A stretch of DNA of 64,000 bases. Source: Rhizobium etli CFN 42. Its GTDB lineage: Bacteria; Pseudomonadota; Alphaproteobacteria; Rhizobiales; Rhizobiaceae. Location: contig NC_007761.1 in assembly GCF_000092045.1 (NCBI RefSeq), positions 685,001 to 749,000 of the forward strand, written 5' to 3'. Made by a program: the position numbers and the translations under genes. The notes below the pieces were generated by a model, which worked only from the letters and a program-made list of their open reading frames with translations, was not told the DNA's origin and ran no database searches. Below are positions 1 to 64,000 of this stretch, piece after piece. Positions within the stretch are counted from its first letter, which is position 1. Each line of letters opens with the position of its first letter.

Positions 1-118
1 GATGGGCATGATGATGCTGCCGCCGACTTCGATCTCGCTGCCTTTCAAGATTCTCTTCTTCGTACTGATCGACGGCTGGAACCTGCTCGTCGGCAGTCTG
101 GTGCGCTCGTTCAGCTGA
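1..118 (+). CDS. fliP: FliP, flagellar type III export protein (C-terminal end only)
   Basis: The window opens inside this gene. The last 38 residues are visible: a stretch rich in Met and Pro, then [20 protein letters not shown], a hydrophobic segment, and [10 protein letters not shown] before the TGA. This is the typical end of FliP, an inner-membrane protein of the flagellar export gate with FliQ and FliR, both encoded later in the window. The family is about 245 residues long, so most of the gene lies upstream. A strong terminator follows within 25 bases, so fliP is probably the last gene of its operon. Confidence 0.85.
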
Positions 119-139
119 CCCTCTGTATTTGGAAAAAAG

Positions 140-173
140 AAAACCCCGCCGGATCCGCTCCGGCGGGGTTTTT
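140..173. terminator. Bidirectional intrinsic terminator between fliP and the OGT-like gene
   Basis: A perfect 14-pair stem (AAAACCCCGCCGGA at 140-153 with TCCGGCGGGGTTTT at 159-172) encloses a 5-base loop. T-runs follow on the plus strand and A-runs precede it, so it can serve both the plus-strand fliP and the minus-strand gene that ends at 189. Confidence 0.9.
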
Positions 174-188
174 CATGCAGTCGAGCCG

Positions 189-2105
189 TTACTCGGCCGC
201 GAAGGGAGCCGTGCGCGGCGGCAGCGCCGGAATATCCATGTGCTCGGGTGCCAGGCGCTGTCTCGCCCGTTCGGCCATGATTTCGTAGGCCTGCTCCAGG
301 TGATGGCAGAAGCGTTCGGCGTCGAACAGCGGCGCGATGTAACGCTGCTCTTTCAGATGTGCCTTATATTCGGCGATCCGGGCGGGATTCTGCGCCAGCT
401 CGACGGCGAGATCCTCGTATGCCTGCAGATCGCTTGCGACGAGTTCGGGCAGATCGATTGCCTTGAGCAGGCTTTCGCTGACGCGTGAGGCGAAGTTGGT
501 GCCCTTGACGGTGAGGACCGGCAGGCCGCCCCAGAGCTGCTCCGAGGTGGTGGTGTGGCCGTTGACCGGGAAGGTGTCGATCCCGAGGTCGGCCGCCTGC
601 TGGCGGCTGATGTGGTCTTCGTAGGGCGCGCGCGGGCAGAAGATGATGCGCTTCGGCGAGATCCCTGCCGTCTGGAAATGCTTCGACAGGTTCGCCTGGT
701 TGCGTGGCGAATTGGCCATCAGCCAGAGCACGCTGTTCGGCGCCCGTTTGAGAATCCGGCACCAGCTGTTGACCACTTCTGGGGTGATCTTGCGGTTGCC
801 GTTGAAGGAGGCGAAGATGAAGGCGTCTTCCGGCAGGCCGAGCTGCTCACGGGTGACGGGGCGCGGCTTCGGACGATGCATCGGGTCGTTGGGCTGGTAG
901 CTCTCCGGAAGCCGGCAGAATTTCTCGTGGTAGAATGGCTTGGCCACATCGGGCAGCACGGAGTGGTCGCCGATGACGTAGTCGAGGTCGATGTTGACGG
1001 TGCTGCCGGGAAAACCGAGCCATCCGACATGCACCGGTGCGAGCGGCTGGTTGAAGGCTGTCGCGCGGCTGCCTGACGTATGGCCCTTCAGATCGACCAT
1101 GATGTCGATATTGTGCTCGCGCACGACTGCCAGCACCGCCTGGTCGGAGAAGCCGTGAATGTCGACGATCCTGCCCCAGCGGCTGCGATCGGTCTCATTG
1201 TGCTTCAGGTATTCGGGGCCCGTATGGCAGAAGAGCGTGACCTCGAACCTGTCCTTGTCGTGCAGTTCGAGAATGCGCTGCAGCAGCTTCATCGTCGCGT
1301 GGCGATCCCAGAAGTCCGATGACATGTAGCCGATGCGGATCTTGTTCGACCATGTGTGCGGCTGGCTGCGGCGCAAAGCGACCCGCTCCTGATTAAGTGG
1401 GGTCGTGCCGATCGTCGCATACCGGTTGAAATCTTCGTTGCCGCACCAGTGCAGATGATAGAACGGGTTGTCTTTGCGCAGGATCTCGACATTGCCCTTT
1501 GCCAGCGCTTCGTCGATCACTGCCTGATGCTTGGCCGCCTCTTCGAAATCGTTGAATTCGCGGGCAAAAACGAGGTGAAGAAAGCGGAAGGCGTGATTGC
1601 CCGGAAAACGTTTGAAGATGTTGCGCGCAAGCGACTGGTTGGTTGCGTCGTTGAGATCGTCGCTGAGCAGCAGGGCCGCCAGGCGCATATGATCGGGATT
1701 CATGCTTTCCGACAGCACCGTCTTGAACGGACGGATGATATCCCGCTGCTGACGCTTCAGATAGATCGCGGTGATGATGAAGGCGAGTTCGGCATCTTCC
1801 TGCGCTTTGGTGAGGTTGCGCATGGCGATCAGCAGTGCTTCGTCCTCGCTGCCGGTCTCATAATAGAGCTTGGCAGCCTGCTTCTGATATTCGTAGGCGT
1901 TCGGTCCGTCGCAATTGCCGGCCAGGCCATAGGCTTTCGCGGCATCGGCCTTGAAGCCGAGCTGCACGAGGTTCTTGGCCAGCAGCGCATAGGTCTTGGC
2001 GTCCTGCTGAGTATCGATGAGCTGGTTGAGCGTCGCCAAGGACTTTGTGTAGCGGCCTGCCTGGTAATCTTTGGATGCCGCAGAGAACGAAACTTTGCTG
2101 TTCAA
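189..2105 (-). CDS. TPR / O-GlcNAc transferase-like (GT41) protein
   Basis: A 638-residue protein. Residues 1-240 are helical and resemble TPR repeats (YQAGRYTKSLATLNQLI, YALLAKNLVQLGFKADAAKAYG). From about residue 254 (IRIGYMSSDFWDRHATMKLL) it matches the catalytic domain of O-linked N-acetylglucosamine transferases (SPINDLY/OGT, GT41), with GWLGFPGST near 361 and NGHTTTSEQLWGGLPVLT near 515. Such enzymes move a sugar from a nucleotide sugar onto Ser or Thr of proteins. There is no signal peptide, so it should be cytoplasmic. It is transcribed away from the flagellin genes with a shared upstream region of about 490 bases. That position suggests, but does not prove, that flagellin is its target. 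The donor sugar and target are not visible in the sequence. Confidence 0.8.
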   Translation of the reverse strand: MNSKVSFSAASKDYQAGRYTKSLATLNQLIDTQQDAKTYALLAKNLVQLGFKADAAKAYGLAGNCDGPNAYEYQKQAAKLYYETGSEDEALLIAMRNLTKAQEDAELAFIITAIYLKRQQRDIIRPFKTVLSESMNPDHMRLAALLLSDDLNDATNQSLARNIFKRFPGNHAFRFLHLVFAREFNDFEEAAKHQAVIDEALAKGNVEILRKDNPFYHLHWCGNEDFNRYATIGTTPLNQERVALRRSQPHTWSNKIRIGYMSSDFWDRHATMKLLQRILELHDKDRFEVTLFCHTGPEYLKHNETDRSRWGRIVDIHGFSDQAVLAVVREHNIDIMVDLKGHTSGSRATAFNQPLAPVHVGWLGFPGSTVNIDLDYVIGDHSVLPDVAKPFYHEKFCRLPESYQPNDPMHRPKPRPVTREQLGLPEDAFIFASFNGNRKITPEVVNSWCRILKRAPNSVLWLMANSPRNQANLSKHFQTAGISPKRIIFCPRAPYEDHISRQQAADLGIDTFPVNGHTTTSEQLWGGLPVLTVKGTNFASRVSESLLKAIDLPELVASDLQAYEDLAVELAQNPARIAEYKAHLKEQRYIAPLFDAERFCHHLEQAYEIMAERARQRLAPEHMDIPALPPRTAPFAAE

Positions 2106-2370
2106 AACCCAACTCCGTCGAGGAAATATTCTGGCGTGGCTGCCGTTTGACGACGCACGCGGGCCGTCCTCCCCGAAAACGAGGGATCGGTCCGATGATG
2201 CTATCCCGGCATCTCACACATTGGCATTCGAAGCTTGCTTGAAACCGGTGGCGCGACATTGCGCCTGCGTCGTCCGCAAAGCACTCACCTGTTTCAGAAG
2301 GAGCCCCTTTTTCGCATGTACAAACTCGCTTTCGACGCTCGGAATTCAGATGCGAAAATTATCTTCAGCA

Positions 2371-2417
2371 GCCATTAACTAAGGCTTGTGAGGAGGCATT
2401 AACTATGCCGTGTGAGG
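2371..2417 (+). repeat. Imperfect 24-bp tandem repeat upstream of flaA
   Basis: Two copies 24 bases apart (2371-2393 and 2395-2417) agree at 19 of 23 positions. Each holds CATTAACTA and ends in TGTGAGG. The core TTAAC motif recurs as GTTAAC upstream of flaB, flaC and flaD. Placement on the same face of the helix suggests a regulator site; Rem is a candidate, but this is inference. Confidence 0.5.
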
Positions 2418-2558
2418 GCCAGAACGAGACCGGTATTTTTAAGAAGTTGGCAAGCATTGGCTGCGAGATTGCCCTGGACATGACGGGTTTGGGCCAAAAC
2501 AAGCAGGGCGCCGAGTAGCATGAAGCTGGTCCGTCATCGCCGGTACTACAGTCCGGTA

Positions 2559-2592
2559 TGTCCTCCTTTTTGTATCTAGTTTCCAGGGGACA
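2559..2592 (+). promoter_or_regulatory. flaA leader: hairpin able to hide the Shine-Dalgarno sequence
   Basis: TGTCCTC (2559-2565) can pair with GGGGACA (2586-2592) in 7 pairs including one G-U, with a 20-base loop. The right arm contains the ribosome binding site AGGGGA, 7 bases before the flaA ATG. Equivalent pairings occur in flaB and flaC, with one double compensatory change. Confidence 0.6.
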
Positions 2593-2597
2593 GATTT

Positions 2598-3503
2598 ATG
2601 ACAAGCATTAACACGAATTCTTCCGCGCAGGCCGCTCTCCAGACGCTGCGCAACGTCAACCAGGGCCTCAACAAGACGCAGAACCACGTTTCTTCGGGCT
2701 ATCGCGTTGAAAAGGCTTCCGATAACGCTGCTTATTGGTCGATCGCAACGACCATGCGTTCGGACAACAAGGCCCTGTCCGCCGTTTCCGACGCTCTCGG
2801 CGTTGGTGCCGCGAAGGTCGATACCGCTTACACCGCCATGGACAGCGCCATCGACGTCGTCGGTGAGATCAAGGCCAAGCTGGTTGCCGCAACTGAAAAC
2901 GGCGTCGACAAGGCCAAGGTTCAGGAAGAAATCGGCCAGCTGCAGCAGCAGCTCCTGAGCATCGCTCAGTCGGCTTCCTTCAACGGCGAGAACTGGGTTG
3001 CCGGCGCGAACGGCACCAAGAGCGTCGTTTCCTCCTTCGTCCGCGACGGCTCCAACGCCGTATCGATCACCACGACCGATTACGTTCTCAACAGCGGTTC
3101 CGCCGGCAACGTTCTGTTCGGCATGAGCAACGGCTCGGTCGAAACCTCCACGGGTATTCTCGGCACGTCGACGGGCGCGACCGGTTCTATCTACTCGATG
3201 AACATCACCAACTTCACCGCTGGCCAGATCCAGTCGGCTCTGACCAACGTTGAATCGGCTCTGAAGTCGATGACCAGCGCGGGTGCCGCTCTCGGCTCGC
3301 TCTCCAGCCGCATCGACAGCCAGGAAGACTTCGTGTCGGCTCTCAGCGACTCGATCGACTCCGGTATCGGCCGTCTCGTCGACGCCGACATGGAGGAAGA
3401 ATCCTCCAAACTCAGCGCTCTGCAGACCCAGCAGCAGCTGGCGATCCAGTCGCTGTCGATCGCAAACTCCTCTTCGCAGAACATCCTGTCGCTCTTCCGT
3501 TAA
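2598..3503 (+). CDS. flaA: Flagellin FlaA
   Basis: Structural subunit of the flagellar filament, 301 residues, exported without a signal peptide. Residues 1-140 form the conserved N-terminal D0/D1 helices (MTSINTNSSAQAALQTLRNV, VSSGYRVEKASDNAAYWSIA). About 140-215 is the variable surface part. The C-terminal helices end in LAIQSLSIANSSSQNILSLFR, the usual end of rhizobial flagellins. It is the first of four tandem flagellin genes; flaA, flaB and flaC are close paralogues with nearly identical ends. The short middle domain is typical of the rhizobial 'complex' filament. The start is fixed by AGGGGA 7 bases upstream and by alignment to its paralogues. It has its own terminator. Confidence 0.96.
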   Translation: MTSINTNSSAQAALQTLRNVNQGLNKTQNHVSSGYRVEKASDNAAYWSIATTMRSDNKALSAVSDALGVGAAKVDTAYTAMDSAIDVVGEIKAKLVAATENGVDKAKVQEEIGQLQQQLLSIAQSASFNGENWVAGANGTKSVVSSFVRDGSNAVSITTTDYVLNSGSAGNVLFGMSNGSVETSTGILGTSTGATGSIYSMNITNFTAGQIQSALTNVESALKSMTSAGAALGSLSSRIDSQEDFVSALSDSIDSGIGRLVDADMEEESSKLSALQTQQQLAIQSLSIANSSSQNILSLFR

Positions 3504-3527
3504 AACGGTCGGCACAAGGCTTTCAAG

Positions 3528-3564
3528 TTTCGCGGCCGGCTCATCCCCGGCCGCGAAATGTTTT
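3528..3564 (+). terminator. flaA terminator
   Basis: Stem TTTCGCGGCCGG (3528-3539) with CCGGCCGCGAAA (3547-3558), a 7-base loop, then TGTTTT. Confidence 0.8.
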
Positions 3565-3577
3565 AACATAAGGTTAA
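3563..3577 (+). promoter_or_regulatory. CtrA-like box upstream of flaB (distal)
   Basis: TTAACATAAGGTTAA fits the CtrA full-site pattern TTAA-N7-TTAA exactly. It lies 207 bases before the flaB start, just after the flaA terminator. Confidence 0.55.
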
Positions 3578-3626
3578 TGAAAATCTCTCTAACTATCAGA
3601 TATTTTTACGCAATTTCGATTTTGAA

Positions 3627-3645
3627 TTTAGCTTTCCTTAACCAT
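3627..3645 (+). promoter_or_regulatory. CtrA-like box upstream of flaB (proximal, one mismatch)
   Basis: TTTA-GCTTTCC-TTAACCAT: one mismatch in the left half, while the right half is the TTAACCAT form. It begins its TTAACC 146 bases before the flaB ATG. The matching site for flaC is 145 bases before its ATG, so the site was kept through the gene duplication. Confidence 0.55.
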
Positions 3646-3677
3646 CTTGCTGTTTTCTAGGCCCATCGAAACGGCGA

Positions 3678-3718
3678 GTTAACCCTAACGAGAATGGTTA
3701 ACAGGCATGATGCTGATC
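3678..3718 (+). promoter_or_regulatory. flaB upstream element with two GTTAAC motifs
   Basis: GTTAAC at 3678-3683 and 3697-3702, the second inside GGTTAACAGGCATGA (3696-3710) followed by TGCTGATC. The same block with two GTTAAC motifs occurs upstream of flaC (4832-4874). It is a likely core promoter or activator region; I could not assign -35 and -10 with confidence. Confidence 0.5.
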
Positions 3719-3743
3719 GCTGTGGGCCGGCCGAAATCCGGAA

Positions 3744-3775
3744 TGTCCCTTTTTAAAATCTGCCAACAAGGGGCA
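3744..3775 (+). promoter_or_regulatory. flaB leader: hairpin able to hide the Shine-Dalgarno sequence
   Basis: TGTCCCTT (3744-3751) pairs with AAGGGGCA (3768-3775): 8 pairs, one G-U, 16-base loop. AAGGGG is the ribosome binding site, 10 bases before the ATG. A competing small hairpin, TGCC (3761-3764) with GGCA (3772-3775), is also possible, so two exclusive folds can be drawn. Confidence 0.6.
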
Positions 3776-3783
3776 AACATATT

Positions 3784-4692
3784 ATGACGAGCATCAACAC
3801 CAATAATGCTGCAATGGCAGCCCTTCAGACTCTGCGCGGCATCAACCAGGGTCTCCAGACAACGCAGTCGCACGTTTCGTCCGGTTATCGCGTCGGCAAG
3901 GCCGCCGACAACGCTGCCTATTGGTCGATCGCAACGACCATGCGTTCGGACAACAAGGCACTGTCGGCTGTTTCCGACGCTCTCGGTCTCGGCGCCGCCA
4001 AGGTCGACACCGCTTACTCCGCCATGGACAGCGCCATCGACGTGGTCGGCGACATCAAGGCCAAGCTGGTTGCCGCGACCGAAAATGGCGTCGACAAGGC
4101 CAAGGTCCAGGAAGAAATCAGCCAGCTGCAGCAGCAGCTGCTCAGCATCGCGCAGTCGGCTTCCTTCTCCGGCGAAAACTGGGTTGCCGGCGCTGACGGC
4201 ACCAAGAACGTCGTCGCTTCCTTCGTCCGCGACGGCTCCAACGCCGTATCGGTCGTGATGACCGACTACGTTCTCGACGACGGCTCCGCAGGCAACGTTC
4301 TGTTCGGCATGAGCAACGGCGCGGTCGAAACCTCCACGGGTATCCTCGGTACGTCGAATGGCGCGACGGGTTCGGTCTACGCGATGGACATCACCAACTT
4401 CACCCTCGGCCAGATCCAGACCGCTCTGACCAACGTCGAATCGGCTCTGAAGTCCATGACCAGCGCCGGCGCTGCTCTCGGCTCGATCTCCAAGCGTATC
4501 GAACTTCAGGAAAACTTCGTCTCGGCTCTCAGCGACTCGATCGACTCCGGTATCGGCCGTCTCGTCGACGCCGACATGGAAGAAGAGTCCTCCAAACTCA
4601 GCGCCCTGCAGACCCAGCAGCAGCTCGCCGTCCAGTCGCTGTCGATCGCCAACTCCTCTTCGCAGACCATCCTGTCGCTCTTCCGCGGCTAA
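3784..4692 (+). CDS. flaB: Flagellin FlaB
   Basis: Filament subunit of 302 residues, closely similar to FlaA along its whole length (MTSINTNNAAMAALQTLRGI at the start, LSIANSSSQTILSLFRG at the end). Differences gather in the central part (for example NAVSVVMTDYVLDDGSAGN). No signal peptide; it is exported by the flagellar type III system whose parts FliP, FliQ, FliR and FlhA are encoded here. The start follows AAGGGGC and aligns with FlaA. It has its own upstream region with two CtrA-like boxes and its own terminators, so it is probably transcribed alone. Confidence 0.96.
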   Translation: MTSINTNNAAMAALQTLRGINQGLQTTQSHVSSGYRVGKAADNAAYWSIATTMRSDNKALSAVSDALGLGAAKVDTAYSAMDSAIDVVGDIKAKLVAATENGVDKAKVQEEISQLQQQLLSIAQSASFSGENWVAGADGTKNVVASFVRDGSNAVSVVMTDYVLDDGSAGNVLFGMSNGAVETSTGILGTSNGATGSVYAMDITNFTLGQIQTALTNVESALKSMTSAGAALGSISKRIELQENFVSALSDSIDSGIGRLVDADMEEESSKLSALQTQQQLAVQSLSIANSSSQTILSLFRG

Positions 4693-4710
4693 TAACCGCC
4701 AGAAAATATG

Positions 4711-4731
4711 GCCCGCCGGTCTCCGGCGGGC
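4711..4731 (+). terminator. Hairpin after flaB (first of two)
   Basis: Perfect 9-pair stem GCCCGCCGG (4711-4719) / CCGGCGGGC (4723-4731) with a 3-base loop. No T-run follows, so it may stabilise the 3' end rather than stop transcription. Confidence 0.55.
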
Positions 4732-4743
4732 ACCGCCTATTCG

Positions 4744-4775
4744 AGCCGCGCTTCGATGAAGCGCGGCTTTCTTAT
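4744..4775 (+). terminator. flaB terminator (second hairpin)
   Basis: Perfect 11-pair stem AGCCGCGCTTC (4744-4754) / GAAGCGCGGCT (4758-4768), 3-base loop, then TTCTTATTT. Confidence 0.8.
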
Positions 4776-4780
4776 TTCCG

Positions 4781-4799
4781 TTAACGATTGATTAACCAT
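4781..4799 (+). promoter_or_regulatory. CtrA-like box upstream of flaC (distal)
   Basis: TTAA-CGATTGA-TTAACCAT fits the full CtrA pattern exactly and has the TTAACCAT right half. It lies at the position that corresponds to the proximal flaB site. Confidence 0.6.
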
Positions 4800-4831
4800 A
4801 ATGTTGTCTTCTCAGCTCAACGAGACGGCGG

Positions 4832-4874
4832 GTTAACCGACATTAACAATCGGTTAACAGGCATGAGGCTGATC
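4832..4874 (+). promoter_or_regulatory. flaC upstream element with GTTAAC motifs and a second CtrA-like box
   Basis: GTTAAC at 4832-4837 and 4853-4858. The pattern TTAA-CAATCGG-TTAAC at 4843-4858 is a second exact CtrA-like full site. GGTTAACAGGCATGA (4852-4866) followed by GGCTGATC repeats the flaB block. flaB lacks the middle TTAA because its block is 2 bases shorter and degenerate. Confidence 0.55.
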
Positions 4875-4896
4875 CCCGTTCCCGGTAACTCCGGAA

Positions 4897-4928
4897 TGTC
4901 CCTTTTTCCCAGATGCCAACAAGGGGCA
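4897..4928 (+). promoter_or_regulatory. flaC leader: hairpin able to hide the Shine-Dalgarno sequence
   Basis: TGTCCCTT (4897-4904) pairs with AAGGGGCA (4921-4928): 8 pairs, one G-U, 16-base loop, as in flaB. The ribosome binding site AAGGGG ends 10 bases before the ATG. The alternative TGCC (4914-4917) / GGCA (4925-4928) hairpin is also kept. Confidence 0.6.
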
Positions 4929-4936
4929 ATCATTTC

Positions 4937-5848
4937 ATGACCAGCATTTTGACGAACGTCGCGGCGATGGCCGCTCTTCAGACACTCCGCGGAATCAATG
5001 ACAGCCTCGAAGGCACGCAGAACCGCGTCTCGTCGGGTTATCGCGTCGAAAAGGCGTCCGACAACGCCGCCTACTGGTCGATCGCAACGACCATGCGTTC
5101 GGACAACAAGGCGCTTTCGGCCGTATCCGACGCTCTCGGTCTCGGCGCCGCCAAGGTCGACACTGCCTACTCCGCCATGGACAGCGCCATTGACGTCATC
5201 AGCGAGATCAAGGCGAAAATCGTTGCCGCAACCGAAAAGGGCGTCGACAAGACCAAGGTCCAGGAGGAAATCGGCCAGCTGCAGCAGCAGCTTCTGAGCA
5301 TCGCGCAGTCGGCTTCCTTCTCCGGCGAAAACTGGGTCGCCGGCGCCGATGGCACCAAGAGCGTCGTGTCGACCTTCGTCCGCGACGGCAATGGCAATGT
5401 TTCGGTCAAGACCACTGACTACGTCCTGGACACGAGCTCCACTGGCAACGTGCTCTTTGGCATGACCTCGACGGGCACCATCGAGACGACCTCCGGCATT
5501 ATCGGCACGTCCTACGGCACGATCGGCTCGATCTATTCGATGGACATCAGCACCTTCGGTTCGGCCGAGATATCCATGGCACTGACGTCGATTGAGGCTG
5601 GCCTGGAGGCGATGACCAAGGCTGCCTCGCAGCTCGGTTCGATTTCCACCCGTATCGAATTGCAGGAAAACTTCGTCGGAGCGCTCAGCGATTCGATCGA
5701 CTCGGGCGTCGGCCGCCTCGTCGATGCCGACATGGAAGAGGAATCAAGCAAGCTGACGGCGTTGCAAACCCAGCAGCAGCTGGCGATTCAGTCGCTGTCG
5801 ATCGCCAACTCCAGCGCGCAGAACATCCTCACCCTGTTCCGCAGCTAA
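4937..5848 (+). CDS. flaC: Flagellin FlaC
   Basis: Third tandem flagellin, 303 residues, beginning MTSILTNVAAMAALQTLRGI. An in-frame ATG exists 24 bases upstream, but the site AAGGGG and alignment with FlaA and FlaB both support 4937. The N- and C-terminal helices match the paralogues. The centre differs more (TTDYVLDTSSTGNVLFGMTS; then DISTFGSAEISMALTSIEAG), so this copy has diverged further than FlaA and FlaB have from each other. In species with complex filaments several flagellins are assembled together, with one dominant subunit. The sequence does not show which is dominant. Confidence 0.95.
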   Translation: MTSILTNVAAMAALQTLRGINDSLEGTQNRVSSGYRVEKASDNAAYWSIATTMRSDNKALSAVSDALGLGAAKVDTAYSAMDSAIDVISEIKAKIVAATEKGVDKTKVQEEIGQLQQQLLSIAQSASFSGENWVAGADGTKSVVSTFVRDGNGNVSVKTTDYVLDTSSTGNVLFGMTSTGTIETTSGIIGTSYGTIGSIYSMDISTFGSAEISMALTSIEAGLEAMTKAASQLGSISTRIELQENFVGALSDSIDSGVGRLVDADMEEESSKLTALQTQQQLAIQSLSIANSSAQNILTLFRS

Positions 5849-5910
5849 ATCGGCCCGCTGAAGCTGGACCGAATCTTGCGCCGCCATTCGGCGGCAAGCA
5901 CAAAACCTCG

Positions 5911-5943
5911 AGAACCGCGTCCGAAACGGCGCGGTTCTTTCTA
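5911..5943 (+). terminator. flaC terminator
   Basis: Stem AGAACCGCG (5911-5919) / CGCGGTTCT (5930-5938), with CCG/CGG pairing continuing inside the loop, then TTTCTATT. Confidence 0.8.
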
Positions 5944-6061
5944 TTATATCAATAGGTTGACGAAATTATGGACATGCTGGTTGCGGCTACCGGCCGCGCT
6001 CTTGCCCAACAGCTTGGTATCGAGTTAACCTTACCTTGAGTTGATTTGCTTTTGCGACACG

Positions 6062-6083
6062 CCGGTGGAAATCCCACCGGAGG
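6062..6083 (+). promoter_or_regulatory. Stem-loop with GGAGG upstream of flaD
   Basis: CCGGTGG (6062-6068) / CCACCGG (6074-6080), 5-base loop. Its right arm runs into GGAGG (6079-6083), which sits just before an in-frame ATG at 6085. GTTAAC at 6024-6029 lies further upstream. The flagellin homology starts later, at 6151, so whether this GGAGG serves the real start is open. Confidence 0.45.
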
Positions 6084-6150
6084 CATGACGCCACGTCAGT
6101 CGCCGCCGGCAATCCGGCCTGCCCTTTCATCTTATTCCGAGACCCTGTCG

Positions 6151-7113
6151 ATGACCGTTAAGATTACCAGCGCGGCCGCGGTGAATGCACTTGCGGTGCT
6201 GCGCAGCATCAACAAAGAAGCCAGTCAGACCCAGCAGCAAGTTTCTTCGGGCTATCGGATCGAGACGGCCGCAGACGATGCCTCCTACTGGTCGGTCGCC
6301 ACCGTCATGCGCTCGGACAGCACCAATCTCGGCACGATCGGCGATGCGCTCGGTCTCGGCGCCGCCAAGGTGGATGCGACCTATACGGCAATGAATTCGG
6401 CGATCGATCTCGTCAGCCAGATCCGCGCCAAGCTGGTTGCGGCAAGAGAGCCCGGCACCGACAAGGACAAGATCAATGCCGAGATCAGCGAATATAAGGA
6501 GCAGCTGAAGAGCGTCGTCGAATCGACGTCGTTTGCAGGCGAGAACTGGTTGCTGAACAGTGACAAGACCGCGCCGCCGACTTGGTCGGTCATTTCAGGA
6601 TTCGTTCGCGCCTCGACGGGCGAATACCAGGCCCAGACCATCGACTTCCCTTCGTCGCAGACCATCCTCATCGACAAGAACAATGCGAGCGGCGGCCTTT
6701 TTACCAAGGCGATTGATGCCCAGGCGATCAACAACACCGGCACCGGACCGCGGAACTATTATCTGCTGGACGCCGGTTCGACCACGCCGGCGACGGGCAG
6801 CGAGATCGCGATCGACAAGAACACCACCGACGCCCAGCTCGTCGACATGCTCGATGTGACCGACGCCCTGTTCTCGTCGCTGACGACGACGGCTGCCTCC
6901 ATCGGTGTGATGAAGACGCGTATCGACGATCAGATCGACTACGCGGCCGATCTGTCGGATTCGATCGACAAGAGCGTCGGCGCGCTGGTCGATACCGATA
7001 TGGATGAAGCCTCGATCCGCCAGAAGGCGATCGAAACTCAGAAGCAGATGGCCGTCGAAGCGATCTCTATTCTCAACACGGCTGCAAGCAAGATCCTCAT
7101 TCTGCTGGAATAG
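6151..7113 (+). CDS. flaD: Divergent flagellin FlaD
   Basis: Fourth flagellin, 320 residues from the start chosen (MTVKITSAAAVNALAVLRSI), which aligns with the N-terminus of the other three. It is much more divergent: the D0/D1 helices are recognisable (VSSGYRIETAADDASYWSVA; then IRQKAIETQKQMAVEAISIL), but the end is LNTAASKILILLE instead of the IANSS...LFR type. The central part has an extra segment (residues about 145-225, with GTGPRNYYLLDAGSTTPATG). ATG 6085 would add 22 residues and has the better ribosome binding site (GGAGG), but it is not supported by homology. A minor filament subunit or a junction-specific flagellin is possible. Confidence 0.88.
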   Translation: MTVKITSAAAVNALAVLRSINKEASQTQQQVSSGYRIETAADDASYWSVATVMRSDSTNLGTIGDALGLGAAKVDATYTAMNSAIDLVSQIRAKLVAAREPGTDKDKINAEISEYKEQLKSVVESTSFAGENWLLNSDKTAPPTWSVISGFVRASTGEYQAQTIDFPSSQTILIDKNNASGGLFTKAIDAQAINNTGTGPRNYYLLDAGSTTPATGSEIAIDKNTTDAQLVDMLDVTDALFSSLTTTAASIGVMKTRIDDQIDYAADLSDSIDKSVGALVDTDMDEASIRQKAIETQKQMAVEAISILNTAASKILILLE

Positions 7114-7312
7114 AGCTGGGCGCGATCATTGATGGCGACGGCGCCATTCATCTTCGCGCAAGTTTGACTTCCTAGTTTCCGGCATGAAGGCATCGTCCGA
7201 AAATCGTGCCGGCGCAAGGTCAAGCCCTTGTTCGCTGCGAAGGACATGTCGCGCAGGTCATTTTGAACGGGGGCGGGCATGCCGCACGTCTTCCGGTTGC
7301 TGGATGGTTTCT

Positions 7313-7942
7313 ATGAGCATTTCGCTTTCTCGGTATTTGAAGGACTTCGGCGAACCGAAGCCGTCAGCGCCGATCATCGATATCGACGATTTGGCCGGAG
7401 ATGTTTTTCCGGAGACGCCGAGCGAACCGCCGGTCGACGTCGAGGCGGAGCGTCGCGAAGCCTATGCGCAAGGCCATGCCGCGGCGACCGCTGATTTGAC
7501 CGAGAAATATGAAGGCGAGGCGCGCGCGCTGGCCGAGGCGCATGCGCGCGCGCTCGAGGAACTGAAGATTCGCTATGAAGTGGAGGCGGCGGCGGTCATT
7601 GCATCCCGCGTCCGCGATATCGCCGAAGAAGTCGCTCAGCTGGTCAGCGCCGGCGCGGCGATCGCCATTGCGCCCGTCGTGACGGACGCGCTTGCGGCCA
7701 AGGCTGCCGAAAGTCTCGCCGCTTTGCTGCGTGAAGCGATTCTCGAAGGCGCGGCCGGACCAATCGTCGTCAGAGGGCCGACCGGCCTTTTCGACATATT
7801 GAAAGCCGAGCTGGGCGAACATGCCGCGGCGGTTCGGCACATCGAGGCCGACGATGTCGATCTTGCCGTCGAAATCGGTGAATCCGTTATCGTCACCCGT
7901 ATGTCCGCCTGGGTGGCCAGCCTGAAGAAAGTTCTCGAATGA
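7313..7942 (+). CDS. FliH-like flagellar protein
   Basis: 209 residues ([15 protein letters not shown]); an ATG three codons upstream is the alternative start. An acidic, Pro-rich start leads into a long Ala/Glu-rich helix ([31 protein letters not shown], about 45-100, written here in parts: [10 protein letters not shown] and [19 protein letters not shown]), then a compact C-terminal domain. This layout, and [10 protein letters not shown] in particular, resembles FliH/YscL, which holds the export ATPase FliI. It overlaps motB by 4 bases (ATGA) and so is coupled to it. The match is by shape and a short motif, so the assignment is tentative. Confidence 0.6.
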
Positions 7943-9249
7943 GCGACGGCGAAAACCATCACCACGGCAGAAACGAGATCATTATCGTCAAGCGGCATGG
8001 CGGCGGTGATCACGATGGTGCCCATGGTGGTGCGTGGAAAATTGCCTATGCCGACTTCATGACGGCGATGATGGCGTTCTTCCTGGTCATGTGGCTGGTG
8101 AACGCCGCCAACGAGGAAACCAAGGCCGCGGTTGCGACCTATTTCAATCCGATCAAGCTTGCCGACGAAAAGCCGACCGAGAAAGGCCTGAAGAAGCCTG
8201 TCGACCATGCCGAGGGCGAGGAGAAGAAGGAAAAGTCGAAACAGAAGGAAGATAATCCGACCGAGGGCAAGTCCGCCGCCGATGGCGACGACCAGACATC
8301 GACCTCAGGCGACCAGACCAATTATTCCGAGGCCGATTTTTTCGAGAATCCTTATTCGGTTCTCGCCGAGATCGCCCAGGAGGTCGGCCAGCAGGCCAAT
8401 GTCAGCGCCAAGGGCGATGGCGGCGCCGCCGATTCCGGCCCTGCCACCGGCGCCGATGGCGGGCAAGCCTATCGCGATCCTTTCGATCCGGATTTCTGGA
8501 CGAAGCAGGTCGAGGTGACAACGGCCGGAAAACCCTTGCCCGGCAAGAGCGAGGGGCAGGCGGCCGAGAGCGAGACGACGGAGATCGCCAAGGCCGAGGA
8601 TATGAAGCCGGTGCCTTTGGCCACCGATCAGAAGCCCGCCAAGGAAGTCAAGGAAACGATGGGCGTCGCCGAGGCCAAGGACGGCAAGGTGACGGATGGC
8701 AAGGCGCCTGAGGAGAAGACGGCGGAAGCTCGGAAGGACGCCGAGCATCAGAAGGAAGCCGACAGGGACGCGGCAGGGGCCGAGCAGCAGAAGAAGGAAG
8801 CTGAACAGCTTCAGGCGCAGATCGCGCAACAGATCGGCGGTGTTGCCGGCAAGCTCGCCGAAGGCCTGACAGTGACGGCAGCCGAAGGCGGCCTGCTGGT
8901 CAGCATCTCCGACCAGAACGACGATTCGATGTTCAATATCGGTTCGGCTGTTCCGCGCCAGGAGATGGTGCTCGCCATGGAAAAGATCGGGACGATCCTG
9001 AAGGAGAGGGGTGGCGCAGTCGCCATCCGCGGCCACACGGACGGGCGCCAATACAAGGGTGGGCAGAACGAGAACTGGCGGCTTTCGATGGATCGCGCCC
9101 AGAGCGCCTATTACATGCTCGTGCGCGGCGGGTTGAACGAGACGCGCGTCTCCCAGGTCTCCGGTTTCGCCGACCGTCGGCTGAAGCTCCCCGCCGACCC
9201 GTTCAATGCGGCCAACCGCCGGATCGAGATCCTGGTGCAGGCGGAATAG
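7939..9249 (+). CDS. motB: MotB, flagellar stator protein
   Basis: 436 residues. One membrane segment at about 40-56 follows [18 protein letters not shown]; Asp39 is the proton-binding residue of MotB. A long charged linker rich in Lys, Glu and Ala (about 70-300) leads to an OmpA-type peptidoglycan-binding domain (about 310-436, with [20 protein letters not shown] and [11 protein letters not shown]). MotA is not in the window. The linker is far longer than in enterobacterial MotB (about 300 residues in all), as is usual in rhizobia, where MotC is the extra periplasmic partner; motC follows after 10 bases. In this family MotB joins MotA to form the proton-driven stator. Confidence 0.95.
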
Positions 9250-9259
9250 GGATAGTCGG

Positions 9260-10555
9260 ATGGCGCGTCGGCAGCATCGCTACGTCGGATTTATGGCCCT
9301 CGGCCTGGCGATGCTTTCGCCTGCCGCAGGCAAAGCGCAGGATCCCGACGATCTTGCGCCGTACAAGATGCTGCGGTCGCTGCAGTTCGTGCAGGATTCC
9401 GTCGTCGCTGGCGATCATTCGGCCGGCGAAATGCAGCGCTTCATGCTGGGCACCATCGATGAGCGGCTGCGAACGGCCGATACAAAGATCTTCGATGACG
9501 ACCGCAATGTCGATGCGGCGCTGATCTACACGATGAGCGGCGGCAATCCCCAGACGCTCGAATATCTAATCGCCCATGACGTCAACGGCTATTTCGACAA
9601 CCGCGTCACCGATGTGCTGCGCAAATATCTGACCGGCAAGGGGCTGCTCGTCGCTAAGACGCTGGAGGAAACCGCCAGGGAATATCGCGACAAGAAGATC
9701 GGTCCATACCTGGCGCTGATCGGCGGCAACGTGATGATCGCCACGAAACCGACAGATGCGCTCGACCTCTACGACCAGGCACGTCTTGCCGCGCCGGGCA
9801 CGATCGTCGAGGAGGCGGCCTTGCGCCGTTCCCTCGCCATCTGCGTCGACAAGGGAATGCTCGACAAGGGGCTCGCCTATTCCCAGCGTTATGCCAGACG
9901 CTTCCTGCATTCGCCCTATGCCAGCCAGTTCGCCGATCTCTTCGTCAAGCTCGTCGTCGCCCATGATCACGACGTGAAACCGCAGGATGTCGTCGATATC
10001 CTCTCCTTCATGGATGCCCCGCGCCAGCGCGAGGTCTATCTGCGCATCGCCCGCGCTGCCGCGATAGCGGGCAAGCCCGAGCTGGCGCGCATGGCGGTCG
10101 AACATGTGCAGTTGCTTGGCGCGGGCACCGACAATGCCTTCGGCCCGCTCGCGGATTTTTATGGCGGCATGGCCGGCCTTCCCACGGACGATATCGACCA
10201 GGCGGCGAAGAATGTCAGTGGCATTGACGGCGAAGCGCTTTCGCCGCGAGATCAGGCGCTGCAGGCGGCGGCGCGGTCCGTTGCCGAACAGATTCTGCGT
10301 GCGCCGGACCCGGCAAGCTTGACGCAAGCATCCAATCCTAACACTTCTCATCAAGAAATCACTTCTGAAAAGGCTGCGGCGATAGCCACGCAACCGGGGA
10401 CGCCAGGTGCGCCTCCCGAGCCTGTTCCGGGAGGTGTGGCATCGACTGGCCAGAGCCAGGATACCGACTCCTCATTCAACGCATTTGTGACGACCAGCCG
10501 ATCCAAGCTCGACGAGATCGATGGTCTTCTGGCGCAGGAAGGCAACGAACAATGA
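9260..10555 (+). CDS. motC: MotC, periplasmic motility protein
   Basis: 431 residues with a signal peptide (MARRQHRYVGFMALGLAMLS, likely cut near residue 26 after GKA). The mature part is helical and rich in Ala and Asp, with no enzymatic motif, and ends in a Pro/Gln/Ser-rich tail (GTPGAPPEPVPGG). In S. meliloti MotC is periplasmic and works with MotB in rotary speed control. Position between motB and motD supports the name. It overlaps motD by 4 bases. I chose the ATG at 9260 because it begins the signal peptide. Confidence 0.9.
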   Translation: MARRQHRYVGFMALGLAMLSPAAGKAQDPDDLAPYKMLRSLQFVQDSVVAGDHSAGEMQRFMLGTIDERLRTADTKIFDDDRNVDAALIYTMSGGNPQTLEYLIAHDVNGYFDNRVTDVLRKYLTGKGLLVAKTLEETAREYRDKKIGPYLALIGGNVMIATKPTDALDLYDQARLAAPGTIVEEAALRRSLAICVDKGMLDKGLAYSQRYARRFLHSPYASQFADLFVKLVVAHDHDVKPQDVVDILSFMDAPRQREVYLRIARAAAIAGKPELARMAVEHVQLLGAGTDNAFGPLADFYGGMAGLPTDDIDQAAKNVSGIDGEALSPRDQALQAAARSVAEQILRAPDPASLTQASNPNTSHQEITSEKAAAIATQPGTPGAPPEPVPGGVASTGQSQDTDSSFNAFVTTSRSKLDEIDGLLAQEGNEQ

Positions 10556-11982
10556 TGGATTTGAGCGTCTCGGGCGGAGCCTCCGGTGCGGAGGCGGCTG
10601 CGGCCGCGAAATCCGCGAAGGCTGGAAAGGGTGACGCCGCCGGTCAGAATGGCGACTTCTCCAATGTGCTTGCCAAGGCGAGCGGCAGCGCCGCCAACGA
10701 CGCGCCCGACGATGCACAGCCGGATCAGGGCGTGGTTGCCGATGGCGACGCGGCGAAGGTGGCGCGGACGATCCGCAACCGCGCCAAACCGTTGATCGAT
10801 CTCAGTGACGCCGCCCTTAAGGCGCAGGCTGAGGTGCAGCCGGAAACGATCGCCATTGGCGAAAAGACTGCCGCAAAGCCCGCAACGGATCAGCGCAAAT
10901 TGCCGGACGATCTCGGCAAGCTCGATGCCAAGGATTCGTCCGCCGACGAGGCCGGGCAGGTGGCCAAGGGCGTCAAGCACGTCAACAGCGACCTCTCGAA
11001 AACAGATGCGGATGCGGACAGCGAGGAGGATGACGGCGGCATTTCCGATGTACTCGGCCTGCTGAAGCAGGAGCCCCCCGGCGCGACGGTCGTCTTGCCG
11101 GCCACAGCCGCGGCGCATCTCGCCGCCGCCACGCCCGGGGAGCCTGTCGACAAGAAGACCGCGGCTGACGCCAAAACGAGCGGCCACGCAACCGATGCCC
11201 TGGCGGCCGTCAGCGGCAATGTCGAAGACGTTAAGGTGGATGAGATCGGGGTTCCAGGTGCGGAGAACGCCGACGCCGCTGACGGCAGAACCTTCCGGCT
11301 CAGCCGCGCCGACGGGCGCGGCGTATCGATGGACGTTCACCTCGGCGCGGACCAGGCCGGGCCGAAGGACGCCTCGAAGAAGACCGACGTCGAAAACGTC
11401 TCGGTCCTCGAATCGCGCCGCTATATCGGCCTGGCACAGAATACAAATTCGGCAGCGGTCACCGCCGCTCTCTCCGGCGATTCCGAATGGGCGCGCGCCA
11501 TGCAGCCGAGTTCGGCGCTCTCCAACGCGGCGGAGTGGACGAGTACCGGCAAGGTGGTCAATACGCTGAAGATCCAGATGAACCCGATCGATCTCGGCCT
11601 GGTGACGGCGACCATGCGCCTGACCGGAGACGCCCTGAACGTCGACCTCAAAGTCGAAACGGGCGCAGCCTACCGGCAGCTGAAGGAAGATCACGGCAAG
11701 ATTCTCGAAGCTTTGCGCAGCCAGGGCTATGCGGTCGACAATGTCACCATCAGCATGGCTCCTGTCGAGCGCGCTGACGCCGGCAACCAGACCGGCAGCC
11801 AGGGCCAGGGCTCCCAGCAGCAGTCGCTCCCTCAGCAAGGGCAGGGCGGCGAGGCGCGCGAGCGCCACAATCAGATGGCGCAGCGGACGGATGGAGGCTT
11901 CAATGGCGCAGGCGAGACCGGTATCGAAGACGTCTCTGCTGGCGGTGTTCGCAGCAGCGGTGCTGGGGGCGTTTACCTCTGA
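10552..11982 (+). CDS. motD: MotD / FliK, hook-length control protein
   Basis: 476 residues. The first 320 are low-complexity and rich in Ala, Asp, Lys (the ruler-like part). About 325-400 holds the FliK C-terminal fold (VVNTLKIQMNPIDLGLVTAT, LNVDLKVETGAAYRQLKEDH, ALRSQGYAVDNVTISMAP), followed by a Gln/Gly-rich tail (QGQGSQQQSLPQQGQGG). MotD of rhizobia was named as a motility protein and later recognised as FliK, which sets hook length and switches export from hook to filament. The last 80 bases overlap the next gene in another frame. Confidence 0.9.
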   Translation: MMDLSVSGGASGAEAAAAAKSAKAGKGDAAGQNGDFSNVLAKASGSAANDAPDDAQPDQGVVADGDAAKVARTIRNRAKPLIDLSDAALKAQAEVQPETIAIGEKTAAKPATDQRKLPDDLGKLDAKDSSADEAGQVAKGVKHVNSDLSKTDADADSEEDDGGISDVLGLLKQEPPGATVVLPATAAAHLAAATPGEPVDKKTAADAKTSGHATDALAAVSGNVEDVKVDEIGVPGAENADAADGRTFRLSRADGRGVSMDVHLGADQAGPKDASKKTDVENVSVLESRRYIGLAQNTNSAAVTAALSGDSEWARAMQPSSALSNAAEWTSTGKVVNTLKIQMNPIDLGLVTATMRLTGDALNVDLKVETGAAYRQLKEDHGKILEALRSQGYAVDNVTISMAPVERADAGNQTGSQGQGSQQQSLPQQGQGGEARERHNQMAQRTDGGFNGAGETGIEDVSAGGVRSSGAGGVYL

Positions 11983-12499
11983 GGCGGCGGCTTCCACCGG
12001 GGCCTGCGAACGCGAAATCCAGTCGGCTGCGGCCAAATACGGTATCCCCGAAGGCATCCTCTATTCGGTCGGCCTGACGGAGACCGGCCGCAAGGGTTCA
12101 CTCTATCCCTATGCCATGAACGTCGAAGGCAAGGCTATTTTTCCGCCCTCGGAAGAGGATGCGATGAGGCAGTTCGATGTCGCCCGCAGAGGCGGGGCGA
12201 AGCTCATCGACATCGGATGCATGCAGATCAATCACTATTATCACGGCGAGAATTTCGCCACCGCCGAAGATATGTTCGATCCGCATCGCAACGTCGAGTA
12301 TGCGGCGAAGTTTCTCCGCAACCTGCATGACCGTCACGAGACCTGGACGATGGCGGTAGCGAGATACCATGCAGGACCGAATAACAACCCGGCGCAGAAG
12401 CAATATGTCTGCCGCGTCATCGCCAATTTGGTGGCCACCGGCTACGGCAAGTGGACTCCCAATGCGAGTAACTTTTGTCAAAATCGATTCAACTACTGA
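11903..12499 (+). CDS. Lytic transglycosylase, probably flagellum-associated
   Basis: 198 residues. Signal peptide (TSLLAVFAAAVLGAFTSEAA), then an SLT/lysozyme-like domain: AAKYGIPEGILYSVGLTETG holds the expected catalytic Glu in TETG, followed by IDIGCMQINHYYHG, matching the GxMQIN motif, and AVARYHAGPNN. It would cut the glycan strands of peptidoglycan in the periplasm. It starts 80 bases inside motD with GGAGG 5 bases upstream, so it is translationally tied to the operon. The FlgJ-like protein at 22463 has no muramidase domain, so this enzyme may open the wall for the rod, as SltF does in Rhodobacter. Confidence 0.85.
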   Translation: MAQARPVSKTSLLAVFAAAVLGAFTSEAAASTGACEREIQSAAAKYGIPEGILYSVGLTETGRKGSLYPYAMNVEGKAIFPPSEEDAMRQFDVARRGGAKLIDIGCMQINHYYHGENFATAEDMFDPHRNVEYAAKFLRNLHDRHETWTMAVARYHAGPNNNPAQKQYVCRVIANLVATGYGKWTPNASNFCQNRFNY

Positions 12500-12575
12500 T
12501 GGAAGAGCGACATTGTGACGAAACTGTGTCGTAATGTGGCAGGAATCCGGCGCCAAATCGGTGTGCAAGTCACAT

Positions 12576-12591
12576 TTAACCGCTCGTTAAC
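12576..12591 (+). promoter_or_regulatory. CtrA-like box upstream of rem (distal)
   Basis: TTAA-CCGCTCG-TTAAC fits the CtrA consensus exactly. It lies 177 bases before the rem ATG. Confidence 0.6.
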
Positions 12592-12661
12592 TTTTCCACG
12601 AAACTTTTGTGTGGATATCCAATTCAGGCTACTATATGTAGATCAAATCGCCGGGCGAGTC

Positions 12662-12676
12662 TTAATCAATTATTAA
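12662..12676 (+). promoter_or_regulatory. CtrA-like box upstream of rem (proximal)
   Basis: TTAATCAATTATTAA fits TTAA-N7-TTAA, 92 bases before the rem ATG. The surrounding 12590-12700 is AT-rich, so chance is somewhat more likely here than for the distal site. Confidence 0.5.
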
Positions 12677-12767
12677 TTTCCGCCATTCACTTTAACGAGT
12701 TGTCGCCGATTCGCGCGATTCGTACCCATAGATCATCGAAGTGCCACACTGATTCGGAGGCGGACGA

Positions 12768-13439
12768 ATGATCGTAGTGGTTGATGAGCGTGAGCTCGTG
12801 AAAGACGGATACACATCCCTGTTTGGCCGGGAGGGCATTCCCTCCACCGGCTTTGATCCATCGGAATTCGGCGAGTGGGTGCAGACCGCCGCCGATTCGG
12901 ATATAGCGGCGGTCGAGGCCTTCCTGATCGGTCAGGGCCAGCGCAGCTTCGAACTGCCCCGGGCGATCCGGGACCGCTCGATGGCGCCGGTGATCGCGGT
13001 CAGCGATCAGCCTTCGCTCGAAAACACGCTTGCGCTTTTCGATTGCGGCGTCGACGACGTGGTGCGCAAGCCGGTCCATCCACGCGAAATCCTTGCAAGG
13101 GCGGCTGCGATCCGGCGCCGGCTGAAGGCGATCGCCAACTACACCGATGTCGGTGGCATCCGCGTCTTCTCGGATGGTCGCGACCCCGAGATCAACGGCG
13201 AGGTCTTTGCGCTCCCCCGGCGCGAGCGCCGCATCCTCGAATATTTGATCGCCAACCGCGGTCGCCGGGTCACCAAGACCCAGATCTTCAACGCCATCTA
13301 CGGCATCTTCGATGAGGAGGTCGAGGAGAACGTCGTCGAGAGCCACATCTCGAAGCTGCGCAAGAAGCTGCGCAAGAAGCTCGGCGTCGATCCGGTCGAT
13401 TCCAAGCGCTTCCTCGGCTACTGCATCGACTGGGCCTGA
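12768..13439 (+). CDS. rem: Rem, OmpR-type activator of motility genes
   Basis: 223 residues. About 1-120 is a receiver-like domain and about 125-223 a winged-helix DNA-binding domain ([40 protein letters not shown]). The receiver looks atypical: the N-terminal acidic pair is VVDERE, the place expected for the phosphorylated Asp reads [10 protein letters not shown], and only the late Lys (VRKPVHP) is kept. It therefore probably works without phosphorylation. In S. meliloti Rem is the activator between VisNR and the later flagellar genes. It stands before flgE in the cluster. CGGAGG lies upstream of the ATG. Two CtrA-like boxes precede it. Confidence 0.9.
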
Positions 13440-13565
13440 TTTTTCCGGCCGGGTGGCGGCGCCCGGCTGAACCTCGATATTGGCCCTGCTGCTCGCCATG
13501 ACAGACAGCTTCACGCAAGGCCCGACAAATACTCTTAAGTTTAACAGGTAAAACGAGGTTTTCAG

Positions 13566-14870
13566 ATGAGCATTTTCGGCAGCATGAAGACGGCAGTGTC
13601 GGGCATGAACGCGCAGGCAAACCGCCTCAGCACCGTCTCCGACAACATCGCCAACGTGAACACCACCGGTTACAAGGCCGTATCGACGAGCTTCTCCTCG
13701 TTGGTTCTTCCCTCCTCGGGCGGCAACTACAATTCCGGCGGCGTTCAGACCTCCGTGCGCCAGGCCGTCTCCGACCAGGGTGATATTTCTTACACGACCT
13801 CCACCACCGATCTTGCGATTTCGGGCGACGGCTTTTTCATTGTCCAAGGACCCGACGGCACGCCGGTTCTGACCCGCGCCGGCGATTTCCAGAAGGACGA
13901 CGAAGGCAATCTCGTCAATGCCGCCGGATTCCAGCTGATGGGCTATTCTTACGACTCCGGCGCTCCCGCCGTCGTCGTCAATGGTTTCGACGGCCTCGTT
14001 CCCGTTAACGTCAACCAGGAAGGGCTGACCGCCATCGCCTCGACATCGGGTGTCTTCAAGGGCAATCTCGATTCCGGCGCCAATATCGCTCCGGTCGCCC
14101 CCGCGACGCTGCCGAGCGCCAACGCCGCCACCACGACGGCCGACACCAAGAAGTTCTCGATGGTCGCCTACGATCATCTCGGCAACAAGGTGATGTACGA
14201 CTTCTACTTCACGAAGACCTCGGTCGTGACACCGCCGCCGGCAACCGGTACGGCGAGCACTTGGGAAGTTGCGGTCTTCCGCAACGCCGATGCGGCGACG
14301 GGCGGCACAACCTCCTTCCCATACACCGGTGGTGCCGGCGCCGTTGTCGCCTCCGGAAACCTTACATTCGACCGCAACGGCAAGATGCTGACGGGCGGCG
14401 CCCTCCCGATTGCCGATACGAAGAACGCTCTGTCCATCAACATGGATCTCTCGGGCTTCACGCAGCTTGGCGCCGCCTTTGCCGGCACCGGCACACCGAA
14501 CGGTCAGGCGGCGAGCCCGGTCAAGGACGTCACGATCGATGGCGACGGCATCGTCTACGCCAAATACGAAGACGGCAGCACCAAGCCGCTCTATCGCATT
14601 CCGCTCGCCAATGTCGCAAGCCCGGACAAGCTGACGCTGATGAGCGGCAACGTCTACAGCGCCAACGGCCAGTCCGGTGTCACCGTCACCGGCTTTCCCC
14701 AGACCAACGGCCTCGGCACGATCAAATCGGGCGCTCTCGAAGGTTCGAACGTCGATCTTGCCGGCGAATTGACCGAGATGATCGAAGCACAGCGCAGCTA
14801 CACCGCCAATTCGAAAGTGTTTCAGACGGGGTCCGACATCATGGACGTCCTCGTCAACCTCAAGAGATAA
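13566..14870 (+). CDS. flgE: FlgE, flagellar hook protein
   Basis: 434 residues. Starts with the rod/hook helix (MSIFGSMKTAVSGMNAQANR, SDNIANVNTTGYKAV) and ends with the matching helix (ELTEMIEAQRSYTANSKVFQ, MDVLVNLKR). Between lie the hook D1/D2 domains (LAISGDGFFIVQGPDGTPVL; KKFSMVAYDHLGNKVMYDFY). It polymerises into the curved hook outside the cell and is exported without a signal peptide. First gene of the run flgE-flgK-flgL, 126 bases after rem. Confidence 0.95.
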   Translation: MSIFGSMKTAVSGMNAQANRLSTVSDNIANVNTTGYKAVSTSFSSLVLPSSGGNYNSGGVQTSVRQAVSDQGDISYTTSTTDLAISGDGFFIVQGPDGTPVLTRAGDFQKDDEGNLVNAAGFQLMGYSYDSGAPAVVVNGFDGLVPVNVNQEGLTAIASTSGVFKGNLDSGANIAPVAPATLPSANAATTTADTKKFSMVAYDHLGNKVMYDFYFTKTSVVTPPPATGTASTWEVAVFRNADAATGGTTSFPYTGGAGAVVASGNLTFDRNGKMLTGGALPIADTKNALSINMDLSGFTQLGAAFAGTGTPNGQAASPVKDVTIDGDGIVYAKYEDGSTKPLYRIPLANVASPDKLTLMSGNVYSANGQSGVTVTGFPQTNGLGTIKSGALEGSNVDLAGELTEMIEAQRSYTANSKVFQTGSDIMDVLVNLKR

Positions 14871-14889
14871 GTAAGGTAACGGGTAAGCC

Positions 14890-16377
14890 ATGTCGCTCAC
14901 GTCCGCACTTAACACCGCGCAGAACATATTCAACAATACCGGCACGCAGAGCAGTGTCGTATCGAACAATATCTCGAATGCGGGCAACAAGGACTACGTG
15001 CGCCGCCAGGCGATGCTCACCACGTCACTGAACGGCGCGCAGGTGGTCAAGATAGACCGGGCCCAGGAAGATGCCCTGCTGCGCCAGTATCTGAAGTCAT
15101 CCTCTCAGGACAGCGCTCAGCAGACCCTGCTGAGCGGTCTGGAGGATCTCAAGTCGATTATGGGCGGCAACGACTATGAAACGTCGCCCTCCACCTATCT
15201 CGGCGTTTTCCAGCAGAAGCTGCAGGCCTTCAGAACCTCTCCGGGCAGCACGGTCGCCGCCCAGGGTGCCATCACAGCCGCCCAGGACGTCGCCAACTCC
15301 TTGAACAATGCCTCGCAATCCGTTCAGGATGTCCGCGCCAACGCCGACAAGGAAATAGCCACCGCGGTCGATACGCTGAACACGCTTCTCAGCGAGTTCG
15401 AGAAGGCCAATAACGCGGTCAAGACCGCGACGGCCACAGGTGCGGATACATCCGGCGCTCTCGATGAACGGGAGAAAGTCCTGAAGCAGATTTCGCAGAT
15501 CGTCGGCGTCAGCGCGACGACGCGCGACAACAACGACATGGTGCTGAGCACGCCGGACGGAACGATCCTCTTCGAGACGATCCCGCGCAAGGTGACGTTC
15601 AAGTCCCAGGATATCTATACAGCCACCACCGTCGGCAATTCCGTCTATATCGACGGTGTTGCGCTGCCGCTCGGTAAGGGTTCGACGACGACGGGGCAGG
15701 GGAGCCTCCAGTCACTCCTGCAGATCCGTGATGAGATCGCCCCCAATTTTCAGAAGCAGCTCGACGAAACCGCCCGTGGCCTCGTTTCGCTCTTCAAGGA
15801 GCAGAACACGGCAGGGCCCCCGGCCTATGTGCCCGGCCTCTTCACCTGGAGCGGCGGCACGGTCGACACCGGCGCCACCGCGGTCGCCGGCATGGCGTCG
15901 ACCATCACAGTCAGCACCCGCGTGATCACCTCGCAGGGCGGTGACCCGATGCGCCTGCGCGATGGCGGCGTCAACGCCGCCGGCGTCGTCTTGAACACGT
16001 CGGGCGTCAGCGGCTATACGGCTGAACTCGACCGTCTCTATACGGCGATGACATCCGACATGGATTTCGACCCGGCAGCTGGAGCGCCGGTCGGCTTCGA
16101 CGCCACGACGGGCATCGATTCCAACGTCAGCATCATGGAGTATGCCACCAATTCCCTCGGCTGGCTCGAGCAGTACCGCAGCAACGCAACGACGGCGGCC
16201 GAAAACACCGCGGCGGCACTGTCACGCTCCGACGAAGCCTATTCCAATGAGACCGGCGTCAACCTCGACGAGGAGCTGACGCTGCTCCTCGATATCGAGC
16301 AGTCCTACAAGGCGGCGACCAAGATCCTGAACGCCGTAGACGAAATGTTGAAGTCATTGCTGGATATTGCGAGTTAA
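14890..16377 (+). CDS. flgK: FlgK, hook-filament junction protein 1 (HAP1)
   Basis: 495 residues. The N-terminal helix (MSLTSALNTAQNIFNNTGTQ, SNNISNAGNKDYVRR) and C-terminal helix (VNLDEELTLLLDIEQSYKAA, ILNAVDEMLKSLLDIAS) are those of FlgK. It joins hook to filament together with FlgL, which follows 3 bases later. It is 19 bases after flgE, in one operon. Confidence 0.93.
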   Translation: MSLTSALNTAQNIFNNTGTQSSVVSNNISNAGNKDYVRRQAMLTTSLNGAQVVKIDRAQEDALLRQYLKSSSQDSAQQTLLSGLEDLKSIMGGNDYETSPSTYLGVFQQKLQAFRTSPGSTVAAQGAITAAQDVANSLNNASQSVQDVRANADKEIATAVDTLNTLLSEFEKANNAVKTATATGADTSGALDEREKVLKQISQIVGVSATTRDNNDMVLSTPDGTILFETIPRKVTFKSQDIYTATTVGNSVYIDGVALPLGKGSTTTGQGSLQSLLQIRDEIAPNFQKQLDETARGLVSLFKEQNTAGPPAYVPGLFTWSGGTVDTGATAVAGMASTITVSTRVITSQGGDPMRLRDGGVNAAGVVLNTSGVSGYTAELDRLYTAMTSDMDFDPAAGAPVGFDATTGIDSNVSIMEYATNSLGWLEQYRSNATTAAENTAAALSRSDEAYSNETGVNLDEELTLLLDIEQSYKAATKILNAVDEMLKSLLDIAS

Positions 16378-16380
16378 GCC

Positions 16381-17433
16381 ATGAAGAGCTCATTTATTTC
16401 AAGTTCGGCCATTCAGAATGCGATGCGGTTGACGATCCGTCAGGCGCAGAACCAGATGACGAAGGCGACGATGGAAGCGACGACCGGAGTCTACGCGGAT
16501 ATCGGTGTTTCGCTGGGAGGCAATGCCGCCAGAAGCGTGGATTTCACCCGCGAGACCGACCGAATAGACTCGATCAAATCAAGCAATTCGCTCGTCACCG
16601 CGCGCATGGAATCCTCGCAGCTCGGCCTTTCCAAGATGAAGGATGTCGGCGACGGCCTCGTGTCGAAGCTGACCGCGCTCCAGGGAAGCCATGATCCCGG
16701 CAGCATCACCGTCGCCATTCAGTCGGCGACCAGCGCACTGTCGACCATGATGGATACGGCCAACACCGTGGTGAACGGGGAATACCTGTTCTCCGGCATC
16801 AATACCGACGTGCAGCCGCTGACCGACAAGACGACCGCCACGAGTGCGGCGATCGTTACCGCCCTGAACACCTATGCGGCCGGTCTTGTCCCGCCGAAAG
16901 CGGTCAGCGATCTCACGGGCGCCGAGATGAGCACTTTCATCACGACGACGGTTGAGCCGATGTTCAGCGAAGCGAGCTGGACCAACACGACGACCGGCTG
17001 GTCGCAGGCATCAAGCCAGAACATGACGAGCCGCATCAGCAACTCGGAAGTGATCGAGTCCTCGACCAATGCCAATTCCGAAGGCATGCGCTATATGGCG
17101 CTCGCCTCGGTTATGACCACCGCGCTGCTCGGCCAGAACCTCAGCACCGATGCAATGACGACGGTGTCCAAGCAGGCCATCAGCTACACGGCGAAGGCCA
17201 CGAGCGGTCTCGTGACACAGGCAAGCCAGCTCGGCCTCTCGCAGGAGCGCGTCAAGAAGTCCAACGACGCTCTCGACGCCCAGTCGAACATCATCAAGAA
17301 CAAGCTGGTCGATCTTCAGGGCGTCGACCCGTACGAAGCCTCGACCCTCGTCAAGACTTTGGAAACGCAGCTTGAAACCGCTTACACGATCGTCTCGAAG
17401 ATCCAGCAGCTGAGTCTCGTGAACTACCTTTGA
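16381..17433 (+). CDS. flgL: FlgL, hook-filament junction protein 3 (HAP3)
   Basis: 350 residues. Flagellin-like N-terminal helices (MKSSFISSSAIQNAMRLTIR, QAQNQMTKATMEATTGVY), the phrase MDTANTVVNGEYLFSGINTD typical of FlgL, and a C-terminal helix (TLETQLETAYTIVSKIQQLS). Links FlgK to the first flagellins. Starts 3 bases after flgK. Confidence 0.92.
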   Translation: MKSSFISSSAIQNAMRLTIRQAQNQMTKATMEATTGVYADIGVSLGGNAARSVDFTRETDRIDSIKSSNSLVTARMESSQLGLSKMKDVGDGLVSKLTALQGSHDPGSITVAIQSATSALSTMMDTANTVVNGEYLFSGINTDVQPLTDKTTATSAAIVTALNTYAAGLVPPKAVSDLTGAEMSTFITTTVEPMFSEASWTNTTTGWSQASSQNMTSRISNSEVIESSTNANSEGMRYMALASVMTTALLGQNLSTDAMTTVSKQAISYTAKATSGLVTQASQLGLSQERVKKSNDALDAQSNIIKNKLVDLQGVDPYEASTLVKTLETQLETAYTIVSKIQQLSLVNYL

Positions 17434-17469
17434 TGAGCAAAGGCGCGCAGTATAAAGAAGGATGCATGA

Positions 17470-17817
17470 ATGTATCAGTTCTCATATGCCGAGGTCATGC
17501 AGGACTCGGTGGCCGACGCGAAAGAGCGGGAATGGCAGGTTCTCGACCGGTCCATAGAACTGCTGTCGTTGGCGCGCGACAAGGAAAAATACGGTCGGGA
17601 AGCCATTGAAGCTCTGTTTTATACGCGCCGGGTATGGATCAGCTTTATCGAGGATCTGAAACATCCAGATAACCAGCTGGATGTCCAGCTCAGGGCCAAC
17701 CTCATCTCGATTGCGATCTGGATATTGAAGGAATGCGACAGGATCAGAAAACGTCTGTCTAATAACTACCAGGGCATCATCGACGTTACCACCATCATCA
17801 GGGATGGACTTAAATGA
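17470..17817 (+). CDS. flaF: FlaF, flagellin synthesis regulator
   Basis: 115 residues ([20 protein letters not shown]), matching FlaF, a protein specific to alphaproteobacteria. In Caulobacter FlaF is needed for flagellin translation and acts opposite to FlbT, which is encoded next with a 4-base overlap (ATGA). All helical, cytoplasmic, no signal peptide. Both genes lie behind the hook and junction genes, which fits a check that links hook completion to flagellin production. Confidence 0.92.
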
Positions 17818-18263
17818 AAAGCACACTTCGCATTTCTCTGAAAGCCGGAGAAAGAATCTTCATCAACGGCGCCGTCCTGCGTGTCGACCGCAAGGTCGCG
17901 CTGGAATTCCTGAATGATGTGACGTTCCTTCTCGAGAACCACGTCCTCCAGCCGGAAGGCGCAACGACGCCCCTGCGCCAGCTCTATTTCATCGCGCAGA
18001 TGATCCTCATCAATCCCGAGGGCAAGGACCACTCGACGGCGATGTTCCGCAAGTCGATCACCATGCTGCTCACCTGCTTCAAGAACGAAGAGATCCTCGC
18101 GGAACTAAAGCGGATCGACGCGCTTGTGTCGACCGGCCGCGCCTTCGACGCATTGAAGGCCATCCGCGGTCTCTACGCGATCGAAGACAACATCCTCAAC
18201 AATCAGGAACTGCCGCCGACGATGGTCGAGCAGATTCGCAGGGAGATCGCACCATGGCGGTAG
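17814..18263 (+). CDS. flbT: FlbT, post-transcriptional flagellin regulator
   Basis: 149 residues ([20 protein letters not shown], then [20 protein letters not shown]). In Caulobacter FlbT binds the 5' leader of the flagellin mRNA fljK and lowers its stability until the hook is complete; in some relatives it acts positively. In this window the leaders of flaA, flaB and flaC share a pairing that can hide the ribosome binding site, which makes them obvious candidate targets. Overlaps flaF by 4 bases and flgD by 10. Confidence 0.93.
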
Positions 18264-18682
18264 ACGCAACGTCAAGCGTGACGAGCTCGACCTCGACGAG
18301 CTCGTCGAGCTCGGCCCAGAGCAAGGCGACGCTTAACTACGATAATTTCCTTCAGCTGCTCATCGCGCAGATGAAGAACCAGGATCCGACCGATCCGATG
18401 GATGCAAGCGAGCAGGTCGCTCAGCTGGCCACTTTCTCGCAGGTCGAGCAGACGATTCAGACCAACACCAAGCTGGATACGCTTCTGGCAAGTTCGAGCC
18501 TGACCCAGGCGAGCAGCTATGTCGGCAAATATATGGAAAGCGCCGACGGCACCGTCAAAGGCGTCATCGATTCCGTCAAGGTTTATTCCGACGGCATCAT
18601 TGCGACGACCACGGATGGCGATAAGATACTCGTGCAGGCGGGAATCACTGTTGCCGACGAGGCGCCGAGCAGCAGCTCCTGA
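18254..18682 (+). CDS. flgD: FlgD, hook-capping protein (short form)
   Basis: 142 residues. A Ser/Thr-rich start, then the hook-cap domain ([40 protein letters not shown]). E. coli FlgD has about 230 residues with added Ig-like domains, which are absent here. I see no frameshift; the short form seems normal for rhizobia. It directs assembly of FlgE at the hook tip. Starts inside the end of flbT. Confidence 0.9.
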
Positions 18683-18721
18683 CGCAAAGGGCCGCCAGCG
18701 CGCCCGACATGCCGATCAATT

Positions 18722-18745
18722 GCAGCCCTGTTATAGCGGGGCTGC
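18722..18745 (+). other. Stem-loop between flgD and fliQ
   Basis: GCAGCCC (18722-18728) / GGGCTGC (18739-18745), 10-base loop, not followed by a T-run. More likely an mRNA-stabilising or attenuating structure than a terminator. Confidence 0.4.
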
Positions 18746-18772
18746 TTCGAGGCGATATGAGGTTGCCTTCAG

Positions 18773-19039
18773 ATGAATGAAGCTGATGCATTGGATCTGT
18801 TCCAGGCGGCAATCTGGACCGTGCTGATTGCCTCCGGTCCGGCGGTCCTCGCCGCGATGGTGGTGGGTCTCGTCATTGCCTTGATCCAGGCGTTGACCCA
18901 GGTGCAGGAAGCGACACTCACCTTCGTGCCGAAGATTGTCGCAGTGCTCGTCGTGGTCGGAATCACCGCCCCCTTCGTCGGCTCGCAGATCTCCATTTTC
19001 ACCAATCTGGTCTTTTCGCGCATCCAGTCCGGCTTCTAG
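18773..19039 (+). CDS. fliQ: FliQ, flagellar type III export gate protein
   Basis: 88 residues with two membrane helices (AAIWTVLIASGPAVLAAMVV and VPKIVAVLVVVGITAPFVGS), and the family phrase LIQALTQVQEATLTFVPKI. Forms the export gate with FliP and FliR. The start ATG overlaps an upstream ATGA; alignment supports MNEADALDLFQ. Confidence 0.93.
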   Translation: MNEADALDLFQAAIWTVLIASGPAVLAAMVVGLVIALIQALTQVQEATLTFVPKIVAVLVVVGITAPFVGSQISIFTNLVFSRIQSGF

Positions 19040-19173
19040 TGCGCAGCGGTGCTACGCCTCCACGAAAGGCTGAACCGCTTCTCAGCCACCTTCGCGCAAG
19101 CTTCGCCATTTAATTCTCGATCCGAATTGGGCGGACCCATGTCCGCCTCCTCTCATGAAGAGACGGAATCGTC

Positions 19174-21261
19174 ATGGCGCAACCACCTGCACTCCCCCTT
19201 CCGAAAGTCGCCCCGAGCCTGCGCGATATCGGTTTTGCCCTCGGCATCATCGGCATCATCTGCATTCTCTTCCTGCCGATCCCGCCGTTCCTGATCGATA
19301 TGGGGCTGGCCTTCTCGATCGCCTTCTCGGTGCTGATCCTGATGGTCGCGCTGTGGATCCAGAAGCCGCTCGACTTCTCGTCCTTTCCGACCATTCTGCT
19401 GATCGCCACGATGACACGGCTGGCGCTCAACATCGCGACGACCCGCGTCATCCTGTCCCACGGCAACGAGGGCCACGATGCGGCCGGCGGCGTTATTGCC
19501 GGTTTCGCCAGTCTGGTCATGTCCGGCGACTTCGTGATCGGTCTGATCGTCTTCCTGATCCTCATCACCATCAACTTCATCGTCATCACCAAGGGTGCCA
19601 CGCGTATCGCCGAAGTCGGCGCCCGTTTCACCCTCGATGCCATTCCCGGCAAGCAGATGTCGATCGATGCCGATCTTTCGGCCGGCATCATCGATGAGAA
19701 GGAAGCCCAGCGCCGGCGCAGGGAGCTCGAGGAGGAAAGCTCCTTCTTCGGGGCGATGGACGGTGCCTCGAAATTCGTGCGCGGCGACGCCGTCGCCGGT
19801 CTCATCATCACCGCGATCAACGTCTTCGGCGGCATCATCATCGGCTATTTCCGTCATGGCATGCCGATCGGTGAAGCGGCTGACGTCTTCGTCAAGCTCT
19901 CCGTCGGCGATGGTCTCGTCTCGCAGATGCCGGCCCTCATCGTCTCGCTCGCCGCCGGCCTTCTCGTGTCGCGCGGCGGCACCACCGGCTCAACCGACCA
20001 GGCGGTCGTCAATCAGCTGAGCGGCTATCCCCGCGCGCTCTCCGTCTCGGCCGTGCTGATGTTCGTTCTCGGCCTGATGCCGGGCCTGCCGACCATTCCC
20101 TTCACCGTCCTCGGCGGTCTTCTGGCCTTCGGCGCCTGGTTCATTCCGCGGCAGGTCGAGGCCGAAAACAAGCTTCGCCGCGAACAGGAGGAAAAGAAGG
20201 TCGTCCAGAGCAAGGAACTGGAGAAGGATTCGGTCAAGTCGGTGCTCCGCACCTCCGAAATCGAGCTCGCGCTCGGCAAGATGGTGTCGACCCGCCTGCT
20301 CGGCGCCCATCAGGAGCTGGCGTTCCGCGTCGGCAAGATGCGCAAGAAGTTCGCCACCCAATACGGTTTCGTCGTGCCGGAAATCAAGGTCACGGACGAC
20401 ATCGCCATCGCCGAGAAGTCCTATCAGATCCGCATCCACGGCACGACGGTCGCATCCAATCTGCTGCGCGTCGGCGAAGTCCTCGTCGTCACCGGCGCCG
20501 GTCGCAAGCCCAGCATTCCCGGCGACGAAATCCGCGAACCCGCTTTCGGCATGCCGGCCGTCTCGATCCTCGAAAACTTCGCCGACGACTTGAAGCGCGA
20601 AGGCTTCCAGCCGATCGACAACGTCTCCGTCGTGCTCACGCACATGAGCGAGGTCATCCGCAACAACCTGCCGCAGCTTCTGTCCTACAAGGACGTCAAG
20701 GTGCTGATCGATCGCCTCGACCCGGAATACAAGAAGCTCGCCGATGAGATCTGCTCGTCGCATATGTCCTATTCCGGTCTGCAGGCGGTGCTCAAGCTCC
20801 TGCTTGCCGAGCGGGTGTCGATCCGCAACCTGCATCTCATTCTCGAAGCGGTAGCCGAGCTTGCCCCGCATGTCCGGAAGACCGAGCAGATCGTCGAGCA
20901 TGTCCGCATCCGCATGGCCCAGCAGCTCTGCGGCGATCTCGCCGACAATGGCGTATTGCGTGTGCTGCGCCTCGGCAGCAAATGGGATCTCGCCTTCCAC
21001 CAGGCGCTGAAGCGCGATGCCAAGGGCGAAGTGATCGAATTCGATATCGATCCACGCAGCCTGGAGGAATTCAGCGAGCAGGCCAGCAAAGTTATCCGTG
21101 AGTTCATGGATCGCGGCCTGCCATTCGCCCTTGTCACGTCGCCGGAAACACGCTCCTATGTGCGTATGATCATCGAACGGCTGTTCGCCACGCTCCCGGT
21201 CCTGTCGCATGTCGAATTGGCCAAGGGCATCGAGATAAAGATTTTGGGCTCGATTTCATGA
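19174..21261 (+). CDS. flhA: FlhA, flagellar export protein
   Basis: 695 residues. About eight membrane helices in the first 320 residues, with the cytoplasmic loop of the FHIPEP family ([59 protein letters not shown]). The C-terminal half (about 350-695) is the cytoplasmic ring that docks export substrates and chaperones ([20 protein letters not shown]). It overlaps fliR by 4 bases (ATGA). The 135 bases before it hold no clear promoter that I could find. Confidence 0.96.
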
Positions 21262-22010
21262 TAACAGACCCGCAAGGGACGGTTCTCGCGCTGTTTCTGG
21301 TTTTCTGCCGGATCGGCGGCTGTGTGCTGGTTCTTCCGGGTTTTTCCTCGGCGCGCGTGCCTGAACAGCTGCGCGTCTTCATTGCCCTCGCGCTGTCGAT
21401 CGCCGTCATGCCGCTGCTCTGGGACACCGTTTATCCGGCCGTCCATACGGGATCCGCGACCTATATCGGCCTGATCTTCAGCGAATCACTGATCGGCGTG
21501 ATGTACGGCATGCTGGCGAGAATCTATACGCTTGGCATGCAATTCGCCGCGACGATCATCGCCATGATGGTCGGTTATACCCAGCCGGGCTCCGCCGACG
21601 TCATCGAAGACTCGCCGGAGACCAGCCTTACCGCCTTCATCACCTTTGCCGGCATCATGATTCTCTTCATCATGGATTTCCATCACATCGTTTTCCGCGC
21701 GCTGATCGATTCCTACACGACCATGCCCTTCGGCGGATTGACGCAAATGCGCGCGACGCTGATCTCCTTCACCGACACGCTGGAGCAGACGACCTACATC
21801 ATGCTGCGTCTGTCGAGCCCGTTTCTGATCTACGGCATGATCTTCAACGTCTCGATCGGCTTCATCAACAAGCTGGCGCCACAGATCCCGGTCTACTTCA
21901 TTTCCACGCCCTATCTGCTGATGGGCGGCCTTTTCCTGTTTTATGTCTCGGTCGCGGCGCTGGTCAGCCAGTTCGGCCAGGCCTTCAGTTCGATCTATAT
22001 CGGGCGATGA
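21258..22010 (+). CDS. fliR: FliR, flagellar export gate protein
   Basis: 250 residues, six or so membrane helices, with the family features [20 protein letters not shown] near the start and [20 protein letters not shown] near the end. Third member of the FliP-FliQ-FliR gate. Translationally coupled to flhA. Confidence 0.95.
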
Positions 22011-22017
22011 GGCTGAT

Positions 22018-22431
22018 ATGATCGAGAAGAGCCGCTCCCAAAAACTCAAACGTCTGCTGTCGGTGCAGCGGCATATCGAGAGGATGGCGGAGAACGACCT
22101 GGCCGAAACCAGCCGTCAGCGCATCGAGGTCAATGCGGCGATGGACGACGTCATCGTTGCTCTCGGTTCGATGGACCCGGTCCACCACGCCTTCTCACAG
22201 AATTATGCCGACCGATTCGGCAGGCTGACAATCAAGGATCAGCAGCTGACCGGCATGCAGCAGATCCACGAGATGCGGCTGTCGCGCGAGCGCGCCAAGG
22301 CCGATCGGCTGGAAGAAGGCATGAAAGGGGCCTTGGACGCCGAGCGCCGCGAGGCCGACGACAATGCTGTTTACGATGTAATCGACCAGCAATTCGCAAC
22401 GCCAGCCTCCAGCAAGCTTCAAAAACCATAA
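22018..22431 (+). CDS. Small coiled-coil protein, FliJ-like
   Basis: 137 residues (MIEKSRSQKLKRLLSVQRHI), almost all helical and rich in Arg, Glu, Ala (LTGMQQIHEMRLSRERAKAD). No membrane segment or signal peptide. Size, shape and place right after fliR suit FliJ, the export chaperone that stimulates FliI through FlhA, but I see no diagnostic motif. It starts 7 bases after fliR. Confidence 0.6.
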   Translation: MIEKSRSQKLKRLLSVQRHIERMAENDLAETSRQRIEVNAAMDDVIVALGSMDPVHHAFSQNYADRFGRLTIKDQQLTGMQQIHEMRLSRERAKADRLEEGMKGALDAERREADDNAVYDVIDQQFATPASSKLQKP

Positions 22432-22462
22432 TCGTTGCGATCTTAATTCAGAGGATTGTAAC

Positions 22463-23026
22463 GTGGCTATTTCGCCCCCCAGTGATCTGGTCCTGGACGT
22501 GGTCAAAGCTGCCGACCCCATGGAGGTTCAGGCAGCCCAGGAAAAATTGAAGGCAAATCGTGCGGCCTTTGCCGCGACGAGCCTCGCCGAGAACGGCAAG
22601 GGCTTCTCCAATACGGTCGACGTTCTCGATCATATCGGCCAGAAGAGCGGCCTCTCCCATATTCAGAACCGCACCAAGACCGAGGAGGTTCCGGAAAGCT
22701 ACCGGAAGTTCGAGGCCATGGTGCTGCAGAACTTCGTCAAGTCGATGCTGCCGAGCGAGAGCGAAGACGTTTACGGCAAGGGCGCGACCGGCGATATCTG
22801 GAAGGGCATGATGGCCGAGCAGCTCGGCAACACCATGGCCAAGGGCGACGGCATCGGCATCGCCAAGCAGATGTACAGCGAGCAGCTGCGCCGTCAGGAA
22901 GGCAAGATCGTCAACGCTTCGACCGATGATCGTGACCGCAACACCGCGCTCAGCATGATCGACGACTTCCAGCGCAAGACCTTTGGCACGCCGACGGCGG
23001 ACGCCAAGACCGATAGAACAGGATGA
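22463..23026 (+). CDS. flgJ: FlgJ-type rod-binding protein (no muramidase domain)
   Basis: 187 residues from a GTG start (AGAGGA lies 9-14 bases upstream). Residues about 75-140 hold the rod-binding domain of FlgJ (YRKFEAMVLQNFVKSMLPSE, WKGMMAEQLGNTMAKGDGIG). The C-terminal glucosaminidase domain of enterobacterial FlgJ is missing, as usual in alphaproteobacteria; the transglycosylase at 11903 may supply that activity. The last codons and the TGA fall inside the RIME-like palindrome at 23015, so the C-terminus (DRTG) is shaped by that repeat. Confidence 0.85.
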   Translation: MAISPPSDLVLDVVKAADPMEVQAAQEKLKANRAAFAATSLAENGKGFSNTVDVLDHIGQKSGLSHIQNRTKTEEVPESYRKFEAMVLQNFVKSMLPSESEDVYGKGATGDIWKGMMAEQLGNTMAKGDGIGIAKQMYSEQLRRQEGKIVNASTDDRDRNTALSMIDDFQRKTFGTPTADAKTDRTG

Positions 23027-23128
23027 TTTCAGGCCTGTTGGCCTAAAATCGAAATCCTGTTCTCAATTATTAGTTAGAGCATGATGTCGTCCCGAAAACC
23101 GCGCACACTTTTCGGCATCATGCTCTAA
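23015..23128. repeat. RIME-type intergenic palindromic element
   Basis: About 114 bases with two large palindromes. The first has AGAACAGGAT (23015-23024) against ATCCTGTTCT (23053-23062), with GGC/GCC inside. The second has TTAGAGCATGATG at its left end against CATCATGCTCTAA at 23116-23128, with CGAAAA / TTTTCG inside. Two palindromes of over 30 bases in about 110 bases is the description of RIME, the Rhizobium-specific intergenic mosaic element. It occupies the flgJ-flgN gap. Confidence 0.75.
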
Positions 23129-23150
23129 GCGACGCATAATCGAGGGTACA

Positions 23151-23516
23151 ATGGAAATAATTTCGAACGAATACAGGATCAAATCCGTCCTCGGACGCCT
23201 CGAGATGATCATCGACAATGAGAATACCCGGATCGGCAACGATCCGCAGTTCGATCTCAAGGTCTCCAATGCGCATAAGAGCCGCTGCCTCTACGAGCTG
23301 TCGATGCTTTTCCGCGATACCGATCCGGCCGAGCTTGCCGCTTCCCACCTCGATCAGTTGCACGGCTTGAAGAAGAAGCTGGTGCTCAACGCCCGGCGCG
23401 TCGAAGCGCATCTCGAAGCGGTTCGTGCCGTGGCCGACCTCCTGAAGAATGCGGTTCAGGACGCCGACGCCGACGGCACCTATTCCCAGGAACAATTCGC
23501 CGCGCGTGGGAACTGA
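23151..23516 (+). CDS. FlgN-like flagellar chaperone (tentative)
   Basis: 121 residues (MEIISNEYRIKSVLGRLEMI), all-helical, acidic, cytoplasmic. The pattern of a long N-terminal helix, a Cys-containing middle (KSRCLYELSMLFRDTDPAEL) and a basic helix (LKKKLVLNARRVEAHLEAVR) resembles the FlgN family, chaperones of FlgK and FlgL. It lies 124 bases after flgJ, across the RIME element, and overlaps the next gene (TGATG). The function is inferred from size and context. Confidence 0.6.
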   Translation: MEIISNEYRIKSVLGRLEMIIDNENTRIGNDPQFDLKVSNAHKSRCLYELSMLFRDTDPAELAASHLDQLHGLKKKLVLNARRVEAHLEAVRAVADLLKNAVQDADADGTYSQEQFAARGN

Positions 23517-24055
23517 TGATCAAGCTCGTCCTCACCGGTATCTGGGTTTGCGCCATTACCTTGGCCTCGGTCTATTTTTCGGTGTACCTGGCGACGGCGC
23601 CGGCACCTGCGGCAACGGATTCCAAGCAGAGCGCGCTCGAATTGGTGAAGGGCGAAACAATCACTGTGCCGGTCATCGGCGACGGTGGGATTACTGGTTA
23701 TTTTCTCGGCCGCATTTCCTTCATGATGAACAAGGACATGCTGAAGGGCGTGACCTTGCCGCTGACCGAGATGACGACCGACGAACTTTTCAGCCTGCTC
23801 GTCGGCAACAAGATGGTCGATCTTGCCCACATCAAATCCTTCGACCCGAAGGCCTTTCGCGAGGAGATCAGGAAGGGCATGAACGAGCGCCTCGGCGGCG
23901 AGTATGTCGCCGACGTGATGCTGGAGCAGCTCGATTATCTCTCCAAGGAAGAGGTCAAGCAAAATTCGGCCGGTCAACCGAAGAAGCTCGGCGCACCGGT
24001 CAAGATCATCGAGGGCACGCCAGCTGAGGGAGCGCCGGCCCCGGCCGCCCATTGA
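23516..24055 (+). CDS. Membrane-anchored protein of unknown function at the end of the flagellar operon
   Basis: 179 residues. One N-terminal membrane helix (LVLTGIWVCAITLASVYFSV), then a periplasmic part with VPVIGDGGITGYFLGRISFM and a helical C-terminus ending in a Pro/Ala tail (EGAPAPAAH). I do not recognise the family. The topology (one membrane helix, periplasmic domain of about 150 residues) is like FliL, but fliL-type genes in rhizobia usually sit next to fliP, and I see no convincing FliL motif. The start overlaps the stop of the FlgN-like gene, so it is coupled to it. A strong terminator follows. Confidence 0.7.
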   Translation: MIKLVLTGIWVCAITLASVYFSVYLATAPAPAATDSKQSALELVKGETITVPVIGDGGITGYFLGRISFMMNKDMLKGVTLPLTEMTTDELFSLLVGNKMVDLAHIKSFDPKAFREEIRKGMNERLGGEYVADVMLEQLDYLSKEEVKQNSAGQPKKLGAPVKIIEGTPAEGAPAPAAH

Positions 24056-24077
24056 AACACCGGATTATCGATGCAGC

Positions 24078-24107
24078 AACGGCGCCTTCGGGCGCCGTTT
24101 GTCGTTG
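24078..24107 (+). terminator. Terminator of the flagellar operon
   Basis: AACGGCGCC (24078-24086) / GGCGCCGTT (24091-24099) with a TTCG tetraloop, then TGTCGTT. It marks the end of the flagellar run. Confidence 0.85.
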
Positions 24108-24346
24108 GGCCGCCTTTGGTTAATAAACTACTTATACGAGCATAAAAATCCAAGGAATTTTCCTAAGGGTTGTTTGAAACCGTCCTGTTATATCAGGTGG
24201 CACAGCTTGGCATGCGCCGTTTCCGCGATCGGGGCGACGTCGTTCCATGCGTGACGCGACCGGTCCTTTCGAGACCTCCGGGGTGCGGATATGGGCTTGT
24301 TTTCCGGGATGTCGGGCGCATGACGCACCCTCGGCAGGAGGTAGGA

Positions 24347-25186
24347 ATGAATTTGATTGCAAACTTCGCGGTGCTTGCGTCGCGGCGGACGATCTTCGAT
24401 CTGCCGGTCTGCGATCTCGGCTGGGACGATGCCCTCGTTTTCATCAACGAGCTCGCCTCCATCCCCGTCGGTCAGACCGTGGTTTGCTTCGTCAACGCCC
24501 ATAACATGCTGACGGCGCTGCGGGACGATGAATATTACCGGATCATGTCGCGCAATCTGGTGCTGCCGGACGGCATCGGCCTCAACATCGCTTCGCAGAT
24601 CTCTCATGGCGCGCCATTTCCCGCCAATTTGAACGGCACTGATTTCGTCCCGGCCTTCCTCACCTTCATGGAGGCCCCGCGCCGCATCGGCCTTATCGGC
24701 GGCAAGCGCTCGGTCGTCGAGGCGGCGGCGGAGAATTTCCGCAAGCACACGCCGTGGCACGAATTTGTCGTTATTTCTGACGGTTTTTTCGACAAGGTCG
24801 ACTCCACGGATGTCATCGCGGAGATCGAGCGCCAGAAACTCGATATTCTGATCGTCGGCATGGGGACGCCGCTGCAGGAGAAATGGGTTCACGACAATAT
24901 CCGTGCCGACCATGCGCGCCTTGTGCTGACGGTGGGCGCTCTCTTCGACTTCGTCTCCGGCGCCGTGCCGCGGGCGCCGAAGACGGTGCGGATGATGCGT
25001 CTGGAATGGGCCTATCGCTTGATGCAGGAGCCCGCGCGCCTTTGGCGGCGTTACATCGTCGGCATTCCGGTCTTCCTCTTTCATGTCCTGCGCTACCGCT
25101 TCCGGCGGCGCGAAAGAATTCTTAGCCAGCCGGAAGAGCCCCGCGGCGTCGTGCAGCCGCCGGCCGACCGCAAGAAGGCGAGCTGA
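24347..25186 (+). CDS. WecG/TagA/CpsF-family glycosyltransferase
   Basis: 279 residues from ATG 24347, which has AGGAGG 5 bases before it; longer open frame upstream is not supported. Family features: VCFVNAHNMLTALRDDEYYR, VLPDGIGLNIASQ, LNGTDFVPAFL, IGLIGGKRSVVEAAAENFRK, ILIVGMGTPLQEKWV, and VGALFDFVSGAVPRAPK. These enzymes add a second sugar (such as N-acetylmannosaminuronic acid or N-acetylmannosamine) to a lipid-linked precursor of a surface polysaccharide. The C-terminal 50 residues are basic. It is followed by a chain-length determinant, but no polymerase or flippase gene is present. Confidence 0.88.
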   Translation: MNLIANFAVLASRRTIFDLPVCDLGWDDALVFINELASIPVGQTVVCFVNAHNMLTALRDDEYYRIMSRNLVLPDGIGLNIASQISHGAPFPANLNGTDFVPAFLTFMEAPRRIGLIGGKRSVVEAAAENFRKHTPWHEFVVISDGFFDKVDSTDVIAEIERQKLDILIVGMGTPLQEKWVHDNIRADHARLVLTVGALFDFVSGAVPRAPKTVRMMRLEWAYRLMQEPARLWRRYIVGIPVFLFHVLRYRFRRRERILSQPEEPRGVVQPPADRKKAS

Positions 25187-25257
25187 GCCTGCAGTGCCGC
25201 GGGTTTGATGCAAGCAGCGCTATCGAGGAACCGGACCGCAATTCTTGCCAGCTGCGG

Positions 25258-25265
25258 TTAACCAT
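25258..25265 (+). promoter_or_regulatory. TTAACCAT half-site upstream of the chain-length gene
   Basis: A single TTAACCAT, the form of CtrA half-sites, about 100 bases before the Wzz-like gene. No left half at the right distance. Weak evidence. Confidence 0.25.
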
Positions 25266-25356
25266 TTCTTTGCCATGAAAATTTAGAGTGGCTTAATCAT
25301 CTGCATCGTGTGCGGATGAGTAAACTCGGCCATCATGTGCATGAGATGTGGCGCAA

Positions 25357-27120
25357 ATGTACGATAGCAGGGCCAGAAGCAGTTTTCTCGATCGCGCAGC
25401 TGCAAGGCCGCGCGCCCATGACGATCCCTATCGGCAGTCCCGATCGAACGGACCGGATATCGCCCTGCCCGAAGCCGACCTGCTGCGCGCCATCAGCCGT
25501 GTGCTGGAAGAGCAGCGCATGAGGGCGGCGCCCGAGGTGCCGCTCGTCGACCGCATCGAAACCATTCTCGGCAACCGTCTGCGGGCTGCCAATGATGTCG
25601 GCCGTGTTCTTCCGCCGGAACCAGCGCGATATGAGGAACCGGTGACTACCGCCGGGGAGCCGGCGATTTTTGTCGAACCGCTGGCCGCAATTCATCAGGA
25701 ACCGGTCGAGCCCCGGCCGGCGGCACCGCAACGCCGCGCGGGCAAGGCCGGCTTCGCGGTAACGGTCGCTGCCTCAACAATCCTGGGCGCCGGTCTGCCG
25801 ATGCTGATGCCGGCTGCGCCCGCCCTCTACCGCGCCGAAACGACGCTTGCAGTGATAACGGATGCCGCAAGTCGCGCCGCTTTCACGCAAGCTGCGGCGA
25901 AGGGACTGCTGTCGGCGCGCGTGGTTGCGTCGACGGTCGCCACCCTGAAGCTCGATCACGATCCTGAATTCGTCGGCACGGGCGCCAATGCGCTCGCCGT
26001 TGTGTTCGATCTTCTCTCGGCGACCGGCACTGCCGCCGATCCGGCCTCGCGTGCCGAGGCCGCGCTGAAACATGCGGTCGAGATTGTGCCCGATGCCGCC
26101 GCCGGCACGATCCGGGTGCGGGTGACGACCGGCGACGGTGCCAAATCCACCCGCATCGCCGCAAGGCTTGCCGAAGCAGCGGGCGGAGACGCACGAGGCG
26201 GCAACGCCGAAACCGACGCGGTTTTGCGCAAGGCCTATGACGAGGCTCGGGCGGAGCTTGCTGCCTTCACGGCAAAGAGCGGCGAAGGCAACGTCAAGGT
26301 GGCGATTGATCTTCGCCGCCAGATCGACCGGCTCGATGCCGATCTGAAAGAGGCGGAGGAGAGCATCCTTGCCGCCAAGGCGAAGGCCGACCAGCTCAAG
26401 GCCGCAAAACTTGCCGATGTGCTCGATGGTTCGCTGTCCTCCGATATGACTTCGCCTGCGCTGCAGGACTGGCGCGACAAATATGCGGTCGCCAGGGCGG
26501 CGCTTGCGCAGCTTTCCGCCGAGCTTGGCCCGCGCCATCCGCGCCTGCTGCAGCAGCAGGCCGAAACCGAGGGCCTGAAGGCGAATATGGGCAAGGAACT
26601 TGCCCGGCTCGCCCAGGTCGCCAATGCCGCCGCTAAGGCTGCGACCGATGCGCGCAAGGTCCTGAACGACCGCCGCAACACGCTGATCGCCCAAAGCCGG
26701 GATACCGGCGTCGATCTGTCACGACTGACCGAACTGCGCGAGAAGGCGAATGCCGCGCATTCGCGGCTGGAAGAGGCGGCGTCCGCATCGGGGGCAGCCG
26801 ACGACGGTCATATAACCGTGCTGAAGCCGCCGCTGGCGTCGGCGATATCGGCAACGAACGGTCTGACCGGCCGCGCGCTGGCCGGCGCCGCCACAGGCTT
26901 GGCAGTCGGTCTTGCCCTGGCTTTCCTGCTGTCCTTGCGCAAATCCGTCGCGGCTCCGGCAATGGATTTGCCGGCGTTCGCGCCCGTCGCTTCTCCGCCG
27001 CCATCGCCCGTGCCGGCTCCGGCGGCGGTCGACGAGATCGAGCTGATGCGCTCCGAAATCTCGGGCCTGCGCGATCGGCTTCGTGTTCACGTGATGGAAA
27101 CGCGGCAACCGCGGCGCTGA
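25357..27120 (+). CDS. Wzz/GumC-like polysaccharide chain-length protein without kinase domain
   Basis: 587 residues from ATG 25357; a GTG 9 bases upstream is the alternative. Order: a charged cytoplasmic N-terminus of about 125 residues, a membrane helix (AGFAVTVAASTILGAGLPML), a periplasmic Wzz-like part with a long coiled coil (about 270-480; VAIDLRRQIDRLDADLKEAE, AELGPRHPRLLQQQAETEGL), a second membrane helix near residue 515 (LAGAATGLAVGLALAFLLSL) and a short Pro-rich cytoplasmic tail. The motif GPRHPRL is common in GumC/ExoP-type proteins. There is no Walker A motif, so the tyrosine kinase half of ExoP/Wzc is missing. It probably controls chain length of a surface polysaccharide. Confidence 0.8.
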   Translation: MYDSRARSSFLDRAAARPRAHDDPYRQSRSNGPDIALPEADLLRAISRVLEEQRMRAAPEVPLVDRIETILGNRLRAANDVGRVLPPEPARYEEPVTTAGEPAIFVEPLAAIHQEPVEPRPAAPQRRAGKAGFAVTVAASTILGAGLPMLMPAAPALYRAETTLAVITDAASRAAFTQAAAKGLLSARVVASTVATLKLDHDPEFVGTGANALAVVFDLLSATGTAADPASRAEAALKHAVEIVPDAAAGTIRVRVTTGDGAKSTRIAARLAEAAGGDARGGNAETDAVLRKAYDEARAELAAFTAKSGEGNVKVAIDLRRQIDRLDADLKEAEESILAAKAKADQLKAAKLADVLDGSLSSDMTSPALQDWRDKYAVARAALAQLSAELGPRHPRLLQQQAETEGLKANMGKELARLAQVANAAAKAATDARKVLNDRRNTLIAQSRDTGVDLSRLTELREKANAAHSRLEEAASASGAADDGHITVLKPPLASAISATNGLTGRALAGAATGLAVGLALAFLLSLRKSVAAPAMDLPAFAPVASPPPSPVPAPAAVDEIELMRSEISGLRDRLRVHVMETRQPRR

Positions 27121-27240
27121 ACGAACATTTCCTTGCAAATTTGATATTGCCTTGCCGCTTTCCGACAGGATAGGGCGTTAGCGGGCATTTGACGCTCGTC
27201 AACTATCCATAGATTGACGCGAAACAGGGCGGAGAGACGC

Positions 27241-28140
27241 GTGGCGACAGTAATCGACGGCAAGAACGTAGCTGCATCGGTCATTCAGACGGTCAAGAGT
27301 GCGACGGCAGCGCTGGAAAAGGCGAGCGGCGTCACGACGGGCCTTGCGGTCATCATCGTCGGCGACGATCCGGCAAGCCACGCCTATGTCGGCTCCAAGA
27401 GCCGGATGGCCAAGGAATGCGGTTTCAAATCCGTGCAGCACACGCTGCCGGCCGAGACGACGCAGGAGGAACTGGCAGGCCTCGTCGCCACGCTCAACGC
27501 CGATCCGTCGATCCACGGCATCCTGGTGCAATTGCCCTTGCCAAAGCCGCTCGACAGCGAGCCGATCATCCAGTCGATCCTGCCGGAAAAGGATGTCGAC
27601 GGCCTGAGCGTCGTCAATGCTGGCAAGCTCGCCACCGGCGACCTGAAGACCGGTCTGGTCTCCTGCACGCCGGCCGGCGCCATGGTCTTCGTCCGCCGCA
27701 CCCATGGCGAGGATCTCTCCGGCCTCAACGCCGTCGTCATCGGCCGTTCCAATCTGTTCGGCAAGCCGATGGCGCAATTGCTTCTCAACGCCAATGCGAC
27801 GGTGACGATCGCGCACTCCAGAACCAAGAATCTAGCCGAAGTCTGCCGCAACGCCGATATTCTGGTCGCCGCCGTCGGCCGGCCGGAGATGGTCAAGGCC
27901 GATTGGGTCAAGCCCGGCGCGACCGTGATCGACGTCGGCATCAATCGGGTGCCGGCTCCTGAGAAGGGCGAGGGCAAGACCCGGCTGGTCGGCGACGTCG
28001 CCTTCCGGGAGGTCTCCGAGATTGCCAGCACCATCACGCCGGTGCCCGGCGGCGTCGGGCCGATGACCATCGCCATGCTGATGGCCAACACCGTCATCGC
28101 CGCTCATCGCGCTGCAGGGCAAACGCCGCCGCAGTTCTGA
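27241..28140 (+). CDS. folD: FolD, methylenetetrahydrofolate dehydrogenase / cyclohydrolase
   Basis: 299 residues from GTG 27241, preceded by GGAGAG; an upstream TTG is unlikely. Converts 5,10-methylene-THF to 10-formyl-THF in two steps, using NADP. Key features: [14 protein letters not shown] with the catalytic Lys of the YxxxK motif, [23 protein letters not shown], the [14 protein letters not shown] dinucleotide site, and [14 protein letters not shown]. Full length for the family. Its stop codon is directly next to the stop codon of the convergent aglR, with no base between them and no terminator. Confidence 0.96.
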
Positions 28141-29169
28141 TTATGATTGCTGCGGGGCAGGACCTGTCGAGGCCCTGACGATCAGCTCGGTTTTCCAGAG
28201 CTCCTGTTCGGGGAAGGGGCCGGCCTGCTTCACCGTGCCGATCAGCCGCTGGGCGATGCGCACGCCGGCCGCCCGCAGCGAGGAGCGTGTCGTCGTCAGC
28301 GGCACCGAGAAGTTTTCGGGCTTCAAGAGCGGCAGCACGTCGTCATGGGCGATCAGCGAGACATCCTCGCCGAGCCGCAATCCCGCCTGGTTCACCGCGC
28401 GGATCGCCCCGAGCGCCATCACCGTGCTGGAGCAGAGGATCGCCGTCGGCCGTTCCGGCAGTTGAAGGAACCGTTCCATCGCCAGCAAGCCCTGTTCGTC
28501 TGTCATCAGCGCGTGGCTCATGCAATCCTCCTCGAGCGTGAGGCCGCGTTCGGCAAGCGCTGAGATGACGCCGTTCCTTCTGCGGATGGCGAAATCGAGA
28601 TGCATCGGCCCATTCATCAAGGCAAAGCGCGTGTGGCCGAGCTGCAGCAAGAGTCGCGTCGCGTCGTAGAAGGCCCCTTCATTGTCGATGTCGAGATAGG
28701 GATAGTCCAGCTCCGCGCCGAAGGAGCGGCCGTGCACGACATAGGGCATGGAGAGTGACTTCAGCATGGCGAGCCGCGGGTCGTGACCGCGCATATAGGC
28801 AATGAACAGCGCATCGACATTGCCGCTGATCGCAAGCCGCCGGAGCGCCGCCACCTCGTCATCCGGATCGGAAGGCATGATGACGAAATGGAAATCGTGG
28901 CGCACGGCTTCCTCGCCGAGCCCGGCCAGAAATTCGCCGAAATGCACGTCGGACTGGTGGCCGGGCGCCGTCGGCATGACGAGGCCGATCGAGCCTGCCT
29001 TGCCGGTGGCAAGCCGCTGGGCAGCCTTGTTCGGCCGGTACCCGGTCTCCTTGACGGCTTGAAGCACGCGCTCCCGGGTCGCTTCGTTGACCTCGGGATA
29101 GCCGTTGAGCGCCCGGCTTACCGTCGTCTGCGAAAGCCCAAGCAATTCCGATAGCTGTTTGAGATTCAC
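28141..29169 (-). CDS. aglR: AglR, LacI-family repressor of the alpha-glucoside operon
   Basis: 342 residues. N-terminal LacI helix-turn-helix (MNLKQLSELLGLSQTTVSRA, then LNGYPEVNEATRERV) and a periplasmic-binding-like effector domain. It is divergent from aglE, with two AAAGCGCTTT palindromes in between, the pattern expected of a LacI regulator acting on its own promoter and on aglE. In S. meliloti AglR represses the agl operon in the absence of alpha-glucosides. It ends at the stop codon of folD. Confidence 0.9.
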   Translation of the reverse strand: MNLKQLSELLGLSQTTVSRALNGYPEVNEATRERVLQAVKETGYRPNKAAQRLATGKAGSIGLVMPTAPGHQSDVHFGEFLAGLGEEAVRHDFHFVIMPSDPDDEVAALRRLAISGNVDALFIAYMRGHDPRLAMLKSLSMPYVVHGRSFGAELDYPYLDIDNEGAFYDATRLLLQLGHTRFALMNGPMHLDFAIRRRNGVISALAERGLTLEEDCMSHALMTDEQGLLAMERFLQLPERPTAILCSSTVMALGAIRAVNQAGLRLGEDVSLIAHDDVLPLLKPENFSVPLTTTRSSLRAAGVRIAQRLIGTVKQAGPFPEQELWKTELIVRASTGPAPQQS

Positions 29170-29233
29170 CTGCTATGCTTCCTCCCGGCATGCCTGTCGG
29201 CCGCTTAGAAGGCCTCCTGCCTCCAAATAGCGC

Positions 29234-29247
29234 TCAAAGCGCTTTTA
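29234..29247. promoter_or_regulatory. AglR operator O1, at the aglR promoter
   Basis: TCAAAGCGCTTTTA, core palindrome AAAGCGCTTT (29236-29245). On the minus strand it lies directly after a -10-like CATAAT (plus-strand 29248-29253), which has TTGAGT 18 bases upstream (plus-strand 29272-29277). Binding here would block aglR transcription. Confidence 0.7.
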
Positions 29248-29268
29248 ATTATGTAGCATCTGGCGCGC

Positions 29269-29296
29269 TTGACTCAAGAAAAATCGCTCCATATTT
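29269..29296 (+). promoter_or_regulatory. Possible aglE promoter (distal)
   Basis: TTGACT (29269-29274), 16 bases, ATATTT (29291-29296). The -35 overlaps that of the opposite aglR promoter. Plausible but not strong. Confidence 0.4.
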
Positions 29297-29359
29297 CCCC
29301 GGTAGGCGCTGCTGCGCCACGATATTCCCTGGGTTCACAGGGGATTCTCGCGAAATGAC

Positions 29360-29410
29360 TTGACTTCATTCCACCGAAAGTGAAATGAGTTGGGTGTCAA
29401 AGCGCTTTGA
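29360..29410 (+). promoter_or_regulatory. aglE promoter region with operator O2
   Basis: TTGACT (29360-29365) and a weak -10-like stretch (AAATGA, 29383-29388) at 17 bases. Directly after it is TCAAAGCGCTTTGA (29397-29410), a perfect 14-base palindrome where the transcript should begin. The centres of O1 and O2 are 163 bases apart, so DNA looping by a LacI-type tetramer is possible. Confidence 0.65.
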
Positions 29411-29466
29411 AATTTCTTTTTTCGAGGAATTCGGCGCGGTTGGGATTGTGATGGGAGGTTGATCAC

Positions 29467-30828
29467 ATGAAAAAGTCATTTTTGATGGGCGTTGCCGTTG
29501 CGGCGCTGTTTGCCGGTGCTGCGCCCGCGGCCGATCTGAAATTTGCCCCGGGACAGGATTCCAAGTTCAACTGGAAGAGCTATGACGAATTCAAGGCCGC
29601 GCACGCTGATCTGAAGGGTCAGCCGCTGACGATCTTCGGGCCGTGGCGCGGCGAGGACGAGGCGTTTTTCAGGAGCGTTCTCGCCTATTTCACCGAAGCG
29701 ACCGGGGTCGACGCGAAATACTCTTCTTCCGAAAACTACGAACAGCAGATCGTCATCGACACGCAGGCCGGCTCGCCGCCGAACGTCGCCATTCTGCCGC
29801 AGCCGGGCCTTCTGGCCGATCTCGCCGGCAAGGGCTTCCTGACGCCGCTCGGCGACGACAATTCCAAGTGGATCAAAGACAATTACGGCGCCGGCGACAG
29901 CTGGGTCGGTTACGGCACCTACAAGGGCAAGGATGGCAAGGAAGCCTTCTACGCCTTCCCTTATAAGGCCGACGTGAAGTCGCTCGTCTGGTACGTTCCG
30001 GAGAATTTCGAGGAAGCCGGCTACAAGATCCCGACGACCATGGAAGAGCTGCATGCCCTGACCGATCAGATCGTCAAGGATGGCGGCGTTCCATGGTGCA
30101 TCGGTCTCGGTTCCGGCGGCGCCACCGGCTGGCCGGCGACCGATTGGGTCGAGGACATCATGCTGCGCATGCAGCCACCGGAAGCCTATGACAAGTGGAC
30201 GACCAATGAGCTGAAGTTCACCGATCCGGCTGTCGTTGCCGCGATCGATGAATTCGGCAAATTCGCCAAGAACGAGAAATATGTCGATGGCGGTGTCGCG
30301 GCCGTGGCGTCGACCGATTTCCGCGACAGTCCGAAGGGCCTCTTCGCCGTTCCGCCGAAGTGCTACCTGCACCATCAGGCTTCGTTCATTCCGTCCTTCT
30401 TCCCTGAGGGGACGAAACTCGGCCAGGATGCCGATTTCTTCTATATGCCGACCTATGCCGCGCATCCGGAACTCGGCAAGCCGGTTCTCGGCGCCGGCAC
30501 GCTTGTCTCGATCACCAAGGATTCGAAGGCGGCTCGTGCCTTCATCGACTTCCTGAAGAGCCCTATCGCGCACGAGGTATGGATGGCGCAGTCGAGCTTC
30601 CTGACGCCGTACAAGGGCGTCAGCACCGATGCCTATGCCAATCCGCAGATGAAGAAGGAAGGCGAGATCCTGACGTCCGCCACCACCTTCCGCTTCGACG
30701 GTTCCGACCTGATGCCGGGCAAGATCGGCGCCGGCGCGTTCTGGACGGGCATGGTCGATTTCGTCGGCGGCAAGTCTGCCGAAGAGGCCGCCGGCGAAAT
30801 CCAGAGCGCCTGGGACGGCATCAAGTAA
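29467..30828 (+). CDS. aglE: AglE, periplasmic alpha-glucoside-binding protein
   Basis: 453 residues with a signal peptide (MKKSFLMGVAVAALFAGAAP, cut near 22). An extracellular solute-binding protein of the maltose type (DLKGQPLTIFGPWRGEDEAF, ATGVDAKYSSSENYEQQIVI, PGLLADLAGKGFLTPL). It binds sucrose, maltose or trehalose in S. meliloti and hands them to AglF-AglG. First gene of the agl operon. GGGAGG lies upstream of the ATG. Two strong hairpins follow it, which may keep its mRNA more abundant than the rest. Confidence 0.93.
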   Translation: MKKSFLMGVAVAALFAGAAPAADLKFAPGQDSKFNWKSYDEFKAAHADLKGQPLTIFGPWRGEDEAFFRSVLAYFTEATGVDAKYSSSENYEQQIVIDTQAGSPPNVAILPQPGLLADLAGKGFLTPLGDDNSKWIKDNYGAGDSWVGYGTYKGKDGKEAFYAFPYKADVKSLVWYVPENFEEAGYKIPTTMEELHALTDQIVKDGGVPWCIGLGSGGATGWPATDWVEDIMLRMQPPEAYDKWTTNELKFTDPAVVAAIDEFGKFAKNEKYVDGGVAAVASTDFRDSPKGLFAVPPKCYLHHQASFIPSFFPEGTKLGQDADFFYMPTYAAHPELGKPVLGAGTLVSITKDSKAARAFIDFLKSPIAHEVWMAQSSFLTPYKGVSTDAYANPQMKKEGEILTSATTFRFDGSDLMPGKIGAGAFWTGMVDFVGGKSAEEAAGEIQSAWDGIK

Positions 30829-30838
30829 TCGTTCATAT

Positions 30839-30901
30839 ATGCCGCCGGCTTGCCGGCGGCATGGCTTGCATGAGTGGCCGGGCTCGCCAACAGCCCGGCC
30901 A
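30839..30901 (+). other. Two strong stem-loops between aglE and aglF
   Basis: First: ATGCCGCCGGC (30839-30849) / GCCGGCGGCAT (30852-30862), 11 pairs with a loop of 2 bases as drawn. Second: TGGCCGGGCT (30875-30884) / AGCCCGGCCA (30892-30901), 10 pairs, 7-base loop. No T-run follows either, so they are more likely stabilisers of the aglE mRNA or partial attenuators than terminators. Confidence 0.65.
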
Positions 30902-31012
30902 TCGCAGGATATTTTGTGATTGGGCAATATAAACCGATTGACGGTGACCGGCGCTGACCCGTCAGAATAAAACCGGTCGGAATAAGATCAGGGGAAGCAG
31001 GGGAGGGACGTA

Positions 31013-32026
31013 ATGCTGTCGCAGATAGTGTCCGCTTTAGGCGTCGTGGTCGTCGCCGTTTTCGCGTGCTCGGCCTATTTCTATTTTTCGAACAAGATCC
31101 TGGATTTGGCTCTGCCGGTGAGCGATGGCGACGTGCGCGCCGCATCGCGCAACCTCAACCGCCGTGCGGTCATCCGGCCCTGGCTGTTTCTCGGCCCGGC
31201 GCTCTTCCTGCTCTTCGTCTACCTCGTCTATCCCGTCGTTGCGACCTTCATCCTTTCCTTCTACGACCGCAGCGGTCTGCAGTTCGTCGGCCTCGCCAAT
31301 TATAAATGGGCGATCGGCGACCGCGAATTCCGCCAATCGATCTTCAACAACATCCTCTGGCTCGCCGTCGTGCCGGCCGCCTGCACCTTCTTCGGCCTGG
31401 TCATCGCTGTCATGACTGACCGCATCTGGTGGGGCAATATTGCCAAGAGCATCGTCTTCATGCCGATGGCGATCTCGTTCGTCGGCGCCTCGGTCATCTG
31501 GAAATTCATCTATGAATATCGCGGCGGTAACGACGTCCAGATCGGCCTGCTGAACGCCATCGTCCAGCTGTTCGGCGGCACGCCGGAAGTCTGGATCTCG
31601 GTTCCCTTCTGGAACAATTTCTTCCTGATGGTTATCCTGATCTGGATCCAGACCGGTTTCGCCATGGTCATCCTGTCGGCAGCGCTACGCGGTATTCCCG
31701 AGGAGACGATCGAGGCCGCCGTTATCGATGGCGCCAATGGCTGGCAGATCTTCTGGCGCATCATGGTGCCGCAGGTCTGGGGCACCATCGCCGTCGTCTG
31801 GACGACGATCACCATCCTCGTCCTCAAGGTCTTCGACATCGTGCTGACCATGACCAACGGCCAGTGGCAGACGATGGTGCTGGCAAATCTGATGTTCGAC
31901 TGGATGTTCCGCGGTGGTGGCGATTCCGGCCGAAGCGCTGTCATCGCCATCATCATCATGCTCGCCGTCACGCCGATCATGATCTGGAACGTGCGCCGCG
32001 CCAACCGCGAACTGAAGGGCCATTGA
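31013..32026 (+). CDS. aglF: AglF, ABC transporter permease
   Basis: 337 residues. An extra N-terminal membrane helix (IVSALGVVVVAVFACSAYFY) is followed by the six-helix MalF-type permease core, with the ATPase-contact loop EETIEAAVIDGANGWQIFWR (EAA motif, near residue 235). It forms the inner-membrane channel with AglG. GGGAGG precedes the start. Confidence 0.92.
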   Translation: MLSQIVSALGVVVVAVFACSAYFYFSNKILDLALPVSDGDVRAASRNLNRRAVIRPWLFLGPALFLLFVYLVYPVVATFILSFYDRSGLQFVGLANYKWAIGDREFRQSIFNNILWLAVVPAACTFFGLVIAVMTDRIWWGNIAKSIVFMPMAISFVGASVIWKFIYEYRGGNDVQIGLLNAIVQLFGGTPEVWISVPFWNNFFLMVILIWIQTGFAMVILSAALRGIPEETIEAAVIDGANGWQIFWRIMVPQVWGTIAVVWTTITILVLKVFDIVLTMTNGQWQTMVLANLMFDWMFRGGGDSGRSAVIAIIIMLAVTPIMIWNVRRANRELKGH

Positions 32027-32027
32027 G

Positions 32028-33191
32028 ATGACCGCTGTCGGAAATTACTTCAAGATCGGCCCCGCCCGTCTCTTCGTTCACCTTGCCGTTCTGCTGATCG
32101 TCATCATCTGGCTCATCCCGACGCTCGGCATCTTTGTCAGCGCCCTGCGCGACAAGGACCAGATCGTCGTCTCCGGCTGGTGGACGGCCTTTGTCGGCTC
32201 GACACAGACGGTCGCCGTCCGCCTGGGCACGCCCGACCAGCAAAAGCAGGAAGGCGCCAACTACGTCATCACAGGCAATGTGCTGGAAGGGCAGACCGGC
32301 CGCTCGGTCAAGGCGTTCGGCAACCGCGTGCAGCAGCCGGCCGCTTTCGAAGCCGGCGAGACCGCCGATCTCGGCGACGGCGAAAGCCTGCAGATCAACA
32401 GCGACGGCAGCTACCGCTACATGAAGAACACGGCCTTTTCGCCTGACGAGCGGCCGCGGCGCATCTACGCGTCCGTCTCGGCGCCGCCGGAATTCACGCT
32501 GCAGAACTACAAGACGGTTCTGACCGGCGAAGGCATCGGCCAGTCCTTCATCAATTCGCTGACGGTGACGATCCCGGCGACGATCATCCCGATCCTGATT
32601 GCCGCTTTTGCCGCCTATGCCTTGAGCTGGATGGAGTTTCCCGGTCGCGCGCTGCTGATTGCGCTCGTCGTCGGCCTCATCGTCGTGCCGCTGCAGATGT
32701 CGCTGATTCCGCTGCTTCGCCTCTACAACGAGATCGGCAATATGCTCGGCCAGCCGTCGAAGACCTATCCCGGCATCTGGTTTGCGCACACCGCCTTCGG
32801 CATGCCGCTCGCCATCTTTCTCCTGCGGGCCTATATTGCCGGCCTGCCGAAGGAGATCATCGAATCCGCCCGCGTCGACGGCGCAAGTGACTTCGAGATC
32901 TTCGTTCGTATCGTTTTGCCCTTGTCCTTCCCGGCACTCGCTTCCTTTGCCATCTTCCAGTTCCTGTGGGTATGGAACGACCTGCTCGTCGCCATGGTCT
33001 TCCTCGGCACCGACCAGGATCACCTCGTGCTGACCGGCAGGCTGAACGCGCTGCTCGGCTCGCGCGGCGGCAATTGGGAGATTTTGACGGCGTCGGCCTT
33101 CGTCACTATCGTCGTGCCGCTGCTCGTTTTCTTCGGACTGCAGCGTTATCTGGTGCGTGGTCTGCTGGCGGGTTCGGTCAAGGGCGGCTGA
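32028..33191 (+). CDS. aglG: AglG, ABC transporter permease with a large periplasmic insert
   Basis: 387 residues, about 100 longer than a usual MalG-type permease. After the first helix (LFVHLAVLLIVIIWLIPTLG) comes an insert at about 45-160 (VVSGWWTAFVGSTQTVAVRL; TADLGDGESLQINSDGSYRY) that should face the periplasm. The core permease follows, with the EAA loop KEIIESARVDGASDFEIFVR near 278. The insert may contact AglE. It starts 1 base after aglF. Confidence 0.92.
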   Translation: MTAVGNYFKIGPARLFVHLAVLLIVIIWLIPTLGIFVSALRDKDQIVVSGWWTAFVGSTQTVAVRLGTPDQQKQEGANYVITGNVLEGQTGRSVKAFGNRVQQPAAFEAGETADLGDGESLQINSDGSYRYMKNTAFSPDERPRRIYASVSAPPEFTLQNYKTVLTGEGIGQSFINSLTVTIPATIIPILIAAFAAYALSWMEFPGRALLIALVVGLIVVPLQMSLIPLLRLYNEIGNMLGQPSKTYPGIWFAHTAFGMPLAIFLLRAYIAGLPKEIIESARVDGASDFEIFVRIVLPLSFPALASFAIFQFLWVWNDLLVAMVFLGTDQDHLVLTGRLNALLGSRGGNWEILTASAFVTIVVPLLVFFGLQRYLVRGLLAGSVKGG

Positions 33192-33225
33192 CCATTCCCA
33201 AACGTGACTTCAGACAGGATATCTC

Positions 33226-34878
33226 ATGAACGTGGCTTCCCAATCGATCTTGACCGCCGACAAGGACTGGTGGCGCGGCGCGGTGATCTATCAGATCTAT
33301 CCGCGCTCCTACCAGGATTCGAACGGCGACGGCATCGGCGACCTGAAGGGCATCACCGCCCGCCTGCCGCATGTGGCAAGCCTCGGCGTCGATGCGATCT
33401 GGATCTCACCCTTCTTCACCTCGCCAATGCGCGATTTCGGTTACGACGTTTCCGATTACGAGAATGTCGATTCGATCTTCGGCACCTTGGTGGATTTCGA
33501 TACCATGATTGCGGAGGCCCATCGCCTCGGCATCCGTGTGATGATCGACCTCGTCATCTCCCACAGCTCGGACCAGCACCCCTGGTTCGTCCAGAGCCGT
33601 TCCAGCAAGACCAATGCCAAGGCCGATTGGTATGTCTGGGCCGACGCCAAACCCGATGGCTCGCCGCCGAACAACTGGCTGTCGATCTTCGGCGGCTCCG
33701 CATGGGCGTGGGATCCGACGCGCATGCAATATTACCTGCACAATTTTCTGACCTCGCAGCCGGATATGAACCTGCATAACCCGGAAGTGCAGGACCGCCT
33801 GCTTGATGTCGTGCGCTTCTGGCTCAATCGCGGGGTCGACGGCTTCCGCCTCGACACCATCAATTTCTATTTCCACGACCCGCTCTTGCGCGACAATCCC
33901 GCACTCGCTCCCGAGCGCCGCAACGCCTCGACGGCTCCGGCGGTCAATCCCTATAATTTCCAGGAGCATATCTACGACAAGAACCGGCCGGAGAACCTTG
34001 CCTTCCTGAAGCGCTTCCGCGCCGTGCTCGAAGAGTTCCCGGCAATCGCCGCCGTCGGCGAGGTGGGGGACAGCCAGCGCGGCCTGGAAATCGTCGGCGA
34101 ATATACCTCCGGCAATGACAAGATGCATATGTGTTACGCCTTCGAGTTCCTGGCGCCCGATCCGTTGACGCCGGAGCGCGTCGAGGAGGTGATGGAGGAT
34201 TTCGAAGCGGCCGCTCCCGACGGCTGGGCCTGCTGGGCCTTCTCCAATCACGACGTCATGCGTCACGTCAGCCGCTGGGGCGGACTGGTCGCCGATCATG
34301 ACGCCTTCGCCAAGCTCTATGCTTCGCTGCTGATGACGCTGCGCGGTTCCGTCTGCCTTTACCAGGGTGAGGAACTGGCTTTGACGGAGGCCGATCTCGC
34401 CTATCAGGATCTGCAGGACCCTTACGGCATTCAGTTCTGGCCGGAGTTCAAGGGCCGTGACGGCTGCCGCACGCCGATGGTCTGGGACAGCCACGTCGCC
34501 CAGGGTGGCTTTTCCACGGTCAAGCCGTGGCTGCCGGTGCCGGTCGAACATATTCTGCGCGCCGTCAACGTCCAGCAGGGCGACGAGACTTCCGTGCTCG
34601 AGCACTATCGACGCTTCATCGCCTTCCGCAAGCTGCACCCGGCCTTTGCCAAGGGCGAGATCGAATTCGAGGAGACTGAGGGCGATACCCTGGTCTTTAC
34701 CCGAGAATATAGCGACGAGAAGCTGCTCTGCATTTTCAACATGAGCCCGGCCGAAACCAGCGTCACTCTGCCTGCGGGAGAATGGCAAGCATTGACGGGC
34801 CATGGATTTACCAGCAACAACTATGGCGACAAGATCGATATTCCGGCCTGGGGGGCGTATTTCGCCCGTCTCGCCTAA
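33226..34878 (+). CDS. aglA: AglA, alpha-glucosidase (GH13)
   Basis: 550 residues, cytoplasmic, no signal peptide. Family 13 motifs are complete: the start WWRGAVIYQIYPRSYQDSNG, DLVISHSSDQHPWF, DGFRLDTINFYFH with the nucleophile Asp, AAVGEVGD with the acid/base Glu, and FSNHDVMRHV with the third acidic residue. It splits imported alpha-glucosides (sucrose, maltose, trehalose) inside the cell to glucose plus the other sugar, feeding zwf-pgl-edd nearby. Follows aglG after 34 bases. Confidence 0.94.
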   Translation: MNVASQSILTADKDWWRGAVIYQIYPRSYQDSNGDGIGDLKGITARLPHVASLGVDAIWISPFFTSPMRDFGYDVSDYENVDSIFGTLVDFDTMIAEAHRLGIRVMIDLVISHSSDQHPWFVQSRSSKTNAKADWYVWADAKPDGSPPNNWLSIFGGSAWAWDPTRMQYYLHNFLTSQPDMNLHNPEVQDRLLDVVRFWLNRGVDGFRLDTINFYFHDPLLRDNPALAPERRNASTAPAVNPYNFQEHIYDKNRPENLAFLKRFRAVLEEFPAIAAVGEVGDSQRGLEIVGEYTSGNDKMHMCYAFEFLAPDPLTPERVEEVMEDFEAAAPDGWACWAFSNHDVMRHVSRWGGLVADHDAFAKLYASLLMTLRGSVCLYQGEELALTEADLAYQDLQDPYGIQFWPEFKGRDGCRTPMVWDSHVAQGGFSTVKPWLPVPVEHILRAVNVQQGDETSVLEHYRRFIAFRKLHPAFAKGEIEFEETEGDTLVFTREYSDEKLLCIFNMSPAETSVTLPAGEWQALTGHGFTSNNYGDKIDIPAWGAYFARLA

Positions 34879-34899
34879 GGATCAGGAGGGGAGTGAGAA

Positions 34900-35988
34900 A
34901 TGACTGGACTGACGCTGAAGGATATCCGCAAATCCTACGGTTCCGTGGACGTTCTCCACGGTATCGACCTCGATATCAAACAAGGCGAATTTATCGTCTT
35001 CGTCGGTCCGTCCGGCTGCGGCAAGTCCACGCTTCTGCGCATGATCGCAGGTCTCGAGGCGATTACCGGCGGCGAGATGTATATCGACGGCCAGCTCGTC
35101 AACGACGTGCCGCCGTCGAAGCGCGGCATTGCCATGGTCTTCCAGTCCTACGCGCTCTATCCCCATATGACCGTCTACGACAACATGGCCTTCGGCATGA
35201 AGATCGCCGGCGAAAGCAAGCAGGAGATCGACCGCCGCGTGCGGGCGGCGGCCGAAAGCCTGCAGCTGACGAAATATCTCGACCGTCTGCCGAAGGCGCT
35301 GTCGGGTGGCCAGCGCCAGCGCGTGGCGATCGGCCGCGCCATCTGCCGCGATCCCAAGGTCTTCCTGTTCGATGAGCCGCTGTCCAACCTCGATGCAGCG
35401 CTGCGCGTCGCCACGCGTATCGAAATTGCCCGTCTCAACGAGCAGATGGCCGATACGACGATGATCTACGTCACCCACGACCAGGTCGAGGCGATGACAC
35501 TTGCCGACCGCATCGTCGTCCTGTCGGCCGGCAATATCGAGCAGGTCGGTGCGCCACTGGAGCTCTATGAGCGCCCCGCCAACCTCTTCGTCGCGAAATT
35601 CATCGGCTCGCCCGCCATGAACATCATTCCCGCGACGATCGCGCAAACCGGCAGCCAGACGACCGTGACGCTGACCGGCGGCATGTCGGTGACGCTCGAT
35701 GTGGCGACCGATGCCTCCGAGAAGGGCAAGCAGGCGAGCTTCGGCGTTCGTCCGGAGGATCTGAGGATCGCCGACGGCGCCGACTATGTCTTCGAGGGCG
35801 AAGTGTCGATCGTCGAAGCACTCGGCGAAGTGACGCTGCTTTACATCGAGGGCCTGGTGCCCGGCGAGCCGATCGTCGTCAAGCTGCCGGGCATTTACGA
35901 TGTCCATAAGGGCCAGAGGATGCGCTTTGCCGCCGACAGGCAGAAGTTGCATCTGTTTGATGCAAGCGGCCATACCTACCGGAAATGA
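34900..35988 (+). CDS. aglK: AglK, ABC transporter ATPase
   Basis: 362 residues. Walker A GPSGCGKST (near 38), Q-loop MVFQSYALYPHMTVYDNMAF, signature LSGGQRQRVAIGRA, Walker B VFLFDEPLSNLD, switch His in IYVTHDQVEAMT. The C-terminal 120 residues form the TOBE/regulatory domain of MalK-type ATPases (FGVRPEDLRIADGADYVFEG). It energises AglFG. GGAGGGGAG lies before the ATG. Last gene of the agl operon. Confidence 0.94.
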   Translation: MTGLTLKDIRKSYGSVDVLHGIDLDIKQGEFIVFVGPSGCGKSTLLRMIAGLEAITGGEMYIDGQLVNDVPPSKRGIAMVFQSYALYPHMTVYDNMAFGMKIAGESKQEIDRRVRAAAESLQLTKYLDRLPKALSGGQRQRVAIGRAICRDPKVFLFDEPLSNLDAALRVATRIEIARLNEQMADTTMIYVTHDQVEAMTLADRIVVLSAGNIEQVGAPLELYERPANLFVAKFIGSPAMNIIPATIAQTGSQTTVTLTGGMSVTLDVATDASEKGKQASFGVRPEDLRIADGADYVFEGEVSIVEALGEVTLLYIEGLVPGEPIVVKLPGIYDVHKGQRMRFAADRQKLHLFDASGHTYRK

Positions 35989-36103
35989 GGCGGCCATTTT
36001 TGGGTAATAATCCCGAGAATTATACTTGGCGGACCGGATTATCACTTTCTGTTAAAGATCGGCTGCTACCTTTTCCTCATCAATTTATGAGGGGGACAAG
36101 CAG

Positions 36104-36517
36104 GTGGCCGCTTCCAATCCGTCACAGCCAAGATCTCATTTCCTGAGCAAGGAAGAATCCTTCATGTATGACCGCGAGGCGCGGTTCAAGATGGAGGACA
36201 CAATGAACGCCGCGCGCATCGAATATACGGAAAAGGGCGTCATGCACGCGGCCTCGCGCCGCTGCGACATCGTGCGGATCTCGATGAGCAGCGCGACGCT
36301 CGCGATTCTGACTCAGTTCAGCCTGCCGAAGCAGTTCTATCTGGACATTCCGGATGCCCGCATCACCAAGGTCGGCTGCCTGCTGATGAAGGTCAACGCC
36401 AACAATACGATCGAAGTCCGCTTCCTGCGCCTGCTGACGCAGAAGGAGCTGAACAAGATCTTCGTCTACAGCACGCACCCGGCGCACAAGGATTACGTCC
36501 TCGATATCCGCGCCTGA
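36104..36517 (+). CDS. Small PilZ-like protein
   Basis: 137 residues from GTG 36104, which has GAGGGGG 8 bases before it. A later ATG (MYDREARFKMED) would give about 117 residues. The middle, ASRRCDIVRISMSSATLAIL, resembles the start of PilZ domains (Arg-rich turn, then D/N-x-S-x-x-x-A), which bind cyclic di-GMP, but the first Arg motif (RxxxR) is incomplete. The rest (FYLDIPDARITKVGCLLMKV, EVRFLRLL) fits a beta barrel. It is a cytoplasmic protein of uncertain ligand-binding ability. It stands alone between aglK and the convergent edd. Confidence 0.55.
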   Translation: MAASNPSQPRSHFLSKEESFMYDREARFKMEDTMNAARIEYTEKGVMHAASRRCDIVRISMSSATLAILTQFSLPKQFYLDIPDARITKVGCLLMKVNANNTIEVRFLRLLTQKELNKIFVYSTHPAHKDYVLDIRA

Positions 36518-36542
36518 CGGATAGATCGGGACTGCCAATAGC

Positions 36543-36579
36543 AAACCCGCGGGACGCTTCGCGCGCTCCGCGGGTTTTT
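36543..36579. terminator. Bidirectional terminator between the PilZ-like gene and edd
   Basis: AAACCCGCGG (36543-36552) / CCGCGGGTTT (36568-36577), then TT on the plus strand. It lies between two convergent genes and can serve both. Confidence 0.75.
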
Positions 36580-36600
36580 GCTTATTTACGATGGTTGCGT

Positions 36601-38421
36601 TCAGTGGAAAAGAACGCTCGCCCCCTGGTCCGAAGCGCCGACGGCGCGGCGGAACGGCGCGAAGAGCTCGCGGCCCATGCCGAACTCATTGTCGGAGAGA
36701 TCGACGGTCACCGGCTCGCGCTCGGCCATGTCGGCGGCATCGACGAGCACTTCGAGCGTGCCCTTGATCGCGTCCAGGCGAATGATGTCGCCGTTTTTGA
36801 TGCGGGCGATCGGGCCGCCATCGACGGCTTCGGGGGTGACGTGGATCGCCGCCGGCACTTTGCCGGATGCGCCGGACATGCGCCCGTCGGTCAGGAGCGC
36901 CACACGGAAGCCGCGATCCTGCAGCACGCCGAGCGGCGGCGTCAGCTTGTGCAACTCCGGCATGCCGTTGGCCTTCGGGCCCTGGAACCGCACGACGGCG
37001 ACAAAATCGCGGTTGAGCTTGCCTTCCTTGAAAGCGTCCTGCAGTTCCTGCTGGCTGTGGAAGACGATTGCCGGCGCCTCGATGATGTGGCGCTCCGGTT
37101 TGACGGCGGAGATCTTGATGACCGCCTTGCCGAGATTGCCGCGCAGCATTTTCAGCCCGCCATTCGCCTGGAAAGGCGTCTCGATGTTGGAAAGCACCTT
37201 CGGATCGTGGCTCTTATCCGGCGACGGTTCACGCAGCACCGTGCGGTTTTCGCCGAGCCGGGCGTCGACCGTGTAGGCTGCAAGGCCTTGGCCGAAGACG
37301 GTGCGAACGTCGTCATGCACCAGGCCGTGCTTCAGGAGTTCCTTGATGAGGAAGCCCATGCCGCCCGCCGCCTGGAAATGGTTTACGTCGGCAAGACCGT
37401 TCGGATAGACGCGCGCAAGCAGCGGCACGATTTCCGAAAGCTCGGCAATGTCCTGCCAGGTGAGCTGAATGCCGGCTGCCCGCGCCATGGCGACGAGGTG
37501 CAGCGTGTGGTTGGTCGAACCGCCGGTCGCATGCAGGCCGACGACGCCGTTGACGACCGAGCGCTCGTCGATCATCTCGCCGGCCGGCGTGAATTCGTTG
37601 CCGAGCGCGGTGATCGCGAGCGCCCGCTTGGCGGCTTCGCGCGTCAGCGCTTCGCGCAACGGCGTGCCGGGATTGATGAAGGAGGAGCCCGGCATGTGGA
37701 ATCCCATGATCTCCATCAGCATCTGGTTGGAGTTGGCCGTGCCGTAGAAGGTGCAGGTGCCGGGGCCGTGATAGGATTTCGATTCTGCCTCCAGGAGCTC
37801 GGCGCGCCCGACCTTGCCTTCGGCGAACAGCTGGCGCACGCGCGACTTCTCGTCGTTCGGCAGGCCTGTCGTCATCGGCCCGGCGGGAACGAAGATCGAC
37901 GGAAGATGTCCGAAGGAAAGTGCGGCGATGACGAGGCCCGGGACGATCTTGTCGCAGACGCCGAGGAAGAGAGCGGCATCGAACATATTGTGCGACAGGC
38001 CGACGCCTGCGGCCATGGCGATCAGGTCACGCGAGAAGAGCGAGAGCTCCATGCCCGGCTGCCCCTGGGTGACGCCGTCGCACATGGCGGGCACGCCGCC
38101 GGCCACCTGGGCGACACCGCCTGCCTCGGCGGCCGCCTCACGGATGATCGACGGATAGGTCTCGAACGGCTGGTGGGCCGAGAGCATGTCGTTATAGGCG
38201 GTGATGATGCCCAGATTGGGAACGCGGTCGCCGGCGAGCGCGTCCTTTTCGGCGGGGGAACAGATGGCGAAGCCGTGGGCGAGGTTGGCGCAGCCGAGCA
38301 CCGAACGCTGCACGCCCTTGGAAGCCGCGGCGCGCAGCCGTTCCAAGTAGCGCTCGCGGGTCGGCTTCGAGCGTTCGACGATGCGATCCGTGATCGCAGA
38401 AATGCGTGCATGAGCGGACAT
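36601..38421 (-). CDS. edd: Edd, 6-phosphogluconate dehydratase
   Basis: 606 residues, full length. Dehydrates 6-phosphogluconate to KDPG in the Entner-Doudoroff pathway. Belongs to the IlvD/Edd family with an iron-sulfur cluster: [38 protein letters not shown] and [20 protein letters not shown] hold the ligand cysteines; [19 protein letters not shown] and [15 protein letters not shown] are further family motifs. Third gene of zwf-pgl-edd, starting 79 bases after pgl. The KDPG aldolase gene eda is not in the window. Confidence 0.96.
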
Positions 38422-38500
38422 GGAAAATCCCTGCCTTGTTCGTTGTCTCTATCTCTTTCGGCGGCTCCGGCCTGATATCCGGATCCGGGTCTGGGGCCGA

Positions 38501-39199
38501 TCAGGGAGCCCAGTAGATCTCGACCGGGGAAGTGGCCCGGCGCAGAACGGCGCGGATGGGCATTTCTGCCTCGTCACCGCTGCCTTCCGCCTTGGCGAGA
38601 ACGTCTTTTTTGCCTTCGCCCTCGATATGGAGAACCAGCAGTCCGGCATCCTGAAGACTGGAGAAGGTGAAAGTCAGGCGCGGCTCGCCGGCTCCTTCTG
38701 CCTCCATGGTGATGACGCCGCGCGGCGTCGACGCATCAAGCGCCTCGGCAAGATTGCTGCCGCCGGGAAAGAACGAGGCCGTGTGGCCGTCGCCGCCCAT
38801 GCCGAGGATGACGACGTCGAAGGGAATGCCGATCTCGGCGCTCTTTTTCGTTGCCAGCCTTGCGGCCTCCTCGACCGAGGCTGCCGGCTGGTAAAGCGGC
38901 ACGAACCGCGCCGCCTTTGCCTTGCCCTGCAAGAGATTGGCATCGACCAGCAGATGGTTCGAGCGGGTATTGTCGGCCGGCACGAAGCGTTCGTCAACCA
39001 GCGTGATCGTCACCTTGTCCCAGGCGATGTCGCGCGTCGAAAGCGCCTGGAAGAAGGCCTTTGGCGTCGAGCCGCCGGAAACGGCGATGGAGGCGGCGCC
39101 GCGGGCGGCTATTGCTGCCGAAAGCCTATCGGCGACGGTGTCGGCGAGGCTGCCGGCGAGGTCAGCGGCACTGGCGAAGGAATGCAGGGTCGATGCCAT
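38501..39199 (-). CDS. pgl: Pgl, 6-phosphogluconolactonase
   Basis: 232 residues from MASTLHSFASAADLAG, which has AGGA 8 bases before it. A longer start (39223) would overlap zwf by 14 bases and lacks a clear ribosome binding site. Features of the Pgl/NagB fold: RGAASIAVSGGSTPKAFFQA, VTITLVDERFVP, FDVVILGMGGDGHTASFFPG. It hydrolyses 6-phosphogluconolactone between zwf and edd. The three genes have one pathway, one direction and tight spacing, so one operon. Confidence 0.93.
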   Translation of the reverse strand: MASTLHSFASAADLAGSLADTVADRLSAAIAARGAASIAVSGGSTPKAFFQALSTRDIAWDKVTITLVDERFVPADNTRSNHLLVDANLLQGKAKAARFVPLYQPAASVEEAARLATKKSAEIGIPFDVVILGMGGDGHTASFFPGGSNLAEALDASTPRGVITMEAEGAGEPRLTFTFSSLQDAGLLVLHIEGEGKKDVLAKAEGSGDEAEMPIRAVLRRATSPVEIYWAP

Positions 39200-39209
39200 C
39201 GATGTCGTC

Positions 39210-40685
39210 CTAGATGTCGTCATGCCAGGTGCGGCCGTCGCGCTCGATCAGCGCGATGGCCTGGCTCGGGCCCCAGGTGCCGGCCGTATAGCCCTGCACC
39301 TGCTGGCCGGTCGTTTCCCAACCCTTCAGGATCGGGTCGACCCATTTCCATGCCGCTTCGACCTCGTCTCGGCGCATGAACAATGTCTGGTTGGAGCGGA
39401 TCACGTCCATCAGCAGACGCTCGTAGGCGTCGGGATTGCGGACATTGAAGGCCTGGGCGAAGCTCATGTCGAGCGAGACATTGCGCAGCCGCATACCGCC
39501 CGGACCCGGATCCTTGATCATCAGCGACTGCTTGACGCCCTCATCCGGCTGCAGGCGGATGATCAGCTGGTTGGCGACGATGCGTCCGGCCGCCTGGTCG
39601 AAGATCGCATGCGGGATCGGCTTGAAGGTGATGACGATCTCGGACATGCGTCCGGTCAGGCGCTTGCCGGTTCTGATATAGAAGGGAACGCCTGCCCAGC
39701 GCCAGTTATTGATCTCGGCCTTGATGGCGACGAAAGTCTCGGTGTTCGAGACGCCGCCTTCCAGCTCTTCGAGATAGCCCTTGACCGGGCCGCTGCCCGA
39801 AGCGCCGGCGCGATACTGGCCGCGCACCGTCGCCTGCTCGACATTGGAGGCATCGAGCGGCTTCAGCGCGCGCAGAACTTTCAGCTTCTCGTCGCGAACG
39901 GCTTCCGAATCCATCGACGAGGGCACTTCCATCGCCGTCAGGCAGAGCAGTTGCAGAATGTGGTTCTGCACCATGTCGCGCAACGCGCCGGCCGTATCGT
40001 AATAGCCGGCGCGACCTTCGAGGCCGACAGATTCCGCCACGGTGATCTGCACATGATCAATATAGTTGGCGTTCCACAGCGGCTCGTAAAGCGCATTGGC
40101 AAAACGCAGCGCCATCAGGTTCTGCACTGTCTCCTTGCCGAGATAGTGGTCGATGCGGAAGATTTGCTCTTCCTTGAAGGCGCGGCCGATCGTGTCGTTG
40201 AGCTGCAGCGCCGAGGCGAGGTCGCGGCCGATCGGCTTTTCGACGACGATGCGGGTCGACCTGGTGATCAGCTTGTGATCGTGGATCTTTTGCGAAATGT
40301 CGCCGAAGATACCGGGTGCTACCGCCAGATAGAAGGCGCGCACCCGGTCCTTGCTTTCGTCGAGCAGTTTCTTCAGCTGGTCCCAGCCCGCATCCGTGCG
40401 GGCGTCGACTGACACGTAGTAAAGGCGGGCACAGAACTTCTCGACTTCCGCGTCGTCGTATTCGCCTTTCTTCAGATGCTCATTGAGCGCGTCCTTGGCG
40501 AACTTGCGATATTCCTCATGCGAAAGCGGGCTGCGCGAGGCGCCGATGATACGGGTCGGTTCCGTAAACTGACCCTCGATCTGGCGATGGTAGAGCGCAG
40601 GCAAAAGCTTCCGCTCGGCAAGGTCGCCGCTGCCGCCGAAGACGACATAATCAAAAGGCTCAACGGGAATGATCTGGCTGCTCAT
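39210..40685 (-). CDS. zwf: Zwf, glucose-6-phosphate 1-dehydrogenase
   Basis: 491 residues from ATG 40685 (MSSQIIPVEPFDYVVFGGSG), preceded by GAGAG; a TTG 15 bases upstream is less likely. N-terminal nucleotide site FGGSGDLAERKLLPALY, and the active-site signature FRIDHYLGKETVQNLMALRF with the catalytic Lys. Oxidises glucose-6-phosphate and makes NADPH. First gene of the zwf-pgl-edd operon, placed to use glucose released by AglA. Confidence 0.96.
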   Translation of the reverse strand: MSSQIIPVEPFDYVVFGGSGDLAERKLLPALYHRQIEGQFTEPTRIIGASRSPLSHEEYRKFAKDALNEHLKKGEYDDAEVEKFCARLYYVSVDARTDAGWDQLKKLLDESKDRVRAFYLAVAPGIFGDISQKIHDHKLITRSTRIVVEKPIGRDLASALQLNDTIGRAFKEEQIFRIDHYLGKETVQNLMALRFANALYEPLWNANYIDHVQITVAESVGLEGRAGYYDTAGALRDMVQNHILQLLCLTAMEVPSSMDSEAVRDEKLKVLRALKPLDASNVEQATVRGQYRAGASGSGPVKGYLEELEGGVSNTETFVAIKAEINNWRWAGVPFYIRTGKRLTGRMSEIVITFKPIPHAIFDQAAGRIVANQLIIRLQPDEGVKQSLMIKDPGPGGMRLRNVSLDMSFAQAFNVRNPDAYERLLMDVIRSNQTLFMRRDEVEAAWKWVDPILKGWETTGQQVQGYTAGTWGPSQAIALIERDGRTWHDDI

Positions 40686-40720
40686 GAGCTTGTCTCTCAA
40701 TCAGGCTGGTTGGCGGCCCT

Positions 40721-40740
40721 TTTAATCTAATCGATTTAAA
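40721..40740. promoter_or_regulatory. AT-rich site with AATCGATT upstream of zwf
   Basis: A 20-base AT-rich stretch, 36-55 bases before the zwf start, has an 8-base palindrome AATCGATT (40729-40736) flanked by TTTAATC and TTAAA. The central CG in an AT-rich palindrome is like LacI-type operators, but the outer arms do not match well. Confidence 0.35.
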
Positions 40741-40777
40741 AAAGCCAGTGTGCAGTGCAATGAATCTGTCAGGCACC

Positions 40778-40826
40778 GGTTTTAGAGCGAATTTCAATGA
40801 GAGGAAATCCGCAATCGGACTAAAAC
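40778..40826. repeat. Palindromic intergenic repeat at the end of the puuB-like gene
   Basis: GTTTTAG (40779-40785) against CTAAAAC (40820-40826), with AATTTC / GAAAT pairing inside. Its sequence is like a common rhizobial intergenic palindrome, different from the element at 23015. The stop codon of the minus-strand gene (CTA, 40820-40822) lies in the right arm. Confidence 0.5.
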
Positions 40827-42127
40827 TTGTCGCGAAGCGCAAACCACGACAAGGCTAGGAAAAGCAGCGGCGCCCGCATCCGGGCCCCGCCGGGAAAGGC
40901 AGGAATTTCGAGCGATTTGAACAGATCGAGATCGCCGGATTTGCCAAGCACCGTTTCCGCATAGAGCTTGCCACAGTAGTTTGACAGCATGACGCCATGG
41001 CCGGAATAACCGCCGATCGAAGTGACGCCAGGCATCACCTCGCGCACGAAAAGCTGGCGCGGCATGGTGATGCCGACGCTGCCGCCCCAGGCATGGGTGA
41101 TCTCGATGTCTTTCAGGTCGGGATAGATTTCTCTGATCTGCCGGCGGATATGCTGCGAAATGTCTCGCGGATTGTCGGCCGTATAGGCCTCGCGTCCGCC
41201 GAATAGCAGACGGCCTTCGAATTTACGGAAATAGCGCACGACGAAGCGCGAATCGGCGACGGCCTCGCCGCCCGGCAGCACATCGGGATAGCCGCCGAGC
41301 GGAACGGTGGCGCCGATGAAGGAGCGGATCGGCATGACATGGCTTGCCGTCACCGGCTCCAGATTGCCGATATGGCCGTTGCAGGCGATCAGTGCCCGGT
41401 CGGCGGTGATCGTGCCCTTTTCGGTTTCAATCGTCACCTTGCCGCCGCTTTGGTGGATCGCCTTTGCCGGGGTCATCTCGAAGATGGAAGCGCCGGCGTT
41501 GGAGGCCACCCGCGCCAGCCCGACGAGCAGCTTCAGCGGATGAATATGGCCGGTGCCGAGATCTCGAACGCCGCAGTGGAAACGCTTCGAGCCGAGCCGC
41601 TCCTGCGTTTCCTTGCTGTCCATGAAGCTCAAATGCGGATAGCCGTAGCGCTCAGCGGCGATTTCGGCATTCTGACGATAGTCGCGTTCGTAGCTTGCCT
41701 TATGCGCGACGTTGAGCTGACCGGGCACATAATCGATCTCGATCTGATGTTCCCGGGCGAAATCGAGAAGATGGCGCTTGGCCGCCTCGGCAACATCGAA
41801 CAGGGCTTTCGAGCGTTCGTAGCCGATCTTTTCCTCAAGTTCTTCCGGCCACCATCGCTGGCCGGTGCCGAGCTGGCCGCCATTGCGTCCGGACGCTCCG
41901 TCTCCGAATCGCCAGGCCTCGATCAGCACCACCGAAACGCCTGACTTGGCGAGGTTGTAGGCGGCCTGCAGGCCGGTATAGCCGCCGCCGACAATGACGA
42001 CGTCGCATGTCCTCGAACCGTCGAGAGCGGCGTAGGTCGGCCGCTCCCCGACACTTGCCTGATACCAGGATAGCCCGGGCGCAATCGGGCTCCGCCACAT
42101 CTCCTGCGATGCCATGATATCGCTCAC
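40820..42127 (-). CDS. puuB: FAD-dependent amine oxidoreductase, PuuB-like
   Basis: 435 residues. N-terminal FAD site CDVVIVGGGYTGLQAAYNLA (near 44), then SVVLIEAWRFGDGASGRNGG typical of the DadA/OrdL group, and GVRDLGTGHIHPLKLLVGLA. Its partner upstream is a glutamine synthetase-like PuuA, with a 4-base overlap (ATGA). In E. coli PuuA makes gamma-glutamyl-putrescine and PuuB oxidises it. Related enzymes act on other amines, so the substrate is likely but not certain. The protein ends inside a palindromic repeat (LRDKF). Confidence 0.8.
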   Translation of the reverse strand: MSDIMASQEMWRSPIAPGLSWYQASVGERPTYAALDGSRTCDVVIVGGGYTGLQAAYNLAKSGVSVVLIEAWRFGDGASGRNGGQLGTGQRWWPEELEEKIGYERSKALFDVAEAAKRHLLDFAREHQIEIDYVPGQLNVAHKASYERDYRQNAEIAAERYGYPHLSFMDSKETQERLGSKRFHCGVRDLGTGHIHPLKLLVGLARVASNAGASIFEMTPAKAIHQSGGKVTIETEKGTITADRALIACNGHIGNLEPVTASHVMPIRSFIGATVPLGGYPDVLPGGEAVADSRFVVRYFRKFEGRLLFGGREAYTADNPRDISQHIRRQIREIYPDLKDIEITHAWGGSVGITMPRQLFVREVMPGVTSIGGYSGHGVMLSNYCGKLYAETVLGKSGDLDLFKSLEIPAFPGGARMRAPLLFLALSWFALRDKF

Positions 42128-43560
42128 ACGTTCAGCAGAAGAAACTCCCGCTCCCAGGGACTGATCACCTGCATGAAGGTCTCGAATTCGCCGCGCTTGA
42201 CACCGGCGTAAAGGCCGATGAACTGCTTGCCGAACACCTCTTCGAAGGCGGGCTCGTCCTCCATCAGCGCCACGGCTTCCAAGAGGCCGCGTGGCAGGTC
42301 GATCGAGCCCTCATTGGCTGAATCCTCTGTCGGCGCCGTCGGCTCGATCTCCTTCATGATGCCGAGCAGGCCGGAGGCGAGCGAGGCGGCAAGCGCCAGA
42401 TAGGGATTGGCATCCGAACTCGGCAGCCGGTTTTCCACCCGCCGCGCCTGCGGATCGGAAACCGGGACGCGGAAGGCGGTGGTCCGGTTGTCGTAGCCCC
42501 AGGCGTTGTTGACCGGGCAGGACATGTCGGGCTGCAGGCGCCGGTAGGAATTCACGTAAGGGGCAAGCATCGCCATCGCGCTCGGCACGAATTTCTGCAT
42601 GCCGCCGATGAAGTGGAAGAATTCCTTCGACGCCGATCCGTCCGCATTGGAGAAGACATTTCTGCCGGTCTCGACATTGACCACCGACTGGTGGATGTGC
42701 ATCGCCGAGCCCGGCTGTCCCTGCATCGGCTTGGCCATGAAGGTCGCGTAAATGTCGTGTTTCAGCGCCGCTTCCCGGATCGTGCGCTTGAACAGGAACA
42801 CTTGGTCGGCAAGCTCGATCGGATTGCCGTGGCGCAGGTTGATCTCGAGCTGCGCCGGCCCTTCCTCGTGGATCAGCGTATCGATCTCCAGCCCCTGCTT
42901 TTCGGAAAAATGGTAGATGTCATCGATCAGTTCGTCGAATTCGTTGATGCCGGCGATCGAATAGCCCTGGCCGCCGAGGATGGAGCGGCCGGACCGGCCT
43001 TTCGGCGGATGCAGCGGATAGTCGGGGTCGTCATTCTTGGCGACCAGATAGAACTCGATCTCCGGCGCCACGATCGGCTTCCAGCCGCGGTCGTGATAGA
43101 GGCTCATGATCCGCTTCAAGACGTTGCGCGGCGTATAGGGCACTTCGCCGCCGTCCGAATCGACGATGTCGCAGATCACCTGCGCCGTCGGGTCGGTCTC
43201 CCAGGGCACGACGGACAGCGTCGAAAGATCGGGCATCAGTTTCAGGTCGCTATCGCGGGGCTCGTAACGGAAGCTTTCCGTCTCCTCGGGATATTCGCCC
43301 GAAATCGTATGCCGGTAGATCGCCGAAGGCAGGGCTAGCGAGGTGTTGGAGGTGAATTTCGAGCTCGGCATCATCTTGCCGCGCGGAACGCCGGCAAGGT
43401 CCGGCGTAATGCATTCGATGTCTTCGATGCCCCTGGCCCTCAGCCACTGCGCCGCTTCCTTCCAGTTCGCAACGCCGCGCAGGGATCCGGGGTCCGGAGG
43501 TGTTTTGGTCGAGGCGGGTACGTTTCTGGCAGGCTTCAGCGTCGTCTTTTTTGGGGACAT
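42124..43560 (-). CDS. puuA: Glutamine synthetase-like enzyme, PuuA (gamma-glutamylpolyamine synthetase)
   Basis: 478 residues. Glutamine synthetase fold: VAPEIEFYLVAKND, HEEGPAQLEINLRHGNPIEL, GQPGSAMHIHQSVVNVETGR, and VENRLPSSDANPYLALAASL with the Arg and Asn of the substrate site. The N-terminus starts with a basic linker of about 30 residues. It lacks the adenylylation-loop Tyr motif of GlnA as far as I can see. It is the first gene of the pair with puuB, and the window also has a putrescine-type transporter (54.6 kb), so polyamine use is the best reading. Confidence 0.82.
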   Translation of the reverse strand: MSPKKTTLKPARNVPASTKTPPDPGSLRGVANWKEAAQWLRARGIEDIECITPDLAGVPRGKMMPSSKFTSNTSLALPSAIYRHTISGEYPEETESFRYEPRDSDLKLMPDLSTLSVVPWETDPTAQVICDIVDSDGGEVPYTPRNVLKRIMSLYHDRGWKPIVAPEIEFYLVAKNDDPDYPLHPPKGRSGRSILGGQGYSIAGINEFDELIDDIYHFSEKQGLEIDTLIHEEGPAQLEINLRHGNPIELADQVFLFKRTIREAALKHDIYATFMAKPMQGQPGSAMHIHQSVVNVETGRNVFSNADGSASKEFFHFIGGMQKFVPSAMAMLAPYVNSYRRLQPDMSCPVNNAWGYDNRTTAFRVPVSDPQARRVENRLPSSDANPYLALAASLASGLLGIMKEIEPTAPTEDSANEGSIDLPRGLLEAVALMEDEPAFEEVFGKQFIGLYAGVKRGEFETFMQVISPWEREFLLLNV

Positions 43561-43685
43561 GACACACCGGTCTGGTTGATCGTGGCGCCATCATAGCCGG
43601 AGTTTGCCAATTGGCGAGAGGTCGAGAACGTTGACTTTCGCCCTTCGATGGAAAAGAAGACGCCGGTTGGATCGGGGAAAAGGGT

Positions 43686-44867
43686 TTGCAGCACAAAAGC
43701 GACGTCATCGTCATCGGCGCCGGAGCCGCCGGCATGATGGCGGCCATTCGCGCGGGCAAACGCGGCCGCTCGGTCGTGGTCATCGACCATGCGAAGGCGC
43801 CTGGCGAGAAGATCCGCATATCGGGCGGCGGTCGCTGCAATTTCACCAATATCCATGCCGAACCGAAGAGTTTCCTGTCTGCCAATCCGCATTTCTGCAA
43901 GTCGGCGCTCGCCCGTTTCACGCCCGCCGATTTCATCGCCATGGTCGACCGGCACGGCATTGCCTGGCATGAAAAGACGCTCGGCCAGCTTTTCTGCGAC
44001 GATAGCGCCAAGGACATCATCCGCATGCTGCTGGACGAGATGCGCGCGGTCGGCGCGGGCCTGCATCTCGGCACCGAAATATCAGGCGTCGAAAGGAGCG
44101 AGACAGGCTTCCACGTCTCCACGGGGGAGGGCTTCTATGAGGCATCCTCACTGATCGTTGCAACCGGCGGCAAATCGATCCCGAAGATGGGCGCCACCGG
44201 CTTTGCCTACCGCCTTGCCGAGCAGTTCGGCCTGGCCGTGCTCGAAACCCGCCCGGGTCTCGTGCCGCTGACGCTCGATCCCGGCCTGCTCGCAAGCATT
44301 GCGCCGCTGGCCGGCATTTCGGCCCCCGCCGAAATCCGCCATGGCCGCACCGCTTTCCGCGAAGCGCTGCTGTTCACCCATCGGGGCTTAAGCGGCCCCG
44401 CCATCCTGCAGATTTCCTCCTACTGGCGGGAGGGGAATGAAATCGTCGTCGTGGTTGAACCGGATATCGACATATCAGCGCATTTGAAGACGGCAAAGCA
44501 GCTGAATGGCCGCCAGTCGGCCCAGACGGCTCTCGGCGAGATCCTGCCGAAGCGGCTGGCGCAGTTTCTCGTCGAGCGCGAAAAGATCGCCGGCAATATG
44601 GCCGATCTGCCCGACAAGGCGCTGCAGCGGCTGGCCGCCGGCGCCCAGAACTGGATCATCAAACCGTCCGGTTCGGAAGGCTACCGCACTGCCGAGGTGA
44701 CGCTCGGCGGCATCGACACGGCGGCGCTCGATTCCCGCAGCATGGAAACAAAGACCGTTCCCGGTCTTTATTTCGTCGGGGAATGCGTCGACGTCACCGG
44801 CTGGCTCGGCGGCTATAATTTCCAATGGGCCTGGGCTTCCGGCTTTGCCGCCGGCGAATGCGCATAG
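43686..44867 (+). CDS. HI0933/YhiN/BaiN-family flavoprotein
   Basis: 393 residues from TTG 43686 (QHKSDVIVIGAGAAGMMAAI after the start); no in-frame ATG lies early enough. FAD site VIGAGAAGMMAAIRAGKRGR, then KIRISGGGRCNFTNIH, which is diagnostic of this family, and the end VDVTGWLGGYNFQWAWASGF. Cytoplasmic. Members are annotated as NAD(P)/FAD-dependent oxidoreductases; one, BaiN, is linked to bile acid chemistry in gut bacteria, but the physiological role in rhizobia is not known. It stands alone, divergent from puuA. Confidence 0.9.
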   Translation: MQHKSDVIVIGAGAAGMMAAIRAGKRGRSVVVIDHAKAPGEKIRISGGGRCNFTNIHAEPKSFLSANPHFCKSALARFTPADFIAMVDRHGIAWHEKTLGQLFCDDSAKDIIRMLLDEMRAVGAGLHLGTEISGVERSETGFHVSTGEGFYEASSLIVATGGKSIPKMGATGFAYRLAEQFGLAVLETRPGLVPLTLDPGLLASIAPLAGISAPAEIRHGRTAFREALLFTHRGLSGPAILQISSYWREGNEIVVVVEPDIDISAHLKTAKQLNGRQSAQTALGEILPKRLAQFLVEREKIAGNMADLPDKALQRLAAGAQNWIIKPSGSEGYRTAEVTLGGIDTAALDSRSMETKTVPGLYFVGECVDVTGWLGGYNFQWAWASGFAAGECA

Positions 44868-45012
44868 AAATATCCGGTATAACGATTCAAGACTTCTTAA
44901 GAGGGGTGCGCCATCCTGTCTCAATTGCCGGCTCACAGAGCTTTTCCCAAATTAAGCTTTACCGGCAGGCCTTTTTGTTGGACTGTTGTGTCATAAGAGT
45001 GAGGTTTCGAGC

Positions 45013-45156
45013 ATGAACAGAAACGCACGACGCGCCCGCGCCATTGCAATCGCCCAGGCAAAACCCGATGCCCGCATCGCCACCCTGCGATACATGATGC
45101 TCGCAGCCGGCGCGACCGCCGCCAGCCTGGCGCTGCTGCTCGCCCACCTCATCTGA
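45013..45156 (+). CDS. 47-residue putative membrane peptide
   Basis: MNRNARRARAIAIAQAKPDA, then one membrane helix (MLAAGATAASLALLLAHLI) to the stop. GAGG lies 8 bases before the ATG. A basic start followed by one helix gives an N-in topology. I do not recognise a family. The good ribosome binding site and the clear membrane helix favour a real gene, but it is short. Confidence 0.5.
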   Translation: MNRNARRARAIAIAQAKPDARIATLRYMMLAAGATAASLALLLAHLI

Positions 45157-45450
45157 CCCGGCCCGCGCGTCTGAAAGCAAACCTGCCGGCTCCCGATCGC
45201 GCCACTGCGGCCGCGCGGCGCATAATTTGCAATTGTTTCACCGCCTTGGCTTACGTCACCATTACCGCTTATCTGAAAATTAATATCTAATCTGACACTA
45301 TTGCCCGCGATTATTTGGGCGTTTCCAACTCTGCTTGGACATGAACCGGCAATGACTGCCGCCTGGCCTCCAGGTCCCCCGATGGAAATAGAATAGTTCG
45401 ATGTGCACTCGGCTGGCGCGCCTTATGGCTGCCCGCGGGAGGAGTAGTGT
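45157..45450. other. Intergenic region upstream of the chemoreceptor genes
   Basis: About 290 bases without a gene. An AT-rich patch at 45275-45300 could hold a promoter, but I find no clear hexamers. The region ends with GGGAGGAG (45437-45444), which serves the short leader frame at 45451. Confidence 0.5.
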
Positions 45451-45480
45451 ATGAAAGGCCCGGAACGCCATGTTGATTGA
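45451..45480 (+). CDS. Nine-codon leader frame overlapping the chemoreceptor start
   Basis: ATG at 45451, peptide MKGPERHVD, TGA at 45478-45480. The strong site GGGAGGAG sits 6 bases before it. The stop overlaps the next gene, whose ATG is at 45470, by 11 bases. The chemoreceptor's own ribosome binding site is weak (AAGG), so reading of this leader may set its translation. No experimental proof can be seen here. Confidence 0.4.
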   Translation: MKGPERHVD

Positions 45481-48001
45481 CAAGATTCTTTCCCGTTTCA
45501 GGATCAAGACCAAGGTTCTGATCTTCGTTCTGCCCTTTGTCGTCACCATTTCGGCGGTGGGCTTGACCGGCCTTTACGCATCCGGGCTTCTCCAGGGCCG
45601 CATGGAAATATCCAACAGCGTGTTGCAGTCGCTGAGCGGGTTCAAGGATCTCTACGGTTCGATGGACGATTTCCTGCGCGTCACCAGCCCCGAGGCGCGC
45701 GACAAGCTGCTGTCGGATCTGAAGACCCAGCAGGGCGTGCTCGACCAGACGCTGGATCAGGTCGGAGAAGAGGCCGCCGGCCGCGACAGTCTTGCCGAGG
45801 CATCGCGCCGCACCAAGGATATTTCGAGCGTCGTCGACAAGCTCTGGGGGCTACACGAGCAGGAGCAGAAGCTGCACGAGCAGATCGACGCGGCGCAGAA
45901 GAGCCTAATCAGCACCCGCTTCACGGTCTCCTATCAGGCCGATGAACTGCAGACCGCGCTTCAACGCGACGAAGGCGCCGCAACCATCACGCTGCGTACG
46001 GCCGACCGCCTGCTGAAGGGCGGCGATTTCCTCGGCAGCGTCGCCAGCGGTTACAGCAAGCCGCAGACGCCTGAGGAAAAGATCGCCTACATCAAGGAAC
46101 AGCTGCCGGAGATCACCAAATCCCAGCGGCTGATCGCCATTTCGGTCCCCACCAACCAGAAGAATGTCATCGATTCGCTGGCTGCGACCATCGACAGCAT
46201 CAAAACGATCGCTGAGATGCCCAGCCCGACGGAGGAAAACATCACCGAGCTCGGTCGTCTCGTGTCCCGCTTCCGCCAGACCTCGACCTATACGCAGCTG
46301 ACCGCGACGCAGAAAATGCGTGAGGCGACGCAGCGCTTCGCCGAACTCGAAGGCCGCATCGCGCAGACCAATTCGGTCCTTCAGGATACGCGGCGTCTCG
46401 AAAATTCCGTCTATGCACTGCAGATCGTCCTTTCCGATTTCCTCTCCAATTCAAGCAAGGAAAATCTCGTCCGTCTGCAGCAGCAGACCGGCACGCTCGG
46501 CAAGGACATGGAGGTGCTGACCACCAGCGCCAAGGGTATGGGCTTTGCCGAAGGCATATCGGACGCGATCAAGCCGGCGCTCGACGCCATCTCCGGCGGC
46601 GGTTCGAAGATTGTCGATACGATCGGCGAGCGCGTGACCGCCTATGCCGCGGCGCGACAGGAACTCGATGGGATCTGGAAGAAGCTCACCGATTTCGCCG
46701 AACTGCAGAAGCAGACGGCTGGCACCGAGCGCACCCAGGCAAACAGCATCTCCGTCATGACCACCGGCCTCGGCATCCTTCTGTCGATCCTCGGCGGCAT
46801 CGCCCTGGTGCTGACGCTGCAGCGGCCGATCAGTCAGATCACCGGCGCCATGCGCCGCATCGCCGAAGGCGCCCTGGATACCAGCATATCGGGCGAGCAG
46901 CGCCACGATGAAATCGGCGACATGGCACGGGCGCTCGGCATCTTCAAGGAAAATGCGATCTCGAAGATCCGCATCGAGGAACAGAGCGACGAGGAGCGCG
47001 CTGCCGCCGAACACGAGCGCCAGCGCAACGATGCCGAAAAGCGCGAAATGGACCGTCAGATCGAATTCGCGGTCAATGCACTCGCCGCCGGCCTTGAACG
47101 CATGTCGCAGGGCGATATCTCGACGACGATCGAAACGCCTTTTATCGGCCGTCTCGAACAGCTGCGTCAAGATTTCAACGGTTCGATGCTGCGCCTGCAG
47201 GCGACGATGAGCCAGATCCGCGACAATGTGGAACTGATCCAGGGCAATGGCAACCAGATGGCCCAGTCGGCCGAGGATCTCTCCAAGCGCACGGAACAAC
47301 AGGCCGCTTCGCTTGAAGAGACCGCGGCTGCCGTCGATCAGATCACCGTCACGGTCCGCTCGTCGGCCGAACGCGCCAAGGATGCCGACCAGATCGTGCG
47401 CCAGGCCAAGCGCAGCGCCGACGATTCCGCCGTCGTCGTCAGCAATGCGATTGACGCCATGGGCCGCATCGAGGAAGCCTCGCGCCAGATCGAACAGATT
47501 ATCGGCGTCATCGATGAGATTGCCTTCCAGACCAATTTGCTGGCGCTCAACGCCGGCATCGAGGCGGCCCGCGCCGGCGAAGCCGGCAAGGGCTTTGCGG
47601 TCGTCGCCATGGAAGTCCGTGAACTTGCCCAGCGCTCCGCCGCCGCGGCTCAGGAGATCAAGGGTCTGATCAACAAATCGACCAATGAGGTCAGCTCCGG
47701 CTCGCAATTCGTGCAGGAGACCGGCACGGTGCTCGCCAAGATCAGCGCGCAGATCGTCACGATCAGCCAGCATGTCGAGATGATCGCCCGCGCCAGCCAC
47801 GATCAGTCCAACGCACTGCAGAGCGTCAACTCGACGGTCAATCAGATGGACCAGATGACGCAGAAGAACGCCGCCATGGTCGAGGAGACCACTGCCGCCA
47901 GCCGCGAACTGGCCGACGAGGCCGATGCACTGCGCCGCCTCATCCAGCAGTTCAAGATTGACGGCGGGGTGGGTGAAGCGCGCGTCTACCGCGCCGCCTG
48001 A
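45470..48001 (+). CDS. Methyl-accepting chemotaxis protein with a large helical sensor domain
   Basis: 843 residues. Membrane helix 1 at about 18-38 (VLIFVLPFVVTISAVGLTGL), a periplasmic helical domain of about 390 residues, and helix 2 near 430 (MTTGLGILLSILGGIALVLT). A HAMP domain follows, then a signalling domain with the tip AFQTNLLALNAGIEAARAGE. The sensor length fits helical bimodular (HBM) type receptors, which bind organic acids in Pseudomonas, but the ligand here is unknown. No CheR-binding pentapeptide at the C-terminus (it ends ARVYRAA). Confidence 0.9.
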   Translation: MLIDKILSRFRIKTKVLIFVLPFVVTISAVGLTGLYASGLLQGRMEISNSVLQSLSGFKDLYGSMDDFLRVTSPEARDKLLSDLKTQQGVLDQTLDQVGEEAAGRDSLAEASRRTKDISSVVDKLWGLHEQEQKLHEQIDAAQKSLISTRFTVSYQADELQTALQRDEGAATITLRTADRLLKGGDFLGSVASGYSKPQTPEEKIAYIKEQLPEITKSQRLIAISVPTNQKNVIDSLAATIDSIKTIAEMPSPTEENITELGRLVSRFRQTSTYTQLTATQKMREATQRFAELEGRIAQTNSVLQDTRRLENSVYALQIVLSDFLSNSSKENLVRLQQQTGTLGKDMEVLTTSAKGMGFAEGISDAIKPALDAISGGGSKIVDTIGERVTAYAAARQELDGIWKKLTDFAELQKQTAGTERTQANSISVMTTGLGILLSILGGIALVLTLQRPISQITGAMRRIAEGALDTSISGEQRHDEIGDMARALGIFKENAISKIRIEEQSDEERAAAEHERQRNDAEKREMDRQIEFAVNALAAGLERMSQGDISTTIETPFIGRLEQLRQDFNGSMLRLQATMSQIRDNVELIQGNGNQMAQSAEDLSKRTEQQAASLEETAAAVDQITVTVRSSAERAKDADQIVRQAKRSADDSAVVVSNAIDAMGRIEEASRQIEQIIGVIDEIAFQTNLLALNAGIEAARAGEAGKGFAVVAMEVRELAQRSAAAAQEIKGLINKSTNEVSSGSQFVQETGTVLAKISAQIVTISQHVEMIARASHDQSNALQSVNSTVNQMDQMTQKNAAMVEETTAASRELADEADALRRLIQQFKIDGGVGEARVYRAA

Positions 48002-48026
48002 TCAAGGCTCGATTTCCATTCTTTCG

Positions 48027-48053
48027 ACGGTCCCGGTTTCCGGGGCCGTTTGC
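48027..48053 (+). terminator. Terminator after the first chemoreceptor gene
   Basis: ACGGTCCCGG (48027-48036) / CCGGGGCCGT (48040-48049), 10 pairs with one G-U, 3-base loop, then TTGC. The short T-run makes it modest. Confidence 0.55.
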
Positions 48054-48202
48054 ATGTTGGCAGGCCCCGATCAGCCGCCTCGGCAGGTCAACGGAATGTC
48101 CGAAAACGGGGCGGCTGAATATCAGGCCGATCCAGATTTACGGAAAATTTTCCTTAACGCTTTTCCTCTAATTTAGCCCTCGTTGTGCCGCCGGGGGTTT
48201 TG

Positions 48203-50050
48203 ATGCCGCGCCTTTTCTCTGCATCCATCGTCCGCCAGATCGTCGCGATCACGCTGTTTCTGCTGGCGATCAGCACAGCGGCTATTGTCGGCGTGACCTA
48301 TTACAATCTGAGCCGCCATGTGATGGATGGTGCCGTCTCCGACGCTCGGGACGCCGCCCGCGCCATGGCTGTCCTCTACGGCGCAGCCGATCAGTCTGCG
48401 AAGGTCGAAGTCAAGGACAACCAGCTTTCCGCCGTCACCGAAGAGGCCATTCCGGCCCTTGCCGATCATTCGCTGGTCGACCGCACGGCGCAGTCGATTT
48501 CCGGCGTTGCGACCATCTTCCAGAAGCAGGGCAGCGACTACGTCCGCATATCCACCAACGTCAAGAAGGAAAACGGCGATCGCGCCGTCGGCACCAAGCT
48601 TGCAGCCGAGCACCCGGCCCAGTCGGTTCTTGCCCGGGGCGAGGCCTATTTTGGCCCGGCCGAGCTGTTCGGCCGCAAGTTCATGACCGGTTATTTCCCG
48701 ATCAAGAACGCATCGAACGCCAATGTCGGCATTCTCTTCATCGGCATTCCGATGGAGTTCTATTATCAGCGCATGAACGAATTGCTGATCCTGGTTCTCG
48801 GCATTGGCGCCGTCGTCATGCTGCTCGTCGGCGTTCTCGCCTTCTGTACGATCCGCCTATCGGTAAAGCCTTTGCAGGCGCTGACCGCAAGCGTCCATTC
48901 GATCTCTTCGGGCGATCTCGATGGGGCGATCCCCTGTCTCGAGAAGAAGAATGAGTTCGGTGAGATCGGCCGCGCCCTCTCGCTCTTCCGCGACAGCGCT
49001 CGCGCCCGGCGCGACCTGGAAACCGAGGCTGCCGAACAGCGGGCCCTCAGCGACGCCGAGCGCGCCCGCAACGATGCCGACAAGCGCTCGCTCGACAGCC
49101 AGATCGACTTCGCCGTCAACCAGCTTGCCGCCGGCCTTGGGCGCCTGTCCCAGGGTGATGTCTCGCAAACGATCGGCACACCCTTCGTCGGCCGACTGGA
49201 GCAGCTGCGCGTCGATTTCAACGCATCGCTGCTGCGGCTCCAGGATACGCTCTCCGGCATCCGCGACAGCGCCTCGACGATCCAGCGCAACAGCGGCGCC
49301 GTGTCCGCCTCTGCCGATGAGCTTTCCAAGCGAACCGAGGCGCAGGCGGCAAATCTCGAGGAAACCGCCGCTGCGGTCGAAGAGATCACCGTCACGGTTC
49401 GTTCTTCCGCCGAGCGCGCCCGTGAAGCCAACAATGTCGTCGCCGCGACCAAGAAGACGGCCGACAATTCCGGGACCGTCGTCGGCGATGCCGTCGCTGC
49501 CATGCAGCGCATCGAAGGGGCCTCGCAGCGGATCGAACACATCATCGAGGTGATCGACGATATCGCCTTCCAGACCAATCTTCTGGCGCTCAACGCCGGT
49601 ATCGAGGCGGCACGGGCGGGCGAGGCCGGCAAGGGCTTTGCCGTCGTCGCCCAGGAGGTCCGCGAGCTTGCCCAGCGTTCGGCCGATGCGGCGCGCGAGA
49701 TCAAGTCGCTGATCGAAACATCCAGCCGGGAAGTGACGGCTGGCTCCGAGCTGGTCCAGAGGACCGGCAGCGTACTTGCCTCCATCAGCCAGGAAATCAT
49801 TGCGATCAGCGGCCATGTCGAAACCATCGCCACCGCCAGCCGCGACCAGTCGGCGGCGCTGCAGGAGGTCAACGGTTCGGTAAACGCCATGGACCAGATG
49901 ACCCAGAAGAACGCCTCGATGGTTGCCGAGACGACGCAGGCAAGCCGCCTGCTCGCCGGCGAAGCCGACACGTTGATGGCGCTCATCGAGCGTTTCCGCC
50001 TCGGCGCAGAACCGGCGGTCGCTCACCTCGGCGCAAGGAAAGTCGCCTGA
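48203..50050 (+). CDS. Methyl-accepting chemotaxis protein with a Cache-type sensor
   Basis: 615 residues from ATG 48203; an in-frame GTG 18 bases upstream is less likely. Helix 1 (IVAITLFLLAISTAAIVGVT), a periplasmic single-Cache-like domain of about 155 residues (DYVRISTNVKKENGDRAVGT, ARGEAYFGPAELFGRKFMTG, YFPIKNASNANVGILFIGIP), helix 2 (LLILVLGIGAVVMLLVGVLA), HAMP, then the signalling domain (FQTNLLALNAGIEAARAGEA). The Cache fold usually binds small organic acids or amino acids. It has its own upstream region, with a terminator before it. Confidence 0.9.
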   Translation: MPRLFSASIVRQIVAITLFLLAISTAAIVGVTYYNLSRHVMDGAVSDARDAARAMAVLYGAADQSAKVEVKDNQLSAVTEEAIPALADHSLVDRTAQSISGVATIFQKQGSDYVRISTNVKKENGDRAVGTKLAAEHPAQSVLARGEAYFGPAELFGRKFMTGYFPIKNASNANVGILFIGIPMEFYYQRMNELLILVLGIGAVVMLLVGVLAFCTIRLSVKPLQALTASVHSISSGDLDGAIPCLEKKNEFGEIGRALSLFRDSARARRDLETEAAEQRALSDAERARNDADKRSLDSQIDFAVNQLAAGLGRLSQGDVSQTIGTPFVGRLEQLRVDFNASLLRLQDTLSGIRDSASTIQRNSGAVSASADELSKRTEAQAANLEETAAAVEEITVTVRSSAERAREANNVVAATKKTADNSGTVVGDAVAAMQRIEGASQRIEHIIEVIDDIAFQTNLLALNAGIEAARAGEAGKGFAVVAQEVRELAQRSADAAREIKSLIETSSREVTAGSELVQRTGSVLASISQEIIAISGHVETIATASRDQSAALQEVNGSVNAMDQMTQKNASMVAETTQASRLLAGEADTLMALIERFRLGAEPAVAHLGARKVA

Positions 50051-50277
50051 GGAACCCGGCCGTGGCGGCCGCAGGATTGCGCCGCAACATTGCGGCGTCT
50101 TCCGTTCGATGCAAGACGCCTTAACGTCAGGTCGAGCGAGGTAACCCAGGCCGCGAAGCGGACGATGCTGCTGTCTCCGAACTCGGCATAGAACCGCTCT
50201 TCATCCGCCTTGGAGCCGCTTGGCTTGCTGTAACGCCGATATCCGTGGACGCCGGCGATGGTGATCATGTCGAACAT
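50023..50277 (-). CDS. Hypothetical 84-residue protein
   Basis: MFDMITIAGVHGYRRYSKPS from ATG 50277, with AAAGGA 7 bases before it. The middle has DEERFYAEFGDSSIVRFAAW and the end is basic and Arg-rich. No family recognised. The last 28 bases overlap the end of the convergent chemoreceptor gene, and a hairpin at 50080-50097 lies within it, so the C-terminal third may not be typical coding sequence. A shorter or absent gene is possible. Confidence 0.4.
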   Translation of the reverse strand: MFDMITIAGVHGYRRYSKPSGSKADEERFYAEFGDSSIVRFAAWVTSLDLTLRRLASNGRRRNVAAQSCGRHGRVPQATFLAPR

Positions 50278-50364
50278 GGCGATGTCCTTTCTGTTAGACA
50301 TCACTTCATTTAGGCGTCAAAATTCTCTTCATAAACAGAGAAAATCCCGCTATGTTTTTCATCA

Positions 50365-51234
50365 ATGAAAAACGCGAATTGGGATTCCTACCAGCTTTTC
50401 CTGCAGGTCGCCCGGCTCGGCGGCTTGACCGGAGCGAGTGCTGCCAGCGGGCTCAGTCCCGCGACGGTCGGCCGGCGCATGCTCGATCTCGAACAGGATG
50501 TCGGCCGCGCCCTGTTTTCGCGCAGCCAGACCGGTTACCGGCTGACGCAGGATGGCCAGGCGCTGCTCGACCATCTTCAGGAGATGGAAGCCGCCGCCCG
50601 CAAGGTGGAGGCCTGGCGGCAATCCGGTGAGGGCGGCACGACCGTCAGGATCACCACCGGCACCTGGCTCGCCTGGCTGCTGACCGAAAATTTCGCCGCG
50701 ATCCGCATGCCGGGCGATGGCTTCGCCATTGCGCTCTCCATTGGCGAGGCGCGGGCGAGCCTTGCCTATCGTGAGAGCGATATTGGCATTCGTGCCTTCG
50801 AGCCGGAGGAGGCCAATCTGGCCGCACGCCTGCTCGGGGAGGTGGCCTATGCTGTCTATGCCAGGCGCAACGCCGCCGAGACCGACGAGCGCTGGATTGC
50901 CGTCGGCGAGGAGGAGGCGATATCAGCCTATCTGCGCTGGCCGCACGCCCATGCCGCTGCTAACATCGTCGCCACCGTCAACCGGCCGCGTTCGCTGCCG
51001 GACCTGGTGCGCGCCGGCGCCGGCAAGACCGTGCTTCCTTGTTTCGTCGGCGATCTTCATCCGGAATTGCAGCGCCAGGGCGGCGAACTGCCGGAACTGC
51101 GTCACCGCCAATGGATCGTCATGAATGCCGAGGATCGCCATCGTCCGGAGATCCGCACGGTCGCCGACCGCATGACCAAGCTCATCCGAAGCTATGCCGA
51201 TCTCTTCGCCGGCAAGCGCCCGAGCCGCGGTTGA
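50365..51234 (+). CDS. LysR-family transcriptional regulator
   Basis: 289 residues. N-terminal winged helix (WDSYQLFLQVARLGGLTGAS, AASGLSPATVGRRMLDLEQD, GRALFSRSQTGYRLTQDGQA). The C-terminal effector domain has IALSIGEARASLAYRESDIG, IRAFEP and VRAGAGKTVLPCFVGDLHPE, as in LysR proteins. Divergent from the hypothetical gene at 50277. The controlled gene and effector cannot be told from the sequence. Confidence 0.9.
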   Translation: MKNANWDSYQLFLQVARLGGLTGASAASGLSPATVGRRMLDLEQDVGRALFSRSQTGYRLTQDGQALLDHLQEMEAAARKVEAWRQSGEGGTTVRITTGTWLAWLLTENFAAIRMPGDGFAIALSIGEARASLAYRESDIGIRAFEPEEANLAARLLGEVAYAVYARRNAAETDERWIAVGEEEAISAYLRWPHAHAAANIVATVNRPRSLPDLVRAGAGKTVLPCFVGDLHPELQRQGGELPELRHRQWIVMNAEDRHRPEIRTVADRMTKLIRSYADLFAGKRPSRG

Positions 51235-51248
51235 AGTTTACGATGAAG

Positions 51249-51280
51249 CGCCCGCGCATCTCCGAGACACGCGGGCGTTT
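51249..51280. terminator. Terminator between the LysR gene and the convergent small gene
   Basis: CGCCCGCG (51249-51256) / CGCGGGCG (51270-51277), 13-base loop, then TTTCG on the plus strand. Confidence 0.55.
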
Positions 51281-51320
51281 CGATGAAGGGCGGCGACCCG
51301 AGGTCGCCAGGCTATGCTTG

Positions 51321-51557
51321 TCAATGCCGGTTGGTGACGACGACCGGAATGAGCAGGTCGCCCCAGTTGCCGTCGCCGCCGTGATGACGGGCCGAGCGCA
51401 CCAGTTCGACCGAAACGCCGGCCTCGACGGCTTTCATGACCGACTGGTTCAGCCGGTGCAGGTCGTTGGCGAGCATGCGGATCGTCGTCTGCTGATCCTC
51501 GCTCATGCTGGTCGTCTGCTCTTCGGCCCGTTCCCGGACGCGTGAAATGGATGCCAT
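51321..51557 (-). CDS. Small helical protein encoded downstream of aceA
   Basis: 78 residues (MASISRVRERAEEQTTSMSE, LANDLHRLNQSVMKAVEAGV), helical, no membrane segment. The last part is basic, then WGDLLIPVVVTNRH. Family not recognised. It starts 21 bases after the aceA stop and has AGGAGGA before its ATG, so it is very likely co-transcribed with aceA and could be linked to the glyoxylate shunt or to stationary-phase growth on acetate. Confidence 0.7.
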   Translation of the reverse strand: MASISRVRERAEEQTTSMSEDQQTTIRMLANDLHRLNQSVMKAVEAGVSVELVRSARHHGGDGNWGDLLIPVVVTNRH

Positions 51558-51578
51558 GGTCTTGTCCTCCTCTTCGCC

Positions 51579-52868
<1,290 letters not shown>

Positions 52869-53007
52869 GCTGATCTCCTCACTAAAAACCGATATCAGGG
52901 GTGTTGATGACAAGATTGACAACATCGCGCGGAATGGCCAGAAAAACCTTTGATTTCCTGAACAGAAAGAGGTTAAGATGACGAGGATTGACAGAGCGGC
53001 GCTGTGA

Positions 53008-53027
53008 ATTTGTAAAATTTTGTAAAC
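53008..53027. promoter_or_regulatory. Tandem TTTGTAAA motif between aceA and the RamB-like gene
   Basis: TTTGTAAA at 53009-53016 and again at 53019-53026, 10 bases apart (one helical turn). It resembles the TTTGCAAA core of RamB sites in Corynebacterium. Likely the operator for aceA and for the regulator itself. Confidence 0.55.
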
Positions 53028-53060
53028 GTAGGCGCCGCCTGCTTGTCAAAGGGTGTGACA

Positions 53061-54470
53061 ATGGCGGAACGGAAGATATTCGCAGGCCCGAAATTGCGGC
53101 GCATCCGCAATGCGCTGGCGTTGACGCAGACCGCCATGGCCGAGGCGCTGGAGATTTCGCCCTCTTATCTGAACCTTATCGAGCGCAACCAGCGGCCGTT
53201 GACGGTGCAGCTGCTCTTGAAGCTCGCGGCAGTCTACCGGGTCGATCTGGAGGAGTTGCGCGGGCAGACCGGCGGCAGCCTCGGCCAGCTCAAGGAGGTC
53301 TTTGCCGATCCGCTGCTTGCAGGCGAATTGCCCGGCGACCAGGAACTGGTGGAAGTGGCCGAGGCCGCACCCAATGCCGCGGCCGGCATGATCAAGCTTT
53401 ATCGCGCCTATCGCGAGCAGGCCGCCCGGCTGTCGGACCTGACGGCGCTGATGGCGGCCGAAGGGCACACACCGATCGCCGCCAGCCGGTTGCCGCTCGA
53501 CGAGCTGCGCGAGACGCTGGAGCGCAGACCGGCCTATTTCGGCCGGATCGAGACGGCGGCGGAAGCCTTTGCCGCGACGCTTCCCGGCGGCGTCGACCTT
53601 GCCGCAGGGCTGAAGGACTGGCTGCGGGCCGAGCGCGGCATTGCGGTGCGCGTCCTACCGGTGCATGTCATGCCGGATCTACGCCGCCGTTTCGACCGGC
53701 ATTCGATGAGGCTTTTCATTTCCGAGCGCCTGTCGCCGGCCGACCGTGCGCACGAGATCGCTATCGAGACGGCCAACCTCGCTTTGCTGCCGGCTATCGA
53801 TGCCGAGCTCGACGATCTCTCGCTCTCCTCCGCCGAGGCGCGCCGCATCGCCCGCTTCGAGCTGGCCCGCATCGCGGCCCTGGCGCTCGCCATGCCCTAT
53901 GAGGCCTTCCTGGCGGCGGCGAAGGCGACGCGCTACGATATCGACATTCTGCGCGCCCGCTTCGGCGTTTCTTTCGGTCATGCGGCGACGCGTCTGACCA
54001 TGCTGCAGCGGCCGGGGGCGGCAGCCATCCCCTTCTTCATGATGGAGATCGATGCCGCCGGCTACCGGCTGCGGCGAGGCGGCGCCCAGGGCTTTCCGCA
54101 GGCCCGCTTCGGCGGCGGCTGTCCGAAGCTCAATATCCACGCCGCCTTCCTGCAGCCCGGTCAGATTCTCGCCGAGACGGTCATCATGCCGGACGGCGCA
54201 TCCTTCCTGACGGTCGCCCGCACGCTCGAGGGACCGAGCGTCGAATTCGGCGAAAGGGTCAGGCGCACGGCGATGCTGATCGGCTGTGATGCCGCCCTTT
54301 CAGACGGCCTGGCCTACGGGCAGATGACGGCGGTCGATCCGGTCACGATCGGCCCGGCCTGTCGCCTCTGCGAGCGGCGCGGCTGCCTCTCCCGCGCCGA
54401 GGCGCCGGTGACGAGACCGCTCGGGCTCGACGAGATGGTAGCGGGCCTCAGCGCCTTCGACTTCCAGTGA
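53061..54470 (+). CDS. RamB-like transcriptional regulator (XRE + IrrE-like domains)
   Basis: 469 residues from ATG 53061. N-terminal XRE helix-turn-helix (IRNALALTQTAMAEALEISP, SYLNLIERNQRPLTVQLLLK). The middle is an IrrE/ImmA-like domain; the zinc-site HExxH is replaced by HEIAIE (RAHEIAIETANLALLPAIDA), so no peptidase activity is expected. The C-terminal part of the 'short-chain fatty acyl' regulator family carries a Cys cluster (CRLCERRGCLSRAEAPVTRP) and DPVTIGPA. RamB of Corynebacterium represses aceA and acetate genes. Divergent from aceA. Confidence 0.85.
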   Translation: MAERKIFAGPKLRRIRNALALTQTAMAEALEISPSYLNLIERNQRPLTVQLLLKLAAVYRVDLEELRGQTGGSLGQLKEVFADPLLAGELPGDQELVEVAEAAPNAAAGMIKLYRAYREQAARLSDLTALMAAEGHTPIAASRLPLDELRETLERRPAYFGRIETAAEAFAATLPGGVDLAAGLKDWLRAERGIAVRVLPVHVMPDLRRRFDRHSMRLFISERLSPADRAHEIAIETANLALLPAIDAELDDLSLSSAEARRIARFELARIAALALAMPYEAFLAAAKATRYDIDILRARFGVSFGHAATRLTMLQRPGAAAIPFFMMEIDAAGYRLRRGGAQGFPQARFGGGCPKLNIHAAFLQPGQILAETVIMPDGASFLTVARTLEGPSVEFGERVRRTAMLIGCDAALSDGLAYGQMTAVDPVTIGPACRLCERRGCLSRAEAPVTRPLGLDEMVAGLSAFDFQ

Positions 54471-54594
54471 TCGTGAAATGATTGAACGCGCATTTTTTGC
54501 GCTTGTGGGGTTAGAAATTCCTTCTTAGTCTGCGGGCAAACCAGAGGGAAAAGAGGTCCGGGAATGCGGACGCTTTGAACAAACAGGAGAAGTC

Positions 54595-55692
54595 ATGAGG
54601 TCAACCATCGCAAATGTGACGGCCGCCGCAATCGCCGCGCTCTTTGCCGCCGCTCCGGCGGTTGCGCAGGAGCGCGTCGTCAACGTCTACAACTGGTCGG
54701 ATTATATCGACGACAGCATCCTTGCCGATTTCACCAAGGAAACCGGCATCAAGGTCGTCTACGACACATTCGATTCGAACGAGACCGTCGAAACCAAGCT
54801 GCTCGCCGGCGGCACCGGTTATGATGTTGTCGTTCCCACCGCCGACTTCCTGCAGCGCCAGATCCAGGCCGGCGTCTTCCAGAAGCTCGATAAGTCGAAG
54901 CTGCCGAACCTCTCCAACATGTGGGACGTGATCCAGCAGCGCACCGCCGCATACGATCCAGGCAATGAATATGCGGTCGATTACATGTGGGGCACCGACG
55001 GAATCGGGTACAACGTCAAGAAGGTTGCCGAGATCCTCGGCCCCGATGCCAAGCCGGGCCTCGAAGTGATCTTCGATCCGAAGGTCGCCGAAAAGTTCAA
55101 GGACTGCGGCATCTACGTGCTCGACACGCCGAAGGACGTCATGACCACGGCGCTGAAATATCTCGGCCTCGATCCGAACTCCACCAAGGCCGAAGATTTC
55201 AAGAAGGTCGAGGAACTGCTGACGGCGGTCCGCCCCTATATCCGCAAGTTCCATTCCTCCGAATATATCAACGCCCTTGCCAATGGCGACATCTGCATCG
55301 CCTTCGGCTATTCCGGCGACATGCTGCAGGCCCGCGACCGCGCCGCCGAAGCCAAGAACGGCGTCGAGGTCAACTATTCGATCCCCGTGCAGGGCGCTCA
55401 GATGTGGTTCGATATGATGGCGATCCCCGCCGATGCCAAGCATGTGGCCGAAGCGCATGAGTTCCTGAACTACATGATGAGGCCCGAAGTCATCGCCAAG
55501 GCGAGCGACCACACCTTCTATGCCAACGGCAACAAGGCCTCGCAGCAATTCGTCAGCAAGGAGGTGCTCGAAGATCCGGCGGTCTACCCGACGGACGAGG
55601 TGATGAAAGGACTCTTCACCGTCAAGCCGTGGGACCCGAAGACCCAGCGCACGGCGACGCGGATCTGGACCAAGGTCGTCACCGGCCAGTAA
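54595..55692 (+). CDS. potF: PotF-like polyamine-binding protein
   Basis: 365 residues. Signal peptide (IANVTAAAIAALFAAAPAVA, cut near 24). Mature start QERVVNVYNWSDYIDDSILA is the hallmark of the PotD/PotF family; GTGYDVVVPTADFLQRQIQA and YMWGTDGIGYNVKKV follow. It delivers putrescine or spermidine to PotHI. ACAGGAGAAG precedes the ATG. First gene of potFGHI. Confidence 0.92.
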   Translation: MRSTIANVTAAAIAALFAAAPAVAQERVVNVYNWSDYIDDSILADFTKETGIKVVYDTFDSNETVETKLLAGGTGYDVVVPTADFLQRQIQAGVFQKLDKSKLPNLSNMWDVIQQRTAAYDPGNEYAVDYMWGTDGIGYNVKKVAEILGPDAKPGLEVIFDPKVAEKFKDCGIYVLDTPKDVMTTALKYLGLDPNSTKAEDFKKVEELLTAVRPYIRKFHSSEYINALANGDICIAFGYSGDMLQARDRAAEAKNGVEVNYSIPVQGAQMWFDMMAIPADAKHVAEAHEFLNYMMRPEVIAKASDHTFYANGNKASQQFVSKEVLEDPAVYPTDEVMKGLFTVKPWDPKTQRTATRIWTKVVTGQ

Positions 55693-55700
55693 GTCGATGC

Positions 55701-55730
55701 AGGCCCGGACGGAAACGTCCGGGCCTTTCA
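55701..55730 (+). other. Strong hairpin between potF and potG
   Basis: AGGCCCGGACG (55701-55711) / CGTCCGGGCCT (55716-55726), 11 pairs, GAAA loop, then TTCAATT. It could partly stop transcription after potF, giving more binding protein than transporter. Confidence 0.65.
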
Positions 55731-55783
55731 ATTACCCGGCCTGGGGGGAGGCCGGCTGAAAACTTATATTCTCGGGGAATTTT

Positions 55784-56926
55784 ATGAAATCTTTGGGCAA
55801 TATCCGCCGCGCCTTCGCACCCTGGACCGATCCATCTGCAAAACCTTTCATAGCCTTCAAGAATATCACCAAGCGCTTCGGCAATTTTACCGCCGTCGAT
55901 GATCTGTCGCTGAACATTTATCACCGCGAGTTCTTCGCGCTGCTCGGAGCCTCCGGTTGTGGAAAATCGACGCTTCTGCGCATGCTCGCCGGCTTCGAGC
56001 AGCCGACCTCGGGCGAAATCATCCTCGATGGCACCGACCTCGCCGGCACGCCGCCCTACAAGCGGCCGGTCAATATGATGTTCCAGTCTTACGCGCTTTT
56101 TCCGCATATGACCGTCGAGAAGAATATCGCCTTCGGCCTCGAGCAGGACGGCATGGCGAAGGACGAGATGGCCGAACGCGTGACGCAGATGCTGAAGCTC
56201 GTAAAGCTAGAGCAGTTTGCCTCACGCAAACCGAACCAGCTCTCCGGCGGTCAGCGCCAGCGCGTTGCGCTCGCCCGCTCGCTCGCCAAACGCCCGAAAG
56301 TGCTGCTGCTCGATGAACCGCTCGGCGCGCTCGACAAGAAGCTGCGCGAGGAAACCCAGTTCGAACTGATGGACTTGCAACAGACGCTCGGCCTCACCTT
56401 CGTTGTGGTCACCCACGATCAGGAAGAGGCGATGACCATGGCCGACCGCATCGCGGTCATGAGCCACGGCAAGGTCGTGCAGGTGGCAACGCCGGCCGAA
56501 ATTTATGAGGCGCCGAATTGCCGCTTCGTCGCCGATTTCATCGGTGACGTGAACATCTTCGACGGCAAGGTGACGACGTCGGGAAATGGCGCCGTCGAGA
56601 TTGCTGTCGACAGCGGTTTCACCATCCGCATTGCCGCCCCCGACACTCCGGCAATCGGCAGCACGGCCGGTTTTGCCATTCGTCCGGAAAAGATCCGTGT
56701 CAGCCGCGCGGCACCGGCGAACACCCCCGTCAATGCGGCCAAGGGGGAGATCTGGGATATCGGCTATCTCGGCGACATGACGGTCTTCCACATAAAGCTG
56801 GCGAGCGGCCAGTTCGTCAGAACCTCTTCCCTCAATGCGCAGCGTTCCGTCGAAGACCCCTTCACCTATGATCAGGATGTCTGGGTTTCTTTCGATCAGG
56901 ATGCGGGTGTGCTGCTGAAGGATTGA
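55784..56926 (+). CDS. potG: PotG-like polyamine transport ATPase
   Basis: 380 residues. Walker A LGASGCGKSTLLRMLAGFEQ, signature LSGGQRQRVALARSLAKRPK, Walker B VLLLDEPLGALDKKL, switch His FVVVTHDQEEAMTMA. A C-terminal TOBE domain (GFAIRPEKIRVSRAAPANTP). Energises PotHI. It follows the potF hairpin by 58 bases. Confidence 0.93.
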   Translation: MKSLGNIRRAFAPWTDPSAKPFIAFKNITKRFGNFTAVDDLSLNIYHREFFALLGASGCGKSTLLRMLAGFEQPTSGEIILDGTDLAGTPPYKRPVNMMFQSYALFPHMTVEKNIAFGLEQDGMAKDEMAERVTQMLKLVKLEQFASRKPNQLSGGQRQRVALARSLAKRPKVLLLDEPLGALDKKLREETQFELMDLQQTLGLTFVVVTHDQEEAMTMADRIAVMSHGKVVQVATPAEIYEAPNCRFVADFIGDVNIFDGKVTTSGNGAVEIAVDSGFTIRIAAPDTPAIGSTAGFAIRPEKIRVSRAAPANTPVNAAKGEIWDIGYLGDMTVFHIKLASGQFVRTSSLNAQRSVEDPFTYDQDVWVSFDQDAGVLLKD

Positions 56927-56930
56927 AATC

Positions 56931-57842
56931 ATGGGCACGCTGGCATCACGCTTCTATAACCGCCTCGTCATTGTCATTCCCTATGCTTGGCTGCTGCTCT
57001 TCTTTCTGGCTCCGTTCTTCATCGTTTTCCGCATCTCGCTGTCGACGACGGCGATCGCCATACCGCCCTATGAGCCTGTTTTCTCTTTTGCCGACGGCTG
57101 GAGCGGTTTCTGGAGCAAGATCGCGACCTTCTCCTTCGACAATTACGGCTATCTCACCGACGATCCACTCTACTTCAACGCCTACCTGTCGAGCGTCATC
57201 ATCGCGGCGGTCTCGACTTTGCTGATGTTGCTGATCGCTTATCCGATCGCCTATGGCATGGCGCAGGCGCCGCGCACGATCCGGCCGACGCTGCTGATGC
57301 TCGTCATCCTGCCGTTCTGGACGAGCTTCCTGATCCGCGTCTATGCCTGGATTGCCATCCTGAAGCCCGAGGGACTGCTGAACCAGCTCCTCCTGTCGCT
57401 GCATATCATCGACACCCCACTGATCATTCTCAACACCCCGACGGCGGTCTATATCGGCATCGTCTATTCCTATCTGCCCTTCATGGTGCTGCCGCTCTAT
57501 TCGGCGCTCGAAAAGATGGACGGCACGCTGATCGAGGCAGCGCAGGATCTCGGCTGCACGCCGGTCCAGGCCTTCTGGCGCGTCACCTTCCCGCTATCGA
57601 TCCCCGGCGTGGTTGCCGGCTGCATGCTGGTCTTCATCCCTGCCGTTGGCGAGTTCGTCATTCCCGATCTTCTCGGCGGTTCGCAGACGCTGATGATCGG
57701 CAAGACGCTCTGGAACGAATTCAACGCGAACAGAGACTGGCCGGTCTCCTCGGCGGTCGCAACCATCCTGCTGATGATCCTGGTGATCCCGATCGTCTTC
57801 TTCCAGAATGTGCAGGCCAAGGCCGAAGAGCGGGAGAAGTAA
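56931..57842 (+). CDS. potH: PotH-like polyamine transport permease
   Basis: 303 residues with about six membrane helices (LVIVIPYAWLLLFFLAPFFI; LLIAYPIAYGMAQAPRTIRP) and the EAA loop GTLIEAAQDLGCTPVQAFWR. Paired with PotI. It starts 4 bases after potG. Confidence 0.92.
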   Translation: MGTLASRFYNRLVIVIPYAWLLLFFLAPFFIVFRISLSTTAIAIPPYEPVFSFADGWSGFWSKIATFSFDNYGYLTDDPLYFNAYLSSVIIAAVSTLLMLLIAYPIAYGMAQAPRTIRPTLLMLVILPFWTSFLIRVYAWIAILKPEGLLNQLLLSLHIIDTPLIILNTPTAVYIGIVYSYLPFMVLPLYSALEKMDGTLIEAAQDLGCTPVQAFWRVTFPLSIPGVVAGCMLVFIPAVGEFVIPDLLGGSQTLMIGKTLWNEFNANRDWPVSSAVATILLMILVIPIVFFQNVQAKAEEREK

Positions 57843-57845
57843 GCC

Positions 57846-58664
57846 ATGCTGAGATGGACCCGTTTCAACATCATCTCCGTCGTGCTCGGCTTTGCCTTCC
57901 TCTATCTGCCGATCGTGCTGCTGGTGGTTTTTTCCTTCAACGAATCGAAACTCGTCACCGTCTGGGGCGGCTTCTCCGCCAAATGGTATGTCTCGCTGCT
58001 CTCGAACCAGGCCCTGCTCGATGCCGCCTGGGTGACGATCCGTGTCGGTCTGCTGTCGGCCACCTTCGCGACCATCCTCGGCACGATGGCGGCGCTGACG
58101 CTGGTGCGCTATACCCGCTTCCGCGGCCGCATGCTCTTTTCAGGCATGGTCTATGCGCCGCTCGTCATGCCGGAAGTCATCACCGGTCTGTCGCTGCTGC
58201 TGCTCTTCGTGGCGATCGGCTTCGACCGCGGCTTTTGGACGATTACGCTGGCGCATACGACGCTGACCATGTGCTTCGTCGCCGTCGTCGTGCAATCACG
58301 GCTCTTAAGCTTCGATCAGTCGATCGAGGAAGCCGCGCAGGATCTGGGCGCGCCGCCGGTGCGCACCTTCTTCGAGATCACGCTGCCGATCATCTCGCCG
58401 GCGGTGTTTTCGGGCTGGATCCTGGCTTTCACGCTTTCGCTCGACGACCTCGTGATTGCAAGTTTCACCTCCGGCCCCGGCGCAACCACGCTGCCGATGA
58501 AGATCTATAGCCAGGTGCGCCTTGGCGTGACGCCCGAGATCAATGCGATCTGCACGATCCTCATCGCCATTGTCGCAGTCGGCGTTATCTGCGCATCGAT
58601 CGTCACCAAGCGGCGCGAAGTGCAGCGCGAGCGCGACGAGCGGGCGGCCGCCGCCGGCGCCTGA
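57846..58664 (+). CDS. potI: PotI-like polyamine transport permease
   Basis: 272 residues, six membrane helices (NIISVVLGFAFLYLPIVLLV), the EAA loop QSIEEAAQDLGAPPVRTFFE, and FTLSLDDLVIASFTSGPGAT typical of PotC/PotI. Ends with a basic tail (KRREVQRERDERAAAAGA). Last gene of the operon, 24 bases from the convergent asmA-like gene. Starts 3 bases after potH. Confidence 0.92.
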   Translation: MLRWTRFNIISVVLGFAFLYLPIVLLVVFSFNESKLVTVWGGFSAKWYVSLLSNQALLDAAWVTIRVGLLSATFATILGTMAALTLVRYTRFRGRMLFSGMVYAPLVMPEVITGLSLLLLFVAIGFDRGFWTITLAHTTLTMCFVAVVVQSRLLSFDQSIEEAAQDLGAPPVRTFFEITLPIISPAVFSGWILAFTLSLDDLVIASFTSGPGATTLPMKIYSQVRLGVTPEINAICTILIAIVAVGVICASIVTKRREVQRERDERAAAAGA

Positions 58665-58688
58665 GCCCTGTCCTATTGGACGCAGGGT

Positions 58689-60581
58689 TTATTGCGCGTG
58701 GGGCGTGCCGCCAAAAAGCGGAACCGGCGAGATCACCGGGTTCGGCCATGAGCCGCCGACGAAGAACGGCAGAAGCGGCAGCTCTGCCGTCTTGGCCGGA
58801 TCGGTTGCCTCCAGCGAACCGGAAAGCGCCAGCCCGTTCGACTGATAGGTAACCACGCCGGAAAGCGCCAGCGTCTGCGTAGGCCCGATGACATGGGCGT
58901 CATGGATTTCGGCGGAGCCGTTGGCGAAATCGGCTTGAAGGTCCAATTGGTTGAAGGCGAAGGCACCGCCTGCTGCGGCACTCAGCGGAAAGAACGGCTT
59001 TTCGACAGCCTGTGTCCTGAGCGCGCCGGCGTCAATGCCGGGGATCGTGCCTTCCCTCGTCCAGAAATGCAGCTTACCGGTGACGTCGGCAAGACCGGTC
59101 GCCCAGATCGCTTTCGGCGACTGCAGGTCGAGATCGAGCGATCCCGTCGCAAGCGGTAGCGGTCCTTTGAGCTGCAGACGCTCGGCAAGGCCGGCGAAGT
59201 CGGCATCGCGGATCGATAGCTGCAGCTTGCCGCCGCCGTCGAAGTCGCGCCGCGTCGCCTCCAGATGTGCCGTCATTTCGCCGCCTTCGAAGCCGCTGTC
59301 GCCGATATCGAACTTCGCCTCGCCGCCGGTGACGATCATGCTGGCGCCGACATCGGAGAGTTGGAAGCGGCCCATCTCAGCCCGCCGCGCCGAAAGCCTG
59401 ACGTCGACGTCGAGCAACTGCAGCGGCTCGCTGATGCCGGTGGAGATTCCCTCCGCCTCGCCGGCCGCCAATCTCAGCGCAAAGGCGTCGAGGAACGGCT
59501 TCAGGTTCATCTGGTCGAAGGCGAGCGTGCCGCCGATCTTCGGCCGTCTGCCGGTCGTGGTCGAAAGGTCCATCACGCCGGTGGCGCTCGCCTCGTTCAG
59601 CGACAGGCTGAGATCGTTGAAACGCAGCCCGCTGCCCGACGACATGATGTCGGATTCCAGCGAGGCGCTCTTCAGCGTGCCGACACCGGGGAGCGATCTG
59701 CCCGACCATGTCAGAAATGCCGGCACATCGGGAATGCTGACGGCGATGTTGCCGGAAAGCGCCGAAAGGCTGGCGATGCTGGCGATCCCCTGAAAACGGG
59801 CCGTCAGCAGGTTTGACGTCAGCGATGTCCGCGTCTCGGCGCTCTTGCCGGCAAAGGCGAGCAGCGGCTGGCGCGAGGCGAAATCCACCTTCAGGTCAAC
59901 GCCGTTGATACGGGCGATCACGACAGCCGAGATCGCGCCCGAGAGCCGTGGCCAGCCGATGTCGGCCGTGACGCTGTCGAAATTGTAAGTCTTGGCGCTC
60001 CTGACGTCGGTCACGGCAAGCGTGCCGTCCTCGACGGTCACCGCACCGATCTCGGCATCGAGAGCGGGATCGAGCACCTCCGCCCCGTTTTCGTAGCGCA
60101 CGCCGCTGATCGCATGGGCAAGCAGGCCGGTGTAACTCCAGTCGATCAGGCCATTCTCGTCACGCGTCAGCGCCAGGTTCGGCCGCAGCAGATGGAATTC
60201 GTGGAAACTCGTCCGGCCTCTCAGCGCATCGATGAGGCTGAAATCCGCCGACAAGCTTTCAATGCTGCCGAGCAGCTTGTCGCCGCTTTCGCGCGGCTGG
60301 CGGATGGTGACCTGGTTCAGCGTGATGCGCGGCGTCGGCCAGAATTCGAGAACCGGATTACCCTTGATCTCGGCATGATAGCCCGTCCATTTCGACAGCG
60401 CGTCCTCGATGCCGGAGCGCACGAAACCCGTCGTGATGAGATAGGGCGCTGCGACCCTGAGGGCCACGAACAGTGCAAGCGCAACCAGCAGAAACAGCGT
60501 CGAGATGCGGGCGAAGGCCGGAAGCCAGCGCGAAACAGGCCCGATCTTCCTGCGCCACCTGCGATGTCTAGACGTGCTCAT
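58689..60581 (-). CDS. AsmA-family protein
   Basis: 630 residues. A basic start (MSTSRHRRWRRKIGPVSRWL), one membrane helix (ISTLFLLVALALFVALRVAA), then a long periplasmic part. Family features: ALSKWTGYHAEIKGNPVLEF near the start, RITLNQVTIRQPR, and the C-terminal TGKLHFWTREGTIPGIDAGA. AsmA-like proteins sit in the inner membrane and reach across the periplasm; they are linked to outer-membrane lipid transport. It is convergent with potI and ends with HAQ. Confidence 0.85.
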   Translation of the reverse strand: MSTSRHRRWRRKIGPVSRWLPAFARISTLFLLVALALFVALRVAAPYLITTGFVRSGIEDALSKWTGYHAEIKGNPVLEFWPTPRITLNQVTIRQPRESGDKLLGSIESLSADFSLIDALRGRTSFHEFHLLRPNLALTRDENGLIDWSYTGLLAHAISGVRYENGAEVLDPALDAEIGAVTVEDGTLAVTDVRSAKTYNFDSVTADIGWPRLSGAISAVVIARINGVDLKVDFASRQPLLAFAGKSAETRTSLTSNLLTARFQGIASIASLSALSGNIAVSIPDVPAFLTWSGRSLPGVGTLKSASLESDIMSSGSGLRFNDLSLSLNEASATGVMDLSTTTGRRPKIGGTLAFDQMNLKPFLDAFALRLAAGEAEGISTGISEPLQLLDVDVRLSARRAEMGRFQLSDVGASMIVTGGEAKFDIGDSGFEGGEMTAHLEATRRDFDGGGKLQLSIRDADFAGLAERLQLKGPLPLATGSLDLDLQSPKAIWATGLADVTGKLHFWTREGTIPGIDAGALRTQAVEKPFFPLSAAAGGAFAFNQLDLQADFANGSAEIHDAHVIGPTQTLALSGVVTYQSNGLALSGSLEATDPAKTAELPLLPFFVGGSWPNPVISPVPLFGGTPHAQ

Positions 60582-60615
60582 GATCTCTGCCGGTTACCGG
60601 TTATGCGCTGATTTC

Positions 60616-60638
60616 GCCCGATATATGAAATATCGGGC
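60616..60638. repeat. Inverted repeat between asmA-like gene and acsA2
   Basis: GCCCGATAT (60616-60624) / ATATCGGGC (60630-60638), 9 perfect pairs, 5-base spacer. It lies 35 bases upstream of the minus-strand start (60581) and could be an operator for that gene. Confidence 0.45.
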
Positions 60639-60718
60639 CTATGCAAATCCAATGCATGTCGCCCCGGAAGCGCGCAGCGGTTCCAGGACACCTACATCAT
60701 AAAACGAAGAGCCGAACA

Positions 60719-60747
60719 GCGTCGCATGAATCCAGTTTATGCGACGC
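60719..60747. promoter_or_regulatory. Inverted repeat upstream of the acsA2 promoter
   Basis: GCGTCGCAT (60719-60727) / ATGCGACGC (60739-60747), 9 perfect pairs, 11-base spacer, ending 8 bases before the -35 of the acsA2 promoter. The place fits an activator site. Confidence 0.5.
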
Positions 60748-60755
60748 GTTTAGGC

Positions 60756-60785
60756 TTGGGATCGGGCGGTCGCGCACTTTATAAT
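60756..60785 (+). promoter_or_regulatory. acsA2 promoter, sigma-70-like
   Basis: TTGGGA (60756-60761), 18 bases, TATAAT (60780-60785). The -10 is consensus. The transcript would start near 60792, about 38 bases before the ATG. Confidence 0.55.
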
Positions 60786-60829
60786 GCAATGCAGCATGAT
60801 ATAAGGACGGGATTGGGGAGGAAGAATGA

Positions 60830-62782
<1,953 letters not shown>

Positions 62783-62878
62783 TAAGGAATCGTAAACTAC
62801 GAGCTTTCACCATTCAGCAATCCCTCGTGAAGGAAACTTTTCGTTAAGAAACCTTTGTCAAAGGTGAAACAACTTGGG

Positions 62879-62996
62879 GGCCGCACATGAACGAGGCGGC
62901 CTGAAGCCTCCGGGCTTACGAAACATGACGTTGATCGACTGAGCTCTTGTTGAACAGCACCCATTTGAAGGCAGCCTCCGGGCTGCCTCTTTTTTG
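62879..62996 (+). ncRNA. Candidate small RNA or acsA2 3'-UTR RNA with three stem-loops
   Basis: Stem 1 GGCCGC (62879-62884) / GCGGCC (62896-62901), 11-base loop. Stem 2 AAGCC (62904-62908) / GGCTT (62913-62917), TCCG loop. Stem 3, the terminator, GGCAGCC (62970-62976) / GGCTGCC (62981-62987), TCCG loop, then TCTTTTTT. Stems 2 and 3 both carry the very stable cUCCGg tetraloop. Between stems 2 and 3 is an unpaired stretch of about 52 bases that could pair with targets. It starts about 97 bases after acsA2, in the same direction, with no convincing frame. I could not tell a separate promoter from read-through of acsA2. Confidence 0.6.
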
Positions 62997-63040
62997 CTTG
63001 CCCGCGCAGCGTTCAGGCGGTTCCGCCCCGTCGATAGAGA

Positions 63041-64000
63041 TCAGCCAGCCAGCACGCGTTGCGACGGGAAGGTGATCTCGACGAGCGTGCCTTCGTTCGG
63101 CGCCGAGTTGATCGAGAATATCGCCCGGTTGGCATCCACCATGGCCTTGGTCAGCGGCAGGCCGAGCCCGGTGCCGTCGCCGCGATGGCGTGACTGGGTC
63201 GAGGAGACCTGGCGGAACGGCTTCATCGCATGGTCGAGTTCGGCGCGCGTCATGCCGATGCCGGTATCGCGAACCCTCAACACCACGCTGCCATTCGCCT
63301 CGTAGGAGGTGGAAACGACGATCTGTCCGCCAGACGGGGTAAAGCGGATGGCGTTCGACAGGATGTTGAGCGCGATCTGCTTGATCGAGCGCAGATCCGC
63401 CACGACCTCGGGCACCGAATGCGACAGCGCCGTGCGGATGATGACGCGCTGACCGTTTGCCTGCGGCTGAACGAGGGCGACGGCCTCCGAGACCGCCTCG
63501 TTGAGGCCGACGGCGGCGAAGTCAAGATCCATCTCGCCCGCCTCGATCTTCGAAATGTCGAGGAGATCGTTGACGATATCGAGGACGTGCCGGCCGGAGC
63601 GGCCGATATCGTTGGCATATTCGATATAACGGGGATGGCCGATCGGACCGAAGCGTTCGCCGGCCATCATGTCGGAAAAGCCGATGATGGCGTTGAGCGG
63701 CGTGCGGATTTCGTGGCTGACGCGCGCGAGGAAATCGGTCTTGTGGGCGTTGGCGGTTTCGGCCGCGCCCTTGGCGTTGCGCAACTCGTCCTCGGTGCGT
63801 TTCCACTGGGTGATATCGCGGATGACGGCACAATAGCCGTTCGAGGAGGTGAGCCGGCCCATCGTCATGAACAGCGGCACGAAGCCGCCGCCGGCCTCGC
63901 GGCCGATCACTTCGCGTCCGTCGTTCAGCACGCTTGCCACGCCGTGGCCGGCAAGGCCGTTCAGATAGTCGAGGACGGCTTTCTGGCTCTCATGGGCAAA
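63041..64000 (-). CDS. cbrA: CbrA/PdhS-type sensor histidine kinase (C-terminal part)
   Basis: 319 residues are visible; the gene continues beyond the window. A PAS-like segment (FAHESQKAVLDYLNGLAGHG, then SSNGYCAVIRDITQWKRTED) leads to the His box SHEIRTPLNAIIGFSDMMAG, the linker YANDIGRSGRHVLDIVNDLL, and a complete ATPase domain (N-box ALNILSNAIRFTPSGGQIVV, G-boxes RDTGIGMTRAE and GDGTGLGLPLTKAMV). It ends FPSQRVLAG. The sequence type fits PdhS/CbrA kinases of the DivK-CtrA cell-cycle pathway, and I recall cbrA near acsA2 in S. meliloti. The name rests on those two points. Confidence 0.75.
   Translation of the reverse strand, partial: FAHESQKAVLDYLNGLAGHGVASVLNDGREVIGREAGGGFVPLFMTMGRLTSSNGYCAVIRDITQWKRTEDELRNAKGAAETANAHKTDFLARVSHEIRTPLNAIIGFSDMMAGERFGPIGHPRYIEYANDIGRSGRHVLDIVNDLLDISKIEAGEMDLDFAAVGLNEAVSEAVALVQPQANGQRVIIRTALSHSVPEVVADLRSIKQIALNILSNAIRFTPSGGQIVVSTSYEANGSVVLRVRDTGIGMTRAELDHAMKPFRQVSSTQSRHRGDGTGLGLPLTKAMVDANRAIFSINSAPNEGTLVEITFPSQRVLAG

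Follow-up and report, generated by a model that had tools for sequence, protein, structure and literature searches.

Known flagellin leaders and the present locus

In Caulobacter crescentus, flagellin mRNA is controlled by FlbT, FljJ and FlaF, reportedly in the work of Anderson and Gober from 2000 and of Ardissone from 2020. The available accounts place this translational control at the flagellin 5′ UTR, and flbT and flaF are present there as they are here (PMC4347634, PMC7591256, PMC3930126). The locus described below, contained in a window of 64 kb (the whole stretch of Rhizobium etli DNA analyzed), differs in having a defined leader with two helices, termed H1 and H2, which is present across nine families of the order and is a candidate FlbT target; the likeness to Caulobacter is one of setting. 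A second difference is the sign of FlbT action, which is reported as positive in Rhizobiales. CsrA/FliW likewise links translational control of flagellin to flagellin homeostasis (PMC4894983, PMC6529632), whereas the H1+H2 leader would occlude the ribosome-binding site by a predicted pairing in cis.

Within Rhizobiales, the flg-Rhizobiales RNA (RF01736) is a further structured cis element located 5′ of a flagellar gene (PMC2864571). It is described as spanning 141 positions with three stem-loops (PMC3765529), unlike the H1+H2 leader. Its covariance model gave no match in the genome of the window, where controls were equally silent, or at the scanned flagellin loci; of 150 genomes surveyed in the order, 18 have matches (3 above the cut-off), which, as read from the letters, run into a flgF-like start. 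An identity of the two elements was therefore rejected, and Rfam scans matched no family. In RNA thermometers that sequester the Shine-Dalgarno (SD) sequence, the SD is paired with an upstream arm, as in H2. In contrast to these thermometers, the flagellin leader has no heat-shock context and carries the additional H1 as well as conserved arms.

Architecture of the leaders

All features lie on the forward strand of the window. The flagellin genes flaA (2598–3503; PF00669/PF00700), flaB (3784–4692; domain search) and flaC (4937–5848; start chosen by homology) are each preceded by H2, a predicted pairing over the ribosome-binding site. For flaC, a mechanical list of open reading frames takes the in-frame ATG at 4913 as the start instead of 4937. 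The 5′ arm of H2, TGTCCTC in flaA (2559–2565) and TGTCCCTT in flaB (3744–3751) and flaC (4897–4904), faces a 3′ arm within which the SD lies, GGGGACA in flaA (2586–2592) and AAGGGGCA in flaB (3768–3775) and flaC (4921–4928). These pairings had been drawn in a sequence-only reading of the same DNA, and direct reading and fold prediction recover all three at these coordinates. In flaB and flaC the loop measures 16 nt and the helix is predicted at −8.3 kcal/mol each, with a U-G wobble; the SD arm ends 8 nt before both start codons. The TGTCCTC/GGGGACA register of flaA has a loop of 20 nt, and its SD arm ends 5 nt before the start codon. The best predicted fold of flaA (−7.4 kcal/mol) differs slightly from this register, with one U bulged and CCU/AGG paired beyond TGTCC/GGACA, so the C-G pair compared in the sequence-only reading is part of the contiguous, wobble-containing register. 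By a naive hairpin score, 20 of the 75 starts of open reading frames of at least 200 aa in the window match (27%); a lone hairpin of such quality is not rare here, and the excess over chance lies in its conservation.

A two-state switch had also been proposed, based on a competing TGCC/GGCA hairpin. This alternative exists in flaB (3761–3775) and flaC (4914–4928), predicted at −3.7 kcal/mol in both, and among relatives a competing GCC/GGC hairpin is enriched in GGGGC-type leaders alone, where 8 of 31 loop representatives carry it against 1.6 after shuffling; the switch is thus of limited scope. No enrichment is seen in GGGAC-type leaders (1 of 39 vs. 1.9 shuffled). Loops of the GGGAC type contain AGTA in 12 of 39 cases against 3.0 shuffled, a weak signal as it is one of six motifs tried.

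A second element, missed by the sequence-only reading, lies 5′ of the TGTCCC/GGGRCA helix. This is H1, a CCGG-loop-CCGG hairpin preceded at nearly constant spacing by a GCATGAnGC box. In flaA, a profile places the box, probably a class III promoter element, at 2518–2526, and H1 is formed by GCCGG (2539–2543) and CCGGT (2553–2557), as supported by letters, fold and covariance model. The corresponding box from the box search lies at 3705–3713 in flaB and 4861–4869 in flaC. The CCGG arms of H1 occupy 3727–3730 and 3738–3741 in flaB (letters; covariance-model match at 3724–3786) and 4882–4885 and 4891–4894 in flaC (letters, fold, covariance model). The divergent flagellin gene flaD (6151–7113; domain search) is preceded by a box (6083–6091) and H1 (6105–6109/6114–6118) and, judging by letters, box search and fold, has no H2, which the sequence-only reading likewise overlooked.

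The ATG inside GCATGA was considered as the start of an upstream reading frame, which in flaB and flaC is open and ends on the flagellin start. The frame is not kept, and this candidate was rejected: among 100 representatives, distances to the flagellin start fall into 40, 32 and 28 by remainder, and the number of endings on the start is similar for a control frame (10 vs. 13).

Conservation and covariation

A covariance model, R1, trained on 42 leaders from other genera and families, with the genus of the window left out, scores flaA at 43.0, flaB at 42.8 and flaC at 41.4 bits across the 64-kb window; the next best score is 12.7, and the flaD leader gives no match. The SD-hiding pairing thus holds as a conserved feature of flagellin leaders. 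In a set of 368 leaders, in which the arms were located separately and the 3′ arm by its own profile, inflating its conservation, the six core pairs of H2 form in 344–368 leaders (93–100%). The 5′ arm reads TGTCCC or TGTCCT in 333 of these, while TGTCCC heads 17 of 103 where the 3′ arm is absent, a group dominated by few clusters. Across 49 clusters the arms co-occur (Fisher p = 0.007); the 5′ arm stands without the 3′ arm in seven and the reverse holds in eight, which means that their coupling is not strict. A helix of at least six pairs covering the GG near the start is found in 351 of 460 H1-bearing leaders outside the flaD-like group, compared with 66.5 when the 5′ window is shuffled. One genus lacks H2 in its examined flagellin leaders (L422, L424 and L425). 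L243 is no instance of loss, since four of its five leaders retain TGTCCC/GGGAC, without the CCGG-CCGG hairpin.

The sequence-only reading had described the arms of H2 as covarying. The pairing is indeed kept, but covariation is weak or negative in most tests, and by comparison of leaders H2 is more conserved than covarying, as both arms hardly vary. RNAalifold, a check proposed in that reading, returns a covariation term of −0.37 on 52 leaders chosen for having both arms. Among tree-disjoint pairs, native arms win in 51 and swapped ones in 44 (p = 0.27 by sign test, p = 0.04 by Wilcoxon test), and per-position changes stand at 19 to 10 (p = 0.07). Arm swapping gives p = 0.0001 in one representative set (n = 103) and p = 0.22 and 0.16, and 0.18 and 0.61, in further sets. 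The double compensatory change noted earlier (T-A in flaB and flaC, C-G in flaA) is present but does not amount to repeated covariation: all seven cases contrast a flaA-type with a flaB/C-type leader, in five cases from a single locus, and the change is probably one old event. A pairing-preserving double change occurs in another genus, where L436 has TGTCCT with AGGACA. Arm co-occurrence, variable loops and the number of paired leaders above the shuffled count argue for H2.

For H1, covariation is found at the closing pair when leaders are compared. Of the 36 tree-disjoint comparisons in which both sides have changed, 27 favor the native pairing and 1 the swapped one, with 8 ties; in another set 27 of 43 are paired against 16.3 expected. 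The second flanking pair is without compensatory excess (20 of 43 paired vs. 22.8 expected). The box profile matches 93% of 394 leaders, the box-to-flagellin-start pattern occurs in 236 of 394 family genomes, and 518 of 585 distinct leaders have the box, 497 the CCGG-CCGG hairpin and 475 both.

The box and H1 are likewise found ahead of a chemoreceptor (che) gene, there without TGTCC, and are therefore not flagellin-specific. This sharing would suit a purely transcriptional reading, in which box, CCGG dyad and TGTCCC are class III promoter elements in DNA and the SD complementarity is incidental. So would the distance from box to first CCGG (19–21 nt in 67 of 75 representatives), the reported binding of S. 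meliloti CtrA to flaA with direct regulation of flaA/B/C (PMC4433202), and a flaD-like cluster (L095) in which nine leaders keep TGTCCC without an SD partner. We nevertheless consider this reading distinctly unlikely. The loops range from 3 to 15 nt in H1 and mostly from 7 to 24 nt in H2 (368-leader set), a variation more in keeping with RNA helices than with a DNA dyad of fixed geometry; where the SD arm is missing, TGTCC erodes; and the near-invariant C that follows the SD core (367 of 368 profile-selected leaders, one T) is no SD feature.

Flagellin leaders without H2

Leaders of the flaD type have the box in 54 of 54 and H1 in 53 of 54 cases, with H2 in none of the 54. This pattern suggests selective gating over general protection and bears on the idea that the leader is passive, H1 and H2 merely protecting the mRNA or fixing the translation rate, or H2 melting with temperature, with no dedicated protein. 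The position of H1, which would lie near the 5′ end, and the predicted stability of H2 (−7 to −8 kcal/mol, with the wobble in flaB and flaC), which could let it melt, are compatible with a passive leader; given the flaD-like leaders, it seems doubtful. The missing H2, taken alone, suggests FlaD as a candidate regulatory flagellin similar to FljJ. More speculative, and improbable as a whole, is an order-wide checkpoint in which H2 would lock the major flagellins until FlbT/FlaF open it at export onset, and flaD-like flagellins, with box and H1 but no H2, would escape as an early sentinel whose export reports the finished base, like Caulobacter FljJ.

A probable gated leader and a possible role of FlbT and FlaF

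The sequence-only reading placed flaF and flbT in the same cluster as the flagellin genes, which domain matches bear out: flaF lies at 17470–17817 (PF07309) and flbT, the candidate leader-binding regulator, at 17814–18263 (PF07378). A structured flagellin 5′ leader including the ribosome-binding site is found by prediction and conservation. As the same predicted structure precedes three flagellin genes and is kept in many relatives of the order, it is a good candidate for a switch holding back filament protein while the flagellar base is still under construction. Our favored reading, to which we assign a probability of roughly 0.6, is that the conserved class III leader of flaA, flaB and flaC gates translation of the major flagellins, with FlbT, together with FlaF, as the likeliest opener. 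The GCATGAnGC element would drive transcription and the mRNA would start just 5′ of H1; TGTCCC, directly after H1, would fold forward over the loop onto the SD element GGGRCA; the resulting H2 would hide the ribosome-binding site and keep default translation low; and some factor, most likely FlbT with FlaF, would open H2 once the hook-basal body is ready. The literature passages covered give no transcription start for these genes, and H1 or the 5′ arm could thus be untranscribed DNA. Comparison of leaders shows the box, the covariation of H1, complementary and conserved H2 arms that tend to co-occur and the missing H2 in flaD-like leaders; the transcript start, the translational effect and the FlbT/FlaF role we infer. 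Action of FlbT/FlaF through the leader is a plausible candidate role.

The opposite sign would be Caulobacter-like repression, in which an otherwise open leader is shut by FlbT and a flagellin co-repressor, through stabilization of H2 or another block on translation, for as long as the base is incomplete. FlbT is reported to repress Caulobacter flagellin translation via the 5′ UTR (PMC3930126, PMC7591256), and the presence of flbT and flaF in the cluster agrees with this. Against it, H2 is predicted to be stable unaided, and reports from Rhizobiales portray FlbT as an activator or a motility-screen hit: both flbT and flaF were hit in an A. fabrum motility screen (PMC9812332), FlbT is a proposed activator in Brucella (PMC4347634), and LafA is induced by FlbT in Bradyrhizobium (PMC8429497). 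We regard repression as unlikely; a need for FlbT in flagellin production or motility, as reported in Rhizobiales, suits the leader that is closed by default. FlaF represses FliC in Brucella according to a review (PMC8781033), a poor fit with FlaF as co-opener.

Implications

The mode of action of FlbT on flagellin mRNA is described as unresolved (PMC4347634), and reports from Caulobacter and Rhizobiales disagree on its sign. With natural H2-plus genes (flaA, flaB, flaC) and an H2-minus gene (flaD) in one cluster, the FlbT question is testable by point mutants, and the box-plus-hairpin module, common to the chemoreceptor/che leader, is separable from the flagellin-specific translation module.

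Flagellin genes and their leaders in the window

Pfam domains identify four flagellin genes, flaA (2598–3503), flaB (3784–4692), flaC (4937–5848) and flaD (6151–7113), with flgE-, flgK- and flgL-like genes and flgD beyond them, as well as flaF (17470–17817) and flbT (17814–18263); the letters follow rhizobial usage. Further Flagellin_N matches lie outside the window in the same 6.5 Mb genome. Three leader elements are distinguished here: a GCATGAnGC box, a CCGG-loop-CCGG hairpin (H1) and, downstream, a TGTCCC/GGGRCA helix (H2) whose 3′ arm carries the Shine-Dalgarno (SD) sequence. A TTAA-N7-TTAA stretch at 4843–4857, presumably a CtrA-type site, ends 3 bp ahead of the flaC box, and an in-frame ATG at 4913 falls inside the flaC H2 loop, 8 codons ahead of the homologous start.

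The sequence-only reading had proposed that a pairing in the flaA, flaB and flaC leaders hides the SD sequence. All the sequences it named are present where it placed them, and folding predicts a paired SD arm in all three leaders and no comparable SD-covering helix in flaD. The best predicted flaA fold, however, leaves one U bulged and joins CCU to AGG, and so does not exactly match the proposed register. Since 20 of 75 starts (window ORFs of at least 200 aa) reach the same naive hairpin score, a lone hairpin is unremarkable and the case must rest on conservation.

Distribution of the leader

Flagellin loci were taken from 78 named loci (from the best 80 among the matches listed) and from genomes at genus, family and order level; all are samples, with regions hand-picked among the matches listed. 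A first pass gave 508 hits and 494 leaders (14 dropped; 394 distinct), a second 772 hits and 760 leaders (12 dropped; 585 distinct), and 25 later additions brought the total to 610, 513 with H1. With profiles seeded from strings in earlier results and fitted separately for each element, the box was matched in 93%, TCCGGaATGTCCCT in 86% and AAGGG[GA]CA in 63% of the 394 leaders. The 585-leader set contains the box in 518, H1 in 497 and both in 475, and the box ATG lies 19–21 nt from the first CCGG in 67 of 75 representatives.

A search for the box followed, after 42–72 free bases, by a flagellin start, leaving the arms unspecified, hit 236 of 394 family genomes (74 of 109 genera), some of the matches listed being plainly not flagellins; reversed-pattern controls gave 0 among the matches listed. 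Across the order, 39 of 297 genomes matched, evident non-flagellins included. Box, H1 and TGTCC/GGGACA-like arms occur together in leaders of nine families (f1, f2, f28, f30, f35, f45 and, by their printed letters, f18, f23 and f42), and neither box nor H1 was found in the listed single leaders or pairs of f3, f13, f27, f41, f43 and f44. A covariance model (R1) built from 42 leaders, none from the window's genus, scores flaA at 43.0, flaB at 42.8 and flaC at 41.4 bits, with the next-best window matches at 12.7 and 11.0 bits and no match to the flaD leader. Its sole strong match in 47 other loci (41.4 bits, L005) is by coordinates flaC again; three che-type loci score 13–15 bits, three of four matches reading the palindromic stem on its other strand.

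Covariation of H1 and conservation of H2

The closing pair of the CCGG stem covaries. It is paired in 27 of 43 representatives against 16.3 expected (0 of 5000 shuffles as high), and in 36 tree-disjoint comparisons with both bases differing, native exceeded swapped pairing in 27 and the reverse held in one (8 ties; p=1e-7). Covariation does not extend to the second flanking pair (20 of 43 paired; 22.8 expected). Together with loop lengths of 3–15 nt, the closing pair favours an RNA stem over a fixed DNA dyad, though it is no proof.

H2 is conserved. Among 368 leaders with separately located arms, pairs form at T1-A8 in 351, G2-C7 in 368, T3-A/G6 in 356, C4-G5 in 358, C5-G4 in 345 and C6-G3 in 344, and at the outer T7-A2 in 276 and T8-A1 in 199, the conservation of the 3′ arm being inflated by its selection with its own profile. 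Of 460 H1 leaders (flaD-like group excluded), 351 contain a helix of at least six pairs over a GG close to the start, against a mean of 66.5 when the 5′ window is shuffled. The two arms also tend to occur together: the 5′ arm reads TGTCCC or TGTCCT in 333 of 368 leaders with the SD arm, while TGTCCC heads 17 of 103 TG-anchored leaders lacking it, with positions 3–6 relaxed (leaders without the SD arm, anchored or not, number 123 in 31 clusters, a few of which dominate). Over 49 incompletely independent clusters, both arms occur in 16, the 5′ arm alone in 7, the 3′ arm alone in 8 and neither in 18 (Fisher p=0.007). At L243, four leaders keep TGTCCC/GGGAC arms without the CCGG-CCGG hairpin.

The arms are nearly invariant, so that the covariation claimed for H2 has little material. 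Per-position changes in tree-disjoint pairs lean towards native arms (19 to 10, p=0.07). By duplex energy, native arms do better in 51 comparisons and swapped arms in 44 (p=0.27 by sign test, p=0.04 by Wilcoxon test), and three control windows give p=0.22, 0.26 and 0.51. Arm swaps gave p=0.0001 with 103 representatives but 0.22 with 30, 0.16 with 24, 0.18 with 49 and 0.61 with the 16 having both arms. Each of seven T-A/C-G double changes separates a flaA-type from a flaB/C-type leader. RNAalifold, run on 52 leaders picked for both arms (60 less 11, plus the window's three; flaB row incomplete), returned exactly H1 and H2, with a covariation term of -0.37. In this alignment, whose selected rows are favourable, the covariation score by pair counts was 0.124 versus 0.102 (1 of 500 shuffles as high), and 87.9% of cells were paired versus 29–53% when slid.

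Only leaders of the flaB and flaC type allow a two-state switch to be drawn: of 31 GGGGC-type loop representatives, 8 have the competing GCC/GGC hairpin (1.6 when shuffled, sd 1.2), whereas its analogue occurs in 1 of 39 of the GGGAC type (1.9 when shuffled). A GTAT-n-GT stretch, one among six loop motifs tried, recurs in GGGAC-type apical loops (7 of 39 representatives, e.g. L028, L152 and L452; shuffled 1.0).

Two modules

The box and H1 (ACCGG..CCGGT) are also found in the window's genome upstream of a chemoreceptor-domain gene region (G000:C2:658151; L324/L506, position 1501), which we take to be the icpA/che operon. There, TCCATC stands where flagellin leaders have TGTCCC, and both elements recur in seven printed relatives, each time followed by TCCA, not TGTCC. 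By these sequences, H2 looks specific to flagellins. The box also precedes a start at three more chemoreceptor loci (L355, L356, L357).

The box is present in every one of 54 flaD-like leaders (starts MTVK 21, MSNV 13, MTYK 10, MTYR 6, MAYT 4) and H1 in 53; H2 occurs in none, its shuffled rate in this group being only 0.8. H2 is present in the first three leaders and absent from the fourth at 33 of 39 loci with at least four distinct flagellin leaders, which is near to one observation repeated, since 29 of the 33 are named contigs, mostly Rhizobium. Exceptions are L425, none of whose leaders has H2, and L454 and L415, whose leaders all have it. The leaders of L422, L424 and L425, all of one genus, keep box and H1 without H2, mostly with TATGTCC replaced by TATGTGA, TATGTAA or TATGTGT, and are possibly another leader type.

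Relation to known RNAs

The leader had no Rfam match in window positions 1–20000 (E up to 1) or, at gathering scores, in 13 loci, and no description of it was found among the listed titles and abstract openings of open-licence literature. A comparable Caulobacter structure may have been described by Anderson and Gober in 2000. RF01736 matches at L175–L193 extend into a start reading MENALLIGLSRQM (flgF-like). At E up to 0.001, RF01736 matches 18 of 150 order genomes, 3 above cut-off, and these weak matches suggest that the family may be broader than curated.

A possible role for FlbT and FlaF

In the portions of the literature consulted, flbT and flaF are among the genes hit in an A. fabrum motility screen (PMC9812332), LafA of Bradyrhizobium is described as translationally induced by FlbT (PMC8429497), and FlbT of Brucella is proposed as an activator by a mechanism called not clear (PMC4347634). 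Reported FliC repression by FlaF in Brucella (PMC8781033) and repression by FlbT jointly with FljJ in Caulobacter (PMC7591256) speak against a simple shared role.

In the mechanism proposed here, transcription would start between the box, a probable class III promoter element, and H1. H1 would fold first, and TGTCCC would emerge next and capture GGGRCA, so that translation would stay off until H2 was opened. The strongest candidate for that opener is FlbT together with FlaF.
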